In this document: positions 1 through 49,405 of the stretch, piece after piece
Position numbering within the stretch: position 1 is the stretch's first letter
How the letters are laid out: each line of letters opens with the position of its first letter
Virus record (IMG/VR): IMGVR_UViG_3300027734_000108
Coordinates: 1-49,405 of that record
DNA: 49,405 bases
Direction: 5' to 3' (one strand)
Source: a virus
Program-made: the position numbers and the translations under genes
The notes under the pieces: model-generated
The model's database searches: none
Told to the model about the DNA's origin: nothing
Seen by the model: only the letters and a program-made list of their open reading frames with translations

Positions 1-602
1 ATACGGTGTGCATTTTTATCCTTAAACATCTCTGTACGAATACAAACAATCATTGCTATTCTGTCTGTATCACTTTCGTTATCTACCCAATGAGGATTAG
101 AGTTATCAAACCACCAAGCTTGTCCTAGTTCAGGATCTATAACACCATCATCAAATCCAAATATAGAACCTTTAGAGTTCATAATTGGGACATAAAACTT
201 ATCGTAATACTGGGCATGCCACCCTGCGTCTGTGTGTCTGGCGATGTGTCCATTAGCAGGTAGTTTAGTAATTAAAACACCACCTAAACGCTCACCATCA
301 ACAACACGCATTAAATCAAACACTACTTTCTTAACACTTGGTATCTTATCTATTACTGGATACCAGATTGAATCGTGTTCTGCTTCAAACCCTTCTAAAC
401 TACCTTTAGCTTCAAAAGGTCTTACATCGTTATATCTAGCCCAGATGTCTTGCATTTGAGCATGTGGTGAGTTAGGAAAAGTTCTTCTATAGTCGTATTT
501 ATCAAACTCACTGTAGTTAGCTAGAAGTTCTTGCTGTAACGGAAGAACATCTAAATTGCTACATACTAATGAATGACTTGTAATCAAGCAGTACGCTTCC
601 AC
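1..602 (-). CDS. 2OG-Fe(II) oxygenase, Asp/Asn beta-hydroxylase-like (copy A, cut at window edge)
   Basis: This is the sister copy of the gene at 37916-38521 and is cut inside its last codon by the window start. The metal and cosubstrate motifs are the same: H-x-D in the HTDAGWH segment, a distal His in NPHWVD, and an Arg shortly after. The GTG start at 602 overlaps the upstream collar gene. A TTG at 587 in the same frame, preceded by GGAAG and overlapping the collar stop as TTGA, is an alternative start. The family hydroxylates amino-acid side chains using 2-oxoglutarate and O2; the target here is unknown. Confidence 0.8.
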   Translation of the reverse strand, partial: MEAYCLITSHSLVCSNLDVLPLQQELLANYSEFDKYDYRRTFPNSPHAQMQDIWARYNDVRPFEAKGSLEGFEAEHDSIWYPVIDKIPSVKKVVFDLMRVVDGERLGGVLITKLPANGHIARHTDAGWHAQYYDKFYVPIMNSKGSIFGFDDGVIDPELGQAWWFDNSNPHWVDNESDTDRIAMIVCIRTEMFKDKNAHR

Positions 603-1273
603 ATTTTTACTACAATGAATGGAGGTACGTTAGCGTTAGTACCACTAGATCCTGTTGAAGCATTAGTTGTAGCTACAGTAATTCCTGTAACAGCAGAGCC
701 TGTTGTTGCTGTTAGTGTTCCTTGTGCAACATCTCCACGAATACCTTGACCATTGTTTGGACTACCACCAAAACTCGTCATTGGCGATAATGGTGGATGA
801 GTATGTCCTGCATCTGTTACTGTTGATGTTGCTGTATGTGTATGGCTTACAACAATAGCGTCTTTAGAACCACCAGTTTCTTCTAGTGTATCAAACAACG
901 CATCAGCAGAATCTAAACCAACTATTACTTTACCAGCACCAAAAGCTGTCCACGTACCAAAACCCATTAAAGTTGCAGGATTAGTTGAAACAGCAGCATT
1001 AATATAAATAGAACCTACTGGATACACAAGAGCCAAAGCAGCAGTAACAAAAGCTGTAGTTGCTAATTGAGTTGTATTAGTTCCAGCAGATGCTGTAGGT
1101 GCAGTAGGTGTTCCTAATAAAGCAGGACTAGATATATCAGCTTTAGATGCAATAGCTGAAGAGATAGCTGTAAACTCAGTATCTAACTCAGTACCTTTAA
1201 CAATTTTACCTGAATTACCAGTAGGAAGAGTATCCTTAGTAGTAAAATTAGTTGACTTTGAATAATCAGACAT
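584..1273 (-). CDS. Tail fibre / collar-domain protein (copy A)
   Basis: A 229-aa protein of the phage tail-collar (microcystin-dependent protein-like) type. Residues near 85-115 carry the typical YPVGSIY segment followed by FGTWTAFGAGKV. A His-Thr-rich SHTHT region follows, and the protein ends with PPFIVVKMWKR, the usual collar ending. The N-terminal ~150 residues match the copy at 38503-39216. The stretch between the HTHT motif and the C-terminal end is replaced, as expected for a receptor-facing tip. It is the last virion gene before the oxygenase and overlaps the upstream gene as TAATG. Confidence 0.8.
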   Translation of the reverse strand: MSDYSKSTNFTTKDTLPTGNSGKIVKGTELDTEFTAISSAIASKADISSPALLGTPTAPTASAGTNTTQLATTAFVTAALALVYPVGSIYINAAVSTNPATLMGFGTWTAFGAGKVIVGLDSADALFDTLEETGGSKDAIVVSHTHTATSTVTDAGHTHPPLSPMTSFGGSPNNGQGIRGDVAQGTLTATTGSAVTGITVATTNASTGSSGTNANVPPFIVVKMWKRTA

Positions 1274-2883
1274 TATATATTCTTTCCTGTTTTAATAGCT
1301 ACATCTACTTTTTGAATAGATAGCGGAGATCCGTTAATATCTGATTCAAATCCAATTTGTAATACTTTACCCGATCCTGAAGCATTAAACTTTAAACTAT
1401 CTAAAGCAATACCATTAGCATATTCTGCGATGCCGTATTCTGCTGTTCCGTATTCTGCAACAGTAATAGATTTTAACGTCAGTGTACTGCTGTTATAGTT
1501 ATTAGTATAGTCAAAGCCCCATTTAATAGAAATGACCTGACTACCGCCACCAATAACAACCATTCCTAGCTTCTTAAGAATCTTAATCGATGTTGGTTGA
1601 TCGAAGTCAAAGTAATTAGTGTAGTAAGACCAACGATAGCTAGAACTGTTATCTTGGTAGTTATTGTATTTACCTATATAACCAAGTTGTCCAACATATA
1701 AATCACGATTCTCTAATACACAGAAAGAACGTGGATTGATATTCTTCCAAATAGTTGTTCTTGCTGCACCATTCTCTAACACACCACGGGTGTCAAAGCA
1801 ATAAGTAAAACCTACTGATGGTAACGATAAGAGATAAAAAGCATCTGTGGCATAATACACAGCTTTGATATTCTTTAATGTCTCAGTTGCTACGTTAGCA
1901 ATTAAATCATCACGTACATTCTTAGACACATCACGCAACGGCATAGATTTCTCTTGAATCAAACGACCAAGAGACTGTACACCAGTTTCAGATAAGAACA
2001 TAATATCTGAACCAAACACAGAAGCTACAGAATCACGAGCAATACAGCCAACACCTTTAATGACATCTTGTAATGTCATTGTTGCTGGATCTCTAGGATT
2101 AGCATAAATTAAAATAGTTCTAGAACACATAATAATTAAGAAACCATTATGTGCTGCTAATGCTACGATACCGTCACCAGTAGGAATAACGGTACTAATG
2201 TCTAAGTAACCTGAAGTACCTGTAGTAAAGTTAGATGGATCTTGTAAGTCACTAAAGTAAACAGTTTGATTATCACCTGTTATGTTAGCAGTCCACATAC
2301 GTCCATAAGCTGTTATAGCACAGTTAGGCAGGAATGTACTTACAGAATATCCTGTAGGTAAAGTACCAACATCACCTAATCTTTGAAAACCGTAAGACCC
2401 AGTATGGTTATGTGTTGCATTACCTAGTTTATGGTAAACCAATACTGGATGCCCTGCCTGAACAAACACAGCATGAGCAGAAGTATTACCACTCCGATTG
2501 TACGGCATACCAGCAATCTGCCAGTTGTCATCAGTAATTGTATATGCAGTTGTTCCTGTACCAGCAGCGTCTACAACTGTTGTGTCTACGGCTGCTGTTA
2601 GTGTAGTTGTACCAGTATAAATTTTATTACCAGCACAACTAAATACTACGTTACCGTCAGACTTAACAAACTCAAATACAGTTTTAACTGCTGGACTAGA
2701 CGTAATTGCTGTTGTGTTTACTTTGGTCCAACCTTTACGAGCACCAATACGACCATATTTATCGACTACGCAATTAAACGCTTCTAGTGCATACCCACTT
2801 GTGAGCTGTACTGAAGCATCTTGAATATTAAGTCCAGAGAACCCCGGAGCTTGTATTGACCCTGTTAATAGAGCTTCTGCCAT
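1273..2883 (-). CDS. Tail stabilisation / hub-like protein (copy A)
   Basis: A 536-aa protein with the arrangement and style of podovirus tail-stabilisation (P22 gp10-type) proteins: an N-terminal segment on origin and genome ordering (GFSGLNIQD, GRIGARKGW) and repeated beta-rich blocks. It sits directly after the tail adaptor gene and overlaps it as TAATG (start 2883). Copy B is almost identical. A tail-tube or beta-propeller hub role is inferred from position, size and composition. Confidence 0.65.
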   Translation of the reverse strand: MAEALLTGSIQAPGFSGLNIQDASVQLTSGYALEAFNCVVDKYGRIGARKGWTKVNTTAITSSPAVKTVFEFVKSDGNVVFSCAGNKIYTGTTTLTAAVDTTVVDAAGTGTTAYTITDDNWQIAGMPYNRSGNTSAHAVFVQAGHPVLVYHKLGNATHNHTGSYGFQRLGDVGTLPTGYSVSTFLPNCAITAYGRMWTANITGDNQTVYFSDLQDPSNFTTGTSGYLDISTVIPTGDGIVALAAHNGFLIIMCSRTILIYANPRDPATMTLQDVIKGVGCIARDSVASVFGSDIMFLSETGVQSLGRLIQEKSMPLRDVSKNVRDDLIANVATETLKNIKAVYYATDAFYLLSLPSVGFTYCFDTRGVLENGAARTTIWKNINPRSFCVLENRDLYVGQLGYIGKYNNYQDNSSSYRWSYYTNYFDFDQPTSIKILKKLGMVVIGGGSQVISIKWGFDYTNNYNSSTLTLKSITVAEYGTAEYGIAEYANGIALDSLKFNASGSGKVLQIGFESDINGSPLSIQKVDVAIKTGKNI

Positions 2884-3536
2884 TAGTTAGTCCACTCACC
2901 TTCTTCAAGGTAACGACCACTCTCAAGAGAAATAGCGTCACTTAAAGAAGCTCTATACATAGCAAAAGCTTCGTTAGAAGCAATACCGCCATCTTCACCA
3001 CGCTCACCCATTGCACGGGCTAGAGCGTTAAATATGACTGGCTCTGAAGGAATTAATAAAGCATCTGAGTTCGCAGACAAAGGTACTTGGGGTTTAATGA
3101 TATTGAAACGAAGATTGTACACACCATCAGGAATGGGATATAAATCTACTTGTGTATCTCCGTTAGCGTTAGTACCATTAAAGTTGTAATATATTGGAGC
3201 ACCTTTTTGGGCTGATTGCAATAAAAACAATTTATTCATTTGAGCCGAAGTTTGTAACCTAAGCATATTATCACTAGTGTCGTCAATCACGTCTAGTACA
3301 CGAAAACGTTGACCTGAACCAACTAACACATAGTTAAAGACATCTGCACCAGTTACAGCAGATAATGTATCTGATAATGCATTCCAGTTATAAGCATCTT
3401 CACATTGACGCTTTGCATCATTAATGAATTTACCAATAAGCTTTGAATAGTTATTGTCAGACACAGAAGAGACCTCGTTTTCACGAAGTCTAATCAGTAC
3501 ATCATTTACTAATTGTAAGTAGGTCGGGGATGCCAT
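2883..3536 (-). CDS. Head-tail adaptor / tail tubular protein A-like (copy A)
   Basis: A 217-aa protein beginning with a helical segment (YLQLVNDVLIRLRE) followed by FINDAKRQCEDAYNWNAL, a pattern common in podovirus head-completion or tail-tube A proteins that bridge portal and tail. The C-terminal half carries a helical NALARAMGERGEDGG segment. The ATG at 3536 has an AAGGA Shine-Dalgarno and a strong sigma70-like promoter just upstream, so this gene heads its own transcript. Confidence 0.7.
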   Translation of the reverse strand: MASPTYLQLVNDVLIRLRENEVSSVSDNNYSKLIGKFINDAKRQCEDAYNWNALSDTLSAVTGADVFNYVLVGSGQRFRVLDVIDDTSDNMLRLQTSAQMNKLFLLQSAQKGAPIYYNFNGTNANGDTQVDLYPIPDGVYNLRFNIIKPQVPLSANSDALLIPSEPVIFNALARAMGERGEDGGIASNEAFAMYRASLSDAISLESGRYLEEGEWTN

Positions 3537-3545
3537 GGTGTCCTT

Positions 3546-3574
3546 ATTTTAACACATTTTATACTAAATGTCAA
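3546..3574 (-). promoter_or_regulatory. Sigma70-like late promoter (copy A)
   Basis: On the minus strand TTGACA (3569-3574) is followed by a 17-bp spacer and TAAAAT (3546-3551). It sits just ahead of the AAGGA ribosome site and ATG of the tail adaptor gene. Copy B keeps the same geometry at 41489-41517 (TTGACT, 17 bp, TAATAT) despite changes around it, which supports function. Confidence 0.8.
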
Positions 3575-3587
3575 GGTTTTTATATAC

Positions 3588-4016
3588 TTAAGAGTATGCT
3601 CTTGTACCAGCTTTATCAATAATCAAAGCTTGTTTACGTGGTGGTCTAGAAGGCATGTCAGGAACGCTTATATGCGTCCATGAGTTGAATTCTCTGATAA
3701 TCTGGTCGTAACCTATGTCAGAAGCCATGATAGCCTTCACAACCTCATCTGGAGTCATTCCGGGGACTCTGATGTCAGCAGCACAGCCAATACGATGTTG
3801 ACTAGTATCTTTAGAACCAACAGAGTCGTTAACCTGCTTAGACCTAAAGCCAGAGTTAATCATTACAGGCTTACCACCGAGTAAAGTCTTAACTTGCTCA
3901 AGCACAGCTGCTAATCTTGTTAAGTTAGCTATTTCAGTTGCATTAGGTGTATTGTCAAACTCTCTGTGAGAAGTAGCAGTGAGTTCTTCAAGAGTAAAGT
4001 GATCACTTAGATTCAT
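3588..4016 (-). CDS. Endolysin, M15-family D-Ala-D-Ala carboxypeptidase-like (copy A)
   Basis: A 142-aa peptidase M15_3-type protein. It shows the family pattern: INSGFRSKQVN, the zinc motif SQHRIGCAADI (His-x6-Asp) and a second His in WTHIS. It should cleave peptide cross-links of peptidoglycan at lysis. Its start overlaps the holin stop as ATGA, giving a coupled holin-endolysin pair. No signal peptide is visible, so export through the holin lesion is expected. Copy B differs mainly in the N-terminal third and a few C-terminal residues. Confidence 0.88.
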   Translation of the reverse strand: MNLSDHFTLEELTATSHREFDNTPNATEIANLTRLAAVLEQVKTLLGGKPVMINSGFRSKQVNDSVGSKDTSQHRIGCAADIRVPGMTPDEVVKAIMASDIGYDQIIREFNSWTHISVPDMPSRPPRKQALIIDKAGTRAYS

Positions 4017-4414
4017 TTTGCTTTATTCCTAATCTCTGTAACTTTCTCAAGTGTACGAGAGCCGAAATATGCCCCAAAAACAAGCATTCCCCAATTTCCT
4101 AGCAAAGTTACGTAACTCTCATTAGCATTCAATCCAAAGGCTGACATCATTGCAAAGACAAAGTAACCACCAAGAATTGCTATTAAAGCCATTGGTCTAA
4201 TGTTTTTAGATAGCCACGAATCAGAAGTCATATCCGCTTTCCAGCGGTCTGACACATTGTTCTGCTCATTCATATCAGCTTGTAGGTCAGCAAGTTTACC
4301 TTCCTGAGCTAACTTAGCTAGGTCTAACTGTGCTTGTGCTTTCTGTGCAGGGTCAGGAATCAGCTTATCAACAAGCTTCATTCCTACTCCAATGATGTCA
4401 TCTATTCCAAACAT
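4013..4414 (-). CDS. Holin of the 3-TM (gene-transfer-release) type (copy A)
   Basis: A 133-aa protein with an amphipathic, charged N-terminal half (about 1-70) and the family-typical segment DSWLSKNIRPMALIAILGG that begins the first membrane helix. Two more hydrophobic segments follow (near 90-120). This matches the holin-of-3TMs family. It would form inner-membrane lesions that release the M15 endolysin encoded directly downstream. Copy B differs at one or two residues. Confidence 0.85.
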   Translation of the reverse strand: MFGIDDIIGVGMKLVDKLIPDPAQKAQAQLDLAKLAQEGKLADLQADMNEQNNVSDRWKADMTSDSWLSKNIRPMALIAILGGYFVFAMMSAFGLNANESYVTLLGNWGMLVFGAYFGSRTLEKVTEIRNKAK

Positions 4415-4423
4415 TATTTACCC

Positions 4424-4876
4424 CTAAAGTTTATAACCCCAAGTACAAAACCACGCAATAACAGCAGCAGCAGCAAAACAATAGAACTGTACTCTTCTTA
4501 CAGCTTTTAAATCGTGTTGGTATTCGTCTTTGTTTTTCTGTTCCATCTTCTCTATATCTAACTTTATTCTAAGTAATGCTTCCCACTCTTTAGCACCATG
4601 CTTCTTAATAAAATCTATCTTTATCTTTGCTTCTTGGTCACTTATTTGTTTCTTGTGATTCCAATCGTTTAAAGCTTTAATGAGAGCAGTTTCTTTTCTA
4701 AACTCTGCTTCTCTAGCTGCTCTACGTCTTTCTGTTGCTTTTCGCTGTGCAACGTCTGCTGCATCTTGCTGTATAGCTTCTACTTGTTTACCTAATGCGT
4801 TACCACTCTCACGACCAGCATCAAGACTACCAGTGAGTAGCTTTACTCCTTCGTGTATTCCGTATGGATCTGGCAT
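4424..4876 (-). CDS. Coiled-coil protein with C-terminal membrane anchor (copy A)
   Basis: A 150-aa protein. Residues about 15-125 are strongly charged and helical (coiled-coil likely), followed by one hydrophobic helix near residues 130-147 and a short Lys-Leu tail. It stands between small basic proteins and the holin, so a lysis-accessory or spanin-like role is possible. However, the anchor is at the wrong end for a classical i-spanin and no signal is visible. Function not recognised. Near-identical in copy B. Confidence 0.6.
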   Translation of the reverse strand: MPDPYGIHEGVKLLTGSLDAGRESGNALGKQVEAIQQDAADVAQRKATERRRAAREAEFRKETALIKALNDWNHKKQISDQEAKIKIDFIKKHGAKEWEALLRIKLDIEKMEQKNKDEYQHDLKAVRRVQFYCFAAAAVIAWFCTWGYKL

Positions 4877-4881
4877 TCAAC

Positions 4882-5127
4882 TTAACAATCCCACTTCTTG
4901 AGTGCTAATGATTTTCTTGTTGGTCGACCTTTATCGTCCTTCATAGGACCCTTAACACCTTCCATACGAGCACAGAAGCTCTTACGTCTACCAGCAGCTT
5001 TAGGTGACTTTGCAGCTTCCTTAGCGGACACTGGTGGCTTTAATTTAGAACCAGTAGTCTTATTGTAGTAGTCTCTACCTTTTTGATTAAGACCGCCTTC
5101 AGGGTTCTGATATGCCTTCTTAACCAT
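4882..5127 (-). CDS. Small basic DUF6321-like protein (copy A)
   Basis: An 81-aa Lys/Arg-rich protein with the recurrent phage pattern GGLNQKGRDYYNKTTG, then KSPKAAGRRKSFCARM and KKWDC at the end. It matches the DUF6321 style seen in many phages and is probably DNA- or virion-associated. Function unknown. It overlaps the upstream gene as TAATG. Copy B is nearly the same. Confidence 0.65.
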   Translation of the reverse strand: MVKKAYQNPEGGLNQKGRDYYNKTTGSKLKPPVSAKEAAKSPKAAGRRKSFCARMEGVKGPMKDDKGRPTRKSLALKKWDC

Positions 5128-5279
5128 TATTTCTTCTTTGCAGTCTTAGCGGATTCTTTAAATGCTTTAGCAGTAGGAGCACCTTTGCTACCAACCTTAC
5201 GCATCTTCTCTCCAGAGCCTTCAGCTATGCGTTTCTTCTTAGCAGCGATATTGGCATACAAACCCATCTTAGTAGCCAC
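5127..5279 (-). CDS. 50-aa Lys-rich small protein, GTG start (copy A)
   Basis: Starts at GTG (5279) inside the end of the upstream gene and ends TAATG-coupled to the next. The product contains [19 protein letters not shown] and [11 protein letters not shown], a pattern seen in small phage proteins of unknown function. An in-frame ATG four codons later is an alternative start here, but copy B has AAT at that codon. The GTG is therefore the conserved start. Function unknown; a virion or DNA-binding role is possible given its charge. Confidence 0.7.
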   Translation of the reverse strand: MATKMGLYANIAAKKKRIAEGSGEKMRKVGSKGAPTAKAFKESAKTAKKK

Positions 5280-5493
5280 GCATTGCACCCATCTTCTTAG
5301 CTGGCTTAGCTTTAGGAGCTGTCATATTCTTATTAGTTTTAGGCTTCGCCATCTTAGCTTCGCTCATAGCGATAGCTACTGCTTGCTTACGAGATTTGAC
5401 TACTGGACCACCTTTACCACTATGTAATCCACCAGCTTTGTATTCAGACATTACTTTACCGATCTTAGCGGATTGTTTTTTAGTTTCTTTCAT
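5269..5493 (-). CDS. DUF6496-like small basic protein (copy A)
   Basis: A 74-aa protein with the DUF6496-type core: KVMSEYKAGGLHSG, a Gly-Pro-Val turn and KSRKQAVAIAMSEA, followed by a Lys/Ala/Pro-rich tail ending KKMGAMRGY. Function unknown. The equivalent slot in copy B (43215-43385) encodes a shorter relative that keeps the KQAIAIALS helix and the MGAKRGY ending. A GGAG Shine-Dalgarno precedes the ATG. Confidence 0.7.
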   Translation of the reverse strand: MKETKKQSAKIGKVMSEYKAGGLHSGKGGPVVKSRKQAVAIAMSEAKMAKPKTNKNMTAPKAKPAKKMGAMRGY

Positions 5494-5502
5494 GGGTTCT
5501 CC

Positions 5503-5847
5503 TTAGTAAGTATAAGATACTGCTGGTGCATTGTCTACTTCAAGCGTAATGATTACTGATGCTGTACTTGCTGCTTCTGATTGAACTCTGATCTCATCGC
5601 CTTCTTCAAGAGTAACATAAGAATTATCAAATTTAAGAAAGGACTTAGATGATATGTCATAAGATGCAACAATAACAACTTCAGTGTTAGCACTTTTATC
5701 GTACCACCAAGCACTAAAGTGTTTAGTAGACGCAGTTGAATTACTAGCAAATAATAAAGTTAAGTTCGCAACTTGCTTAGTAGGAACAACAAATAATGTT
5801 GTCTTAGTATTAGCTGTAAGGTTACGACCTACGGAATATGAACGCAT
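5503..5847 (-). CDS. Beta-rich small virion protein (copy A only)
   Basis: A 114-aa protein rich in Ser/Thr/Val with alternating hydrophobic strands and an EEGDEIRV turn. It resembles small decoration or appendage proteins found in phage structural blocks. Function is inferred from composition and position only. Copy B lacks it and carries a 105-aa beta-rich protein plus a DUF5856-like protein in the same slot, so this position accepts interchangeable cargo. Confidence 0.5.
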   Translation of the reverse strand: MRSYSVGRNLTANTKTTLFVVPTKQVANLTLLFASNSTASTKHFSAWWYDKSANTEVVIVASYDISSKSFLKFDNSYVTLEEGDEIRVQSEAASTASVIITLEVDNAPAVSYTY

Positions 5848-5853
5848 AAGACC

Positions 5854-6063
5854 TTAAGCAAAATGTTTAAAAATCCAATCCTTGAACAGAGTCAAGAATA
5901 TACCGATACCAGATGCTAAGAAAGCTACTCCACCTAAGAAGCCTTTATAACGCATCATCTCATCACGCACTGCATGAATACAGTCCAGTATCTCTTTCTG
6001 ACTTTCCTGTAGCTTTTCTACTTCAGCTTCTAACACAGCGATACGCTCTACGTTCTCACTCAT
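5854..6063 (-). CDS. XhlA-like coiled-coil/TM lysis accessory protein (copy A)
   Basis: A 69-aa protein: residues 1-40 form a charged coiled coil (VERIAVLEAEVEKLQ), followed by a single hydrophobic helix (about 45-62) and a KHFA end. This matches the haemolysin XhlA family, which cooperates with holins at the membrane. The start overlaps the XkdW-like gene as ATGA. Copy B differs by two residues although its upstream neighbours are entirely different. Confidence 0.7.
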   Translation of the reverse strand: MSENVERIAVLEAEVEKLQESQKEILDCIHAVRDEMMRYKGFLGGVAFLASGIGIFLTLFKDWIFKHFA

Positions 6064-6221
6064 GCTAATTGTTCTTCAGTTGGTCGAGATAAAGTAGGGT
6101 GTTCCCATTTAGCAATGTAATCGCCTTTGCCGTCTGAATCGTTTTGTAGTGTGATTACAGTTTCAAAATCTTTTTGTGTCAGACTAGGATATACAGTCAT
6201 TATTTTTTCGTATAAATTCAT
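6060..6221 (-). CDS. XkdW-like small tail-fibre-associated protein, copy A (1)
   Basis: A 53-aa protein. It starts with MNLYEKIMTVYPSLTQKDF and contains LQNDSDGKGDYIAKWEHP, the hallmark of XkdW-like proteins that follow phage fibre genes and are thought to assist fibre assembly. ATG at 6221 overlaps the upstream stop (TGATG); its own stop overlaps the next start (ATGA). A second member lies at 8028-8192. Confidence 0.7.
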   Translation of the reverse strand: MNLYEKIMTVYPSLTQKDFETVITLQNDSDGKGDYIAKWEHPTLSRPTEEQLA

Positions 6222-6748
6222 CATGCACCTCTTACCAAAGAACCACTAAAATTACCAAGCGTAGAATTTGTAGCTAAATAACCAGTTACGCTTGATTTCA
6301 CATACATTTCAAAATAATCAGTTGTTCCATTAGCAGAAACAACAATCGCAACTGTTAATGCTGAATACCTACTTTCTAAAGCACGACCATTAACAGAAGA
6401 ATAAATACTTCCATTTTTATATACTGCTAAAAATGTATCAGCATTTGTTGCTGAATTTGAAGCAAATGTTACAAAACAATTTAGTTGATAATAACCAGCA
6501 ACAGTTGGAGTAAAACGATAGTTAGTTGTTGGGTCGTAATTATTATTAGTATCAAAAATTTCTGTGTTGTAATTAACCTTTGTCCATGTATTTGCACTTG
6601 GTGTTTGGTCTGTTGATGCGTAAGCACTAAACGCAGGACCAGTACCAGCTACACCAGTAGCTAATTCAGCTTGAGTTATTATTGCATCAGGTAAACCACC
6701 AGCCACTAAGCCTGTGATTGTTCCATCGCCTGAAATAATAGTAGGCAT
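6221..6748 (-). CDS. C1q-like head protein of a tail appendage (copy A only)
   Basis: A 175-aa protein. After a short N-terminal Gly-rich part, residues ~45-175 form a C1q/TNF-like jelly-roll pattern: FDTNNNYD, then YRFTPTVAGYYQLNCFV, a YKNGS turn, NGTTDYFEMYV, and an LVRGA end. Such domains trimerise and bind receptors or glycans. Copy B has no equivalent here; its slot is filled by the 44552-45031 protein of a different type. This points to a change of receptor-binding tip. Confidence 0.68.
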   Translation of the reverse strand: MPTIISGDGTITGLVAGGLPDAIITQAELATGVAGTGPAFSAYASTDQTPSANTWTKVNYNTEIFDTNNNYDPTTNYRFTPTVAGYYQLNCFVTFASNSATNADTFLAVYKNGSIYSSVNGRALESRYSALTVAIVVSANGTTDYFEMYVKSSVTGYLATNSTLGNFSGSLVRGA

Positions 6749-6909
6749 TATGTATTCTCCGCAGGTAATGGAGTGTTACCTTCAGCTACCCATTTTAGGT
6801 AGGCTTGGTAGTCTGTGCTTTCTTCATTAAATTGAATTTGACCACCATCGGCAAGTCTTAAAACAGAATTAACTTTATTTGCTTCATTATTAAATATTAA
6901 TTTATACAT
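6748..6909 (-). CDS. Small fibre-associated protein with DYQAYLKWVAEGN motif (copy A)
   Basis: A 53-aa protein beginning MYKLIFNN. Its C-terminal half, TDYQAYLKWVAEGNTP, is shared with the 49-aa gene at 45031-45180 while the middle differs. It is TAA-ATG adjacent to the upstream fibre gene and TAATG-coupled to the C1q-like gene. Probably a fibre-assembly helper or linker, inferred from position. Function not established. Confidence 0.6.
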   Translation of the reverse strand: MYKLIFNNEANKVNSVLRLADGGQIQFNEESTDYQAYLKWVAEGNTPLPAENT

Positions 6910-8028
6910 TTATAGCTCCGAAGATGCAGTCCAATTACCAATTTGTCTGCCAATAACATTACCTTGACCGCTATTAACATAGGCTCTAAAGTTACCTGTG
7001 TTAACTAAATCAAAAGTTGGTGTTGCAGTTGTTACTGTTCCTGAACTATTCCCTACTTTCCATTGATTTATAGTTCCGTCATCGTTATATCCTGTTATTG
7101 TTGCTCCAGTTGCTCTTTTAGAAACAGTAAATCTAATAGTTTGCAATACATTTCCTGAACTTGATGTTCCACCAATAAAATCCCAGTTTCCAACCCCTGT
7201 TGATGCTCCTACCGCAGTATTAATATCGTAAGATTTTTCAAAATAGCGTTGGCAAAGATTTAGTTCTGTACCATATTGACGATACTCAAATCCAGTAGCA
7301 CTACTTCCTAATTCTAGTTGAACACCAGTCCATTGAATTGTTGCATTAAGTGTTGACAAAACTTGTGTTTGACCTGTTGCACCTAAATACAAAGCTGCTG
7401 CCCATGCTCCAGCAGTTCCTGAATAAGTTGAACCAGCAGCTAAACTCCAGTCAACTCGTATACCAATACCATTAGTTGTTAACCATGTTCCACTTGTATC
7501 TCCAGCAATGGTTATGGTTTCATACTCCCAAGTGTTTGCTGCTGAAATAGTATATGTATATGGGTATGATCTATTAGCAGCACTGTTTATTAAAACGCCA
7601 CCAAAAGTACCAGTTAAACTAGATTTAACCCAAAACGATAAAGTTATAGTTTTAGCATTAGCAGTGCCCCAACCCAAATCTGCAATGTTATATCCTTCTA
7701 TACTTTGTCTTACAACGCTATATTGTGTTGCCCCAATAGAAGCGTCTGCCGTAGTAATAGTAGCTTTTAAAGAATTAACAAAACTAGCAGGTGCATCTGT
7801 TACTTGCTGTAATGAAAAAATACCATCTGAACTATTATATCCAGCCCATCTATCAGTTGCAAATTGATCTGATCCTGTAACAGAAACAGCTGCACCAGCA
7901 TTTCTTTGGTCAATAACCATCGCACCATTGATAATGCGATTCTTCATAATAGAAGCGTTACCAGCACCTAGTATTCCACCGCTAGTAGAAGTCTGTATTA
8001 CATCAGCGTTTACTGTTCCGTATGGCAT
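6910..8028 (-). CDS. Tail fibre / receptor-binding protein with carbohydrate-binding-like domain (copy A)
   Basis: A 372-aa protein. Residues ~1-45 (MPYGTVNADVIQTST, NRIINGAMVIDQRNAG) are an attachment segment identical to copy B. Residues ~50-245 form a beta-sandwich-like stretch (KTITLSFWVKSSLTGTFGG, TITIAGDTSGTW, GVQLELGSSATGFEY) typical of phage fibres. The C-terminal 110 residues differ completely from copy B. The conserved base with a changed tip fits host-receptor switching. Confidence 0.72.
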   Translation of the reverse strand: MPYGTVNADVIQTSTSGGILGAGNASIMKNRIINGAMVIDQRNAGAAVSVTGSDQFATDRWAGYNSSDGIFSLQQVTDAPASFVNSLKATITTADASIGATQYSVVRQSIEGYNIADLGWGTANAKTITLSFWVKSSLTGTFGGVLINSAANRSYPYTYTISAANTWEYETITIAGDTSGTWLTTNGIGIRVDWSLAAGSTYSGTAGAWAAALYLGATGQTQVLSTLNATIQWTGVQLELGSSATGFEYRQYGTELNLCQRYFEKSYDINTAVGASTGVGNWDFIGGTSSSGNVLQTIRFTVSKRATGATITGYNDDGTINQWKVGNSSGTVTTATPTFDLVNTGNFRAYVNSGQGNVIGRQIGNWTASSEL

Positions 8029-8192
8029 TATGCTAGTTGCTCCGCAGTAGGTTTAGCTAGTGTAGGATGTTCCCATTTGGCAATATATGCACCTTGACCA
8101 TCATCTTGTAAATCAATAGTTCCAGTATCTAAACTAAAGTCATTAATAGTCAATGTTGGGTATATTGCTAAAATTTTGTCGTATAAACTCAT
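8028..8192 (-). CDS. XkdW-like small tail-fibre-associated protein, copy A (2)
   Basis: A 54-aa relative of the gene at 6060-6221: MSLYDKILAIYPTLT start, then GAYIAKWEHPTLAKPTAEQ. ATG at 8192 overlaps the C1q gene stop as ATGA, and its stop overlaps the next start as TAATG. Copy B's counterpart (46173-46340) shares the last third exactly but differs in the middle, suggesting the helper co-varies with its fibre. Confidence 0.7.
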   Translation of the reverse strand: MSLYDKILAIYPTLTINDFSLDTGTIDLQDDGQGAYIAKWEHPTLAKPTAEQLA

Positions 8193-8731
8193 GCTGCCCT
8201 CACTAAATAACCTTGAAAATATGTTGCATTAGCACCTGAATATACAAATTTATTACTTCCGCTTTCCTGTCTTACATATATTTCAAAATAATCTGTTGTT
8301 CCGTTTGCATACAATACTGCCGATACAAACCTTGACGGATAGGTAACTGCTGGAGAATTTAAATTTTCTTCTTTAAAATTCACTAAAGACCCACTTTTGT
8401 AAATCCAAGTTATTACTCTACCAACTGCTGTAACTTCTGATTGACCACTAAAAATAATTTGATAATAACCAGCTACATTAGGTGTAAAACGACTACTAGA
8501 AAAGCAATTTGCAGTATCAAAATCTTCTGTATCAAAAGTTACTTTAGTAGTAGTGCTTGTAGTTATAGCTTGATCACCGCTAGTTTTACTAGCACTAAAC
8601 GCTGGCATATTACCGCTAACCATTACTGTGCCAGCAGCAGCAGGAAGATTGATTGTATTAGTACCAGCAACGGCTGGAGCAGCTAAAGTAATAGCACCAG
8701 ATGTATCACCTGAAATTACGACTGAACTCAT
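8189..8731 (-). CDS. C1q-like appendage protein, SSVVISGDTSG N-terminus (copy A)
   Basis: A 180-aa protein. The N-terminal ~40 residues (SSVVISGDTSGAITLAAPAV) are a fibre-attachment segment shared with copy B. The rest is a C1q-like jelly-roll (FDTANCFSSSRFTP, AGYYQI, NGTTDYFEIYV, LVRAA) with different surface residues. I place the start at 8731, where ATG overlaps the upstream stop as ATGA. An upstream ATG at 8743 is possible but lies inside the previous gene's end. Confidence 0.7.
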   Translation of the reverse strand: MSSVVISGDTSGAITLAAPAVAGTNTINLPAAAGTVMVSGNMPAFSASKTSGDQAITTSTTTKVTFDTEDFDTANCFSSSRFTPNVAGYYQIIFSGQSEVTAVGRVITWIYKSGSLVNFKEENLNSPAVTYPSRFVSAVLYANGTTDYFEIYVRQESGSNKFVYSGANATYFQGYLVRAA

Positions 8732-10149
8732 AGAACCACCCATCTTTGACCTGAAGCAACTGTTACAGATTGACCACTAGCAATTGTCATAGGACCAACA
8801 CTCATGGCATTGTTTCCCGATGCTATTGAATAACTTGCAGCTACAGTTGCAGTGTTAACTATTAAACCATTGGAAGCTACTACTTGGCTTGCTGATAAAT
8901 CACCTGTGCTTGGCTTATACAAATATTTTGCATTGCTTGTATAAATCGTTGTAGGTGTGCCAGTAGTCGCTGCAGCAAATAAAGGATATAAGTTACTTGC
9001 TGTAGTTGTGTCGTTACTGAGTGCTGCACCACCAGCTACAGAAGCAGTAGATACTGCAGTGATTAAACCTTTACCATTTACAGTAATAACTGGAATGGAT
9101 GTAGTAGAACCAAAAGCACCAGTATTACTATTAACAGTTGCTAGAGTTGCATTAGTGATTGCAGTTCCAGTACTACCAGATAGAGTTAAATCTCCACCAG
9201 TAACAGAGATAGTACCTGAAACAGTACCCCAAGAAGTGTTAGTACCGTTGGTAGTTAAGAACTTACCAGAGTTACCTGTTTGACTTGGTGTGTATGAAGC
9301 TGCAGTTGTTGCTGAGTTGGCAGCGTTAGTTGCCGAAGTAGCTGCATTACTAGCTGATGTACTGGCATTAGAGGCTTGAGTTGTGGCAGTCGATGCAGAG
9401 CCACTTGCTGAGGTCGCAGAAGCTGCAGCGTTAGTCGCTGATGTACTAGCATTACTTGCTTGCGTAGTCGCTGTAGTGGCACTCGTAGAAGCGTTACCAG
9501 CCTGTGTAGTTGCTATTCCTGCTTGAGTGGTGGCTGTGCTTGCTGACGTTGCTGCGTTAGTTTCGCTGGTAGCTGCATTAGATGCAGAAGTAGAGGCGTT
9601 ACTGGCTTGAGTAGTCGCTGTAGAAGCACTTCCTGAAGCGGATGTAGCGGAGTTGCTTGCATTTGTAGCAGATGTGGAAGCAGCCGATGCACTGTTGGAA
9701 GCATTAGTTGCTGAAGTTGATGCTGCACTTGCTGAAGTGGAAGCATTAGATGCTTGAGTAGAAGCTGTAGTTGCTGAGGTACTTGCATTGGAAGCCTGTG
9801 TAGTTGCTGTTGAAGCAGAACCCGAAGCAGCAGTTGCGGAAGCTGCAGCAGCAGTTGCGGAAGTACTTGCGTTAGATGCTTGTGTAGTTGCTGTAGACGC
9901 ACTGTTAGATGCGTTAGTAGCTGATGTGCTTGCTGAAGAAGCTGAGTTGCTTGCGTTAGTTGCTGAAGTAGAAGCGTTACTTGCTGAAGTACTCGCAGCA
10001 CTGGCTGAGCCAGAAGCAGCACTAGCCGAAGCAGCAGCAGCGTCTGCATCAGCTTGGGCTTCAACAGCTAAATCACGAATTAATAGAGCTTCACTGGCTG
10101 AGTCTGCTGTAGCATCACCTGCTCCACCTGCACCACGATAGATGCTCAT
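8728..10149 (-). CDS. Long Ala/Ser/Thr-repeat tail fibre protein (copy A)
   Basis: A 473-aa protein. Residues ~1-35 (SIYRGAGGAGDATADSAS) form the attachment end. Residues ~36-285 are dozens of short Ala/Ser/Thr/Asn repeats (STSATNASNSA-like), probably a trimeric coiled or beta-fibrous shaft. Residues ~290-473 are a beta-rich head with ITVNGKGLITAVST and a terminal GQRWVVL. Copy B keeps the length exactly but shuffles repeat units, as expected for recombination between near-repeats. Its DNA produces long spurious frames, which are not genes. Confidence 0.75.
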   Translation of the reverse strand: MSIYRGAGGAGDATADSASEALLIRDLAVEAQADADAAAASASAASGSASAASTSASNASTSATNASNSASSASTSATNASNSASTATTQASNASTSATAAAASATAASGSASTATTQASNASTSATTASTQASNASTSASAASTSATNASNSASAASTSATNASNSATSASGSASTATTQASNASTSASNAATSETNAATSASTATTQAGIATTQAGNASTSATTATTQASNASTSATNAAASATSASGSASTATTQASNASTSASNAATSATNAANSATTAASYTPSQTGNSGKFLTTNGTNTSWGTVSGTISVTGGDLTLSGSTGTAITNATLATVNSNTGAFGSTTSIPVITVNGKGLITAVSTASVAGGAALSNDTTTASNLYPLFAAATTGTPTTIYTSNAKYLYKPSTGDLSASQVVASNGLIVNTATVAASYSIASGNNAMSVGPMTIASGQSVTVASGQRWVVL

Positions 10150-10316
10150 TATTCAGCCTTAGATTTAACTGCTGTTTTCTTTTCTTTGATTTCTACAACA
10201 GGTTTAACCTCTTCGAGGACCTCTACGTAGCCGGGGTGTTGACGCATAGTACGAATATCGTGCTCTAAATCAAACTCTACTGTATTATTGGTTTCCGTAC
10301 ATTTAAAAATTGCCAT
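10149..10316 (-). CDS. 55-aa conserved protein between capsid and fibre (copy A)
   Basis: ATG at 10316 follows a GGAG ribosome site, and its TAA overlaps the fibre start as TAATG. The protein contains FDLEHDIRTMRQHPGYVEV and a Lys-rich tail ending KSKAE. Copy B encodes the same protein. It resembles small phage proteins found next to capsid genes; function unknown. Confidence 0.7.
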   Translation of the reverse strand: MAIFKCTETNNTVEFDLEHDIRTMRQHPGYVEVLEEVKPVVEIKEKKTAVKSKAE

Positions 10317-10342
10317 GTTATATCTCCACAGTTTATTTTAAG

Positions 10343-10393
10343 GCTCTTGGCAGAGCACTAAAGTAAACTGCCCCACTCTTCTGAGCAGGGCAG
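10343..10393 (-). terminator. Tandem hairpins after the capsid gene (attenuator/terminator, copy A)
   Basis: Read on the minus strand, CTGCCC/GGGCAG pair at 10368-10393 with a nested CTC-TTCT-GAG, followed by a T-rich stretch and a second GCTCT/AGAGC hairpin (10343-10356). Both are kept in copy B. The weak T tract suggests partial termination, limiting read-through from the abundant capsid message into the fibre genes. Confidence 0.5.
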
Positions 10394-10410
10394 AACCTAG
10401 TTTCTAGGTA

Positions 10411-11331
10411 TTAGGCTGGAACAGCGATTGCAACAGCAGAACCGTCACGCAACTCTTTAACACCGTAGATTGTGTCTGCAGTGAACAAGTTACCGAGGTA
10501 CTCTTGTTTGTATTGAGTTTGTGAACGAACAGCCATTTGCTCAGCTAATACTGCGAAGTCACGATGACCTAGCAATGCAACACGAGCAGCACCTGAACCT
10601 GATGTTGTATCAGCGTTAGTAGAAACGAATACTGGAATACCATATACGTTACCAATTTCGCCTGAACGGATTGTGTTACCACCACCGATTTCACCAACGA
10701 ATGCTTGCTCAGTGAAACGAGCGATACCCATCAATGTGTTACGTGTTGAAGGCGGAACGATCAAGAAACGACCATCCATTGGTGTGTCATTGTCATCCAA
10801 ACGCTGGATTGAACGACGGATTGCTGCATCAGTCAAAGCTGCTTCGTTGTTAGAAGCTGCAACATAAGCAGTTGTACCATTTGAACCAATGTAAGCTGTG
10901 TCATAAGCAGCAGTACCTGCACCGCCGTTAACACCACGACCCAACTGGATCAAAGATGTGTCTACTTGACGAGCCAAAGCGTAACCAGCGTCATCAGTGT
11001 AGAATTGACGCATAGAAGCTAAAGCTTGTACATCAACAATATCTTCGATCAAGATTGAATACTCAAAATGCTTATCAATCAATACGTTGATTTCAGTTGC
11101 TGTATCTGTATTCAATGTTACTTGAGTAGAAGCAGCTTTTGCGTTAGCGGAACCACGACCCGGTTTAGGGATGTGGAGTGTATCACCTTTTTTGCCTTTG
11201 AAAGACAATTTTTTGATGAGGTTTGCTAGAACTAAGTTCTTTTTGTAGGTCGCAACTACTTCGTCGGACCAAATCTCTGGGATAAACTTATCGCCAGTTG
11301 TTTTTGTTTGATGATCTGTACCTAAAGCCAT
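10411..11331 (-). CDS. Major capsid protein (copy A)
   Basis: A 306-aa protein with features of podovirus capsid proteins. The N-terminal region (PEIWSDEVVATYKKNLVLANL) and the KGDTLHIPKPGRG segment are typical. A helical LIEDIVDVQALASMRQ follows and the C-terminal beta-rich end includes AVLAEQMAVRSQTQYK. ATG at 11331 has a GGAG site. It lies directly downstream of the scaffold gene, the usual order. Copy B differs by only four conservative changes over the visible part, so capsid is strongly constrained. Confidence 0.88.
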   Translation of the reverse strand: MALGTDHQTKTTGDKFIPEIWSDEVVATYKKNLVLANLIKKLSFKGKKGDTLHIPKPGRGSANAKAASTQVTLNTDTATEINVLIDKHFEYSILIEDIVDVQALASMRQFYTDDAGYALARQVDTSLIQLGRGVNGGAGTAAYDTAYIGSNGTTAYVAASNNEAALTDAAIRRSIQRLDDNDTPMDGRFLIVPPSTRNTLMGIARFTEQAFVGEIGGGNTIRSGEIGNVYGIPVFVSTNADTTSGSGAARVALLGHRDFAVLAEQMAVRSQTQYKQEYLGNLFTADTIYGVKELRDGSAVAIAVPA

Positions 11332-11354
11332 TTTAAAAATCTCCTAAAATTAAA

Positions 11355-12170
11355 TTAACGGACTCGACCCTCGGCATAAGCAGCATGAATTTCTTCTTGC
11401 ATGTCGTTATACCTATTTGGATCAGTCATTCTTAAACGAATTAAATCGACACGTTTATAAACAGGTTTGCCTACTTCCCCAGTACCACCCTTTTGTACTG
11501 CTGCTGATCTAAGTTGCTGTGAGCGTTTCTGCTCTTCACCTTTAACTAAATTAGCGTCTGCTTGTTGAGATTGTTGAGCTCTTGTACCACGGATAGCGGT
11601 AAAGGTTTCAAGCAATTCTTCAGCAGAATCAAAATCAAAGTTATTAGCTTTAGTAAATAAATCAATGCGTACTCGAGAGCCTTTTACCCAAGTCAAGAAA
11701 TCATCAGAGTTTACAATCTGTTGAAAGTCTGGAAACTTCGTGGCTAGTTGTACTTTGCCTTGTTCCAGTCTTTGTGCGTCCGCTTGCTCTTTAAGCTGGC
11801 GAACAACAGGGTTGTTTGCTACTGCGTGATTTACTGCCTTGTCAGGATCAGCAAAGTAATCTATCTCGTTATCTTCTACACGTGGCTGCGTGTCTTGCTT
11901 ATTGGTATTGAGTTGTTGCTTGATTAACTCATCAGCTAGTTTACGAACTTCACCAACTTCCTGAGCCTGTCGTCCAATTAGCTTTTCAGCTTCTTGGTGC
12001 ATCTTCATGATTTCGTCAAAGGATTTACCTTTATACTTATCAGGAATTACAGTTTCAGTTGTTTGTCCTTCTGGTGCAATTTCCGAACTTGTGTCGGTTG
12101 CCTCAGTAATGGATTGGTCTAAGCTTGCAATACTGCCTTGGTCATCTTGCTGTTCAATTAATTCAGCCAT
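11355..12170 (-). CDS. Capsid assembly scaffolding protein
   Basis: A 271-aa acidic, Gln/Glu-rich, mostly helical protein directly upstream of the capsid gene. Residues ~40-95 (VIPDKYKGKSFDEIMKM, EKLIGRQAQEVGEVRKL) match podovirus scaffold style, and a basic C-terminal helix (RVDLIRLRMTDPNRYNDM) is the likely coat-binding end. It should shape the procapsid and then leave. ATG at 12170 with AGGAAAA upstream. Confidence 0.8.
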   Translation of the reverse strand: MAELIEQQDDQGSIASLDQSITEATDTSSEIAPEGQTTETVIPDKYKGKSFDEIMKMHQEAEKLIGRQAQEVGEVRKLADELIKQQLNTNKQDTQPRVEDNEIDYFADPDKAVNHAVANNPVVRQLKEQADAQRLEQGKVQLATKFPDFQQIVNSDDFLTWVKGSRVRIDLFTKANNFDFDSAEELLETFTAIRGTRAQQSQQADANLVKGEEQKRSQQLRSAAVQKGGTGEVGKPVYKRVDLIRLRMTDPNRYNDMQEEIHAAYAEGRVR

Positions 12171-12233
12171 GTGTTTTCCTGTCGTAAAGATTGTAGGATG
12201 TTTTTAAAATAACTCGGTGGTAACGATCACCAC

Positions 12234-12479
12234 TTATGAGCCATGTTCGGCATTTTGTCTCTTCTCCTGTTTCAGCTTCTCAGCTCTAACCCTAGTCCAT
12301 CGGTCATAAGCACCGACATGTAGCCCACTGTAGGGTTCTAGATAGATCCCAGTGGGGGAGATGATACGAGTTGCCATCTCGTCACACTCACGGCACTGAG
12401 AAACTTTTATCGTCTCATCGACGAGTTGCTCAGTAACATGATCTTTTGCACACCTAAACTCATATAAGCGTCTAGGCAT
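12234..12479 (-). CDS. Small Zn-ribbon (FmdB-like) protein
   Basis: An 81-aa protein that starts MPRRLYEFRCAKDH and has a CRECDEMATRIIS knuckle, the pattern of FmdB/zinc-ribbon proteins, although only three Cys are in the core and a His may complete the site. A Lys/Arg-rich helix forms the C-terminus. It overlaps the upstream gene by 8 bases. A regulatory or assembly role is possible; function not shown. Confidence 0.6.
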   Translation of the reverse strand: MPRRLYEFRCAKDHVTEQLVDETIKVSQCRECDEMATRIISPTGIYLEPYSGLHVGAYDRWTRVRAEKLKQEKRQNAEHGS

Positions 12480-12720
12480 TGTCTGTTTTCTCTTCTTGAA
12501 GCTGTTCGTATACTTCGGAACTAGCGTCTCTAAGGTTCTTGAGCCAGTTAAGAATACTTAGCTCACCTTTTCTAAACTGCAGTTGTTGTTCCGTGTCTAC
12601 ACCAGCTAAGGTGTCTGTTGAGTCCATCATGATTTGTACATCTTCAACTAAATCCACCCATCCTCGGGTAGCCATCATTGAAAACCTATTTTCATAATAG
12701 TCTTGTAGTTCTTTTTGCAT
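12472..12720 (-). CDS. 82-aa conserved acidic protein next to portal
   Basis: A helical acidic protein (ENRFSMMATRGWVDLVEDV, FRKGELSILNWL) of a kind often found beside podovirus portal genes; function unknown. The reading frame extends to a TTG at 12738, but the ATG at 12720 has AAAGGA upstream at proper spacing and is preferred. A promoter with an operator-like palindrome lies just upstream. Confidence 0.6.
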   Translation of the reverse strand: MQKELQDYYENRFSMMATRGWVDLVEDVQIMMDSTDTLAGVDTEQQLQFRKGELSILNWLKNLRDASSEVYEQLQEEKTDNA

Positions 12721-12754
12721 TTCTTTGTCCTTTGTCAAGGGAGAACTGTGATAT

Positions 12755-12789
12755 GTTGTAAATATACCACAGTTTTGTCATTTTGTCAA
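12755..12789 (-). promoter_or_regulatory. Leftward promoter with overlapping operator-like palindrome
   Basis: On the minus strand TTGACA (12784-12789), a 17-bp spacer and TATATT (12761-12766) form a strong sigma70-like promoter between portal and the 82-aa gene. The 16-bp near-palindrome GTTGTAAATATACCAC (12755-12770) covers the -10 box. It matches the GTTGT-N6-ACAAC sites at 17430, 21165 and 21945 with one mismatch, so a shared regulator is plausible. It would drive scaffold and capsid transcription. Confidence 0.7.
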
Positions 12790-12804
12790 GGACTTTTTTT
12801 GTAA

Positions 12805-14817
12805 TTAAACTATTTTCTCTTGCCTACGTTGTAGTTGAGCCATTGCAATGCGTTCATTTGAAACAATGTCTTTCTCTTTAATTGCTAATTCAGCAATCTT
12901 GGCACGTTGATTAAACGCTGCTTCAGTGTTATCTTTAGGCAAATTAGAGGAAACAGCTTGGATATACTTAGTTTTAGCTTCTGCAGGCAATAATTGAGTT
13001 TCAACAGTAGTTTGCTGTGCATCTGCTCCAGCTTTTTGAGCTTGGGACTGATAGTAAGCGATTTGAGCCTGAATAAGACCACTTTGTAGCTGTTCTTGCT
13101 GCATAGCACGCTGTTGAGCCTGTGGATCTGGCTGTGACATCTTCTGTAGCTGTCCAATAATGTCTTCACGGTTAGAAAGTGAACTAGCTTGGATGATTCC
13201 TTGTAGCAATACAGGGGTAATGGGGCTATTAGGTCCAAGAGTCTGCATTAAACCAACCATTTGCTGCTGTTCGTACTCTCGTGCAACCATTCCCATGGTC
13301 GATACAGGCATGAATTTGAAGTCTTTAACTGGATAACGCTCAGGATCAAACTGCATAAATCTCCATGCAGCACGTTCAATGAATGGAATTAGGAAGTCTT
13401 CTTGGAAGTTAATCAGAGCACGTTTGTTTTTCTTCATCAAACCGCTTAGAGCCATCGATAAACCAGCTCCAGAAGCCTCGCCACCAGCTACAGAGTTAGG
13501 CATTGAGGAACTATCTAGCGTTCCTGTAGCAGCTAAAAGCATCTGTTGGAAGGTTGTAGCAGTTGTCATGTTACCTGAATCAGTAACACCAAACTTAAAC
13601 GGCATCATAATCTCTGAAGGATTACCGTTAACTAAGAAGTTCTTTCCTGGACGTACTTCATACTTAGCACCACGAGGTAGACGAGTTGCATCCATAGCCA
13701 TCATTGGAGCAGTAGTCAAAGCTAAAGAATCTAAATGACTACGCATCTGTGCATCAAGGGCTTTTTGCATGTTGTAGCCCTTCTCAATGGTTCCACGACC
13801 CCAGAAGCGTCCTGGCATAGAGTCAGCCTGATACGCAACTACAGGGCGATCTTTCATCATGTAAGGCGACTCTTCTGCTTTGAGCAGATACTGGTTATCA
13901 GCAATAACAATTACAGCTTCAACCATGTCTGAGTATTCGTCAGCAGCACTATCTTCAGGGAAGAGTTCCATTGCTGGATCTTCTGTTTCTTCTAAGCCAT
14001 TTAACATAGCACGAGGAACTAAACCATAGTAGCGAATGACAGGAACCTTATCAGAACGAGAAATAACTTGTTCTTGTGTTTCCTCTAACTTAGTAGAACG
14101 ATAGCTAGGAACTACATCAACCTTACGATAGATACCTTTTTCGATACCTTGAATGATGGTGTAGTAAGACATGTACTCTTCAATAGCAACTCCGAGAGAG
14201 TCATCTACTGTAGCAGCATTAGGATCAATGAGGAAGTTACGTGGGTTGATAGCATTCAAGCCAACCATAAACTGCTTCTTCTCCATTGTCCCAATAGCGG
14301 CAACTGTGGTGGAACCTGGAATTGGTTGTGTAGCTGGAGCTAGAATAGATTCTTCTTCAATTACAATCTCACCGATACCTGTACCATACATTTCTCCTAA
14401 GAGGATAATGTCATCCACAGCTTTTTTAATTCTTGACCTACGGAAATCTTCGTGCATCTGACGACGTACTAACTGGATGTCAGATTTGTCTTGGTCGTTG
14501 ATGTCATCTTCGATATCAAACCACTCACCACGACCAAAGATAGCTTCAGAGATCTCAGCTTGCTTTGATTCCACTGCTTGAGCAATGGCTGGAGTAATTA
14601 ACTGTGACCGCTCTGAGTCACGAGTCTTATCTTGTGGATCCCAGATACCACGGAAGAGACGCTCATACTCTTGCCAGTAGAGAACATAGTTTACGTCTCT
14701 ATGGTTTCTCCACTCATCGCAATGCTCAAGAACAAAGGTAACTACTTCTTTGTCAGCATCGGTTTCGGTTACAAATTCATTCTTATCGATGTTTTCGTCG
14801 ATTAACGGATCACTCAT
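12805..14817 (-). CDS. Portal protein
   Basis: A 670-aa protein with podovirus portal features: DEWRNHRDVNYVLYWQEYER near the N-terminus, SQLITPAIAQAVESKQAEI, GRGTIEKGYNMQKALDAQ, and a Gln-rich, helical C-terminal barrel (after ~residue 560). The portal forms the DNA entry ring at a capsid vertex and binds terminase and tail. The gene lies between terminase and scaffold, the canonical order. Confidence 0.85.
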   Translation of the reverse strand: MSDPLIDENIDKNEFVTETDADKEVVTFVLEHCDEWRNHRDVNYVLYWQEYERLFRGIWDPQDKTRDSERSQLITPAIAQAVESKQAEISEAIFGRGEWFDIEDDINDQDKSDIQLVRRQMHEDFRRSRIKKAVDDIILLGEMYGTGIGEIVIEEESILAPATQPIPGSTTVAAIGTMEKKQFMVGLNAINPRNFLIDPNAATVDDSLGVAIEEYMSYYTIIQGIEKGIYRKVDVVPSYRSTKLEETQEQVISRSDKVPVIRYYGLVPRAMLNGLEETEDPAMELFPEDSAADEYSDMVEAVIVIADNQYLLKAEESPYMMKDRPVVAYQADSMPGRFWGRGTIEKGYNMQKALDAQMRSHLDSLALTTAPMMAMDATRLPRGAKYEVRPGKNFLVNGNPSEIMMPFKFGVTDSGNMTTATTFQQMLLAATGTLDSSSMPNSVAGGEASGAGLSMALSGLMKKNKRALINFQEDFLIPFIERAAWRFMQFDPERYPVKDFKFMPVSTMGMVAREYEQQQMVGLMQTLGPNSPITPVLLQGIIQASSLSNREDIIGQLQKMSQPDPQAQQRAMQQEQLQSGLIQAQIAYYQSQAQKAGADAQQTTVETQLLPAEAKTKYIQAVSSNLPKDNTEAAFNQRAKIAELAIKEKDIVSNERIAMAQLQRRQEKIV

Positions 14818-14820
14818 GTA

Positions 14821-15294
14821 TTAGTCTTCCAGTGTTGATTTGAAGGGGTCTTTATAATCCAGAATAGGATTGTCTTCCGAAGTTGTATCTTCCTCGACTA
14901 GAGGACGCTCTAAAATTTCTTGTTCGTCACAGGTACGAATAGGTGAGCAAGTAATATCCCACATAGTGCAGTAACCTACTGGGTGTGACTCGATGTCAGC
15001 CCAAGCAGGTGTTAGCGGTAGTGCTGAAGCTTTGAGATCGTTTGCAGGACCGTTTTCGATACAACTTCTAATGTTGGGGTTATCAAAATAATATTCGCAA
15101 TTGTTACACAAACGACCACGAGCATCACCCTCCGATACACCCCAAAGAACTGCTTTCTGAGTCCAAAAATCATTGCTTCTTTCAAGAGGGTTAGCAGGTC
15201 CTAGATTAGCATCTTCGATTGCTGTAAGGTGATTCTTAATATTAAGTGCATTGCTTTGTAGTGCAATAGGACAGCCGTCTAAATTAGTATCCAC
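14821..15294 (-). CDS. Cys-rich protein between terminase and portal
   Basis: A 157-aa protein with clustered cysteines (RLCNNCEYYF, a later Cys, GYCTMWDITCSPIRTC) that suggest a metal or Fe-S site. Acidic C-terminus. Proteins of this pattern occur beside podovirus terminases, role unknown. The GTG at 15294 overlaps the terminase end by 11 bases; no better start is seen. Confidence 0.55.
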   Translation of the reverse strand: MDTNLDGCPIALQSNALNIKNHLTAIEDANLGPANPLERSNDFWTQKAVLWGVSEGDARGRLCNNCEYYFDNPNIRSCIENGPANDLKASALPLTPAWADIESHPVGYCTMWDITCSPIRTCDEQEILERPLVEEDTTSEDNPILDYKDPFKSTLED

Positions 15295-16540
15295 TTATCA
15301 TATCCAAAGGTTGATATTCATCAGAATCATCTTCATCAAAATATGTAGTTAAAGCCATCTGGTCAACATAAGCTAGAGCATCAACCAAGTCATCATGAAC
15401 GTTTGCTGTTGGGAACTGCATCAGTTGATCCTTGAACTCAGTAAAGTCTTCGTCTTCATTCAACGTAATCTTTCCGTGTTCAAAGCGTCCCTGCAAAGCC
15501 CAAGCAATACGATCAGTCTTTTTCTTATTTCCGTGTGTTAAGTCTTGTACATGGAAGTAAGTGTTGTATTTACGCATCAAATCATTAAGGTAAGGATGCA
15601 CAGCGTTTTTAAGTGCTCCTCGTTCGATACCAACTGAAACTGGTTTATATTCAGCCACAGTCCTAAGAATCTTTGCTGCAGTTTCTTTAATGTCCCACCG
15701 TCCGTGTTCAATCTTCTCAACAAACCATTCTCCTTGGTCTGTGATCTTGACGATGGCGATGGCTGTTTCATCTAAGCGTTTCTTTGAAGAACCTGCATTC
15801 TTTGCGACATCCTCAAAACCCGCCAAATCGATTGCAACGATATAGTCGCCTTGAGTCGGTGTAGAACCTTCTTTGACCCATTCTTGTTTAAAGATCTCTT
15901 GACCCGCATTATCAAACGAAGCCTCGTACTCCTGTTTAAAAGCAAAAGTAGACAAAGTTTTCTTTGCCTTATCAACCTCAGTCGGGTCGATTGTTTCGTT
16001 ATCCTTGGTTGTGAAGTGCCACGATTTCCACTCTTCATCAGTTTCTTCAAACCCTAGCTTGTACATCTCATAGAACCAGTTACGTCCTGACGGAGTAGAG
16101 ATGAACATAGCGTCACCTTTACAGTCAGACAAAGAAGCTCGGATAATCTTTTCCCAAGTATCTTCTTTCATAAACGCACACTCGTCGAGCACTGCATAAT
16201 ACAAACTCAAACCACGAAGCGTATCAGGATTATCTGCTCCCCTGATATGAATCTTACGTCCGTTAATTAAAGTGATGTCCATATTGTTAATATGAGCAGC
16301 TTTAATAACAGGTCTACCAAGCTCTAAGAGGCTGTCCCAGATGATCTGACGAGACTGCCCTAGGGTAGGGGACACATACAACACTGCAGAGCCTTCAGGA
16401 GCCTCTAGAGCCTTTATGATGAGCATCATAGTAGCCAGCCTAGATTTACCACAACGACGACCTGCAGCGATTACTTTAAAGCGAGTAATATCGGTAAAGA
16501 CTTGTTGTTGCCAATTCAATAACTTAAAATCAAGATTCAT
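15284..16540 (-). CDS. terL: Terminase large subunit
   Basis: A 418-aa packaging motor. ATPase: Walker A AAGRRCGKS at 25-33, Walker B with catalytic Glu in YYAVLDE (114-120), and coupling motif ISTPSGR (147-153). Nuclease: first Asp in VAIDLAG (~238), Glu in VGIERGA (~306) and the terminal acidic pair in HDDLVDALAY (382-391). All sites are intact. The start overlaps the small subunit by 11 bases. It cuts concatemers and pumps DNA through the portal. Confidence 0.93.
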   Translation of the reverse strand: MNLDFKLLNWQQQVFTDITRFKVIAAGRRCGKSRLATMMLIIKALEAPEGSAVLYVSPTLGQSRQIIWDSLLELGRPVIKAAHINNMDITLINGRKIHIRGADNPDTLRGLSLYYAVLDECAFMKEDTWEKIIRASLSDCKGDAMFISTPSGRNWFYEMYKLGFEETDEEWKSWHFTTKDNETIDPTEVDKAKKTLSTFAFKQEYEASFDNAGQEIFKQEWVKEGSTPTQGDYIVAIDLAGFEDVAKNAGSSKKRLDETAIAIVKITDQGEWFVEKIEHGRWDIKETAAKILRTVAEYKPVSVGIERGALKNAVHPYLNDLMRKYNTYFHVQDLTHGNKKKTDRIAWALQGRFEHGKITLNEDEDFTEFKDQLMQFPTANVHDDLVDALAYVDQMALTTYFDEDDSDEYQPLDMISGY

Positions 16541-16955
16541 CGACAGTACCCATCTCTATCACATCTGCCTCTACAGATGGAGACGTTAACCCCGTGATGT
16601 TAATACTAATCTGTGGGGTTGTACCGTTACCAGCTTTAGGGTCAAATGCCGACATAGGTAAAACCCTATCGACACACATCTTAAGAGCTGCAATCTGATC
16701 CTTATCATTAGGATCTAAAGCTTTCTCTATTAATGTCCTGATTATCTTATCACCAGCAGTGCCTAGCAATCTAGCTTTAAATTCAGCAATCCTTGCAGCA
16801 TCTCCTGCAGGTCTACCGACAGCTCCACGACTACCTTTTTTCTTTGCGGTGATTTGAGACTTCTTAGGTCTGCCCTTTTGTCCTTTAACCGACACGGGTT
16901 GTTCTAAGACAGGAACAGCAATAGACAATTCTTTTAATTCTTTTTTATTTTCCAA
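16530..16955 (-). CDS. Terminase small subunit (probable)
   Basis: A 141-aa protein with a very basic N-terminal part (KGRPKKSQITAKKKGSRG) and a helical centre (ARIAEFKARLLGTAGDK, LEIALKMCVD-like). Position directly upstream of terL and size fit a DNA-recognising small terminase. Start is TTG at 16955 with AAAGGA upstream. Assignment rests mainly on context. Confidence 0.65.
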   Translation of the reverse strand: MENKKELKELSIAVPVLEQPVSVKGQKGRPKKSQITAKKKGSRGAVGRPAGDAARIAEFKARLLGTAGDKIIRTLIEKALDPNDKDQIAALKMCVDRVLPMSAFDPKAGNGTTPQISINITGLTSPSVEADVIEMGTVDES

Positions 16956-17146
16956 CCGTCTTTATCCTTTTATTAGGGAGACATCCTACTATATAGGAGG
17001 GTTTTGATATAGAGTATTTCTATATGGTAAAGAACTACAACTCTTAAGAGGTAATCTATGTATTAAATAACTAAAGTAATTAACAACTTAGCCGATAACA
17101 GCTACTGAGTTACATCCCTAACGTAACGTCACAGTTCTATATAGGA

Positions 17147-17175
17147 ACTATATCATACTTTTGTTTAAAAGTCAA
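17147..17175 (-). promoter_or_regulatory. Leftward promoter for the terminase-portal transcript
   Basis: On the minus strand TTGACT (17170-17175), 17-bp spacer, TATAGT (17147-17152). This leaves a 5' leader of about 185 bases before the small terminase TTG. Same -35 and spacing style as the promoters at 3546 and 12755. Confidence 0.72.
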
Positions 17176-17559
17176 GTACTTTGTTACGAATTGTACTACA
17201 TAGTCCACCTGCGGTGTGCGGGGTTGCATAGTCTTAATTAGGTCTCCGCAGTCCCTCCTTCAGAGGTGAACAGATTAGCCTTTATTGATAATGATTCTTA
17301 TTCCCTTTACAGTCTTATTTCTTCTTTGTAATCAATAACATACGTTAGAGGTCTAGGGGTCCTATTTTCTTTATTTTGTATACGTTAGAGGCTACATCAA
17401 CGTTCACGATCATGCTGACCCCTCCCCCCGTTGTTTTAATACAACACTTTAGAGTTTAAATCCAAGGAAACTATAGCGGAACATGACAAGCTCTGGACTG
17501 GCTGTGGTGGCTGTGTGTGTGACTGAGTTGCACCTATATAGGGGGACTTAATAGGGGGT
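17176..17559. other. Non-coding regulatory stretch with 12-bp repeat
   Basis: No supportable gene. ATACGTTAGAGG occurs at 17340-17351 and 17380-17391, exactly 40 bp apart. A 16-bp GTTGT-N6-ACAAC palindrome lies at 17430-17445. From about 17460 CTGG-rich DNA appears that resembles the island further right. No tRNA-like cloverleaf was seen. Confidence 0.5.
17430..17445. promoter_or_regulatory. Operator-like palindrome GTTGT-N6-ACAAC (site 2)
   Basis: GTTGTTTTAATACAAC, a perfect 5-bp inverted repeat with 6-bp spacer. On the minus strand it would cover a TATTAA -10 box (17436-17441) placed 18 bp after TTGGAT (17460-17465), a weak candidate promoter. Related sites lie at 12755, 21165 and 21945. 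Confidence 0.5.
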
Positions 17560-17810
17560 TATATAATACATAATCATAATGATAAGGGGAGGACATAATC
17601 AATACATAATCAAACTCTCTCGCATTAACTTAATCAATACATAATAAGACACTCACTGTATTATCTTAATCACTACATAATCACAATGGAGTTTAGATAA
17701 TCAATATCTTAATAATAAAAGTATCTTGATAATATAATATTAACTACTCAATATATTATATTAACTTGGACAATTTATTATATTGGCATTAACTTAATCA
17801 GGACATAATA
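17560..17810. other. Iteron array with AT-rich stretch, candidate replication origin
   Basis: Four copies of a 17-bp element, consensus TTAATCANNACATAATM, start at 17595, 17630, 17666 and 17794. The first three are 35 and 36 bp apart. The copies at 17630 and 17794 extend leftward into a longer match (GCATTAAC upstream). Positions ~17700-17790 are almost only A and T and could unwind easily. The site lies between the two divergent arms. Origin function is inferred. Confidence 0.55.
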
Positions 17811-17909
17811 GGATTATCTTATTATCTTTCCAGCTCTGGGAACTTGATTGACACTCTCACAAAGGGAGGACTCTGGCACAAAACTGGCAAACCCTCCAAA
17901 ACGCATTAA

Positions 17910-17929
17910 AACGCTCTCTGAGCTGTTTT
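17910..17929. repeat. Direct repeat, left copy
   Basis: AACGCTCTCTGAGCTGTTTT, identical to 21015-21034. Similarity extends leftward (ACCCTCCA-AACG) with a 10-base insertion in this copy. The pair brackets the amidoligase cassette about 3.1 kb apart. Confidence 0.85.
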
Positions 17930-18145
17930 GACTGTTTATGGGACTAGGACACTCTCTCGCTCTGAACTCTAGTAATCCATATTCTATAAGGCTCTCAGGA
18001 CTGGTCATCTCCAGGCTTTTCTGTAGTGTTGTGTCCTGGTCACAATGCTGGCTCAGAACATGAGCTAACCCTCAAAGTGTGATACCCTCGAGACTCCCTA
18101 AGGGGAATTTGAAAATGCTGTTTCCTAAATATGGAGGTATTAAAA

Positions 18146-18265
18146 ATGCTGGACTTTCTAAAAATGGTTTTAGGTAGTGACGATGTGACATGGGCTGAGG
18201 TCTTGCTGGGCGTGGCTCTGGCACTGGCTTTCTGGGCTGGACTTGTAATTATTCTTTCAATCTAA
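18146..18265 (+). CDS. 39-aa single-pass membrane peptide
   Basis: ATG at 18146 preceded by GGAGG at good spacing. Residues 1-16 are amphipathic with Asp/Thr/Trp, and residues ~17-38 form one continuous hydrophobic helix (EVLLGVALALAFWAGLVIIL). It ends 11 bases before the amidoligase ATG, which has its own GGAGG, so the two are probably co-transcribed. No family recognised. It may anchor or localise the amidoligase system, or act on its own at the membrane. Confidence 0.6.
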   Translation: MLDFLKMVLGSDDVTWAEVLLGVALALAFWAGLVIILSI

Positions 18266-18276
18266 ACGGAGGTTTT

Positions 18277-19683
18277 ATGACTACTCAACTAATCGAGGCT
18301 TTTCACGCATTCCATAGAATGTCTGGACTTGTGACTCCAGAGGTACGGAGATCAAAAGTGAGCGACTTAATGAAGTCGTTTATCAACTCCAGCAATTCAA
18401 AAAAGACTTACACAATCGTCCACGCTCGACACTGGCTGGAGACACGGAGAGAGGCTCAGGAAGTCGGACACTCTCTCGCTGAGATGGTTAAGGCTCAGGA
18501 CTTTGACTCCGCTCGGGACTTGCTAAACGATAACGAGACTGTCCGCAATCGATGGGGTCGCAACGGAGGTCTGGACATGGCAGACTGGTTTAACGAGAAA
18601 TTCCCAGACTCTCCAGAGGTCTTTAGTTGTGACGATTGCAACTGGCTGGAATGGGACGATGACGGACACTGGGCAAACGATGGCGATCACCATATATGCG
18701 ACAGTTGCACGAGCGAGAACTACACCTACAGCGATCACCAAGACACCTACATCACGAACGAAGAATGGGAGGACGAGCAAGAGCGACTGAGGGAAGAGGA
18801 CGAGGAGGAGGAGCGGAACAATTCCGTGATCGGTGACTATCACTCCAGCAAGCGGATTCTCTCCAGAATTCCCAGTTCTTTCGACACTCGCAAAACTCCC
18901 ATTCTTATGGGACTGGAGCTGGAGATGGAGGTTAAATCTGGGGATCGTGAAGAACACGCCACGGACTTAATCAACGCTCTGGGATACCCTAAAGGGGAGC
19001 GGTATTGTGCGATTGAAGAGGACGGATCGCTCCATAACGGGTTTGAGCTGGTCACTGGCTGGACTGGTCTAGATGTCCACGCACAACAGCTCCAGCACTT
19101 TAAAAACCCCATTCGTGGGCTGAAGTCGCATGACACCCAGACTTGTGGACTCCATGTCCATATTTGCAAAAAAGGCATGTCTCTCTTTCACGCTGTGAAG
19201 ATGGTTTTATTTATCAACGACTCAGGCAACCAAAGGTTAGTAAGGTCTCTGGCTCGGAGAGACTCGTCCAGATACTCACAAGTTAAAAATAAAAAAGCTG
19301 GATACGAGTGGCTGAAGGACGCCAAGAACGGCAACAATCTCCAGCACTTAAACGCTGATCGGTACGAGGCTCTGAACTTTCAAAACGCTCGGACTGTAGA
19401 GTTCAGAATGTTTAAGGGAACGCTCCGATACGAGACGATGATGGCGTGTCTAGAGTTCACTTATGCGACTTGGTTTTTTTGTCGTGACACTGGCACTAAT
19501 CAACTCACAACGGAGAATTTTCTGGAGTTCATTTGCAAGGCTGAGAACTTAAGCGACACGAAGTTTTTACGCCAATATCTCACGGAGAAAAACTGGACTC
19601 TGGCTGATCTCGGAAAGATAAAAAACAATCCCAGATTTGACTCGGTAAAACAATCGCCAGAACTCGCAACTTGCGAACAATAA
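18277..19683 (+). CDS. Amidoligase (COOH-NH2 ligase, Amidoligase_2-like) with Zn knuckle
   Basis: A 468-aa protein. Residues 1-110 are helical and unassigned. Cys118-x2-Cys121 and Cys141-x2-Cys144 form a likely Zn-binding module. Residues ~162-180 are strongly acidic. The C-terminal amidoligase domain (~208-455) has GLELEME (212-218), EEDGSL (247-252), FELVT (256-260), CGLHVHI (290-296), an Arg-rich stretch near 328 and EFRMFKGTLR (375-384). This follows the ATP and metal binding pattern of the glutamine-synthetase-like ligase fold. The family joins a carboxylate to an amine with ATP. The gene next door encodes a class II amidotransferase that could supply ammonia. The substrate is unknown. 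Confidence 0.82.
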   Translation: MTTQLIEAFHAFHRMSGLVTPEVRRSKVSDLMKSFINSSNSKKTYTIVHARHWLETRREAQEVGHSLAEMVKAQDFDSARDLLNDNETVRNRWGRNGGLDMADWFNEKFPDSPEVFSCDDCNWLEWDDDGHWANDGDHHICDSCTSENYTYSDHQDTYITNEEWEDEQERLREEDEEEERNNSVIGDYHSSKRILSRIPSSFDTRKTPILMGLELEMEVKSGDREEHATDLINALGYPKGERYCAIEEDGSLHNGFELVTGWTGLDVHAQQLQHFKNPIRGLKSHDTQTCGLHVHICKKGMSLFHAVKMVLFINDSGNQRLVRSLARRDSSRYSQVKNKKAGYEWLKDAKNGNNLQHLNADRYEALNFQNARTVEFRMFKGTLRYETMMACLEFTYATWFFCRDTGTNQLTTENFLEFICKAENLSDTKFLRQYLTEKNWTLADLGKIKNNPRFDSVKQSPELATCEQ

Positions 19684-19705
19684 TTTTTTAAAGGAAACCA
19701 AAATC

Positions 19706-20734
19706 ATGTGTTTATTAGTCACGCAATTAAGCAACTCTCCAGCTCTCCCAGAGGTCTGGCTTAAAAACTTTCACGCTAGTAATTCCGATGGCGTGGGCGT
19801 TATGTATGTAGAGGGTCAATCCCTTGTAATTGAAAAATGTCTCCCAAAGTCGGCTGAAGATTTTGTGAACTTTTACTACTCTCATATTGCTGGGAAAGAT
19901 TGTGCTTTCCATCTCCGCATGAGAACTCACGGAGCGACTGATCTTGAGAACTGTCACCCTTACGAAGTGCTGAACGCTAAACAGCACGGGATTGATCTCT
20001 GGCTCATGCACAACGGCATTCTTCATACCGACAATGTGAAAGACACAACCAAGAGCGACACTTGGCACTACATACGGGACTACCTCCGTCCTATGCTGGC
20101 TCACAATCCAGAGTTCTTTATCACTCCAGAATTTTCGGAGTTGATCGGCTCGCATATTGGCTCATCAAATAAGTTCGTTTTGATGGACAACCAAAACAGG
20201 CTCGTGACGATTAACGAAGACGCTGGAGTGTACTGGGGAGGTCTCTGGCTCTCGAATACTTACGCATGGACGGCAAGCCCTACAGCAACCAAGAAATACG
20301 ACTCCAGCCCAGAGCTGGCACTGGAACAAGTCAATGAGTCTCCAGTAGTCAAAACTTATCCAGTGACGGGCTACGGAACAATTCCAAGATGGCAAAACAA
20401 CTATTCCTATGATTACGAAAATCACTGGGAAAATCAGAGTTTTGGAATATCTCCCAGAGACACGGAGGACGATATTTATTCTGGGCTAGATGATTTGATG
20501 GAGGCTGGCTTACACAAGGCTGGCTCTCTTTCCATATATCAAGCTCGGTCTTTCGTCCGTACTTTCGGTCTGGACTCTTTCCTCGATATTGTGGCGATGG
20601 CGATTGACACTGAAATTGACGAGGACTGGTTTGTCAAAATTCTCTCGGACTTTAGGCTGGCACGGGAGACACTCCCATTTTTGATTGACGAGGAAAAAGC
20701 AATCGAAAAAGAAAGGGCGATGGCTTACTCATGA
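19706..20734 (+). CDS. Class II glutamine amidotransferase domain protein
   Basis: A 342-aa protein. Cys2 directly after the initiator Met is the expected N-terminal nucleophile. Further class II motifs are SDGVG (27-31), HLRMRTHG (69-76), MHNGIL (101-106), SDTW (117-120) and SSNKFVLMD (153-161). The domain ends near residue 190; the C-terminal ~150 residues are unassigned and acidic. It should release ammonia from glutamine. AAGGA precedes the ATG, 22 bases after the amidoligase stop, so both form an operon. There is no attached synthase domain, so the amidoligase is the logical partner. Confidence 0.82.
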   Translation: MCLLVTQLSNSPALPEVWLKNFHASNSDGVGVMYVEGQSLVIEKCLPKSAEDFVNFYYSHIAGKDCAFHLRMRTHGATDLENCHPYEVLNAKQHGIDLWLMHNGILHTDNVKDTTKSDTWHYIRDYLRPMLAHNPEFFITPEFSELIGSHIGSSNKFVLMDNQNRLVTINEDAGVYWGGLWLSNTYAWTASPTATKKYDSSPELALEQVNESPVVKTYPVTGYGTIPRWQNNYSYDYENHWENQSFGISPRDTEDDIYSGLDDLMEAGLHKAGSLSIYQARSFVRTFGLDSFLDIVAMAIDTEIDEDWFVKILSDFRLARETLPFLIDEEKAIEKERAMAYS

Positions 20735-20811
20735 TTGATCGAGACCCGTCCACGCTCTTGGAGCGATGGATCACAAAACTGAAAGAACTCTACATATTCT
20801 GGTTTTACTAA
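20731..20811 (+). CDS. 26-aa micro-ORF coupled to the amidotransferase
   Basis: ATG overlaps the upstream stop as ATGA. The peptide is amphipathic with an aromatic C-terminus (LKELYIFWFY). It ends 15 bases before the terminator hairpin. The coupling is suggestive, but so short a frame could be chance. No family recognised. Confidence 0.3.
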   Translation: MIDRDPSTLLERWITKLKELYIFWFY

Positions 20812-20825
20812 TCTCCCAGAACTTG

Positions 20826-20856
20826 AAAGCCCTCCAGAATATCGGAGGGTTTTTTT
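20826..20856 (+). terminator. Rho-independent terminator of the amidoligase operon
   Basis: CCCTCC (20830-20835) pairs with GGAGGG (20844-20849) across an 8-base loop, followed by seven or more T. Flanking A/T bases extend the stem. Confidence 0.85.
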
Positions 20857-20895
20857 ATTGCCTGAATGTCTGGGGACTCTCCCAGAGGCTCAGGG

Positions 20896-20986
20896 CTGGC
20901 TCTGGTACTGGAGCTGGCTCTGGTACTGGCTCGGTCTCCAGTGCTGGCTCTGGCTCTGATACTGGCTCTGGAGCTGGTTTGCTGGT
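20896..20986. repeat. CTGGNN hexamer tandem repeat
   Basis: Twelve CTGG words fall in 20881-21000, mostly in exact 6-bp phase, including an 18-bp unit of three hexamers repeated twice. It lies after the terminator. A long plus frame across it is Gly/Ser/Ala-repeat and lacks a ribosome site, so I treat it as non-coding. Role unknown. Confidence 0.7.
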
Positions 20987-21014
20987 ATCAGGACACGCTC
21001 CAGCAACCCTCCAG

Positions 21015-21034
21015 AACGCTCTCTGAGCTGTTTT
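21015..21034. repeat. Direct repeat, right copy
   Basis: Identical to 17910-17929 over 20 bases and preceded by the same ACCCTCC context. It marks the right edge of the compositional island. Confidence 0.85.
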
Positions 21035-21133
21035 CCTGATCGTGGTGATACCTATACCCCAGAAAAGGGTAAAACGCCTCCAAAGCCCTAAAAATGCCCT
21101 TAAAATCGATTGTCATTTTAAAACAACAATTTT

Positions 21134-21180
21134 TTGAAATATTTTGAAATATAACCCCTATACTGTTGTAAAAAAACAAC
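21134..21180 (+). promoter_or_regulatory. Early rightward promoter with operator-like palindrome (site 3)
   Basis: TTGAAA (21134-21139) and TATACT (21159-21164) are separated by 19 bp, long but usable. The 16-bp palindrome GTTGTAAAAAAACAAC (21165-21180) follows the -10 directly and would cover the start point. It faces the small plus-strand genes. Confidence 0.5.
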
Positions 21181-21201
21181 ACTTATAAAGACCCTATATG
21201 G

Positions 21202-21322
21202 CTATGTGTGAATGTGTGCTATAAAGTTACTATGTGGCTATGTAGCTATGTGGAAATGTGTAATATACTACACAAATTCCTACTATGTAGCTATGTGACT
21301 ATGTAAGGGTATGTCCCTATGT
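21202..21322. repeat. CTATGT repeats in phased octamer blocks
   Basis: CTATGT starts at 21202, 21230, 21238, 21246, 21283, 21291, 21299 and 21317. Two blocks of three copies have an exact 8-bp step, 53 bp apart. More copies lie at 21836, 21847 and 21967. The block fills the leader between the early promoter and the first small gene. It could be a protein-binding array or a second origin element. Confidence 0.7.
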
Positions 21323-21387
21323 ACAAATGTGTAAAAAGGACTAAATTGGAGTTGTAGTATCTATTTATATCAATCAAGGAGCATTAA

Positions 21388-21576
21388 ATGAAATTTACTA
21401 TTACTGTTGCAAGAACTGTATTCTTCTACGAAACGTTTGAAATAGAAGCTGACAATCGTGAAGATGCACAGAAAGGTGCTTTAGCTGAAATGTCATACTT
21501 AACTAACGACAAACTAAGCATTGCTGGGCAAGAAGAATTTGTTAACGAAGTAGACTGTGAAGAAGAGGAAGAATAA
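21388..21576 (+). CDS. 62-aa acidic early protein
   Basis: ATG with AAGGAG upstream. The sequence (MKFTITVARTVFFYETFEIEADNREDA) has alternating strands then a helix and an all-Glu tail, like small phage proteins with a ferredoxin-type fold. It is the first gene of the early rightward run. Function unknown; an acidic DNA-mimic role is possible. Confidence 0.6.
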   Translation: MKFTITVARTVFFYETFEIEADNREDAQKGALAEMSYLTNDKLSIAGQEEFVNEVDCEEEEE

Positions 21577-21577
21577 A

Positions 21578-21823
21578 ATGAAATGCACTATTTGTAATAA
21601 CACACTGAACGACTACGAGGCAACTCGTAAGCACCTTATCACTTTTGAGTATCTTGATATTTGCCAAGAGTGCTATGTGGCTGCGGAATTAGACATCATT
21701 CACTCTGATCGTAAGGATTTGTTGCATGAATCCGACACTGGTGGCTATGCTGACCAAGACGATCTTGCTGATTATGTAAACAACGGCTGTGATGACTTTG
21801 ATGACATCTATACAGATCGTTAG
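21578..21823 (+). CDS. 81-aa protein with two CxxC knuckles
   Basis: Starts at ATG 21578 just after the previous stop. CTIC near the N-terminus and CQEC about 28 residues later form a likely Zn site. The C-terminal half is very acidic (DQDDLADYVNNGCDDFDDI). A small Zn-finger regulator or host-takeover protein is possible; function not recognised. Confidence 0.6.
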   Translation: MKCTICNNTLNDYEATRKHLITFEYLDICQECYVAAELDIIHSDRKDLLHESDTGGYADQDDLADYVNNGCDDFDDIYTDR

Positions 21824-22013
21824 AGATGTCAAAGTCTATGTTGTTACTATGTTGTAATATTTATTATTAAATACATTGTATATACATCGTATATCTAAAT
21901 AGATTGAGGGTATCATGGAATTGTCTATTTGTCAATGTATTAGTGTTGTAAAAATACAACATACATCTATGTCATTATGTGGTATTGTGTAGTCTTAACT
22001 TATGGAGAAAATT
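21824..22013. promoter_or_regulatory. Intergenic leader with operator-like palindrome (site 4)
   Basis: The 16-bp site GTTGTAAAAATACAAC (21945-21960), an extended inverted repeat, lies in an AT-rich gap with three CTATGT words. No clear -35/-10 pair was found, so the exact promoter is open. Confidence 0.5.
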
Positions 22014-22166
22014 ATGCCAGATGAATATTTAGAAGCAAACTATCATTTTACTTTGTCAGCTATGATGGACTTGATAGAGAAGTATGGATACAAGAAAGTC
22101 CTAGAAGACCTTGATGTTATGGTCGCTGATAGGATAGAGGAGGCATTGCTATGCGAGACTGTCTAA
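22014..22166 (+). CDS. 50-aa acidic helical protein
   Basis: ATG after TATGGAGAAAATT (GGAG site). Helical and acidic with MDLIEKYGYKKVLEDLD. It ends inside the next gene, which starts out of frame at 22151. Function unknown. Confidence 0.6.
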   Translation: MPDEYLEANYHFTLSAMMDLIEKYGYKKVLEDLDVMVADRIEEALLCETV

Positions 22167-22330
22167 CTATATTATGCGTAGGCGTTCTTGTCGCTGGCTT
22201 TATTGCTAGTATTTGGTACTATACCTATCCGCACTCGGTTGTCTATGCTTGCTCGGATAAAGAAAACAACCCTCCTGATGTACGCAAGCTGTGTGAAAGG
22301 TTAACAAGAGGACAATGGTGGAGTCAATGA
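22151..22330 (+). CDS. 59-aa membrane protein upstream of primase
   Basis: ATG at 22151 follows AGGAGG. Residues ~4-24 are a hydrophobic helix (TILCVGVLVAGFIASIW) and the remainder is polar with two Cys about 14 residues apart and an Arg/Trp-rich end. The short positive N-terminus predicts the tail outside the cytoplasm. Function unknown. Confidence 0.6.
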   Translation: MRDCLTILCVGVLVAGFIASIWYYTYPHSVVYACSDKENNPPDVRKLCERLTRGQWWSQ

Positions 22331-23922
22331 GCGATAGCAGAGCACTTAGGCGTATGGCTTGCCCTAGCTGTGGCTCAAGCGATGGCAACACGCTATACGA
22401 TGATGGACATGCCTATTGCTATGTGTGTGAAACTTACACTCATGCTAATGGTGTGATTGAAACTAAAACTGTAAAGAAAACAATGAATAAGGATCTAAAC
22501 TTTTATGACTCAGCTAATAGTGGTGCTATTAATGATCGCAATATTTCTGCACCTGTATGTTTAAAATATGGTGTTCGTCAGGACTCCGTAGGGACTAAGC
22601 ATTATTACCCTTACCACGATGAAGAAGGTCTATTGACCTCTGTTAAAACTAGAGATGTACAGAATAAACAATTCTTCTTGGCTGGTGAGTTTAGTAAAGC
22701 TACTTTGTTTGGGCAGAGTCTATTCCCTCGTGGGGGTCGCTATTTGACCATCTGTGAGGGCGAATTAGACGCTCTATCAGCCTTTCAGATGATGGGTGCT
22801 AAGTACCCAGTGGTGTCGGTACGCAACGGTGCTGCAGCAGCTCTGAAGGACTGTAAAGCACAGTTTGAATACATTGATTCTTTTGAGAACATTGTGATTG
22901 CTTTTGACTCTGATGAGGTAGGGCAGAAAGCAGCCGTGTCGGTAGCAGAGTTGTTTGGTGCTAAAGCTAAGCTGATGAAGATGCGTACCACGCTCAAGGA
23001 TTCATCAGATTATCTAAAGATCAATGCCAACAAAGAGTTTGTTGAAGATTGGTGGAGAGCTGAGAACTATGTGCCTGATGGCATCATCGAAGGCTCTACC
23101 CTATGGGAGATTGTATCGAGTCCGATGGAGAAAGCTGAAGTAAGTTATCCATATGAGGGGCTGAACAAGCTAACCTACGGAATCCGTAAGGGTGAGCTGG
23201 TGATGGTCACTGCTGGCTCTGGTCTTGGTAAGTCTCAATTCTTGCGTGAGATTGTGTGGCATATCCTTAATAACACTACTGACAATATTGGTATGTTGTT
23301 CTTAGAGGAAGGTGTACGCAAGACTGCTCGTAGCCTTATGTCTCTGGCTGTGGATAAGCCTATTCATTTACCTGATGTGGAAGTTTCTGATGCGGAGTTA
23401 AAAAATGCTTTTGATGTCACTCTTGGTACTAATCGGTTGTATCTGTTTGACCATTTCGGTAGTACTTCTCTTGATAATATTGTCAATAGAGTTCGATATA
23501 TGGCTAAAGGACTCAACTGTGGTTTTGTTGTGCTTGACCACATATCTATTATCGTTAGTGGGGGCGATGTGGGCGATGAACGCAAAGCTCTTGATGCTAT
23601 CATGACACGCTTGCGGATGTTAGTACAGGAGACAGGTATCAGTTTGATCTGTGTCAGTCACCTAAAGCGTCCTAGTGATCGTGGACACGAAGAAGGAGCT
23701 GCAACTTCGTTAGCCCAGCTTAGGGGTTCTGGAGCTATTGCACAACTATCCGATATTGTGATAGGATTAGAGCGTAACGGACAGGCTGTGGATATGGTTG
23801 AACGCAATACCACCCATGTGCGTGTGTTAAAGAATAGGTTTAGTGGTTATACTGGCGGTGCAAGTGATTTGCTGTACAATCCTAGTACTGGTCGAATGAT
23901 GGAAATTAAGGATACATTATGA
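22315..23922 (+). CDS. Primase-helicase, T7 gp4-like
   Basis: A 535-aa protein. N-terminal Zn finger with CPSC (16-19) and CYVC (35-38). TOPRIM primase core with CEGELDALSA (Glu148) and FDSDEVG (Asp198, Asp200). C-terminal DnaB/RecA-like helicase with Walker A GSGLGKS (301-307), Walker B VVLDHIS and the LAQLRGSGAIAQLSD motif. It primes lagging-strand synthesis and unwinds the fork for the family A polymerase. Start may be 22315 or, ATGA-coupled to the previous gene, 22327. Confidence 0.93.
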   Translation: MVESMSDSRALRRMACPSCGSSDGNTLYDDGHAYCYVCETYTHANGVIETKTVKKTMNKDLNFYDSANSGAINDRNISAPVCLKYGVRQDSVGTKHYYPYHDEEGLLTSVKTRDVQNKQFFLAGEFSKATLFGQSLFPRGGRYLTICEGELDALSAFQMMGAKYPVVSVRNGAAAALKDCKAQFEYIDSFENIVIAFDSDEVGQKAAVSVAELFGAKAKLMKMRTTLKDSSDYLKINANKEFVEDWWRAENYVPDGIIEGSTLWEIVSSPMEKAEVSYPYEGLNKLTYGIRKGELVMVTAGSGLGKSQFLREIVWHILNNTTDNIGMLFLEEGVRKTARSLMSLAVDKPIHLPDVEVSDAELKNAFDVTLGTNRLYLFDHFGSTSLDNIVNRVRYMAKGLNCGFVVLDHISIIVSGGDVGDERKALDAIMTRLRMLVQETGISLICVSHLKRPSDRGHEEGAATSLAQLRGSGAIAQLSDIVIGLERNGQAVDMVERNTTHVRVLKNRFSGYTGGASDLLYNPSTGRMMEIKDTL

Positions 23923-24242
23923 ACGAAGATTTAGTTAAAAAAGCAAGAGATTATGCAGCCAGAGACGAGTATGTTGTCACTCGTAGATACATCAGCTCAC
24001 TGTGTGATGAGATTGACCGATTGATTCAGCTTAACAAGAATGTGTTTAGTCGGATTCAGGACAATAAAGAGATGTGGGAAAACTCTGAGCGTTACCTCTG
24101 GCTACGCAATAGTGCATGGGATGTAGGACTTGAAAAAGTTGCACCGATTGTTGTAAACTGTGATAATGTAATGGAGAAGTTTGAATGGGTTGAAGGCAGT
24201 AGACTTGATAAACTTATTGACGAATGGAGAAACAAGAAATGA
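23919..24242 (+). CDS. 107-aa protein of unknown function
   Basis: ATGA-coupled to the primase-helicase. Helical with YAARDEYVVTRRYISSLCDEI and ENSERYLWLRN segments. This pattern recurs among short phage proteins of unknown role. No catalytic motif recognised. Confidence 0.65.
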   Translation: MNEDLVKKARDYAARDEYVVTRRYISSLCDEIDRLIQLNKNVFSRIQDNKEMWENSERYLWLRNSAWDVGLEKVAPIVVNCDNVMEKFEWVEGSRLDKLIDEWRNKK

Positions 24243-24427
24243 TTTCATATAGAGAAGAACCAGTTGGTGTTGTTGGTACATTTAAAGTTACAAAGACTTA
24301 CAATGTTACAGTTTATGCTGATAGAGAAGATGAATTAGACAGCGCTATTGAAGAAGCACAGATTAGCGAAAACGATTTAATTGATATTGAATATGAACTG
24401 GAGGAGGTCGACAGTGCAGCTCTCTAA
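24239..24427 (+). CDS. 62-aa acidic protein
   Basis: I place the start at ATG 24239 (ATGA overlap, GGAG eight bases before) rather than 24224. VTKTYNVTVYADREDELDSAI resembles the fold style of the first early gene at 21388. Acidic end (DIEYELEEVD). Function unknown. Confidence 0.6.
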   Translation: MISYREEPVGVVGTFKVTKTYNVTVYADREDELDSAIEEAQISENDLIDIEYELEEVDSAAL

Positions 24428-24653
24428 TCTAAAATGGTACGGCACTCTGATATGCTTAGGTGGAATAGCGTTGACTAGTTTTAATATCTATCCCCTAAAC
24501 ATTGTCTTTGGTTTAGTTGGTAGCGGTCTATGGACTACTGCTGGCTACATACAAGACGATGCACCTCTAGTTGTTGTTGAGGCTGTAGCTGCAGGATTGT
24601 ATGCAGTTGGCTTATTAACTTATGTGTTTATACAGGTGTCTAAATGGTTATGA
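24414..24653 (+). CDS. 79-aa multi-pass membrane protein
   Basis: GTG at 24414 preceded by GGAGG, overlapping the previous gene. Three hydrophobic segments (LKWYGTLICLGGIALTSF, IVFGLVGSGLWTTAGYI, VEAVAAGLYAVGLLTYVF). Small inner-membrane proteins of early phage regions often act in exclusion or host takeover, but nothing specific is recognised here. Confidence 0.6.
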   Translation: MQLSNLKWYGTLICLGGIALTSFNIYPLNIVFGLVGSGLWTTAGYIQDDAPLVVVEAVAAGLYAVGLLTYVFIQVSKWL

Positions 24654-24937
24654 ACGAAGATGAATCTTTTGATAGAACTGCAAGCCACATGGCTGGTGAG
24701 TATGTTTCCAATAATGAACCAGTAGCGTGGATAGGTGAAACCTTAATGGGTAGGCAGTATATAAACGGACAAAAAGACAAATTGCCTGTTGGCACAGCAC
24801 TCTATACCCATCCAGTAAAAGAACTAACAGATGAGGAAATAGATAACGTAGGCGATGCAGTATCAAATCTTATTGACACGTATGCTGGTCGACGAGAATT
24901 TGCAAGAGCAATATTAAGAAAGGCACAAGAGAAATGA
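24644..24937 (+). CDS. 97-aa protein with PVAW / ALYTHP pattern
   Basis: Contains EPVAWIGETLMG and PVGTALYTHPVKELTDEEI, a recurring pattern in short phage proteins of unknown role, then a helix ending FARAILRKAQEK. Start 24644 with AGGTG upstream; an ATGA-coupled ATG at 24650 is an alternative. Its ending resembles that of the next gene (ILRKAQQK), suggesting a shared C-terminal element. Confidence 0.6.
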   Translation: MVMNEDESFDRTASHMAGEYVSNNEPVAWIGETLMGRQYINGQKDKLPVGTALYTHPVKELTDEEIDNVGDAVSNLIDTYAGRREFARAILRKAQEK

Positions 24938-25209
24938 TGAAAAGAATTGATTGGAAAGGTCTTACTGCTCAAGAGATTGCAACAATACCTAATGATGAGT
25001 TCAAGTTGCAGACAGTAGAGCGAATTCTTAAAGAACGAAATACTTATACAGATAAAGAAGAATTGATTTTATCCACAATAAAGTGCGTTGCCGATGATGT
25101 TAGTCCGCATAAAGAATATGAGAATACTTATTCAGATGGGTGGCTTGATGCTTGCAATACTGTATATGACGAAGTGTTTGAAATACTAAGAAAGGCACAA
25201 CAGAAGTGA
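24934..25209 (+). CDS. 91-aa protein of unknown function
   Basis: ATGA-coupled. Helical (TAQEIATIPNDEFKLQTVERI, SDGWLDACNTVYDEVFEILRKAQQK). C-terminal LRKAQ ending shared with the previous gene. Nothing else recognised. Confidence 0.6.
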   Translation: MMKRIDWKGLTAQEIATIPNDEFKLQTVERILKERNTYTDKEELILSTIKCVADDVSPHKEYENTYSDGWLDACNTVYDEVFEILRKAQQK

Positions 25210-25325
25210 GTTTTACTATTACTACGCATGAAGGCATGAAAGTGATTCAGTGGTTTTCAACTGTGGATGAACTGCTGAAGTCTATGTTAAATAACCCTAA
25301 AGATAGGTATTGGAGGAACAAATGA
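25206..25325 (+). CDS. 39-aa protein, GTG start
   Basis: GTGA-coupled start at 25206 and ATGA overlap at its end. Too short for family assignment. The unbroken coupling chain on both sides supports translation. Confidence 0.45.
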   Translation: MSFTITTHEGMKVIQWFSTVDELLKSMLNNPKDRYWRNK

Positions 25326-25477
25326 AGTTAGAAGAATTGATTGACGCATTAGAACAACGCTATGGGAATCCGTATGCAGCTAAAGAAAACGCATTGATTC
25401 GAGAAGCGATTAAACAACTTTGTATTATGTTACAGAAAACTAAAGGAGAACAAGATGAAAACTGCAATGGCAAGTAG
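25322..25477 (+). CDS. 51-aa helical protein
   Basis: ATG with GGAGG eight bases upstream. Helical (MKLEELIDALEQRYGNPYAA, LIREAIKQLCIML). Its 3' end overlaps the secreted-protein gene by 23 bases and supplies that gene's AAAGGAGAA ribosome site. Confidence 0.55.
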   Translation: MKLEELIDALEQRYGNPYAAKENALIREAIKQLCIMLQKTKGEQDENCNGK

Positions 25478-25751
25478 TTTATTATTTGTAGCTACATTGT
25501 GTAGTGCTCAGGCTACATCGTTTGAGGACAGTGTTTACAACTTTAAAAATAGTCCTTACAACTTTGAGAACTCACAGTACAACTTTAAAAACAGTCCGTA
25601 TAACTTTGACAACAATCCAGCAAATCCGTATGCACCTAATGCAATATTTGATGCACAAGGAAACCGTGTTGGATATAAAACTCAATCAAATCAAGGCACT
25701 ACGAACTATTACGATAACTCAGGAAATCGCAGAGGGTATAGCAAAAGATGA
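25455..25751 (+). CDS. Secreted YNF-repeat protein
   Basis: A 98-aa protein. Residues 1-20 form a clear signal peptide (short Lys N-region, hydrophobic SSLLFVATLCS, SAQA cleavage site). Residues 28-54 hold four 7-residue repeats starting YNF (28, 35, 42, 49) with pattern YNFxNSx. Then two copies of a DxxGNRxGY element at about 65-74 and 86-95. Proteins of this style are bacterial and periplasmic or surface; function unknown. It is unusual in a replication block and may be host-derived. Confidence 0.7.
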   Translation: MKTAMASSLLFVATLCSAQATSFEDSVYNFKNSPYNFENSQYNFKNSPYNFDNNPANPYAPNAIFDAQGNRVGYKTQSNQGTTNYYDNSGNRRGYSKR

Positions 25752-25773
25752 CTTTTTGTGATATGATGACATT

Positions 25774-27432
25774 ATGCGAATACTTTTAGACATTGAAACC
25801 ACACTAGCACACGATAAGATTTGGTGTGTAGTTACTAAAGACATTGATACTGGAGAAGTTAGAGTATGGAAAGAAGCAACCGACCTGCGGGAATTCATAA
25901 AGGACGCAACTTTGATAGTGGCTCACAATGGGATAGCGTTCGACTTTCATCTACTGATAAAGTTATGGAACTGTCAGATCTCATCGAAGAAAGTGAAAGA
26001 TACATTAGTACTAAGCAGGTTGCTCAATCCAAGCAGAGAAGGCGGACACAGCCTAGCAGCGTGGGGCGAGACACTAGGTACTCAGAAGATTGAGTTCGAT
26101 GACTTTGATTTAAAAACTCACACCTTAGATGAGTTGATTGTGTATTGCAAGCAAGACGTAGAGGTGTTATACAAGGTTTACAACTGTATAATGAATGAAC
26201 TTAAACAACAGGAATTTTCTGAAACATCACAGGAGTTAGAACATGAAGTCCAAGCAATCATTTGCATTCAAGAAAGAAACGGTTTTAAGATCGATGAGTC
26301 TGCTAGTATGTTATTACTATCGGAACTTAAAACTAAGCTGGATATTATTATGGTTGAAATGCAGAGGATTTTTCCTCCCAGAGTCACATCTGGTCGCACC
26401 CACAAAACCACGGGTAAACCGCTCAACGACATCATCGAGCCGTTCAACTGTGGCAGTCGCAAGCAAATCGCAGAAAGACTCACCGAAAAAGGCTGGAAAC
26501 CTAACAAGTTTACAGAAAAAGGGTCGGTCATCGTCGACGAAACCACGCTCGAAGGCATCGACATCCCAGAAGCGAAAGCCATAGCAGAATACTTGATGCT
26601 ACAGAAGCGTATAGCACAGGTAGAATCGTGGATAGAGGCGATTAAAGATGATGGTAGGGTACATGGTCGTGTTATCACTAACGGAGCCGTGACGGGGCGT
26701 ATGACGCACATGAGTCCTAACATGGCACAAGTACCTAATAGTGGAGCTATTTATGGCTCTGAATGTAGAGCTTTATGGACTGTTGAGAAAGGTAATAAGT
26801 TAGTTGGTATCGATGCTTCAGGTTTAGAACTTCGTATGCTGGCTCACTATATGAACGATAATGAATATACAACTGAAGTGGTATCGGGCGACATACACAC
26901 AGCGAACCAAAATGCTGCTGGGCTGCAAACGAGGAATCAAGCTAAAACGTTTATCTATGCCTTTCTCTATGGTGCAGGAAGTACCAAAATCGGGACGATT
27001 GTTGGAGGCAGTGCGAAAGAGGGACAACGCCTCATTGATAATTTTCTACACAACACGCCTACGCTTGCTAAACTTAGGAAGAGAGTCTCTGAAGCGTTTT
27101 CTAAAAGGGGAAGGTTACAAGGTCTTGACGGACGCAAGTTACTCGTACGTTCCGAGCACTCGGCACTCAACACGCTACTGCAAGGTGCTGGTGCGATAGT
27201 AATGAAGAAAGCTGTTGTTATTTTGTTTAAAGACTTGACAAAAAGGAGAATATCGTTTAAATTAGTAGCTAATGTCCACGATGAGTGGCAGATTGAAGTA
27301 CCAGAGCAGTATGCAGAAGAAGTAGGCAAGTCAGGTGTCAGAGCAATTGAGTTAGCTGGACGGGAGTTTAAAATGAACTGTCCGTTGACAGGTGAATATA
27401 AAGTTGGTAATAACTGGAAAGAGACACACTGA
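25774..27432 (+). CDS. DNA polymerase, family A, with 3'-5' exonuclease
   Basis: A 552-aa T7-like replicase. Exonuclease: LLDIET (4-9), HNGIAFD (51-57), YCKQD (124-128). Polymerase: motif A DASGLELRMLA (347-357), motif B with Lys391, Tyr395 and Tyr399 in KTFIYAFLYG, motif C VHDEW (501-505). All catalytic acids are present. Tyr395 occupies the E. coli Phe762 position, as in T7; this variant has been linked to virulent phages. Shorter than T7 polymerase (704 aa), so the thioredoxin-binding loop is probably missing. The ribosome site is weak. Confidence 0.93.
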   Translation: MRILLDIETTLAHDKIWCVVTKDIDTGEVRVWKEATDLREFIKDATLIVAHNGIAFDFHLLIKLWNCQISSKKVKDTLVLSRLLNPSREGGHSLAAWGETLGTQKIEFDDFDLKTHTLDELIVYCKQDVEVLYKVYNCIMNELKQQEFSETSQELEHEVQAIICIQERNGFKIDESASMLLLSELKTKLDIIMVEMQRIFPPRVTSGRTHKTTGKPLNDIIEPFNCGSRKQIAERLTEKGWKPNKFTEKGSVIVDETTLEGIDIPEAKAIAEYLMLQKRIAQVESWIEAIKDDGRVHGRVITNGAVTGRMTHMSPNMAQVPNSGAIYGSECRALWTVEKGNKLVGIDASGLELRMLAHYMNDNEYTTEVVSGDIHTANQNAAGLQTRNQAKTFIYAFLYGAGSTKIGTIVGGSAKEGQRLIDNFLHNTPTLAKLRKRVSEAFSKRGRLQGLDGRKLLVRSEHSALNTLLQGAGAIVMKKAVVILFKDLTKRRISFKLVANVHDEWQIEVPEQYAEEVGKSGVRAIELAGREFKMNCPLTGEYKVGNNWKETH

Positions 27433-27623
27433 TGGAAGGTAAAGAGTTAACGAAAATTGGAGAAGTAGTTATCACATTGTTTGAAGATAACACTTATTCT
27501 GTAGGGACTTCCATAACAATTAATGATACACTAGAGTTATTAGCTGACGCTTATGAAGCTATTGAAAGTGGAACATTAGATGGTATGGATGTGTTTGAGC
27601 AGTTCGGTGGTACAATTCAGTAG
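27432..27623 (+). CDS. 63-aa protein of unknown function
   Basis: TGATG-coupled to the polymerase stop. Beta-rich N-terminus then an acidic helix (TLELLADAYEAIESG). No family recognised. Confidence 0.6.
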   Translation: MEGKELTKIGEVVITLFEDNTYSVGTSITINDTLELLADAYEAIESGTLDGMDVFEQFGGTIQ

Positions 27624-27662
27624 TAGTTATTTTAACCGCAGTATATTAAAGGAGTTTTAAAG

Positions 27663-28088
27663 ATGGCAAATACCGAGAAACCTGTGAAGTTTGAAGCCGA
27701 CATTCAGTGGGCATTCTTAAATCGCAAGTCCGAGATGTCAGGGAAGTACCAAGTAGATCTTTGCAACCTTAGTGCTGGTGCTGTAAAAGCATTAGAAGAT
27801 GTAGGTCTGCAGCCACGTAAGCGTGAAGACAAGCCTGAAAAGGGTTGGTTCATCACTGCTAAGAGCAACTATGAAATCAAGCCGTTTGACAAGAACGGTG
27901 CAGAGATCACAGACGCTGTTGGTAATGGATCTAAAGCTATTGCAATGATTAAACCTTATCATTGGAGCTGGAAGAATAAGACTGGTGTCTCACCTTCTTT
28001 AGCTAAGATTACAATCACCGACTTGGTTGTTTACAATTCTGATTCAGCAGTTGCTGAAGAAGAGATGGACGACGAGATTCCTCTGTGA
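27663..28088 (+). CDS. Single-stranded DNA-binding protein, T7 gp2.5-like
   Basis: A 141-aa protein with an OB-fold-like strand pattern (FEADIQWAFLNRKSEMSGKY, IAMIKPYHWSWKNKTG, AKITITDLVVY) and a very acidic C-terminal tail ending EEEMDDEIPL, the typical partner-binding tip of SSBs. ATG after AAAGGAGTTTTAAAG. It coats single strands and contacts polymerase and primase-helicase. Confidence 0.8.
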   Translation: MANTEKPVKFEADIQWAFLNRKSEMSGKYQVDLCNLSAGAVKALEDVGLQPRKREDKPEKGWFITAKSNYEIKPFDKNGAEITDAVGNGSKAIAMIKPYHWSWKNKTGVSPSLAKITITDLVVYNSDSAVAEEEMDDEIPL

Positions 28089-28762
28089 TTGCCGTCGTTG
28101 ACGCTGACATTTTAGTGTATCGCTTTGGCTTTGCATCTGAAGGAGATCCAGCAGAGTTTGCATTAGCAAGACTGTCTGAGTTTCTTGACGATCTATACAT
28201 TAAACTCAACGTTGACGACGTTATTGGTTTCATGACTGGTAAAGGTAACTTCAGAGATGAAGTTGCCGTTACCGCTCCATACAAAGGCAATAGAACTGGT
28301 AATGCTAAACCGTATCATTTCGGTTTATTGCGTGAATACATGGAGAAGTCTTGGGGCTTTGAAGTCGTTGATGGAATGGAAGCTGATGACGCATTAGGAA
28401 TCTATGCGTATGCTCACGATCCTGAAGACTATATTTTGGTTACGATTGATAAAGATATTGATATGATTCGTGGTCATCACTTTGGTTTTGTGAAAGATGA
28501 GAAGTATTACATTACCGAAGAAGAAGGAATCCGTAACTTTTATTTACAGATTCTTACTGGAGATAAAGTCGATAACATCATGGGTTTAAAAGGAATTGGA
28601 CCCGTTAAAGCTAAAAGGATTCTTGAGAAATGCGAAACAGAACTAGAGATGTACAAAGCAGTGGTAGACGCTTACGAAGGAAACTTGGAGCGAGTCTTGG
28701 AGAACGGACGACTCCTGTGGATACTAAGAGAGCCAAACCAAATCTGGTCTCCTCCAAGCTAG
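28085..28762 (+). CDS. 5'-3' exonuclease, T7 gp6-like (PIN/H3TH)
   Basis: A 225-aa protein. VVDADILVYR carries the first acid, GMEADDALG and VTIDKDIDM give the central acids, and DKVDNIMGLKGIGPVKAKRIL is the helix-3-turn-helix DNA-binding motif. It removes RNA primers and may help degrade host DNA. GTG start, GTGA-coupled to the SSB. Confidence 0.9.
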   Translation: MIAVVDADILVYRFGFASEGDPAEFALARLSEFLDDLYIKLNVDDVIGFMTGKGNFRDEVAVTAPYKGNRTGNAKPYHFGLLREYMEKSWGFEVVDGMEADDALGIYAYAHDPEDYILVTIDKDIDMIRGHHFGFVKDEKYYITEEEGIRNFYLQILTGDKVDNIMGLKGIGPVKAKRILEKCETELEMYKAVVDAYEGNLERVLENGRLLWILREPNQIWSPPS

Positions 28763-28764
28763 TC

Positions 28765-29058
28765 TTGGTTGAGTGGCTAGATGCTTTAGCACAGGGTGAG
28801 TGGCATGAAGCAAAGAGAGAGGACTTACGTTGTAAATCAATCGGGTTTGTGGTTCATGAAGACGATGAACAAATTGAACTTGCAGGAACTATAACTGAAG
28901 GAATGTGCAACAACAGTATTACCATCCCTAAACGAATGATTACAAAACGGAAAGAAATTAAACTTGAAACCACAATCAGCAAAAGCAAAAGGAAGAAAGC
29001 TACAGCAGTGGACAAGGGATCATATACTCCAACGGTTTCCGACGTTACACCAAGATGA
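28765..29058 (+). CDS. 97-aa protein of unknown function, start uncertain
   Basis: The core VEWLDALAQGEWHEAKREDLR and SITIPKRMITKRKE is typical of a small phage protein found near replication genes. The frame is open back to ATG 28630, which would overlap the exonuclease by 130 bases and adds an Arg-rich, shadow-like N-terminus. A TTG at 28765, just past the exonuclease stop, fits the conserved core better. The end overlaps the next gene by 95 bases. Confidence 0.5.
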   Translation: MVEWLDALAQGEWHEAKREDLRCKSIGFVVHEDDEQIELAGTITEGMCNNSITIPKRMITKRKEIKLETTISKSKRKKATAVDKGSYTPTVSDVTPR

Positions 29059-29350
29059 TGTACGGTCAACAAGCATGGGAGCGGGTGGAGAGGATGTGCA
29101 ACTCAGTCCTCTGGCTAGGTCGTTATTTAATTACACAGTTGAATGCAAGAATAGAAAAGCAATCGCAGTGTACAAAGACTACGAACAAGCAAAGACCCAC
29201 GGAGCAATAGAGCCTTTAGTTATATTGAAACAGAATTTAAGTAAGCCGTTAGCACTAATAGACGCTGAACACTTCTTAGACTTGGTTCAAAAGATTAAAG
29301 ATTTACAACACCAAATAGATGTATTACTTTTAGTTAAAGGAACAAAATGA
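28964..29350 (+). CDS. Restriction-endonuclease-fold-like protein (possible resolvase)
   Basis: A 128-aa protein: basic start (SAKAKGRKLQQWTRD), then DDVRSTSMGAGGEDVQLSPLA and YTVECKNRK, where Glu-x-Lys in ECK and the upstream acids fit the PD-(D/E)xK core. Proteins of this pattern in phages are suspected Holliday-junction or structure-specific nucleases. TTG start at 28964; no better start preserves the basic N-terminus. Confidence 0.65.
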   Translation: MKPQSAKAKGRKLQQWTRDHILQRFPTLHQDDVRSTSMGAGGEDVQLSPLARSLFNYTVECKNRKAIAVYKDYEQAKTHGAIEPLVILKQNLSKPLALIDAEHFLDLVQKIKDLQHQIDVLLLVKGTK

Positions 29351-29640
29351 AACTAGATTATCCAATGAAGTTAACTTTCACATTAGAGGAAGAAAACAAT
29401 TTACTTACCAAAGTATTTGTCGTTGAAGGTGATATACAATGGACAGAGTTAATTGTTAAGTTTGCTGATTTCTTGAATGCTCATTACGGTTACGACACAA
29501 AAGAAAAGATTGTATTCTTGAGCGATTACGGATACAACGACCAGTGGTCTGTAGTAGGTGAGCGTACTATCACTACTGAGGCTTATAAGTTAGCTAAAGA
29601 GATTGATGAAAGACAAGAAGAAATGGACTTTAACGAATGA
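29347..29640 (+). CDS. 97-aa protein of unknown function
   Basis: ATGA-coupled on both sides. Alternating strand/helix (LTFTLEEENNLLTKVFVVEG, ELIVKFADFLNAHYGYD), acidic end. Nothing recognised. Confidence 0.6.
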   Translation: MKLDYPMKLTFTLEEENNLLTKVFVVEGDIQWTELIVKFADFLNAHYGYDTKEKIVFLSDYGYNDQWSVVGERTITTEAYKLAKEIDERQEEMDFNE

Positions 29641-30374
29641 AAATTCTATTGCTAGATATTGAGACAAGTCCTAATACAGCCCATGTTTGGGGTCTGTGGC
29701 AGCAAAACGTCAGTATCAATCAATTGATGGAGTCTTCCTATGTCCTATGCTATGCAGCTAAGTGGCTAGGCGAGGAAGACATCTATTTTGATTCTGTACA
29801 TCAATCTAAACCTAAAACAATGCTGAAAGGTATTCATGCTCTTCTGGACTCTGCTGATGCTGTTATCCATTACAATGGAACTAAGTTTGATATTCCTACT
29901 CTTAACAAGGAATTCTTACTCACCAAGTTGCTTCCGCCATCGCCTTATAAACAGATTGACCTATTGCGTGTGGTTCGTAGTAATTTTAGGTTTCCTAGCA
30001 ATAAGCTGGATTATGTATCTCAACGTCTGGGTCTAGGTAAGAAACACGCTCACGAAGGACATGAGTTGTGGGTGAAGTGCATGAACGGAGATAAGGATGC
30101 TTGGAAGCGAATGGAAGACTACAATATTCAAGACGTTGTATTACTAGAGAGTCTTTACGATAATCTATTGCCTTGGATTAAGAACGCTCCAAACCGTAAC
30201 CTGTATCAAGATATAACTGGTTGTCCTACTTGTGGTTCACATCATCTACAAAAGCGTGGTACAGCAGTTTCTACTACTGGGACATATCAAAGGTATCAGT
30301 GTCGGGATTGTGGATCATGGAGTCAAGGTACTAAGTCAATTAAGAAAGCTGTGGAGGTGAAACATCATGGATAG
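29637..30374 (+). CDS. DEDD 3'-5' exonuclease with C-terminal Zn ribbon
   Basis: A 245-aa protein. RNase-H-like exonuclease motifs: DIET (7-10), HYNGTKFD (78-85) and YNIQD (162-166). The C-terminal ribbon has CPTC (196-199) and CRDC (222-225). It is separate from the polymerase's own proofreading domain. A repair or recombination role is likely; substrate unknown. Confidence 0.8.
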   Translation: MKILLLDIETSPNTAHVWGLWQQNVSINQLMESSYVLCYAAKWLGEEDIYFDSVHQSKPKTMLKGIHALLDSADAVIHYNGTKFDIPTLNKEFLLTKLLPPSPYKQIDLLRVVRSNFRFPSNKLDYVSQRLGLGKKHAHEGHELWVKCMNGDKDAWKRMEDYNIQDVVLLESLYDNLLPWIKNAPNRNLYQDITGCPTCGSHHLQKRGTAVSTTGTYQRYQCRDCGSWSQGTKSIKKAVEVKHHG

Positions 30375-30738
30375 TCCAGTAGCAATGCCTTATCCTTACG
30401 GACATGTGTACGATCCCCATGAGCATGACGTAACTGACTTCTTCCGCAAAGCTAAATTAGCTGCTAAAGTGGCTGATTTATCTGCTGGAATGGAAGATGC
30501 TGGCGATGTCATGGCAAAACAGGTAGGAGGTACGCACTATAAAGGTGCAGCCGTCCAACCTTGGGACATATTTATGCAATATAAGCTTGACCCTTGGTCA
30601 GCAAATGTGGTAAAATACATACTTCGTTTCCCTAGAAAAGCTGGTAAACAAGATCTCGAGAAAGCTAAACACTATATCGAGTATCTGTTAGCCAACTATG
30701 ATAGTGTGTACGATGTGTATTATAAGGAGACTGCATGA
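30367..30738 (+). CDS. DUF3310-family protein
   Basis: A 123-aa protein. Residues ~50-115 carry the DUF3310 signature: QVGGTHYKGAAVQPWDIF, NVVKYILRFPRKAGKQDLEKA. Sometimes annotated as a nucleotide kinase-like domain, but no P-loop is visible. Likely nucleotide-metabolism related given the RNR downstream. Function not established. Confidence 0.8.
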   Translation: MDSPVAMPYPYGHVYDPHEHDVTDFFRKAKLAAKVADLSAGMEDAGDVMAKQVGGTHYKGAAVQPWDIFMQYKLDPWSANVVKYILRFPRKAGKQDLEKAKHYIEYLLANYDSVYDVYYKETA

Positions 30739-30739
30739 A

Positions 30740-30895
30740 ATGGCTTTAACATTAATTGACATAGCTGACAGACTCAAGCAATTTCCAGAAGTGGAGTTGC
30801 TAGAGTTGTTAGATATAAGTAGTGAAGAATTGGTTGATCGCTTTATGGATCGAATTGAAGACAATGCTGATAATTTAGAAAGAGAAGTTGAATGA
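30740..30895 (+). CDS. 51-aa acidic helical protein
   Basis: The frame opens at 30698, but ATG 30740, just after the previous stop, with GGAG about ten bases before, is preferred. Helical and acidic (VELLELLDISSEELVDRFMDRI). ATGA-coupled to the reductase. Unknown function. Confidence 0.55.
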   Translation: MALTLIDIADRLKQFPEVELLELLDISSEELVDRFMDRIEDNADNLEREVE

Positions 30896-32796
30896 CATAT
30901 AAGATGACACCGTACAACACCTTCATCGCTAAGAGCCGATACAGTCGGTATCTCGATGACAAGGGACGTAGAGAGCACTGGAATGAAACTGTAGCACGTT
31001 ACTTTGACTTTATGGAGACACACCTAGCAACAAAGCAGAACTACACGCTAACAAAAGAACTACGTGCAGAGCTGGAACAAGCTGTGAATGATTTAGCAGT
31101 AGTGCCAAGCATGAGGGCAGTAATGACTGCAGGACCTGCGTTAGAGCGTCAGAACGTGGCTGCATTCAATTGTTCTTACTTACCAATAGATGACCCTAAA
31201 GCTTTTGATGAAGCGATGTACATCCTTCTCTGTGGCACTGGTGTCGGTTTCTCCGTGGAGCAACAATATGTATCTAAGTTACCTGAAATCCCGACTAAGC
31301 TGTACGATAGTAAAAGTTCTATTGTTGTGTCGGATTCTAAAGAAGGATGGGCAAAATCACTTCGACAACTCTTGGCTCTTCTGTACGCTGGCGAGATTCC
31401 AAAGTTTGACGTATCACGAGTTCGACCTGCAGGAGCACGTCTCAAAACATTCGGTGGACGAGCTTCTGGACCAGAACCTTTGGAAGAACTTTATAAGTTT
31501 TGTGTTACCAAATTTAAAGGAGCAGTTGGTAGGCGTCTCAGTTCCCTTGAATGTCATGATATTCTGTGCAAGATCGGGGAAGTTGTTGTCGTGGGCGGAG
31601 TCAGACGGAGTGCAATGATTTCTTTATCAGACTTATCTGATGACAAGATGGCACACGCTAAAGCAGGTGCTTGGTGGGATGGTCACGGTCAAAGAGCATT
31701 AGCTAACAACTCTGCTACTTATACCGAGACACCTTCTATTGGTCAATTTATGAGAGAATGGAGTTCTATTTATGAATCACACAGTGGGGAACGTGGTATC
31801 TTCAATCGTGACGCTTCTCAGGTGCAAGCTGCTAAGAATGGACGACGAGATTCGACTTATGCTTTTGGGACCAATCCGTGTAGCGAGATCATACTCCGTC
31901 CTTATCAATTCTGTAATCTGTCTTCTTGTATCATTCGCTCTGATGATACTTATGACAGCATCGCTAATAAGATTCGTCTGGCTACCATTCTCGGCACTTT
32001 TCAAGCGTCGTTAACAGACTTTCCTTACTTGCGTAAAGTATGGCAAAAGAACACTGAAGAAGAAGCATTGTTAGGTGTGTCGATGACTGGCATCTGTGAC
32101 AATACTTTGTTGAATAACCCTGATGATGAATCATTACCTGCACGATTGGAGGCACTACGTGATATTGCTATCGCTACTAATGCTGAGTTTGCTAACGCTA
32201 TTGGAATTAATCAGAGTGTTGCTGTCACGGCTGTTAAACCCGAAGGAACCGTCAGTCAGCTTTGCTCTACTGCCTCTGGTATTCATCCTCAGCATAGTAA
32301 ATATTATATACGTCGTGTCCGAGCTGATAACAAAGATCCACTAACACAGTTTATGATGCAAGCTGGGTTTGTTGCAGAGCCTTGTGTCATGAAGCCAGAG
32401 TCAACTACAGTCTTTAGTTTCCCTGTTGCTGTCGCTGAAGGTGGACTGTTGCGTGAAGACTTAACCGCTATTCAGCATTTGAAGCTGTGGTTGATATTCC
32501 AGCGTCATTATTGTGAGCATAAGCCTTCTGTGACTATCTCTGTCTTAGAGAACGAATGGATGGATGTAGGGGCTTGGACATTTAAGCACTTCGACGAAGT
32601 TACTGGAGTGTCTTTCCTACCGATGGATGGTGGTACTTACAAGCAAGCACCTTATGAAGAAGTAGACGAAGAAGCCTACAATAAATTGAAGTCTTTAGTA
32701 CCGACTACAGTAGATTGGGAGAACTTTAAGGAGTACGATGACAATGTGGAAGGAGCACAGATGTTGAGTTGTACTGCTGGTGGATGTAGCATCTAG
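30892..32796 (+). CDS. nrdJ: Adenosylcobalamin-dependent ribonucleoside-triphosphate reductase (class II)
   Basis: A 634-aa monomeric class II reductase. Cys94 in FNCSY is the first redox Cys. NPCSEI (328-333) holds the thiyl Cys330 and Glu332, and Cys341 is the partner, spaced exactly as C408/E410/C419 of the Lactobacillus enzyme. PEGTVSQLC is the later substrate loop, and the C-terminal CTAGGC pair is the external reductant site. It makes deoxynucleotides and needs host B12, hence a B12-containing host. ATGA start overlap. Last gene of the plus arm. Confidence 0.9.
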   Translation: MTYKMTPYNTFIAKSRYSRYLDDKGRREHWNETVARYFDFMETHLATKQNYTLTKELRAELEQAVNDLAVVPSMRAVMTAGPALERQNVAAFNCSYLPIDDPKAFDEAMYILLCGTGVGFSVEQQYVSKLPEIPTKLYDSKSSIVVSDSKEGWAKSLRQLLALLYAGEIPKFDVSRVRPAGARLKTFGGRASGPEPLEELYKFCVTKFKGAVGRRLSSLECHDILCKIGEVVVVGGVRRSAMISLSDLSDDKMAHAKAGAWWDGHGQRALANNSATYTETPSIGQFMREWSSIYESHSGERGIFNRDASQVQAAKNGRRDSTYAFGTNPCSEIILRPYQFCNLSSCIIRSDDTYDSIANKIRLATILGTFQASLTDFPYLRKVWQKNTEEEALLGVSMTGICDNTLLNNPDDESLPARLEALRDIAIATNAEFANAIGINQSVAVTAVKPEGTVSQLCSTASGIHPQHSKYYIRRVRADNKDPLTQFMMQAGFVAEPCVMKPESTTVFSFPVAVAEGGLLREDLTAIQHLKLWLIFQRHYCEHKPSVTISVLENEWMDVGAWTFKHFDEVTGVSFLPMDGGTYKQAPYEEVDEEAYNKLKSLVPTTVDWENFKEYDDNVEGAQMLSCTAGGCSI

Positions 32797-32800
32797 ATAC

Positions 32801-32827
32801 AAAAGAGCCCTCGAAAGAGGGCTTTTT
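32801..32827. terminator. Bidirectional terminator between converging arms
   Basis: AGCCCTC (32806-32812), GAAA tetraloop and GAGGGCT (32817-32823), with A runs on the left and T runs on the right, so it works in both directions. It ends the rightward replication arm and the leftward virion arm (stop at 32836). Confidence 0.9.
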
Positions 32828-32835
32828 CATTATGA

Positions 32836-35388
32836 CTATTGTGTTATGGGATTTGGTGGAGCAAAGTTAAACTGCATCTCATTAGACGGAGCAGCCGTTG
32901 TTGGCTGTTGTTCTTCATTACCGAAGTCTTGAATAGCACCTAAGTAAGCACCGTATGAACCACGACGAGCTACTTGACCAGTTGTGTACTGCAATACTTT
33001 ACCAGCTAATGACTTAATCTTCTCTGTATCTTCAACAGTATTAATCTTTTGGTACAATGCAGCAGTTTCTTTTAACTTATCTGTGTCTAATAAGAAGTCA
33101 CTAATTGCAGCACGTTCAGTTTGATTAGCTTTGTTTTGAAAGAACTTACTTAAACCAATTGTAACTTTTTGGAATGGTGAAGTAATCTGACGACGAGCCA
33201 ATGAAACAATTTGCTCAGGAGGCATACCAGTAAACTCTTCAATCTTAGTCTTACGGATACTGGACAAAGGAATATTCAACTTCAAGGGATTAGAATACAA
33301 CGATTGAGTTGCTTCAGCCAATGCCTCTACGTTTTTGATGTATGTTGGTCCGAATAAAGTATCTAAAGCATCTTTATTCTTTAGGAAATCATCGTATGTT
33401 CTACCGCTTGTAGTCAATCCTTCTAATACAGATGCTCTAAAACCTTTTAATGCTTCAGGATTCTTGTTTAACTCTTTCATAACCTGAGCACGGTCATTAG
33501 GAATAGTCAAGAACCTACCAACAACAGTATCTAATTTCTCGTTACCGATACGACTAAACAAGTTATCAGCTTCACGCTTTTGCTCAGTCTTAAGTAAGTT
33601 GGTTAACTTAGCTTGTGTATTGAGTAGCAACTTAGAATCTGTGGATAAACCACGAATCTCGTCAGCAATCTCAGGAACAATCTTTAATGAGTCTTTGTTC
33701 TTTGCAAGGAAACGATCTATTAACTTAGGATTAACTGAACCATCTGCATTAAGCAGATTAGGTGTCTTAGCTAAGTCATACATAAATGAATCACGAACAA
33801 TGTCTTTACCTTCGTTACCAGCAATGTCTAAGAACTGATTCAAAGCTGAAGGATTCTTAGTCAAGACAGGAACAGTTTGCTCAACAAATCCCTTGCTACC
33901 AATCTCTTCAATTGCTCTGGCTTCAAATGGAATACCTACCTTACGTAAGTACTCAGCATCAGCACCACGGTAAGAAGTCTTGAAAGACGCTGGAAGTTCG
34001 TCTACAACACTGTTTAGTTCAAACTTTAAGTTATTAAGTACACGACGAGTATCTGAGCTTGCATTACCACGCAACGCTAAATTAATTTCACGTTTTAGTG
34101 AATCTAAATCACGTACAGTCGCATCTTTAAATACTTCTTGTGTAATCTCTTTACCAGCGTCATCAAGCTGACCTGTTTTTACGATGTCAGGAGCAAACGC
34201 AGACTTTACTTTTTTGAATATGGTTGGAAAAGTTTTAAATAAATTAGCATTTACTTCGTCATTCACAAAACCATATAAACGACTGGTTTGATCTGGATTT
34301 AATTTAATACCTGCTTCAGTGGCATTATCCAATGACTTCTCATACAAAGGAGCTACTTCTTTACGAGCAATAGCTTCTTTAGACTTAACTAAATTAACTG
34401 TTCTGTTGCCCAATTCTGTAGGATCGACACTGTCAATACGATTACCGATGCTGGCTAATTCATCATCAATGTCAGTCAGACGACGAGTTAAACTCTTGGT
34501 TGCTGAAGCTGGCTGAGCTGTGGCTTCTAATAGACGCTCTGAAGAAGCCTTACCAAACAATGCTTTAGCACGGTCTAAAATAGCTTGTTTAGCATCTAGT
34601 TCTTGTTGACGCATTGCAGCACCAAAACCAGACGGATCAGCAGCAGCCTGTGAACGAGACTCTTGTAGAATTACATTAGAGCCTTGTGTCGCTGCAGGAG
34701 CAGGTAACTTAACTCCTGTAAGTCTTTCAATCTCAGTTGCACGAAGCAAGTTAGCATTGATTTCTGGATCTGATTCAAGTGCTTTAATAGCTACACCAGC
34801 AGCTCGTTTATTACCAGCAGCTTGAGTTAAGTCTGTTAATGTTCCACCAGCACCAGCAGAGTTTTTTAAATTACTAAAGATGGATGAACCATTTAACATT
34901 AAGTTAGTTGGAGAGAATAGTGAATATGAACCACCAAGGAAACCACCAGCAATAGCTCCAGGAACTCCACCTAGTTCACCACCAATTTCAGCACCAGCAG
35001 CACTTGGAATTGCAGTGGCTGCAGCAGTTCCCATTCTAGGCATTCCAAACAAAGGGGCAGTATAGTATGTAGAAGGGCTTGTAGCAGTCCGCACAGCAGC
35101 TCCAGCAGCTCTTCCGAGCATGGTGTTAGGCTCCTGACCAGAAAGACCTAATTGCTGTCTAGCAGCTTCTAAAGCCTGATTAGAGGTAATGTCATATCCT
35201 GAAGGATAACCAAACAACGGAGCAAATCCTGTGGCAGCTTGAGCCCATGGCAGAGCAGCTACAGTCTCACGAAGTGGTCCTTCTATTGCTTGTTCACCAA
35301 TAAGCCTAGCCTCTGAAGGCTTTGGCTCAGCAGGTGCTTTCATATAGTCAGGAACTATATCACTTAAACTAAATGTAAAGTTAGCCAT
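32836..35388 (-). CDS. Large internal virion / DNA-ejection protein
   Basis: An 850-aa, mostly helical protein. Residues ~95-165 are Gly/Ala-rich and hydrophobic, a candidate membrane-inserting part; the rest is charged and coiled-coil-like. It is the last gene of the virion arm. Size, composition and grouping with two similar neighbours fit podovirus ejection proteins (P22 gp16/gp20 or T7 gp16-like roles). No lysozyme motif recognised. Assignment from context. Confidence 0.6.
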   Translation of the reverse strand: MANFTFSLSDIVPDYMKAPAEPKPSEARLIGEQAIEGPLRETVAALPWAQAATGFAPLFGYPSGYDITSNQALEAARQQLGLSGQEPNTMLGRAAGAAVRTATSPSTYYTAPLFGMPRMGTAAATAIPSAAGAEIGGELGGVPGAIAGGFLGGSYSLFSPTNLMLNGSSIFSNLKNSAGAGGTLTDLTQAAGNKRAAGVAIKALESDPEINANLLRATEIERLTGVKLPAPAATQGSNVILQESRSQAAADPSGFGAAMRQQELDAKQAILDRAKALFGKASSERLLEATAQPASATKSLTRRLTDIDDELASIGNRIDSVDPTELGNRTVNLVKSKEAIARKEVAPLYEKSLDNATEAGIKLNPDQTSRLYGFVNDEVNANLFKTFPTIFKKVKSAFAPDIVKTGQLDDAGKEITQEVFKDATVRDLDSLKREINLALRGNASSDTRRVLNNLKFELNSVVDELPASFKTSYRGADAEYLRKVGIPFEARAIEEIGSKGFVEQTVPVLTKNPSALNQFLDIAGNEGKDIVRDSFMYDLAKTPNLLNADGSVNPKLIDRFLAKNKDSLKIVPEIADEIRGLSTDSKLLLNTQAKLTNLLKTEQKREADNLFSRIGNEKLDTVVGRFLTIPNDRAQVMKELNKNPEALKGFRASVLEGLTTSGRTYDDFLKNKDALDTLFGPTYIKNVEALAEATQSLYSNPLKLNIPLSSIRKTKIEEFTGMPPEQIVSLARRQITSPFQKVTIGLSKFFQNKANQTERAAISDFLLDTDKLKETAALYQKINTVEDTEKIKSLAGKVLQYTTGQVARRGSYGAYLGAIQDFGNEEQQPTTAAPSNEMQFNFAPPNPITQ

Positions 35389-35389
35389 A

Positions 35390-36508
35390 TTATTGTAAAG
35401 TTCCTTCGTTTCCTTTAGAATCTATAACTTTAGTTGGTTTACCTGTAGCATCAACTTGAGTTACTTTCAATGGACCAAGTTTAGAATGATTAAAAGTTTC
35501 TCCTACAGTATAGGCTCTTTGACCTCTAGCAGCTCCACTACCTGTTACATTTGCTTCCCATGGAGGAGCAATAAAATCTTCTTGACCTCTTAGTTCAGGA
35601 ACTTTCTCAGAAGACTTTAGAATCGTATCACGTTTAGCTGTGTAGGTACGCTTGAGGTTTCCTTGAATAGCTTCAAGAACGTTTCTTTGATCTTCTTGAG
35701 TTTCTTCAGTAATCTTACCTTCAAGGAATTTACCAAGACTGTTCTTAACACGAGTAGGTAAATCACCAGTATTGATTAGACGTTTAATCTCAGCATTAGA
35801 CTTCTGTTTATCACCGCCCAAGGCAGACACAACTGTGTTCTCAAAGGCAGCCTGAGCAAACGGAGTTCCTGTTGCAAGTAGAGTTAGTCCTTGATTGATG
35901 TCAGAACCTTGTTTAATCAAAGGAGCAACTTCTTTTAAAAATACATCTCTACGATTAGCAGCAAAGTCAAACATCTTTGCATCTACAGAAATACTAGGAG
36001 TTCTGCTAGTTCCTTCAGCAGCAATGTACTTAGTAAGTTCTTGTACTTCTGGGCTATTAGCAGAATATCCTGCTTGCAGTAAACGACTTCTATCGCCCTG
36101 TGCTTTAGCAACAGGAGAAAGCTGTTCACGAGTCTTAGCAGTTATGGTAGCTTGTGATTCCAACATCTTCTGAGCTGCCGACACTGCCATCTGAGCTTGC
36201 TCTGGATAACCTGCCTGCACTAAAGCGGTAGCTAACTGTCTTAAACCAGCAGGATTAGTTGTATCAAACTGGCTTGCAAGTTGTTTAAGTTCTGTTGCTT
36301 TAGCAAGCATTGGGTCTTTACCGCCCATTAATGTTGCACCAATAGTCCCTAACTGCTGACCACCACGGAATGCTCCGTATTGTCCTTGCTCTGCTCCAGA
36401 CAGTTGAGCAAATCGACCAGCTTGAGCCTCTTGATTAGCTTGCATTTGCATCTGGTATGTTGTGGGGTCAATACCAAACAACCCTTGTACTATTGAATTA
36501 TCAGCCAT
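35390..36508 (-). CDS. Probable internal virion / ejection protein 2
   Basis: A 372-aa Gln/Ala-rich helical protein with a FGIDPTTYQMQMQANQEAQ start typical of podovirus internal virion proteins. The C-terminal ~70 residues (RAYTVGETFNHSKLGPLKV) look beta-rich and separate. Located between the other two ejection-like genes, 1-2 bases apart. Role inferred. Confidence 0.6.
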   Translation of the reverse strand: MADNSIVQGLFGIDPTTYQMQMQANQEAQAGRFAQLSGAEQGQYGAFRGGQQLGTIGATLMGGKDPMLAKATELKQLASQFDTTNPAGLRQLATALVQAGYPEQAQMAVSAAQKMLESQATITAKTREQLSPVAKAQGDRSRLLQAGYSANSPEVQELTKYIAAEGTSRTPSISVDAKMFDFAANRRDVFLKEVAPLIKQGSDINQGLTLLATGTPFAQAAFENTVVSALGGDKQKSNAEIKRLINTGDLPTRVKNSLGKFLEGKITEETQEDQRNVLEAIQGNLKRTYTAKRDTILKSSEKVPELRGQEDFIAPPWEANVTGSGAARGQRAYTVGETFNHSKLGPLKVTQVDATGKPTKVIDSKGNEGTLQ

Positions 36509-36509
36509 T

Positions 36510-37571
36510 TTATAGTCCTAGTTCTGCGTTCATACCACTGTATCCTTGACCAGCTCCCATACCGTTACTGTTTGAACCAAAATAGGTCATGTCACCAGAT
36601 GTTTGATACCCGTCATAGTTTGGTTTGTTTATTTGATTCTGGAACCAACTATTAAGTGCTTGATTAGATCCAAGACCTTGCAATGCAGCACCACCGAATG
36701 AATACTGATTACCTTGTTGAGCAGTTCTTGCAGCGTTGATACCGCCAGTAAGTAAGGCATTACCGACGTTAGCACCTGCTGTAGCTTGTTTTGCACCCAA
36801 TGCAGTAGATAAGTCGAATGGCTGTTGACCCATGCCTTCGATGCTTCCAACCAATCCCAATTGAGTCTGTAATGGGCTGTAGCCAGCAGTTGTAAGAGCA
36901 GGTACTTGACCAAGCAATCCACCGCCTGTACCAAATAAACCAGCACCAAACTGAGTACGCTGTTGACCATATTGATCTGCTTGAGCAGCCAATGTTTTAT
37001 CTGACTGAGCAATTGAATTATAGTATGCAGCTAGTTCTGGATTAGTTTGTTGTAGTCCTCCAGCAACAGTACCACCAGTAGCTAAACCAGTACGACCTGT
37101 TTGAAATTGTTGGTTACGTAAGCCAGCTAACTGTTGTTCACGACCTGGAGCTAATAGACCTTGTTGCTGAGCCATGTAGTCTGCAGCAGCTTGTTGTGGG
37201 GAAGTAGCTAGATATTGTTGACCAAGATTAAATAAGGAAGAAGCACCGCCCATTAACGGCTGTGCTGCTTGACCTATTGCTTCAGGATTAAACGCCCCAG
37301 CTTGTCCATAAATACTATTTTGAATATTTTGTAATCTAGGATCAAGAGTATACCCTGCGGAAGCAATTGTTCCGTCAGGATTCATCGTAAAGTTAGACGA
37401 ACCTAGATTGGTAGTAATCCCAACAGGAGTAAACCTAGCTGCCTGAGCTGCTTGATCTGCTGCGTATCGTTGTGCGTCGGCTGATGTATTCGCTGCAGAC
37501 TTTGCAGCCTGACTGGACATGTAACTACCTGCGACTGTTGCTGCGGCTGCTGCTGCGGCTCCCCATGGCAT
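36510..37571 (-). CDS. Probable internal virion / ejection protein 1
   Basis: A 353-aa protein. Residues ~3-30 are Ala-rich (MPWGAAAAAAATVAGSYMSS), followed by Gln/Ala/Gly-rich helical repeats. This style is seen in podovirus DNA-transfer proteins (P22 gp7-like). Only one base separates it from the next gene. Role inferred from composition and grouping. Confidence 0.62.
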   Translation of the reverse strand: MPWGAAAAAAATVAGSYMSSQAAKSAANTSADAQRYAADQAAQAARFTPVGITTNLGSSNFTMNPDGTIASAGYTLDPRLQNIQNSIYGQAGAFNPEAIGQAAQPLMGGASSLFNLGQQYLATSPQQAAADYMAQQQGLLAPGREQQLAGLRNQQFQTGRTGLATGGTVAGGLQQTNPELAAYYNSIAQSDKTLAAQADQYGQQRTQFGAGLFGTGGGLLGQVPALTTAGYSPLQTQLGLVGSIEGMGQQPFDLSTALGAKQATAGANVGNALLTGGINAARTAQQGNQYSFGGAALQGLGSNQALNSWFQNQINKPNYDGYQTSGDMTYFGSNSNGMGAGQGYSGMNAELGL

Positions 37572-37572
37572 A

Positions 37573-37932
37573 TTAAGTTCCTTCTTTCATAATTAATACC
37601 TCATCTACTTTATCTGGATTAGTTTCTTCTGTTGCATGAATACAAAACCATACTGCGTCTTGTAACGCTGTAATGGAATGGTGTACCCCTTTGTGTATAG
37701 TAATACAAGCAGGAGCAGTGTACTTTATAGCTTTTGCATCTGTTTTAACAATTACTTCACCTGCAGCTAAAATGCTTAAATGGTCGTACTCGTGAGCATG
37801 ACTTAAAGCAAAATAACCTTTAGGCAACATCATTTGTTTAGCGTACACTCCGCTAGAGAAATGGTGCTGTGTTCCTAAATCTACTTCAAAAGTACCTTGT
37901 AGTTCTTTAAACTGTTCAGATACGGTGTGCAT
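37573..37932 (-). CDS. Cupin-domain protein
   Basis: A 119-aa single-domain cupin. HAHEYDHLSILAAGEV carries the first metal-binding motif (two His and an acid) and VHHSITALQDA the second His. I start it at ATG 37932 (AAGGA upstream) rather than at the longer frame. It overlaps the oxygenase gene by 17 bases, so the two are coupled. It might bind a metal or sugar or act with the oxygenase. Confidence 0.75.
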   Translation of the reverse strand: MHTVSEQFKELQGTFEVDLGTQHHFSSGVYAKQMMLPKGYFALSHAHEYDHLSILAAGEVIVKTDAKAIKYTAPACITIHKGVHHSITALQDAVWFCIHATEETNPDKVDEVLIMKEGT

Positions 37933-38521
37933 TTTTATCCTTAAACATCTCTGTACGAATACAAACAATCATTGCTATTCTGTCTGTATCACTTTCGTTA
38001 TCTACCCAATGAGGATTAGAGTTATCAAACCACCAAGCTTGTCCTAATTCAGGATCTATAACACCATCATCAAATCCAAATATAGAACCTTTAGAGTTCA
38101 TAATCGGTACATAAAACTTATCGTAATACTGGGCATGCCACCCTGCATCTGTGTGTCTAGCTATGTGTCCGTTAGCAGGTAACTTAGTAATTAAAACACC
38201 ACCTAAACGCTCACCATCAACAACACGCATTAAATCAAAAACTACTTTCTTAACACTTGGTATCTTATCTATTACTGGATACCAGATTGAATCATGTTCT
38301 GCTTCAAACCCTTCTAAACTACCTTTAGCTTCAAAAGGTCTTACATCGTTGTATCTTGCCCAGATGTCTTGCATTTGAGCATGTGGTGAGTTAGGAAAAG
38401 TTCTTCTATACTCATACTTATCAAACTTATCGTAATTATCTAAAAGTTCTTTCTGTAAAGGAAGAACATCTAGATTGCTACAAACTAATTCATGACTTGT
38501 AATCAAGCAGTACGCTTCCAC
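37916..38521 (-). CDS. 2OG-Fe(II) oxygenase, Asp/Asn beta-hydroxylase-like (copy B, complete)
   Basis: A 201-aa complete version of the cut gene at position 1. His123-x-Asp125 (RHTDAGWH), distal His171 (NPHWVD) and Arg181 fit the double-stranded beta-helix oxygenases of the Asp/Asn hydroxylase type. GTG start at 38521 lies inside the collar gene; TTG 38506 (L6), with GGAAG upstream and TTGA overlap, is a plausible alternative. The cupin gene follows. A role in modifying a virion or host protein is possible but untested. Confidence 0.8.
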   Translation of the reverse strand: MEAYCLITSHELVCSNLDVLPLQKELLDNYDKFDKYEYRRTFPNSPHAQMQDIWARYNDVRPFEAKGSLEGFEAEHDSIWYPVIDKIPSVKKVVFDLMRVVDGERLGGVLITKLPANGHIARHTDAGWHAQYYDKFYVPIMNSKGSIFGFDDGVIDPELGQAWWFDNSNPHWVDNESDTDRIAMIVCIRTEMFKDKNAHRI

Positions 38522-39216
38522 ATTTTAACAACAATAAACGGCTGTACGTTAGCGTTAGTTCCACTAGAACCTGAACTAGCTGTTGTAAGAGTATGAGTAT
38601 GTGATGCGTCTAAAGTTACACCGCCACCATCACCAGAATCATTCTGTATAGGAGTAATCCCAACTGTATTTCCTGTTGTTTTTGTAAAGACACCAGATGC
38701 TGTTCCTCCGCCAGTTCCAAATGATTCAGCAATACCAACAATTGCACCAGTAATGGAAGTACTATTTGTTGTTGCTGTATGTGTATGTGATACAGTAATA
38801 GCGTCTTTAGAACCACCAGTTTCTTCTAGTGTATCAAACAACGCATCAGCAGAATCAAGACCAACAATAACTTTACCTGCACCAAAAGCTGTCCATGTAC
38901 CAAAGCCAAGCAATGTGGCGGGGTTTGTAGAGACAGAAGCATTAATATAAACAGAACCTACTGGATAGATTAACGCTAAGGCTGCAGTCACAAAAGCAGT
39001 GGTGGCTATTTGAGTAGTGCTTGTACCAGCAGACGCTGTAGGGGCAGTCGGAGTACCAAGCAATGCAGGACTAGATATATCTGCCTTAGATGCAATAGCT
39101 GACGAGATAGCTGTAAACTCAGTATCTAGTTCAGTGCCTTTAACAATCTTACCTGAGTTACCAGTAGGAAGAGTATCCTTAGTGGTAAAATTAGTTGACT
39201 TTGAATAATCAGACAT
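38503..39216 (-). CDS. Tail fibre / collar-domain protein (copy B)
   Basis: A 237-aa counterpart of 584-1273. Identical layout to ~residue 150; thereafter the region between SHTHTATT and the terminal VQPFIVVKMWKR is different and 8 residues longer. The swap is confined to the likely receptor-facing part. Confidence 0.78.
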   Translation of the reverse strand: MSDYSKSTNFTTKDTLPTGNSGKIVKGTELDTEFTAISSAIASKADISSPALLGTPTAPTASAGTSTTQIATTAFVTAALALIYPVGSVYINASVSTNPATLLGFGTWTAFGAGKVIVGLDSADALFDTLEETGGSKDAITVSHTHTATTNSTSITGAIVGIAESFGTGGGTASGVFTKTTGNTVGITPIQNDSGDGGGVTLDASHTHTLTTASSGSSGTNANVQPFIVVKMWKRTA

Positions 39217-40826
39217 TATAAATTCTTTCCTGTTTTAATAGCTACATCTACTTTTTGAATAGATAGCGGAGATCCGTTAATATCTGATTCAAATCCAATT
39301 TGTAATACTTTACCCGATCCTGAAGCATTAAACTTTAAACTATCCAAAGCAATACCATTAGCATATTCTGCTATGCCGTATTCTGCTGTTCCGTATTCTG
39401 CAACAGTAATAGATTTTAAAGTGAGTGTACTGCTGTTATAGTTGTTGGTATAATCAAATCCCCACTTAATAGAAATAACCTGACTACCTCCTCCAATAAC
39501 AACCATTCCTAACTTCTTAAGAATCTTAATCGATGTTGGTTGTCCAAAGTCAAAGTAGTTAGTATAGTAAGACCAACGATAACTAGAACTATTATCTTGG
39601 TATCCAGTATATTTACCAATGTATCCTAACTGTCCAACATATAAGTCACGGTTTTCTAATACACAGAAAGAACGTGGATTAATGTTCTTCCATATAGTTG
39701 TTCTTGCTGCACCATTCTCTAAAACACCACGAGTATCAAAGCAATAAGTAAACCCAACTGAAGGTAACGATAATAAATAGAAAGCATCAGTTGCAAAGTA
39801 AACTGCTTTAATATTCTTAAGAGTTTCTGTAGCTACGTTAGCAATTAAATCATCACGTACGTTCTTAGAAACATCACGTAGTGGCATAGACTTCTCTTGA
39901 ATCAAACGACCAAGAGACTGTACACCTGTTTCAGATAAGAACATAATATCTGAACCAAATACAGAAGCTACAGAATCACGAGCAATACAACCCACACCTT
40001 TAATGACATCTTGTAATGTCATTGTTGCTGGATCTTTAGGATTCGAGTAAACTAAAATAGTTCTGCTGCACATTATAATTAAGAAACCATTATGTGCTGC
40101 TAAAGCTACAATACCGTCTCCAGTAGGAATAACGGTACTAATGTCTAAATACCCTGAAGTACCTGTAGTAAAATTAGATGGGTCTTGTAAGTCACTAAAG
40201 TAAACAGTTTGATTATCACCTGTTATGTTAGCAGTCCACATACGTCCATAAGCTGTTATAGCACAGTTAGGCAGGAATGTACTTACAGAATATCCTGTAG
40301 GTAAAGTACCAACATCACCTAATCTTTGAAAACCATAAGACCCAGTATGGTTATGTGTTGCATTACCTAGTTTATGGTACACCAATACTGGATGCCCTGC
40401 TTGAACAAATACAGCATGAGCAGAAGTATTACCACTACGATTATATGGCATACCAGCAATCTGCCAGTTGTCATCAGTAATAGTATATGCAGTAGTTCCT
40501 GTACCAGCAGCATCCACAACTGTTGTGTCTACGGCTGCGGTTAATGTAGTTGTACCAGTATATATTTTATTACCAGCACAACTAAATACTACATTACCAT
40601 CAGACTTAACAAACTCAAATACAGTTTTAACTGCTGGACTAGACGTAATTGCTGTTGTGTTTACTTTGGTCCAACCCTTACGAGCACCAATACGACCATA
40701 TTTATCTACCACGCAATTAAACGCTTCTAGTGCATACCCACTTGTGAGCTGTACTGAAGCATCTTGAATATTAAGTCCAGAGAATCCTGGAGCTTGTATC
40801 GAACCTGTTGTTAGAGCTTCTGCCAT
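39216..40826 (-). CDS. Tail stabilisation / hub-like protein (copy B)
   Basis: A 536-aa counterpart of 1273-2883, almost identical in protein while many third codon positions differ. Start at ATG 40826 (TAATG overlap) by analogy with copy A; a longer GTG frame from 40838 is not supported. Confidence 0.65.
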   Translation of the reverse strand: MAEALTTGSIQAPGFSGLNIQDASVQLTSGYALEAFNCVVDKYGRIGARKGWTKVNTTAITSSPAVKTVFEFVKSDGNVVFSCAGNKIYTGTTTLTAAVDTTVVDAAGTGTTAYTITDDNWQIAGMPYNRSGNTSAHAVFVQAGHPVLVYHKLGNATHNHTGSYGFQRLGDVGTLPTGYSVSTFLPNCAITAYGRMWTANITGDNQTVYFSDLQDPSNFTTGTSGYLDISTVIPTGDGIVALAAHNGFLIIMCSRTILVYSNPKDPATMTLQDVIKGVGCIARDSVASVFGSDIMFLSETGVQSLGRLIQEKSMPLRDVSKNVRDDLIANVATETLKNIKAVYFATDAFYLLSLPSVGFTYCFDTRGVLENGAARTTIWKNINPRSFCVLENRDLYVGQLGYIGKYTGYQDNSSSYRWSYYTNYFDFGQPTSIKILKKLGMVVIGGGSQVISIKWGFDYTNNYNSSTLTLKSITVAEYGTAEYGIAEYANGIALDSLKFNASGSGKVLQIGFESDINGSPLSIQKVDVAIKTGKNL

Positions 40827-41479
40827 TAGGCGGTCCACTCAGCTTCTTCAAGATACCGACCTGATTCAAGAGCAATAGCGTCGCTTAAAGATTGTCTATA
40901 CATTGCAAAAGCTTCGTTAGAAGCAATACCGCCATCTTCTCCACGCTCACCCATTGCACGGGCTAAAGCATTAAATATGACTGGTTCTGAAGGAATTAAT
41001 AAAGCATCTGAGTTAGCTGAAAGAGGAACCTGTGGTTTAATCACGTTGAAACGAAGATTATAAACACCATTAGGAATAGGATACAAATCTACCTGAGTAT
41101 CTCCGTCGGAGTTTGTACCATTAAAGTTATAGTATCTTGGTTGGTCTTTTTGTGCTGTCTGTATCAGAAACAACTTATTCATTTGTTCAGTTGTTTGTAA
41201 CTCCAACATATAGTCGTTGGTATCATTAATTACATCAATGACACGAAAGCGTTGACCAGATCCAACTAATACATAGTTAAACACATCTGCACCTGTAGTG
41301 GCAGATAAAGTGTCTGATAGTGCATTCCAGTTGTAAGCGTCTTCACACTGACGCTTTGCATCATTAATAAATTTACCAATAAGCTTTGAATAAGCGTTGT
41401 CCGATACAGAAGAAACCTCGTTCTCACGAAGTCTAATCAGTACGTCATTTACTAACTGTAGGTATGTCGGGGATGCCAT
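40826..41479 (-). CDS. Head-tail adaptor / tail tubular protein A-like (copy B)
   Basis: A 217-aa counterpart of 2883-3536. Scattered substitutions, with a small cluster near residues 78-115, but the overall frame and ends are kept. Preceded by the same promoter geometry. Confidence 0.7.
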   Translation of the reverse strand: MASPTYLQLVNDVLIRLRENEVSSVSDNAYSKLIGKFINDAKRQCEDAYNWNALSDTLSATTGADVFNYVLVGSGQRFRVIDVINDTNDYMLELQTTEQMNKLFLIQTAQKDQPRYYNFNGTNSDGDTQVDLYPIPNGVYNLRFNVIKPQVPLSANSDALLIPSEPVIFNALARAMGERGEDGGIASNEAFAMYRQSLSDAIALESGRYLEEAEWTA

Positions 41480-41488
41480 GGTGTCCTT

Positions 41489-41517
41489 ATATTAACACAG
41501 TTTTACTAAAAAGTCAA
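41489..41517 (-). promoter_or_regulatory. Sigma70-like late promoter (copy B)
   Basis: TTGACT (41512-41517), 17-bp spacer, TAATAT (41489-41494) on the minus strand, matching the copy A promoter at 3546-3574. Confidence 0.78.
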
Positions 41518-41530
41518 GATTTTTATCTAT

Positions 41531-41959
41531 TTAAGAATATACTCTTGTGCCAGCTTTGTCTATAATCAAAGCCTGTTTACGTGGTAATGTAGAAAAGCTA
41601 TTAGGAACGCTTATATGCGTCCATGAGTTGAATTCTCTGATGATCTGGTCATACCCTATGTCCGAAGCTATAATCGCCTTCACGACCTCATCTGGGGTCA
41701 TTCCAGGGACTCTGATGTCAGCAGCACATCCGATACGATGCTGGCTAGTATCTTTAGATCCTACAGCATCATTAACCTGTTTAGATCTAAAAGCAGAGTT
41801 AATCATAATAGGCTTATTACCTAGTACTTCTTTAACTCTTTCTAACATAGTTGCTAAACGACCTAAGTTAGCACGTTCTTGCTCATTAGGAGTATTATCA
41901 AACTCACGATGATCTGTATGAGTTAACTCTTCAAGAGTAAAGTGTTCACTTACGTTCAT
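41531..41959 (-). CDS. Endolysin, M15-family (copy B)
   Basis: A 142-aa counterpart of 3588-4016 with identical catalytic motifs (SQHRIGCAADI, WTHIS). Most changes fall in residues 10-50 and around 118-124. Confidence 0.88.
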   Translation of the reverse strand: MNVSEHFTLEELTHTDHREFDNTPNEQERANLGRLATMLERVKEVLGNKPIMINSAFRSKQVNDAVGSKDTSQHRIGCAADIRVPGMTPDEVVKAIIASDIGYDQIIREFNSWTHISVPNSFSTLPRKQALIIDKAGTRVYS

Positions 41960-42357
41960 TTAGCTTTATTCCTAATCTCTGTAACCTTCTCAAGGGTACG
42001 TGATCCAAAATATGCACCGAAGACTAGCATGCCCCAGTTACCTAAAAGAGTCACATAGGACTCGTTAGCATTCAATCCAAAGGCTGACATCATCGCAAAG
42101 ACAAAGTATCCACCAAGAATAGCTATCAAAGCCATTGGTCTAATATTTTTAGATAGCCACGAGTCAGAAGTCATGTCTGCTTTCCAGCGATCTGAGACAT
42201 TGTTCTGCTCATTCATGTCTGCTTGAAGGTCAGCAAGTTTACCATCCTGAGCTAGTTTAGCTAGGTCTAACTGTGCTTGTGCTTTCTGTGCAGGGTCAGG
42301 AATCAGCTTATCAACAAGCTTCATTCCTACTCCAATGATGTCATCTATTCCAAACAT
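41956..42357 (-). CDS. Holin of the 3-TM type (copy B)
   Basis: A 133-aa counterpart of 4013-4414 with one visible substitution (Glu to Asp near residue 38). ATGA-coupled to the endolysin. Confidence 0.85.
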   Translation of the reverse strand: MFGIDDIIGVGMKLVDKLIPDPAQKAQAQLDLAKLAQDGKLADLQADMNEQNNVSDRWKADMTSDSWLSKNIRPMALIAILGGYFVFAMMSAFGLNANESYVTLLGNWGMLVFGAYFGSRTLEKVTEIRNKAK

Positions 42358-42366
42358 TATTTACCC

Positions 42367-42819
42367 CTAAAGTTTATAACCCCAAGTACAAAACCACGCA
42401 ATGACCGCAGCAGCCGCAAAACAGTAAAACTGAACTCTTCTTACAGCTTTTAAATCGTGTTGGTATTCGTCTTTGTTTTTCTGTTCCATCTTTTCTATAT
42501 CTAACTTTATTCTAAGTAGTGCTTCCCACTCTTTAGCACCGTGCTTCTTAATAAAATCTATCTTTATCTTTGCTTCTTGGTCGCTTATTTGTTTTTTGTG
42601 ATTCCAATCGTTTAGTGCTTTAATGAGAGCAGTTTCTTTTCTAAACTCTGCTTCCCTAGCTGCTCTACGTCTTTCTGTTGCTTTTTGCTGTGCAACATTT
42701 GCTGCATCTTGTTGTATAGCTTCTACTTGTTTACCTAATGCTTTACCACTCTCACGACCAGCATCAAGACTACCAGTGAGTAGCTTTACTCCTTCGTTGA
42801 TTCCATAGGGATCTGGCAT
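42367..42819 (-). CDS. Coiled-coil protein with C-terminal membrane anchor (copy B)
   Basis: A 150-aa counterpart of 4424-4876 with a few N-terminal substitutions; the hydrophobic C-terminal segment is unchanged. Confidence 0.6.
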   Translation of the reverse strand: MPDPYGINEGVKLLTGSLDAGRESGKALGKQVEAIQQDAANVAQQKATERRRAAREAEFRKETALIKALNDWNHKKQISDQEAKIKIDFIKKHGAKEWEALLRIKLDIEKMEQKNKDEYQHDLKAVRRVQFYCFAAAAVIAWFCTWGYKL

Positions 42820-42824
42820 TCAAC

Positions 42825-43070
42825 TTAGCAATCCCACTTCTTGAGTGCTAAGGACTTACGAGTAGGTCGACCTTTATCGTCCTTCATAGGACCCTTAACA
42901 CCTTCCATACGAGCACAGAAGCTCTTACGTCTACCTGCAGCTTTAGGAGACTTTGCAGCTTCCTTGGCGGACACTGGTGGTTTTAGCTTAGATCCAGTAG
43001 TCTTATTGTAAAAGTCTCTACCTTTTTGATTAAGTCCGCCATTAGGGTTCTGATAAACTTTCTTAACCAT
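42825..43070 (-). CDS. Small basic DUF6321-like protein (copy B)
   Basis: An 81-aa counterpart of 4882-5127; three visible substitutions in the first 20 residues. Confidence 0.65.
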   Translation of the reverse strand: MVKKVYQNPNGGLNQKGRDFYNKTTGSKLKPPVSAKEAAKSPKAAGRRKSFCARMEGVKGPMKDDKGRPTRKSLALKKWDC

Positions 43071-43225
43071 TATTTCTTCTTCTTTGCTGTCTTAGCGGAG
43101 TCTTTAAAGTCTTTGGCTGTTGGAGCACCTTTACTGCCTACCTTACGCATCTTTTCGCCAGATCCTTCAGCGATACGACGACGTTTAGCAGCGATATTGG
43201 CATAGAGTCCATTCTTAGTAGCCAC
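43070..43225 (-). CDS. 51-aa Lys-rich small protein, GTG start (copy B)
   Basis: Counterpart of 5127-5279. Here the codon that is ATG in copy A is AAT, so only the GTG at 43225 can start the protein. One extra Lys at the end. The conserved GLYANIAAK and GSKGAPTAK segments confirm the frame. Confidence 0.75.
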
Positions 43226-43385
43226 GCTTAGCACCCATCTTTTTCATTGGCTTAGCCATTGGCTTAGACTTACCTGCACTGCTCAAAGCAATAGCAATAG
43301 CTTGCTTTTGTGGTTTTCCAGCTTTCATTTCTTTTTTGATATTGTAAGAAATAGTCTTTTTAGATGTTCCAGATTTGAGTGGCAT
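43215..43385 (-). CDS. Short DUF6496-like protein (copy B only)
   Basis: A 56-aa protein occupying the slot of the 74-aa copy A gene. It keeps the [18 protein letters not shown] helix and the KKMGAKRGY ending but has a different N-terminus ([15 protein letters not shown]). This looks like replacement of the N-terminal part by recombination. Confidence 0.62.
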
Positions 43386-43393
43386 ATTAGTCC

Positions 43394-43711
43394 TTAGCTA
43401 AGTTCAGTTACAGAAAATGTAGAAGATGTTACACCAGAGTCTTTAATAACAGCAATCTTGTCTCCTGGATTTACTTTAACAAAAGTAACACTATTAGTTG
43501 GACACATAGGGCTTGTTGTGATAGATGCAGTAGGTGCTGTCCCGATTGAAAAGTGACAATGACCTAAAGATGCAGCAATACGAATCATTGTTGTGTTTGC
43601 ACCAAAGGCTGTTGAAGCTACGCTAGAGTTTGTAACAGTAAATACTTGAGTTGTTCCTAAAGCAGGAACTCCGTTAGCTACTCCATTAGGGTCTAATTGA
43701 AATGTACTCAT
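43394..43711 (-). CDS. 105-aa beta-rich protein (copy B only)
   Basis: Ser/Thr/Val-rich with short strands ([34 protein letters not shown]). A decoration or appendage role is guessed from composition. It replaces the unrelated 114-aa protein of copy A. Confidence 0.5.
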
Positions 43712-43720
43712 AATAATTCC

Positions 43721-44080
43721 TTAGTCAAGTGTTAATAGGTAAAGTGTTTCAAGATACTGTCCTACAATCTCATCAATGATGTTCTGTATTGCCGTATCTT
43801 CTTTAGGTACAGCTTGGTAACGAGCTTTCTCAATCCAATCTAAATGCTTAGTAAGAACTGACACAGCATCTTTAGTGTAAGTATCTTTCTCTTCTAATGT
43901 AGGAACTTCTATACGTCCATTACGTCCCTGATATTTCTCCATCAAAGAATCAGTTAGCTCTAGGATGTTGTCATAGAACTCATTAAGTGTCTTATGATGT
44001 GCAAAGCTGATTGTATTCCAGTGTTGACGATGTGCTGTATCTCTGGAGAGAAGCAGTAGTGCAATTAGTTTACCAAACAT
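43721..44080 (-). CDS. DUF5856-like helical protein (copy B only)
   Basis: A 119-aa protein with RQHWNTISFAHHKTLNEFYD near residues 18-37, a ferritin/Dps-like His/Glu pattern typical of DUF5856 phage proteins, followed by a helix with ELTDSLMEKYQG. Function unknown. Absent from copy A. Confidence 0.65.
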   Translation of the reverse strand: MFGKLIALLLLSRDTAHRQHWNTISFAHHKTLNEFYDNILELTDSLMEKYQGRNGRIEVPTLEEKDTYTKDAVSVLTKHLDWIEKARYQAVPKEDTAIQNIIDEIVGQYLETLYLLTLD

Positions 44081-44088
44081 AGAATACC

Positions 44089-44298
44089 TTAAGCAAAGTG
44101 TTTAAAAATCCAATCCTTGAACAGAGTCAAGAATATACCGATACCAGACGCTAAGAAAGCAACTCCACCTAAGAAGCCTTTATAACGCATCATCTCATCA
44201 CGCACTGCATGAATACAGTCTAGTATCTCTTTCTGACTGGCTTGTAGCTTTTCTACTTCAGCTTCTAACACGGCAATCCGTTCTACGTTATCACTCAT
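44089..44298 (-). CDS. XhlA-like coiled-coil/TM lysis accessory protein (copy B)
   Basis: A 69-aa counterpart of 5854-6063 (two visible substitutions). It is preserved although the genes on both sides are replaced. Confidence 0.7.
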   Translation of the reverse strand: MSDNVERIAVLEAEVEKLQASQKEILDCIHAVRDEMMRYKGFLGGVAFLASGIGIFLTLFKDWIFKHFA

Positions 44299-44555
44299 TT
44301 AGGATACTTAGCCTTTACTGCTAAGCAAGCTGCAATATAGGCTGCTTGTTGTTGTGTATCACCTTTAACAATAGCATCTAGGTAGTCAGTCATTGGAGGA
44401 TACTCTGCTGCTCTCTTAGCGATGTATGCTTGTGAGTCTGCGTAGGCTTGTACAGCAGCTAGGTCATAAGCTACTTCATTACCTTGTGCGTCGTAAGCTG
44501 TTTCTCCAACAGTACGAACAACAGTAGGATACAGTTTATAGATAGCATCAATCAT
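44295..44555 (-). CDS. 86-aa appendage-associated protein (copy B only)
   Basis: Contains AVQAYADSQAYIAKRAAEYPPM and YLDAIVKGDTQQQAAYI, a style seen in small proteins beside phage fibres (YPP and LDA motifs). It takes the place of the XkdW-like gene of copy A. ATGA-coupled on both sides. Function not established. Confidence 0.55.
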   Translation of the reverse strand: MIDAIYKLYPTVVRTVGETAYDAQGNEVAYDLAAVQAYADSQAYIAKRAAEYPPMTDYLDAIVKGDTQQQAAYIAACLAVKAKYPK

Positions 44556-45031
44556 TGTGCAATCTCCATAAGAGTAATTGATGAAAATGCACTACCAGAA
44601 GAATTTTGATAATCGTTAATTCTCACAGTATTTCCTTGAACACATAAATATTGAACTTTATATGTAGTAGAAGAAGTTGTAGCTGGACTATCTAAATATT
44701 GATAAGACACATCTGCACAAGTGTTTGTTTGAGCCAAAAGTGCTCTTTCTTGCAAAACTAAAGAGCTTCCATTTCTTACTAATTGAGTGCTAATTGTTGT
44801 GGAAGAAGCATTATTTGTTCCTAATGCCAATCCAACAATTACCATAACTTTGCTTGTTGAAAACTTTGGAGTAATAGATAAAGTAACTCCAGTATCTACA
44901 TAACTTGTAGATGATGTTGATCCATAAGTGTTGTAATACTGACTAACTACTTGCAAAACACATCCAGCACTAGCTTGTGTAGTAGCGTTGTTAAATGTTA
45001 GACCATTAGTCCCATCAATAATCATTGTCAT
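44552..45031 (-). CDS. 159-aa appendage tip protein (copy B only)
   Basis: Starts MTMIIDGTNGLTFNNATTQ, then a beta-sandwich with LSITPKFSTSKVMVIVG, STQLVRNGSSL and a SSITLMEIAQ ending, common at phage fibre tips. It fills the slot of the copy A C1q-like protein at 6221-6748 but has no visible similarity to it. Confidence 0.65.
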   Translation of the reverse strand: MTMIIDGTNGLTFNNATTQASAGCVLQVVSQYYNTYGSTSSTSYVDTGVTLSITPKFSTSKVMVIVGLALGTNNASSTTISTQLVRNGSSLVLQERALLAQTNTCADVSYQYLDSPATTSSTTYKVQYLCVQGNTVRINDYQNSSGSAFSSITLMEIAQ

Positions 45032-45180
45032 TATTCTGCTGCCTCTGGTGAATTACCTTCAGCTACCCATTTTAGGTAGGCTTGGTAGTCTGTGTTGTCA
45101 GGGTCAAATGGAATAAATGCGTTTGCTTCTATAAGCAAAACCGCTTGACCGCCATCAGGTAAATTAACTAATTTATACAT
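45031..45180 (-). CDS. 49-aa fibre-associated protein with DYQAYLKWVAEGN motif (copy B)
   Basis: MYKL start and the DYQAYLKWVAEGN half are the same as in 6748-6909; the middle is changed. TAATG-coupled to the tip protein. Confidence 0.6.
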   Translation of the reverse strand: MYKLVNLPDGGQAVLLIEANAFIPFDPDNTDYQAYLKWVAEGNSPEAAE

Positions 45181-45183
45181 AAT

Positions 45184-46173
45184 TTATAGTTCCGCAGAAT
45201 ATGTAAGGCTTTGTGTTGCACCAGATGTTTGACCAGCGGAAAAACCTTCTGTTGTTGCTGGAGAAGCAGTAAACCCTGAACCGCCACCAGCAATAGTAGG
45301 AGCAGTTCTCATTGAAACTTTATATGAATAGTTTGTATAAGGAAAAGCCGTTGAATTAGGAATATAAACACTTGTAGCATAGTAATAGCGTTGGCATTTG
45401 CTTAAAAGTGAAGTGTAATTTTCGTATTCATAACCAGTAGCACTACTTCCTACTTCTAGTTGAACACCAGTAATGTAGAAAGTTGCTCCGCTTGTTCCTA
45501 CTACGGATGTTGCTCCTGTGGCTGAGAAGTAGTTGGCACTAGCCCAAGAGCCAGCAGTTCCGCTATATGTAGAACCTACACCAAGACCCCAAGTTACTTT
45601 GATGCCCATGCCATTTGTTGTTAGCCAAGTTCCGCTAGTATCGCCAGCAATCGTTATTGTTTTTTGTTCCCAAGTATTTGCAGAAGAAATTGTATAGCTA
45701 AATGGATATGTTCTATCTTGATTATCGTTTTGTATTCCGCCGCCAAAAGTGCCAGTTAATGAACTACGCACCCAAAATGAAATAGTGATTGTTTTAGCAT
45801 TTGCCGTTCCAAAACCTAAATCTGCAACATTATATCCTTCAATGCGTTGTTGCAAAAAGAAATAATCGGTTGAACCTACGCTATATGCTGAAGATGAAGT
45901 AATGCCCAAATAGTTTACAAACCCTACTGGCGGTGTAACTGAGCCAGCATTTTGTTGCATTGTAAATTTAGATGATTGACTTACTTGCACTTTAAATCTA
46001 TCTACACCAAACACATTGTCATTACCAGTAACACTAGCACCAGCATTTCTTTGGTCAATAACCATCGCACCATTGATAATGCGATTCTTCATAATAGAAG
46101 CGTTACCAGCACCTAGTATTCCACCGCTAGTAGAAGTCTGAATTACATCAGCATTGACTGTTCCGTATGGCAT
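45184..46173 (-). CDS. Tail fibre / receptor-binding protein (copy B)
   Basis: A 329-aa counterpart of 6910-8028. The first 45 residues are identical; the central beta-sandwich shares motifs (KTITISFWVRSSLTGTFGG, GTWLTTNGMGIKV). The C-terminus is shorter and unrelated. The variable tip is probably the host-range determinant. Confidence 0.72.
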   Translation of the reverse strand: MPYGTVNADVIQTSTSGGILGAGNASIMKNRIINGAMVIDQRNAGASVTGNDNVFGVDRFKVQVSQSSKFTMQQNAGSVTPPVGFVNYLGITSSSAYSVGSTDYFFLQQRIEGYNVADLGFGTANAKTITISFWVRSSLTGTFGGGIQNDNQDRTYPFSYTISSANTWEQKTITIAGDTSGTWLTTNGMGIKVTWGLGVGSTYSGTAGSWASANYFSATGATSVVGTSGATFYITGVQLEVGSSATGYEYENYTSLLSKCQRYYYATSVYIPNSTAFPYTNYSYKVSMRTAPTIAGGGSGFTASPATTEGFSAGQTSGATQSLTYSAEL

Positions 46174-46340
46174 TATGCTAGTTGCTCCGCAGTAGGTTTA
46201 GCTAGTGTAGGGTGTTCCCACTTAGCAATGTAATCGCCTTTGCCGTCTGAATCATTTTGCAAATGAATAGAGCCTTTAGAACGAAAGTCTTGTTCTGTTA
46301 ATTCAGGATAAATTGCAATAATTTTTTCGTATAAAGTCAT
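46173..46340 (-). CDS. XkdW-like small fibre-associated protein (copy B)
   Basis: A 55-aa counterpart of 8028-8192: MTLYEKIIAIYPELT and DYIAKWEHPTLAKPTAEQ. Its middle (LQNDSDGKGDYIAKWEHP) is closer to the copy A gene at 6060-6221, suggesting exchange between the paralogues. Confidence 0.7.
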   Translation of the reverse strand: MTLYEKIIAIYPELTEQDFRSKGSIHLQNDSDGKGDYIAKWEHPTLAKPTAEQLA

Positions 46341-46341
46341 T

Positions 46342-46890
46342 TTATGCCGCCCTTACTAAACAACCGCTTAAATATGTTGCCGAACTACCACTAGCAAAAT
46401 AACACCCAGTAAAACTAGCCGTTCCATATAATTCAATGTAATCAGTTGTTCCGTTGCAATAAACAATATCAGAAACAGTAGCTGTTACAGTATTCCAAAC
46501 GCTTGCATATCCAGCAGTATTGTATTGATTGTAAGCAACAACAGAACCATTTTTATAAATCATAGTTTCTGTATATGTTCCAAAATTTGAACCACTAATT
46601 TCTATTGAGCCGTTTATTTGATAATAACCAGCAACAGTTGGAGTAAATCTACTAGAAGCAAAATTATTGTTTGTGTCAAAAGATTCTGTTCCAAGAGTTA
46701 CTTTTGTTGCCACATTTGCACTTACACCAGTTTGAGTAGAAGAAGCATAAGCCCTAAACGCTGGCATATTACCGCTAACCATTACTGTGCCAGTAGCGGC
46801 TGGTAATGTTGCAGTATTTGTTCCTGATACGGCTGGTGCGGCTAAAGTAATAGCACCGCTTGTATCGCCTGAAATTACGACTGAACTCAT
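46342..46890 (-). CDS. C1q-like appendage protein (copy B)
   Basis: A 182-aa counterpart of 8189-8731: shared SSVVISGDTSGAITLAAPAV start, C1q-like pattern (FDTNNNFASSRFTPTVAG, NGTTDYIELYG, LVRAA) with different surface loops. Start placed at the ATGA-coupled ATG 46890. Confidence 0.7.
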   Translation of the reverse strand: MSSVVISGDTSGAITLAAPAVSGTNTATLPAATGTVMVSGNMPAFRAYASSTQTGVSANVATKVTLGTESFDTNNNFASSRFTPTVAGYYQINGSIEISGSNFGTYTETMIYKNGSVVAYNQYNTAGYASVWNTVTATVSDIVYCNGTTDYIELYGTASFTGCYFASGSSATYLSGCLVRAA

Positions 46891-48308
46891 AGAACCACCC
46901 ACCTTTGACCTGAACTTACTGTAACTGATTGACCGCTAGCAATTGTCATAGGACCAACACTCATGGCATTGTTTCCTGATGCTATTGAATAACTTGTAGC
47001 TACGGTTGCATTGTTAACTATTAAACCATTAGAAGCTACTACTTGGCTTGCTTGCAAATCGCCAGTTGAAGGCTTATACAAATACTTTGCATTGCTTGTA
47101 TAAATCGTTGTAGGTGTGCCAGTAGTCGCTGCAGCAAACAAAGGATATAAGTTACTTGCTGTAGTTGTATCGTTACTAAGTGCTGCACCACCAGCTACAG
47201 AAGCAGTAGATACTGCAGTAATTAAACCTTTACCATTTACAGTAATAACTGGAATGGATGTAGTAGAACCAAAAGCACCAGTATTACTATTAACTGTTGC
47301 TAGAGTTGCATTAGTGATTGCAGTACCAGTATTACCTGATAGAGTTAAGTCACCACCAGTAACAGAGATAGTACCTGATACAGTACCCCAAGATGTATTA
47401 GTACCGTTGGTAGTTAAGAACTTACCAGAGTTACCTGTTTGACTTGGGGTGTATGATGCTGCAGTTGTTGCTGAGTTGGCAGCGTTAGTTTCCGAAGTAG
47501 CAGCATTAGTCGCTGATGTACTAGCATTAGATGCTTGAGTTGTAGCAGTTGATGCAGAGCCACTTGCAGATGTCGCAGAGGCTGCAGCAGCAGTAGCTGA
47601 TGTACTAGCATTACTGGCTTGTGTAGTCGCTGTGGAGGCACTTGCAGCAGCGTTGGTTGCTGATGTACTAGCGTTGGATGCTTGAGTAGTGGCTGTGCTT
47701 GCTGACGTTCCTGCACTTGTAGAGCTTGATGCTGCATTAGTCGCAGAAGTGCTGGCATTGCTGGCTTGAGTAGTCGCTGTAGAAGCTGATCCTGAAGCGG
47801 ATGTAGCTGAGTTGCTTGCGTTTGTAGCAGATGTGGAAGCAGCCGATGCACTTGCTGCAGCGTTTGTTGCTTGAGTGCTTGCTGTAGAGGCTGAAGTGGA
47901 AGCATTAGATGCTTGAGTAGAAGCTGTAGTTGCTGAAGTACTTGCATTAGTTGCCTGAGTAGTTGCTGTTGAAGCAGACCCAGAAGCAGCAGACGCAGAA
48001 GCCGCAGCAGCCGTTGCAGAAGTACTTGCGTTAGATGCTTGTGTGGTTGCTGTAGAAGCTGAGGAAGTTGCACTAGAGGCTGACGAAGATGCTGAAGTAG
48101 CAGAGTTACTAGCGTTAGTAGCTGACGTACTTGCATTAGAAGCTTGTGTTGAAGCGGTAGCAGCAGAACCAGAAGCAGCACTAGCCGAAGCAGCAGCAGC
48201 GTCTGCATCAGCCTGTACTTCAACAGCTAAGTTACGAATTAATAAAGCTTCACTAGCTGAGTCTGCTGTAGCATCACCTGCTCCACCTGCACCACGATAG
48301 ATGCTCAT
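46887..48308 (-). CDS. Long Ala/Ser/Thr-repeat tail fibre protein (copy B)
   Basis: A 473-aa counterpart of 8728-10149 with the same ends and same total length. The shaft repeats are reordered (for example SSASSATSSAST blocks only here), pointing to repeat-mediated exchange under length constraint. Confidence 0.75.
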   Translation of the reverse strand: MSIYRGAGGAGDATADSASEALLIRNLAVEVQADADAAAASASAASGSAATASTQASNASTSATNASNSATSASSSASSATSSASTATTQASNASTSATAAAASASAASGSASTATTQATNASTSATTASTQASNASTSASTASTQATNAAASASAASTSATNASNSATSASGSASTATTQASNASTSATNAASSSTSAGTSASTATTQASNASTSATNAAASASTATTQASNASTSATAAAASATSASGSASTATTQASNASTSATNAATSETNAANSATTAASYTPSQTGNSGKFLTTNGTNTSWGTVSGTISVTGGDLTLSGNTGTAITNATLATVNSNTGAFGSTTSIPVITVNGKGLITAVSTASVAGGAALSNDTTTASNLYPLFAAATTGTPTTIYTSNAKYLYKPSTGDLQASQVVASNGLIVNNATVATSYSIASGNNAMSVGPMTIASGQSVTVSSGQRWVVL

Positions 48309-48475
48309 TATTCAGCCTTAGATTTAACTGCTGTTTTCTTTTCTTTGATTTCTACAACAGGTTTAACCTCTTCGAGGACCTCTACGTAGCCAGGATGTTG
48401 ACGCATAGTACGAATATCATGTTCTAAGTCAAACTCTACTGTATTGTTTGTTTCAGTACATTTAAAAATTGCCAT
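48308..48475 (-). CDS. 55-aa conserved protein between capsid and fibre (copy B)
   Basis: Counterpart of 10149-10316 with the same length and TAATG coupling to the fibre gene. Confidence 0.7.
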   Translation of the reverse strand: MAIFKCTETNNTVEFDLEHDIRTMRQHPGYVEVLEEVKPVVEIKEKKTAVKSKAE

Positions 48476-48501
48476 GTTATATCTCCACAGTTTATTTTAA
48501 G

Positions 48502-48552
48502 GCTCTTGGTAGAGCACTAAAGTAAACTGCCCCACTCTTTTGAGCAGGGCAG
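48502..48552 (-). terminator. Tandem hairpins after the capsid gene (copy B)
   Basis: CTGCCC/GGGCAG at 48527-48552 and GCTCT/AGAGC at 48502-48515, as in copy A. Confidence 0.5.
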
Positions 48553-48569
48553 AACCTAGTTTCTAGGTA

Positions 48570-49405
48570 TTAGGCTGGAACAGCTAGTGCAACAGCAGAA
48601 CCGTCACGCAACTCTTTAACACCGTAGATTGTATCTGCAGTGAACAAGTTACCGAGGTACTCTTGTTTGTATTGAGTTTGTGAACGAACAGCCATTTGCT
48701 CAGCTAAAACTGCGAAGTCACGATGACCTAACAATGCAATACGAGCAGCACCTGAACCTGATGTTGTATCAGCGTTAGTAGAAACGAATACTGGAATACC
48801 ATATACGTTACCAATTTCGCCTGAACGGATTGTGTTACCACCACCAACTTCACCAACGAATGCTTGCTCAGTAAAACGAGCAATACCCATCAATGTGTTA
48901 CGTGTTGAAGGAGGAACGATCAAGAAACGACCATCCATTGGTGTGTCATTGTCATCCAAACGCTGGATAGAACGACGGATTGCTGCATCGGTTAAAGCTG
49001 CTTCGTTGTTTGAAGCTGCAACATAAGCAGTTGTACCGTTTGAACCTAAATAAGCTGTGTCATAAGCAGCAGTACCTGCACCACCGTTAACACCACGACC
49101 TAATTGGATCAATGAAGTATCTACTTGACGAGCCAAAGCGTAACCAGCGTCATCAGTGTAGAACTGACGCATAGAAGCCAAAGCTTGTACATCAACGATG
49201 TCTTCGATCAAGATTGAATACTCAAAATGCTTATCAATCAATACGTTGATTTCAGTTGCTGTATCTGTATTCAATGTTACTTGAGTAGAAGCAGCTTTTG
49301 CGTTAGCGGAACCACGACCTGGTTTAGGGATGTGGAGTGTATCACCTTTTTTGCCTTTGAAAGACAATTTTTTGATGAGGTTAGCAAGAACTAAGTTCTT
49401 TTTGT
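48570..49405 (-). CDS. Major capsid protein (copy B, 5' end cut off by window edge)
   Basis: Counterpart of 10411-11331 missing about the first 28 residues because the window ends. The frame is open to the edge. Four conservative differences from copy A are visible (such as Ile/Leu and Ile/Val). Confidence 0.88.
   Translation of the reverse strand, partial: KKNLVLANLIKKLSFKGKKGDTLHIPKPGRGSANAKAASTQVTLNTDTATEINVLIDKHFEYSILIEDIVDVQALASMRQFYTDDAGYALARQVDTSLIQLGRGVNGGAGTAAYDTAYLGSNGTTAYVAASNNEAALTDAAIRRSIQRLDDNDTPMDGRFLIVPPSTRNTLMGIARFTEQAFVGEVGGGNTIRSGEIGNVYGIPVFVSTNADTTSGSGAARIALLGHRDFAVLAEQMAVRSQTQYKQEYLGNLFTADTIYGVKELRDGSAVALAVPA

Follow-up and report, generated by a model that had tools for sequence, protein, structure and literature searches.

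The operon between positions 18146 and 20811 of the window (the whole stretch of viral DNA analysed, 49,405 nt) encodes a putative ligase and a glutamine amidotransferase (GATase) that, judged from sequence conservation and modelled folds, would very probably form amide bonds together. We favour the view, at a probability of about 0.4, that the operon specifies a glutamine-dependent amide-bond-forming enzyme whose product alters the host envelope to the advantage of the phage. The parts of this reading differ in strength: the chances are about even that the small membrane peptide of the operon recruits the pair to the membrane, while an envelope target is a tentative proposal. The operon also lies in a block of restricted word vocabulary, here called the dialect; this anomaly of composition, which an earlier sequence-only reading had passed over, is the oddest thing about the locus. 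Feature positions are listed in Table 1.

Table 1. Features of the amidoligase-GATase operon and its flanks (window coordinates).
Feature	Position	Strand	Basis
39-aa peptide (MLDFLKMVLGSDDVTWAEVLLGVALALAFWAGLVIILSI), type A, single-helix membrane	18146..18265	+	ORF with GGAGG-type ribosome site; ATG at 18146, stop ends at 18265
Amidoligase_2-family ligase, 468 aa	18277..19683	+	PF12224, AlphaFold2, alignments
Zinc-knuckle coding part of ligase (residues 118-144)	18628..18708	+	Four Cys invariant, 31 rows
Class II (Ntn) GATase, 342 aa	19706..20734	+	Foldseek, invariant residues
26-aa micro-ORF (MIDRDPSTLLERWITKLKELYIFWFY)	20731..20811	+	Homologues in L008, L009, L010, L075
Intrinsic terminator, hairpin CCCTCC/GGAGGG then T-run	20825..20858	+	Fold energy
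Dialect block, genes and non-coding flanks	17830..21040, edges approximate	+	Restricted sense-strand word vocabulary

All elements described by the sequence-only reading (peptide, ligase, GATase, micro-ORF and terminator) were found where it had placed them. An alternative ATG of the peptide gene, at 18131, would give 44 aa. The initiation codon of the micro-ORF overlaps the GATase stop codon (ATGA). The terminator hairpin (within 20825-20854) has a folding energy of -16.6 kcal/mol (z -2.98); it is absent from the list of a simple consensus scanner, and a scan for sigma-70 promoters and terminators gave counts near those of shuffled sequences. In the window the module adjoins the point where leftward structural genes and rightward replication genes diverge, a position that suggests early expression. 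The pair of phage MEP402 lies directly upstream of replication genes.

The ligase matches Pfam family PF12224 at 29.6 bits (cut-off 22), as do 31 of 31 relatives (E<=0.01). It is composed of a variable helical N-terminus (residues 1-110), a zinc knuckle (C118-x2-C121-x19-C141-x2-C144) kept in 31/31 aligned relatives, and a glutamine-synthetase-like domain (about 201-450) that starts near residue 201. The earlier remark that the N-terminal ~200 residues were unrecognisable thus stands for residues 1-110, which are variable and unplaced, and fails beyond them, where the zinc knuckle follows. In the AlphaFold2 model (pLDDT 82.9) residues about 201-441 resemble YbdK (1tt4 and 1r8g, Z 11.4 and 11.3), plant glutamate-cysteine ligase (Z 10.9) and glutamine synthetases (Z 9.5-11.1), and Foldseek assigned the model to the glutamine-synthetase/carboxylate-amine ligase fold (E 3.7e-4). 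Gamma-glutamylmethylamide synthetase, the Pup ligase PafA and the depupylase Dop are also among the fold neighbours. The invariant residues are G212xE214xE216, D249xS251, G255xE257, G291xH293xH295, R328, N367 and T373xE375xR377; the motifs G-x-E-x-E, D-x-S, G-x-E, H-x-H and T-x-E-x-R are unchanged across 26 divergent ligases. The amidoligase motifs noticed at first are borne out by family score, fold and active-site residues.

The GATase begins with an invariant M1-C2 (30/30 close relatives and 26/26 in the wider set). Conserved with the Cys2 nucleophile are R71, N82-H84-P85, H102-N103-G104 and D118, and the C-terminal domain (250-341) is helical. Foldseek matched the protein to GlmS (E 1.6e-5) and to the GlmS glutaminase domain (4.1e-5), with probability 1.00, and likewise to PurF and EgtC. 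Against Pfam GATase_4 (PF13230) it scores 17.5 bits and misses the cut-off of 23, so that it is not filed in that family and the class II assignment rests on motifs and fold; on both counts the Cys2 amidotransferase first proposed is upheld. Profiles of the two enzymes found no match among the sequences of solved structures.

A GATase gene was present at 61/61 ligase loci of related viral contigs with room for both genes, mostly separated from the ligase gene by 2-58 nt, and the pair is annotated in phiEco32, PaP3 and Marvin. Active-site residues, folds and obligatory pairing, on which the sequence-only reading had staked its case, all hold. Folds and invariant residues support the pair as a probable active, glutamine-fed and ATP-dependent amide-forming enzyme. 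Phages have been recorded as carriers of the two genes since 2009, and the pairing is already published according to PMC10580990, which cites Iyer 2009 and the Marvin paper; the idea of a cell-wall role is likewise already in print (PMC10580990, PMC11318856).

The pair is repeatedly accompanied by the membrane peptide, whose presence here is no local accident. Under strict criteria, one-helix micro-ORFs flank the pair in 13/29 clusters against 5/215 control gene flanks, both upstream (6/33 versus 0/119 in controls, p 7e-5) and downstream (7/30 versus 5/96, p 0.008). Homologues of the 39-aa peptide occupy the equivalent position in L008-L011, L036 and L075 and share the motif TWxE..LSI. Both small ORFs are, by their substitution pattern, under purifying selection: in divergent comparisons they change mainly at synonymous sites (pS 0.86-0.99 and pN 0.26-0.34 overall), the peptide between the window and L036 with pS 0.86 and pN 0.28, and the micro-ORF between the window and L010 and L075 with pS 0.94-0.99 and pN 0.26-0.34. 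This pattern and the recurrence of the pair bear out the view that the locus is more than a chance arrangement. Peptide types group on a quick tree. Peptide sequences vary between clades and may not be a single family. No such peptide was found with the pair in one phage subclade or in the copies carried by Polynucleobacter, so the chemistry cannot depend on it. The frequent flanking of the pair by a one-helix micro-ORF looks new; literature searches, in which the Iyer 2009 and Marvin papers were represented through the papers citing them, returned no report of either the membrane peptide or the dialect.

In the mechanism that we favour, Cys2 of the GATase would hydrolyse glutamine and free ammonia, and the ligase would activate a substrate carboxylate with ATP and join it to ammonia or to a primary amine, as its fold and invariant residues suggest. 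The zinc knuckle may recognise the substrate or the partner. The one-helix peptide would place the pair at the inner membrane, and if it holds it there a carboxylate close to the membrane would be the likely target, possibly that of an envelope protein or of a lipid-linked precursor of the cell wall. Instead of a tether, the peptide might be a regulator or the substrate. The product might then alter the host envelope in favour of this phage over its competitors. In the loci inspected, the neighbours of the pair included no recognisable gene for the cell wall or the envelope. The recurring membrane peptide hints where the substrate should be sought, and the compact version present here, with its two enzymes and micro-ORFs, lends itself to experiment more readily than the larger clusters of the phiEco32 type.

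Other uses of the same chemistry have to be weighed against an envelope target. The pair could make or modify a soluble small molecule in an auxiliary metabolism, for example a gamma-glutamyl-type amide or a compound for nitrogen use, with the peptide being incidental. YbdK and gamma-glutamylmethylamide synthetase among the ligase fold neighbours fit this, as do the gamma-glutamyl cyclotransferase and ATP-grasp genes of related clusters and the nitrogen-metabolism role argued for a chronic phage (PMC10945688); however, the window yielded neither a cyclotransferase gene nor one of the RimK type, and the membrane micro-ORF recurs above chance, which leaves a soluble product rather unlikely. We consider it unlikely, too, that the ligase amidates or conjugates a peptide or protein, be it from the host, from the virion or the micro-peptide of the operon itself. 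The conserved small peptide within the operon has a RiPP-like aspect, its C-terminus LSI is strictly conserved in type A, and PafA and Dop are fold relatives of the ligase, but the other peptide types end differently (LFK, VFR, FMA and others) and some clades have no recognisable peptide, observations hard to reconcile with the peptide as substrate.

Whatever its chemistry, the pair might serve in conflict, as a module for superinfection exclusion, defence or counter-defence that phages have in common with other mobile elements. Three Polynucleobacter isolates carry copies inside mobile elements, beside an integrase, and these copies fall within the phage clade in a quick tree. SIR2 and HerA adjoin the pair in L092 (PADLOC), the neighbouring genes of L093 are the same by sequence, and HicB is near the pair in L091. 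The cargo slots of such mobile elements are typical sites of defence genes. Yet no PADLOC-DB 2.0.0 model was matched by either protein, from the window or from L091, the three related isolates represent one or two events, and adjacency is not function; a conflict module is distinctly unlikely. These copies in Polynucleobacter mobile elements, twice beside SIR2-HerA defence genes, look new. From them one may guess that Polynucleobacter is a host of the freshwater phages that carry the module.

The word bias of the module is well supported. Reuse of its short sense-strand words exceeds the expectation from codon shuffling by a factor of 1.2-2.0 (1.76 in the window), and the excess is seen in all codon phases and in the non-coding flanks; the block includes the 39-aa peptide gene, and its vocabulary is not that of the remaining phage genome. 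Among 254 other ORFs, a comparable gene-level test gave a ratio >1.25 in only about 4%. The favoured words are lineage-specific and are kept despite near-saturated synonymous change, while avoidance of CTTC, TCCT, CCTG and CCTC on the sense strand is common to the lineages. A 20-nt perfect direct repeat (AACGCTCTCTGAGCTGTTTT) is found near the edges of the block, at 17910-17929 and 21015-21034. A mere recent arrival of the module as foreign DNA could be read from its tetranucleotide distance to the remainder of the contig, which is above that of every control window in 35/50 phage loci. As the whole explanation of the anomaly this is highly improbable: the word excess survives codon shuffling and is rare in other ORFs, and the synonymous divergence of the window from L009/L010 (0.60-0.74) is ordinary, like that of neighbouring genes, with the vocabulary persisting at new sites.

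Several other causes were rejected. Codon usage was removed by the synonymous-codon shuffling and the excess stays. Control genes avoid 4-bp palindromes equally or more, and L031 is palindrome-enriched, which speaks against avoidance of palindromes or restriction sites. Slippage or local tandem copying does not fit a 7-mer identity excess that is about equal at 7-60 nt and at 1800-2700 nt, mRNA folding does not fit MFE z-scores resembling those of control genes, and Rho-type avoidance of C/U-rich words does not fit the enrichment of CTCT, GCTC and ACTC. Nor is the dialect a general trait of amidoligase-GATase pairs, as it was not seen in MEP402, Marvin, PaP3 and phiEco32 and is absent from mobile-element and other bacterial copies of the module. 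To our knowledge, no process yields a vocabulary that spans a whole operon and outlasts synonymous change close to saturation. In this one clade of phages, the lineage-specific sense-strand vocabulary of the operon might be kept up by a hitherto undescribed process, either selective or mutational, that works on its transcript or its coding strand, a possible but doubtful explanation. If true, the words avoided in common and those favoured by each lineage would mark the operon off from the remaining phage genome, and candidate readers would be, for example, a sequence-selective nuclease or silencer. The dialect island, as a property of this module, looks new, and if confirmed would be a sign that phage DNA or RNA is subject to a sequence-selective process so far overlooked.

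Among known systems, phiEco32 and the LUZ24-like phages (PaP3, tf, UFV-P2) likewise place a class II GATase gene behind an Amidoligase_2 gene in the podophage early region. Their clusters add genes for a COOH-NH2 ligase, a RimK-like ATP-grasp protein and a gamma-glutamyl cyclotransferase (GGACT), none of which was found in the possibly incomplete 49.4-kb record (as positive control, the PF14395 search matched in PaP3), and PaP3 and phiEco32, unlike the window, have no dialect. Adjacent amidoligase and GATase genes, about 26-31% identical over the matched parts, are found in the OM43 phages MEP401 and MEP402 and in mycobacteriophage Marvin (gp105-106), as already noted in PMC10580990; these have no close one-helix micro-ORF by the criteria used and an ordinary composition. 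The nearest named phage, ctgrD200 (MW202733, Manatee Spring), has the two genes in equal order (ligase 32% and GATase 33% identical). Its dialect is weak at best, with a ratio of 1.48 for the longest ORFs, which overlap here, and with word reuse inside the whole-genome control range. A precedent for the favoured reading comes from staphylococcal murT and gatD, which are responsible for peptidoglycan amidation and encode a Mur-ligase-like protein and a glutamine amidotransferase (PMC3267633). MurT-GatD of Staphylococcus aureus is alike in principle, combining an ATP-activated carboxylate with glutamine-derived ammonia on a membrane-linked substrate, but it consists of a Mur ligase and a CobB/CobQ-like class I GATase (PMC3267633 and general knowledge), whereas the phage proteins are a predicted glutamine-synthetase-like ligase and a class II GATase; with such different modelled folds the phage pair is not a member of that system. 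Finally, the ends of cluster E and L mycobacteriophage genomes have self-similar zones that differ from the rest of the genome (PMC4841201), phage segments with their own tetranucleotide usage as here. Repetitive GC-rich k-mer blocks drive at least one of those cases (PMC4841201), whereas the bias described here runs through whole genes irrespective of frame and goes with a single gene pair in many phages.

The cassette, a ligase of the Amidoligase_2 family followed by a class II glutamine amidotransferase (GATase) and flanked by small ORFs, adjoins the leftward structural genes of the window and is the first rightward transcription unit beside them. The source record is a 49.4-kb virus contig in IMG/VR that is probably over-assembled, because diverged copies of one late-gene block occupy both ends (1-11246 and 37920-49405). 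These copies are mostly 89-95% identical, with some less similar stretches, and the first 100 bases of the window recur exactly at 37920. The true genome length is probably ~38 kb, the assembly having continued beyond the genome start into sequence of a sister strain. Neither duplicated part includes the cassette, and the same two proteins are found with 100% identity in IMGVR_UViG_3300009183_000876 (L007/L012).

Features of the cassette, of the compositional block around it and of related small ORFs (window coordinates unless a related locus, L-number, is named)
Feature	Position	Strand	Remark
39-aa peptide	18146-18265	+	first ORF of operon
Ligase	18277-19683	+	second ORF of operon
GATase	19706-20734	+	third ORF of operon
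26-aa micro-ORF	20731-20811	+	ATGA overlaps GATase stop
Terminator hairpin	within 20825-20858	+	end of operon
Dialect block	17830-21040		sense-strand vocabulary beyond codon usage; other words in related phage loci
Type A peptide	upstream		motif TWxE...LSI
Types B, C peptides	upstream		VR motif
Types D, E peptides	downstream
Zinc-ribbon-like micro-protein	L020 6203 onward; L025 6574-6663; L036 6972 onward; also L030, L032		after GATase

The loci compared are for the most part metagenomic contigs. A search with the GATase retrieved 80 loci, all with the ligase immediately upstream except L044, whose contig begins 94 nt ahead of the GATase. In a search with the ligase alignment, the GATase is present in 61/61 loci whose contig continues for 700 nt or more past the ligase, and the intergenic gap is mostly 2-58 nt. 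This pairing is already published: both genes were reported in MEP401, MEP402 and >30 metagenomic genomes (PMC10580990). Passages of the same paper, citing Iyer 2009 and the Marvin paper, raise cell-wall/superinfection and secondary-metabolite ideas.

The pair is also found outside phages. In three Polynucleobacter isolates it adjoins a tyrosine integrase, and farther away lies either a relaxase or a type IV coupling protein; these copies sit in an integrated conjugative or mobilisable element. The two genes next to the pair are SIR2 and HerA in one isolate (L092; PADLOC) and the same two, by sequence, in another (L093), while HicB is near the pair in the third (L091). In a quick tree the Polynucleobacter copies are nested within the aquatic phage clade, which makes transfer of the module between phages and such elements probable. 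Further copies occur in Clostridia, Brachyspira and Bacteroidetes bins.

The ligase matches Amidoligase_2 with 29.6 bits (cut-off 22), a family also matched by all of its aligned relatives (n=31). Its AlphaFold2 model (pLDDT 82.9) resembles YbdK, plant glutamate-cysteine ligase and glutamine synthetases over residues about 201-441 (Z 9.5-11.4), and also matches phage amidoligases (E down to 4e-16). Positions invariant among 26 sequences with identity down to 21% include G212xE214xE216, D249xS251, G255xE257, G291xH293xH295, R328, N367 and T373xE375xR377. Residues 1-110 are helical and variable. The zinc-knuckle cysteines are invariant throughout the 31-member clade, and an N-terminal zinc finger does not seem to be confined to it, as suggested by a LIM match just under cut-off in the distant bacterial ligase L095 and by CxxC pairs in other distant ligases. 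Invariant positions of the GATase are M1-C2, R71, N82-H84-P85, H102-N103-G104 and D118, and its model resembles GlmS (E 1.6e-5), PurF and EgtC. Since its score against Pfam GATase_4 is under the curated cut-off, the protein is assigned to the class II superfamily rather than to GATase_4.

In 13 of 29 clusters (80% GATase identity, both sides readable) the pair is flanked by a one-helix ORF (25-50 codons, ribosome site present), which lies shortly before the ligase or shortly after the GATase and never on both sides at once. On the same contigs, control genes 150 aa or more in length have one upstream in 0/119 and downstream in 5/96 cases (Fisher p 7e-5 and 0.008, respectively, values that are optimistic because the clusters are not independent lineages). 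More such ORFs turn up under looser inspection. The peptides were sorted by eye into five types, A-E, the window's 39-aa peptide being of type A, and the types are clustered on the tree of the pair (14 changes versus 43 in shuffles, all eight labels). Synonymous change is in excess in divergent comparisons of both the 39-aa peptide and the 26-aa micro-ORF of the window; comparison of the former with L009 is less clear (pS 0.46, pN 0.29). A third kind of micro-ORF after the GATase, found in five phages without a downstream membrane peptide, codes for a zinc-ribbon-like protein (CPIC...C..C) of 30-40 aa with the pattern RCPIC..KRWG..ViC..CR.

The pair would very probably carry out glutamine-fed, ATP-dependent amide formation, and where the peptide is present the reaction may well take place at the membrane. 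The target may be an envelope carboxylate, a choice prompted by the peptide and by the precedent of MurT-GatD.

The cassette is written in a restricted vocabulary of sense-strand words, named here its dialect. Relative to expectation from the rest of the phage, the window block has 27 copies of GAGG (4.2 expected), 18 of CTCTC (1.0), 25 of CTGGC (2.3) and none of CTGC (18.5). Identical 6-mers are 1.74-fold over a shuffle of synonymous codons that preserves protein and codon usage (z 15.4; a repeat run gave 1.76), while control gene pairs give 1.05-1.26. These statistics were devised after the anomaly was seen, so that the other loci count as independent tests but the first one does not. Among 50 phage loci, the tetranucleotide profile of the pair is farther from its own contig than every control window in 35, and its compositional bias exceeds that of every control window in 43. 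Median 6-mer ratios are 1.69-1.75 where the peptide is of type A, D or E, 1.37 with type C and 1.18 with type B; they are 1.12 for copies in mobile elements, 1.14 for the remaining bacterial copies and 1.33 for a peptide-less subclade. Phages outside this subclade in which no peptide was recognised reach 1.73, and the dialect is therefore not simply tied to the peptide.

The block begins a few hundred nt ahead of the ligase, ends roughly 250-450 nt past the GATase and takes in the micro-ORFs. A model trained on the ligase gives the GATase a positive score, and vice versa. The word excess is independent of distance, and all three codon phases contain the words. In 19/20 (upstream) and 17/20 (downstream) loci the non-coding flank has its higher score when read in the sense orientation, several differences being small. 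Restriction palindromes, slippage, codon usage, RNA folding and recent acquisition were each excluded as a sufficient cause. Favoured words vary by lineage: two dialects are closely alike only where protein identity exceeds about 70%, and otherwise their likeness is unrelated to phylogeny. Some avoided words are shared by different lineages. With codon usage allowed for, sense-strand CTTC reaches 0.29 of expectation (low in 20/21 cassettes), TCCT at 0.52 (21/21), CCTG at 0.42 and CCTC at 0.44 (21 cassettes), versus 0.87-1.08 in controls. GACT occurs 30 times in the window and 29 times in the related locus L011 (75% DNA identity), at the same site only 12 times, and cassette synonymous divergence from L009 and L010 (0.60-0.74) is similar to that of neighbouring genes; the vocabulary is therefore maintained and not passively inherited. 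A perfect 20-nt direct repeat, AACGCTCTCTGAGCTGTTTT, lies near both block edges (17910-17929 and 21015-21034); it could be an insertion trace or a mere part of the repetitive vocabulary.

The closest precedent found for the dialect comes from mycobacteriophages of clusters E and L, whose ends are self-similar (PMC4841201). No dialect was detected in MEP402, Marvin, PaP3 or phiEco32, which have ordinary composition at the pair; high word reuse was seen away from Marvin's amidoligase pair, at 6001-8400 and 36001-38400 of Marvin (L178) and at 844-1731 of L004. In phiEco32 and PaP3 the pair is accompanied by a COOH-NH2 ligase, a RimK-like gene and a cyclotransferase, whereas a family search with a positive control found none of these three families in the window. 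An operon in a Brachyspira bin (L100, 6426-10806), with a GATase, two tandem amidoligases and a gamma-glutamyl cyclotransferase, resembles the LUZ24/phiEco32 clusters. Stenotrophomonas phage StenR_269 (L006) has two class II GATase genes, an amidoligase, a gene annotated as L-glutamine synthetase and a D-Ala-D-Ala-ligase-like gene in one region (4749-10312), with a cyclotransferase-like gene upstream of it. Taken alone, the pair is of an ordinary and already known kind; the compact peptide-linked version and the dialect look new and set it apart from known pairs.

Follow-up and report, generated by a model that had tools for sequence, protein, structure and literature searches.

Phased octamer modules in the early-operon leader of a Sio/T7-like podovirus as possible lineage-specific regulator sites

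Introduction

The met boxes of MetJ are tandem ribbon-helix-helix operators. In excerpts of two articles, operators of this class are described as contiguous short repeats whose iteron number differs between promoters (PMC5016525, PMC9499535). For the omega protein of plasmid pSM19035, the excerpted section 6 of the first article describes heptad repeats bound side by side by a protein that winds around unbent DNA, with sites that overlap promoters at three loci and an affinity that is affected by iteron number (PMC5016525). Stoperators, as presented in excerpts of PMC9283540 and PMC6550527, are asymmetric sites that keep a constant orientation relative to transcription and are found in promoter regions and intergenic spaces; their reversal abolishes repression, and their consensus differs between subclusters. 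Cobavirus/Siovirus phages such as SIO1 and ICBM1 are RNA-polymerase-less podoviruses of the T7 supergroup whose gene modules are separated by an ORF-free region, according to an excerpt of PMC6775973 that describes no repeat array in SIO1 or ICBM1. Among titles and opening lines of abstracts on tandem operators, stoperators and Siovirus, none describes the array reported here.

We analysed an array of CTATGT octamers in a 49,405-base virus record from IMG/VR (hereafter the window, meaning this whole stretch of DNA). Like the stoperators of Cluster A mycobacteriophages, which are sites for the L5 repressor, the array sites are asymmetric, lie in one orientation and have a lineage-specific sequence; stoperators, however, are 13-mers distributed across a temperate genome and have a known repressor, whereas the present sites form an 8-bp tandem cluster. 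Short direct repeats that adjoin one another at a fixed step are a hallmark of tandem ribbon-helix-helix operators and are found here as in the omega sites, but the array differs in its 8-bp step and its distinct third octamer. Omega, moreover, has a role in plasmid partition, and the window proteins scanned include none recognised as a ribbon-helix-helix protein. The window phage resembles SIO1 and ICBM1 in being apparently of the RNA-polymerase-less type and in having an ORF-poor region between gene modules, but the SIO1 primase is only 45% identical to its own.

Results and Discussion

The window phage is a Sio/T7-like podovirus. Its plus strand carries, between 18.2 and 32.8 kb, an amidoligase-like gene and a gene weakly similar to class-II glutamine amidotransferases (below the Pfam cut-off), followed by genes for a primase-helicase, a DNA polymerase, a gp2.5-like protein, an exonuclease and ribonucleotide reductase; the terminase, portal, capsid and tail genes are on the minus strand. 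Among the listed matches in named phages, the primase is closest to those of Pelagibacter phages (50.9% identity), with Roseobacter/Siovirus and Synechococcus phages at about 45% among the matches listed. A PHROGs scan gave no T7-type RNA polymerase match among the window proteins covered, and PF00940 (single-subunit RNA polymerase) matched nothing in the window record, nor in the control genomes.

CTATGT occurs on the plus strand at 21202, 21230, 21238, 21246, 21283, 21291, 21299 and 21317. The initial annotation had reported eight copies in about 120 bases, with triplets at 8-bp steps, and we recovered all of them. Because the hexamer is at chance level over the whole window (36 found, 35.1 expected), the array is a local concentration of CTATGT, and the signal lies in its clustering and not in the total. 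The leader (21081-21384) holds 8 copies, among them 4 pairs spaced exactly 8 bp apart; 5000 dinucleotide shuffles of the same stretch came nowhere near these numbers, with no more than 3 copies and a single pair, and no other hexamer in the window has 8 copies inside 130 nt. We confirm that the array is real and far above chance. Near-copies continue the 8-bp phase (GAATGTGT at 21210, AAATGTGT at 21254 and 21325, GTATGTCC at 21309), bringing the first leader to 12 octamers plus CTATATGG at 21194. Three additional copies had been noted at 21836-21972, and these divide: the copy at 21967 belongs to the pattern, whereas those at 21836 and 21847, which are 11 bp apart, do not. Three relatives (L006, L007 and L008) have a single CTATGT at the place that aligns with 21836/21847. 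One more copy, at 21673, is within an ORF.

By lining up the octamers of the window phage and its relatives, we derived a repeat unit of three octamers and 24 nt, CTATRTNN-CTATGTGN-NRRTGTGT, which always lies on the plus strand. Positions 2, 3, 4, 6, 11-14 and 20-22 are identical in all 18 modules compared, a set selected by motif, for which a set of orthologous modules is the fairer test. Modules occupy the untranslated leader of the early operon, and a single one lies in a second leader. On the plus strand of the first leader, module 1 (21194-21217; CTATATGG CTATGTGT GAATGTGT) scores 33.9 bits with the PSSM and has 13 of 13 core positions invariant over four lineages. Block 2 (21230-21261) reads CTATGTGG CTATGTAG CTATGTGG AAATGTGT, and block 3 (21283-21306; CTATGTAG CTATGTGA CTATGTAA) is made of three CTATGT octamers without an RRTGTGT octamer. 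Module 4 (21309-21332; GTATGTCC CTATGTAC AAATGTGT), also with 13 of 13 core positions invariant, falls within the conserved 3' end of the leader and aligns with the sister-clade leader. The first early ORF (21388-21576, plus strand, 62 aa) begins 55 bp downstream of the array. The second leader holds a single module in 8-bp phase (21967-21990, plus strand; CTATGTCA TTATGTGG TATTGTGT), with an ORF of 50 aa (22014-22166, plus strand) 23 bp behind it; this module is conserved in L004-L009, with 12 of 13 core positions invariant, and reads CTATGTCC-CTATGTGT-TAATGTGT in L009, with variants in the others.

A GTTGT-N6-ACAAC dyad precedes the modules in both leaders. In the first leader it lies at 21165-21180 and follows a possible -10 hexamer, TATACT (together 21159-21180, plus strand); it is present in six aligned leaders (as GTGGT in L008). 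In the second leader it reads GTTGTAAAAATACAAC (21945-21960, plus strand) and ends 6 bp upstream of the module. A third dyad is at 17430, and a stricter form of the dyad pattern was found in 7 of 11 records of the phage family. A consensus promoter scan gave five promoter-like sites, none of them at 21159-21180 and none before or in the array; we infer only that a promoter lies ahead of it. The array was rejected as a series of -10 boxes, with none of those five sites inside it, and T7-type promoters at the GTTGT dyads were set aside as a resemblance only, with no polymerase found (the control being uninformative). More generally, the 16-bp dyad (window 17430, 21165 and 21945) recurs in early regions of the family, sometimes in multiple copies, and is often followed by ACTTTATAG or a variant of it.

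The upstream amidoligase/GATase-like unit is closed by a terminator-like hairpin, CCCTCC-N8-GGAGGG with a T-run (20830-20856, plus strand), which was read by eye and is not among the entries of a pattern scan. Between this hairpin and the leader, an 18-bp repeat, GCTGGCTCTGGTACTGGC, occupies 20895-20971. At 20731-20811 lies a tiny 26-aa ORF whose product ends in FWFY, and similar ORFs stand ahead of the terminator-like hairpin in L006, L008 and L009.

To place the array phylogenetically, we used a primase search that returned 135 relatives, the best 80 of which were kept as loci; the seven closest are L003-L009, and L004 begins too late to cover the first leader and informs on the second leader only. 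Absence or shuffling of the array in close relatives had been named in advance as the outcome that would refute it. The array is kept in all six close relatives that cover the first leader (L003 and L005-L009), always in sense and with the 8-bp phase intact; leader ends and octamer phase are constant among them, and module number varies. In the primase tree, the eight octamer rows (L004 by its second leader only) form one side of a branch with support of 100/100. All array-carrying phages are metagenomic. Their loci share ancestry and most are fragments, so locus counts are not independent events; as independent units we count four octamer lineages and, for the gene copy described below, three motif lineages, and the argument from orientation rests on about three independent places.

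With one member per lineage (window, L006, L008 and L009) and core positions picked after the motif was seen, three orthologous modules have 38 of 39 core positions invariant versus 17 of 33 other positions. Phase-8 pairs in the corresponding stretches number 9, 7, 10 and 8, with the L008 and L009 stretches including the gene copy of the octamers, and 5000 shuffles of each never gave more than 2. Across the window and the 80 loci, every module match scoring over 20 bits is in sense, a single orientation like that of stoperators; these matches lie in the two leaders and, in L008 and L009, in the first codons of one gene, a distribution confined to early leaders and this gene and unlike the genome-wide spread of stoperators. 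The exact module pattern occurs four times in the window, four times in the L009 contig and five times in the L008 contig, in every case in one of the two leaders or at the L008/L009 gene start, and is absent from five related contigs that lack the array.

Sister phages have the same leader frame around a different repeat. The upstream amidoligase/GATase-like cassette is also found in L037, L048, L056, L057 and L059, and its GATase-like part in L045, L050 and L051. Behind the cassette, the leaders of L045, L048, L057 and L059 align at both ends with four octamer leaders, sharing CCTTAAAAT at the 5' end and, at the 3' end, AGGGTNTRTCC...ATGT through GT(T/A)GTA to the ribosome-binding site. The leader middle holds a direct repeat of GACCTNAATGGT at 12-bp steps in L057 and L059, and a direct repeat of GTAACCTCAATGGTA at 41 and 37 bp in L048. 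A pattern covering both sister repeats gave 39 matches in 9 of the 10 sequences scanned. All are in sense, with 31 placed in the leader and the other 8 in a single secreted-protein gene, and the window together with six further members (250,280 bases) has no match. L037 has a leader of the 12-bp-repeat type although its primase is on another branch, so recombination may be moving leaders. In L050 (936-1018), an array alternates GACCTCAATGGT-type with CTTAAGCGGT-type units, the GACCTCAATGGT-type units being 22 to 24 bp apart.

The gene that carries repeat copies encodes a small protein with a putative signal peptide, followed by a short part with a C-x2-C motif. We found 20 copies of this gene by pattern, with no clear family; the same patterns did not find it in the window. 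In three motif lineages, the signal-peptide codons contain the phage's own repeat. Those of L008 and L009 contain the octamer block CTATGTCG CTATGTGC CTATGTGT GAGTGTG; those of L037, L051, L056, L057, L059 and L060 contain TGACCTCAATGGTG; those of L045 and L048 contain GTAACCACAATGGTG; and those of L046 and L047 contain the dyad GTTGTTTTTATACAAC. We measured the longest exact match of each gene start to the rest of its own locus, with a mark of 14 nt. At least 14 nt was reached by 5 of the 20 genes (23 nt in L047, 15 in L008 and 14 each in L051, L056 and L057, the last three being 14-mers of near relatives that we count as one lineage). Among control ORF starts in the same loci, 0 of 380 reached 14 nt and 24 of 380 reached 12 nt. 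The L047 gene matches a dyad lying 1.6 kb upstream and not a leader array. Of the 15 genes under the mark, L009 has a best match of 13 nt, in another gene, and its block still scores as a module; in L037, L045, L046, L048, L059 and L060, substitutions separate the leader copy from the gene copy; and the remaining eight have no such copy. Between L008 and L009, differences fall at 0 of 31 block positions and at 17 of 113 others (Fisher p = 0.024); third positions alone, at 0 of 11 versus 8 of 37, are not decisive.

The match between leader repeat and signal-peptide codons could be explained by copying instead of binding. Such exchange forms part of a neutral account in which slippage or recombination between short repeats expanded the array, and the array of L007, which lost 29 bp between octamers with the phase intact, has changed as repeat recombination would change it. 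Searches outside the clade bear on the same question. In IMG/VR, 25 contigs have three exact CTATGT octamers, 5 of them in this clade; the 20 others have CTATGTNN runs, many of them plain 8-bp microsatellites as slippage might leave, and only two match any of 12 window proteins, at 25% and 31% identity. None of these 20, however, has the three-octamer order, which recurs with its distinct third octamer at several places in the octamer phages, and fixed cores with diverged filler bases are the reverse of recent slippage. We regard neutral expansion as quite improbable. The module pattern itself occurs in 11 IMG/VR contigs, 6 of them in this clade and 5 outside it with no match to any of the 12 window proteins; no module array was found beyond this clade. 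A bacterial genome collection gave 4 single module matches, where about 7 are expected by our own estimate. One 52-kb IMG/VR contig (L094) has five CTATGT in two runs at about 105-150 on the minus strand, and no match to the 12 window proteins.

The position of the modules also bears on whether the repeats act in the transcript, as evenly spaced UAUGU sites in a single-stranded leader through which an RNA-binding protein would control translation or antitermination of the early operon. All modules are in sense, and each lies either downstream of the candidate promoter and ahead of the first start codon or within the opening codons of a gene; the second-leader module ends 23 nt before a start codon, as such a role would have it. 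Module-to-start distances are uneven, however, being 55 nt in the first leader, 23 nt in the second and, in L008, from 11 nt inside the gene, a spread that is awkward for a single translational mechanism. An RNA role had been offered in the initial annotation, with folding of the leader as its check, and folding gave nothing conserved: the window leader has z = -1.84, with 6 of 200 shuffles folding at least as well. A consensus fold of six leaders has a two-sided change in only 1 of 19 pairs, and the three Rfam matches in 20700-22400 are weak and all far below the gathering score. We consider action in the transcript unlikely. A long-range ACCCTA/TAGGGT hairpin around the array was discarded, since its stem is shortened in the window and in L009 and shows no compensating change. 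Minimal uORFs (ATG-stop within octamers) were rejected as well, since filler bases vary among relatives and stops are not kept, as was a leader-encoded peptide, of which the 8-bp units and the 29-bp deletion of L007 break any frame.

The leader adjoins the replication genes and has an AT-rich flank, as might be expected if this AT-rich stretch (21100-21165) and the short repeats behind it were an origin with iterons for a phage initiator. Our scans found no initiator protein, and a second site with a single module before another gene would be unexpected at an origin, as would an in-gene copy. The minimum of the cumulative GC skew is near 17 kb and not at the array, although local skew follows gene direction. 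An origin seems to us highly improbable.

We tentatively favour, short of real confidence, the reading that a trans-acting regulator of early expression recognises the array as a set of directional sites specific to each lineage. Direction-dependent regulator sites fit the conservation of the cores, the fixed phase, the single orientation, the position at the operon head and the turnover of repeats between lineages. The octamer modules would be asymmetric sites at the head of the early operon, on which a regulator encoded by phage or host probably sits side by side on adjacent octamers at 8-bp steps; this protein would act on the DNA and not on the transcript and may tune or halt transcription into the early genes, and the single-module site before the 22014 ORF may be a weaker version of the same control. 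Side-by-side binding on rotating faces, as first proposed for this array, is still the best idea of the geometry and has a precedent in the omega heptad repeats in an excerpt of PMC5016525; the binding itself we infer. Sites and regulator would change together between lineages, which would explain why the frame is shared with sister phages but filled with another repeat. It is possible, if doubtful, that in these virulent podoviruses whole arrays are swapped inside the conserved leader in step with the regulator, and that the same site in the signal-peptide codons co-controls the secreted-protein gene.

Counting against regulator sites are the failure to find a regulator protein or a consensus promoter and the 15 of 20 secreted-protein genes under the 14-nt mark. 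No repressor, helix-turn-helix, ribbon-helix-helix protein or integrase was recognised among the window proteins scanned; in the search for DNA-binding proteins, PHROGs was used for 30 window-protein scans and Pfam for 20, two overlapping sets that cover part of the small ORFs. In a presence/absence profile with five array-less contigs, the amidoligase/GATase cassette and small ORFs track the array and no known DNA-binding family does; the cassette occurs without octamers too. A zinc-ribbon ORF at 21578 was dismissed as a candidate DNA binder, with a weak AlphaFold2 model (mean pLDDT 64.9, pTM 0.41) and chance-level PDB sequence matches (best E 0.071). PADLOC defence models matched none of six proteins. 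The genes identified do not reveal how phages of this apparently RNA-polymerase-less type time their early expression, and the fixed frame, repeat turnover and gene copy point to a regulator-site pair under fast co-evolution; if this is true, it would be an expression-control system outside temperate immunity.

Two further observations concern the genome as a whole. An AT-rich, ORF-poor stretch with repeated ACATAATCA units (17563-17828) lies between two gene modules and is a candidate for the genome ends, by analogy with the ORF-free region of cobaviruses. Parts of the last 11 kb of the window repeat parts of the first 11 kb (1-10150 versus 37920-48310) at 75-97% identity and an offset of about 38 kb, and the contig looks like one 38-kb genome continuing into a second, diverged strain.
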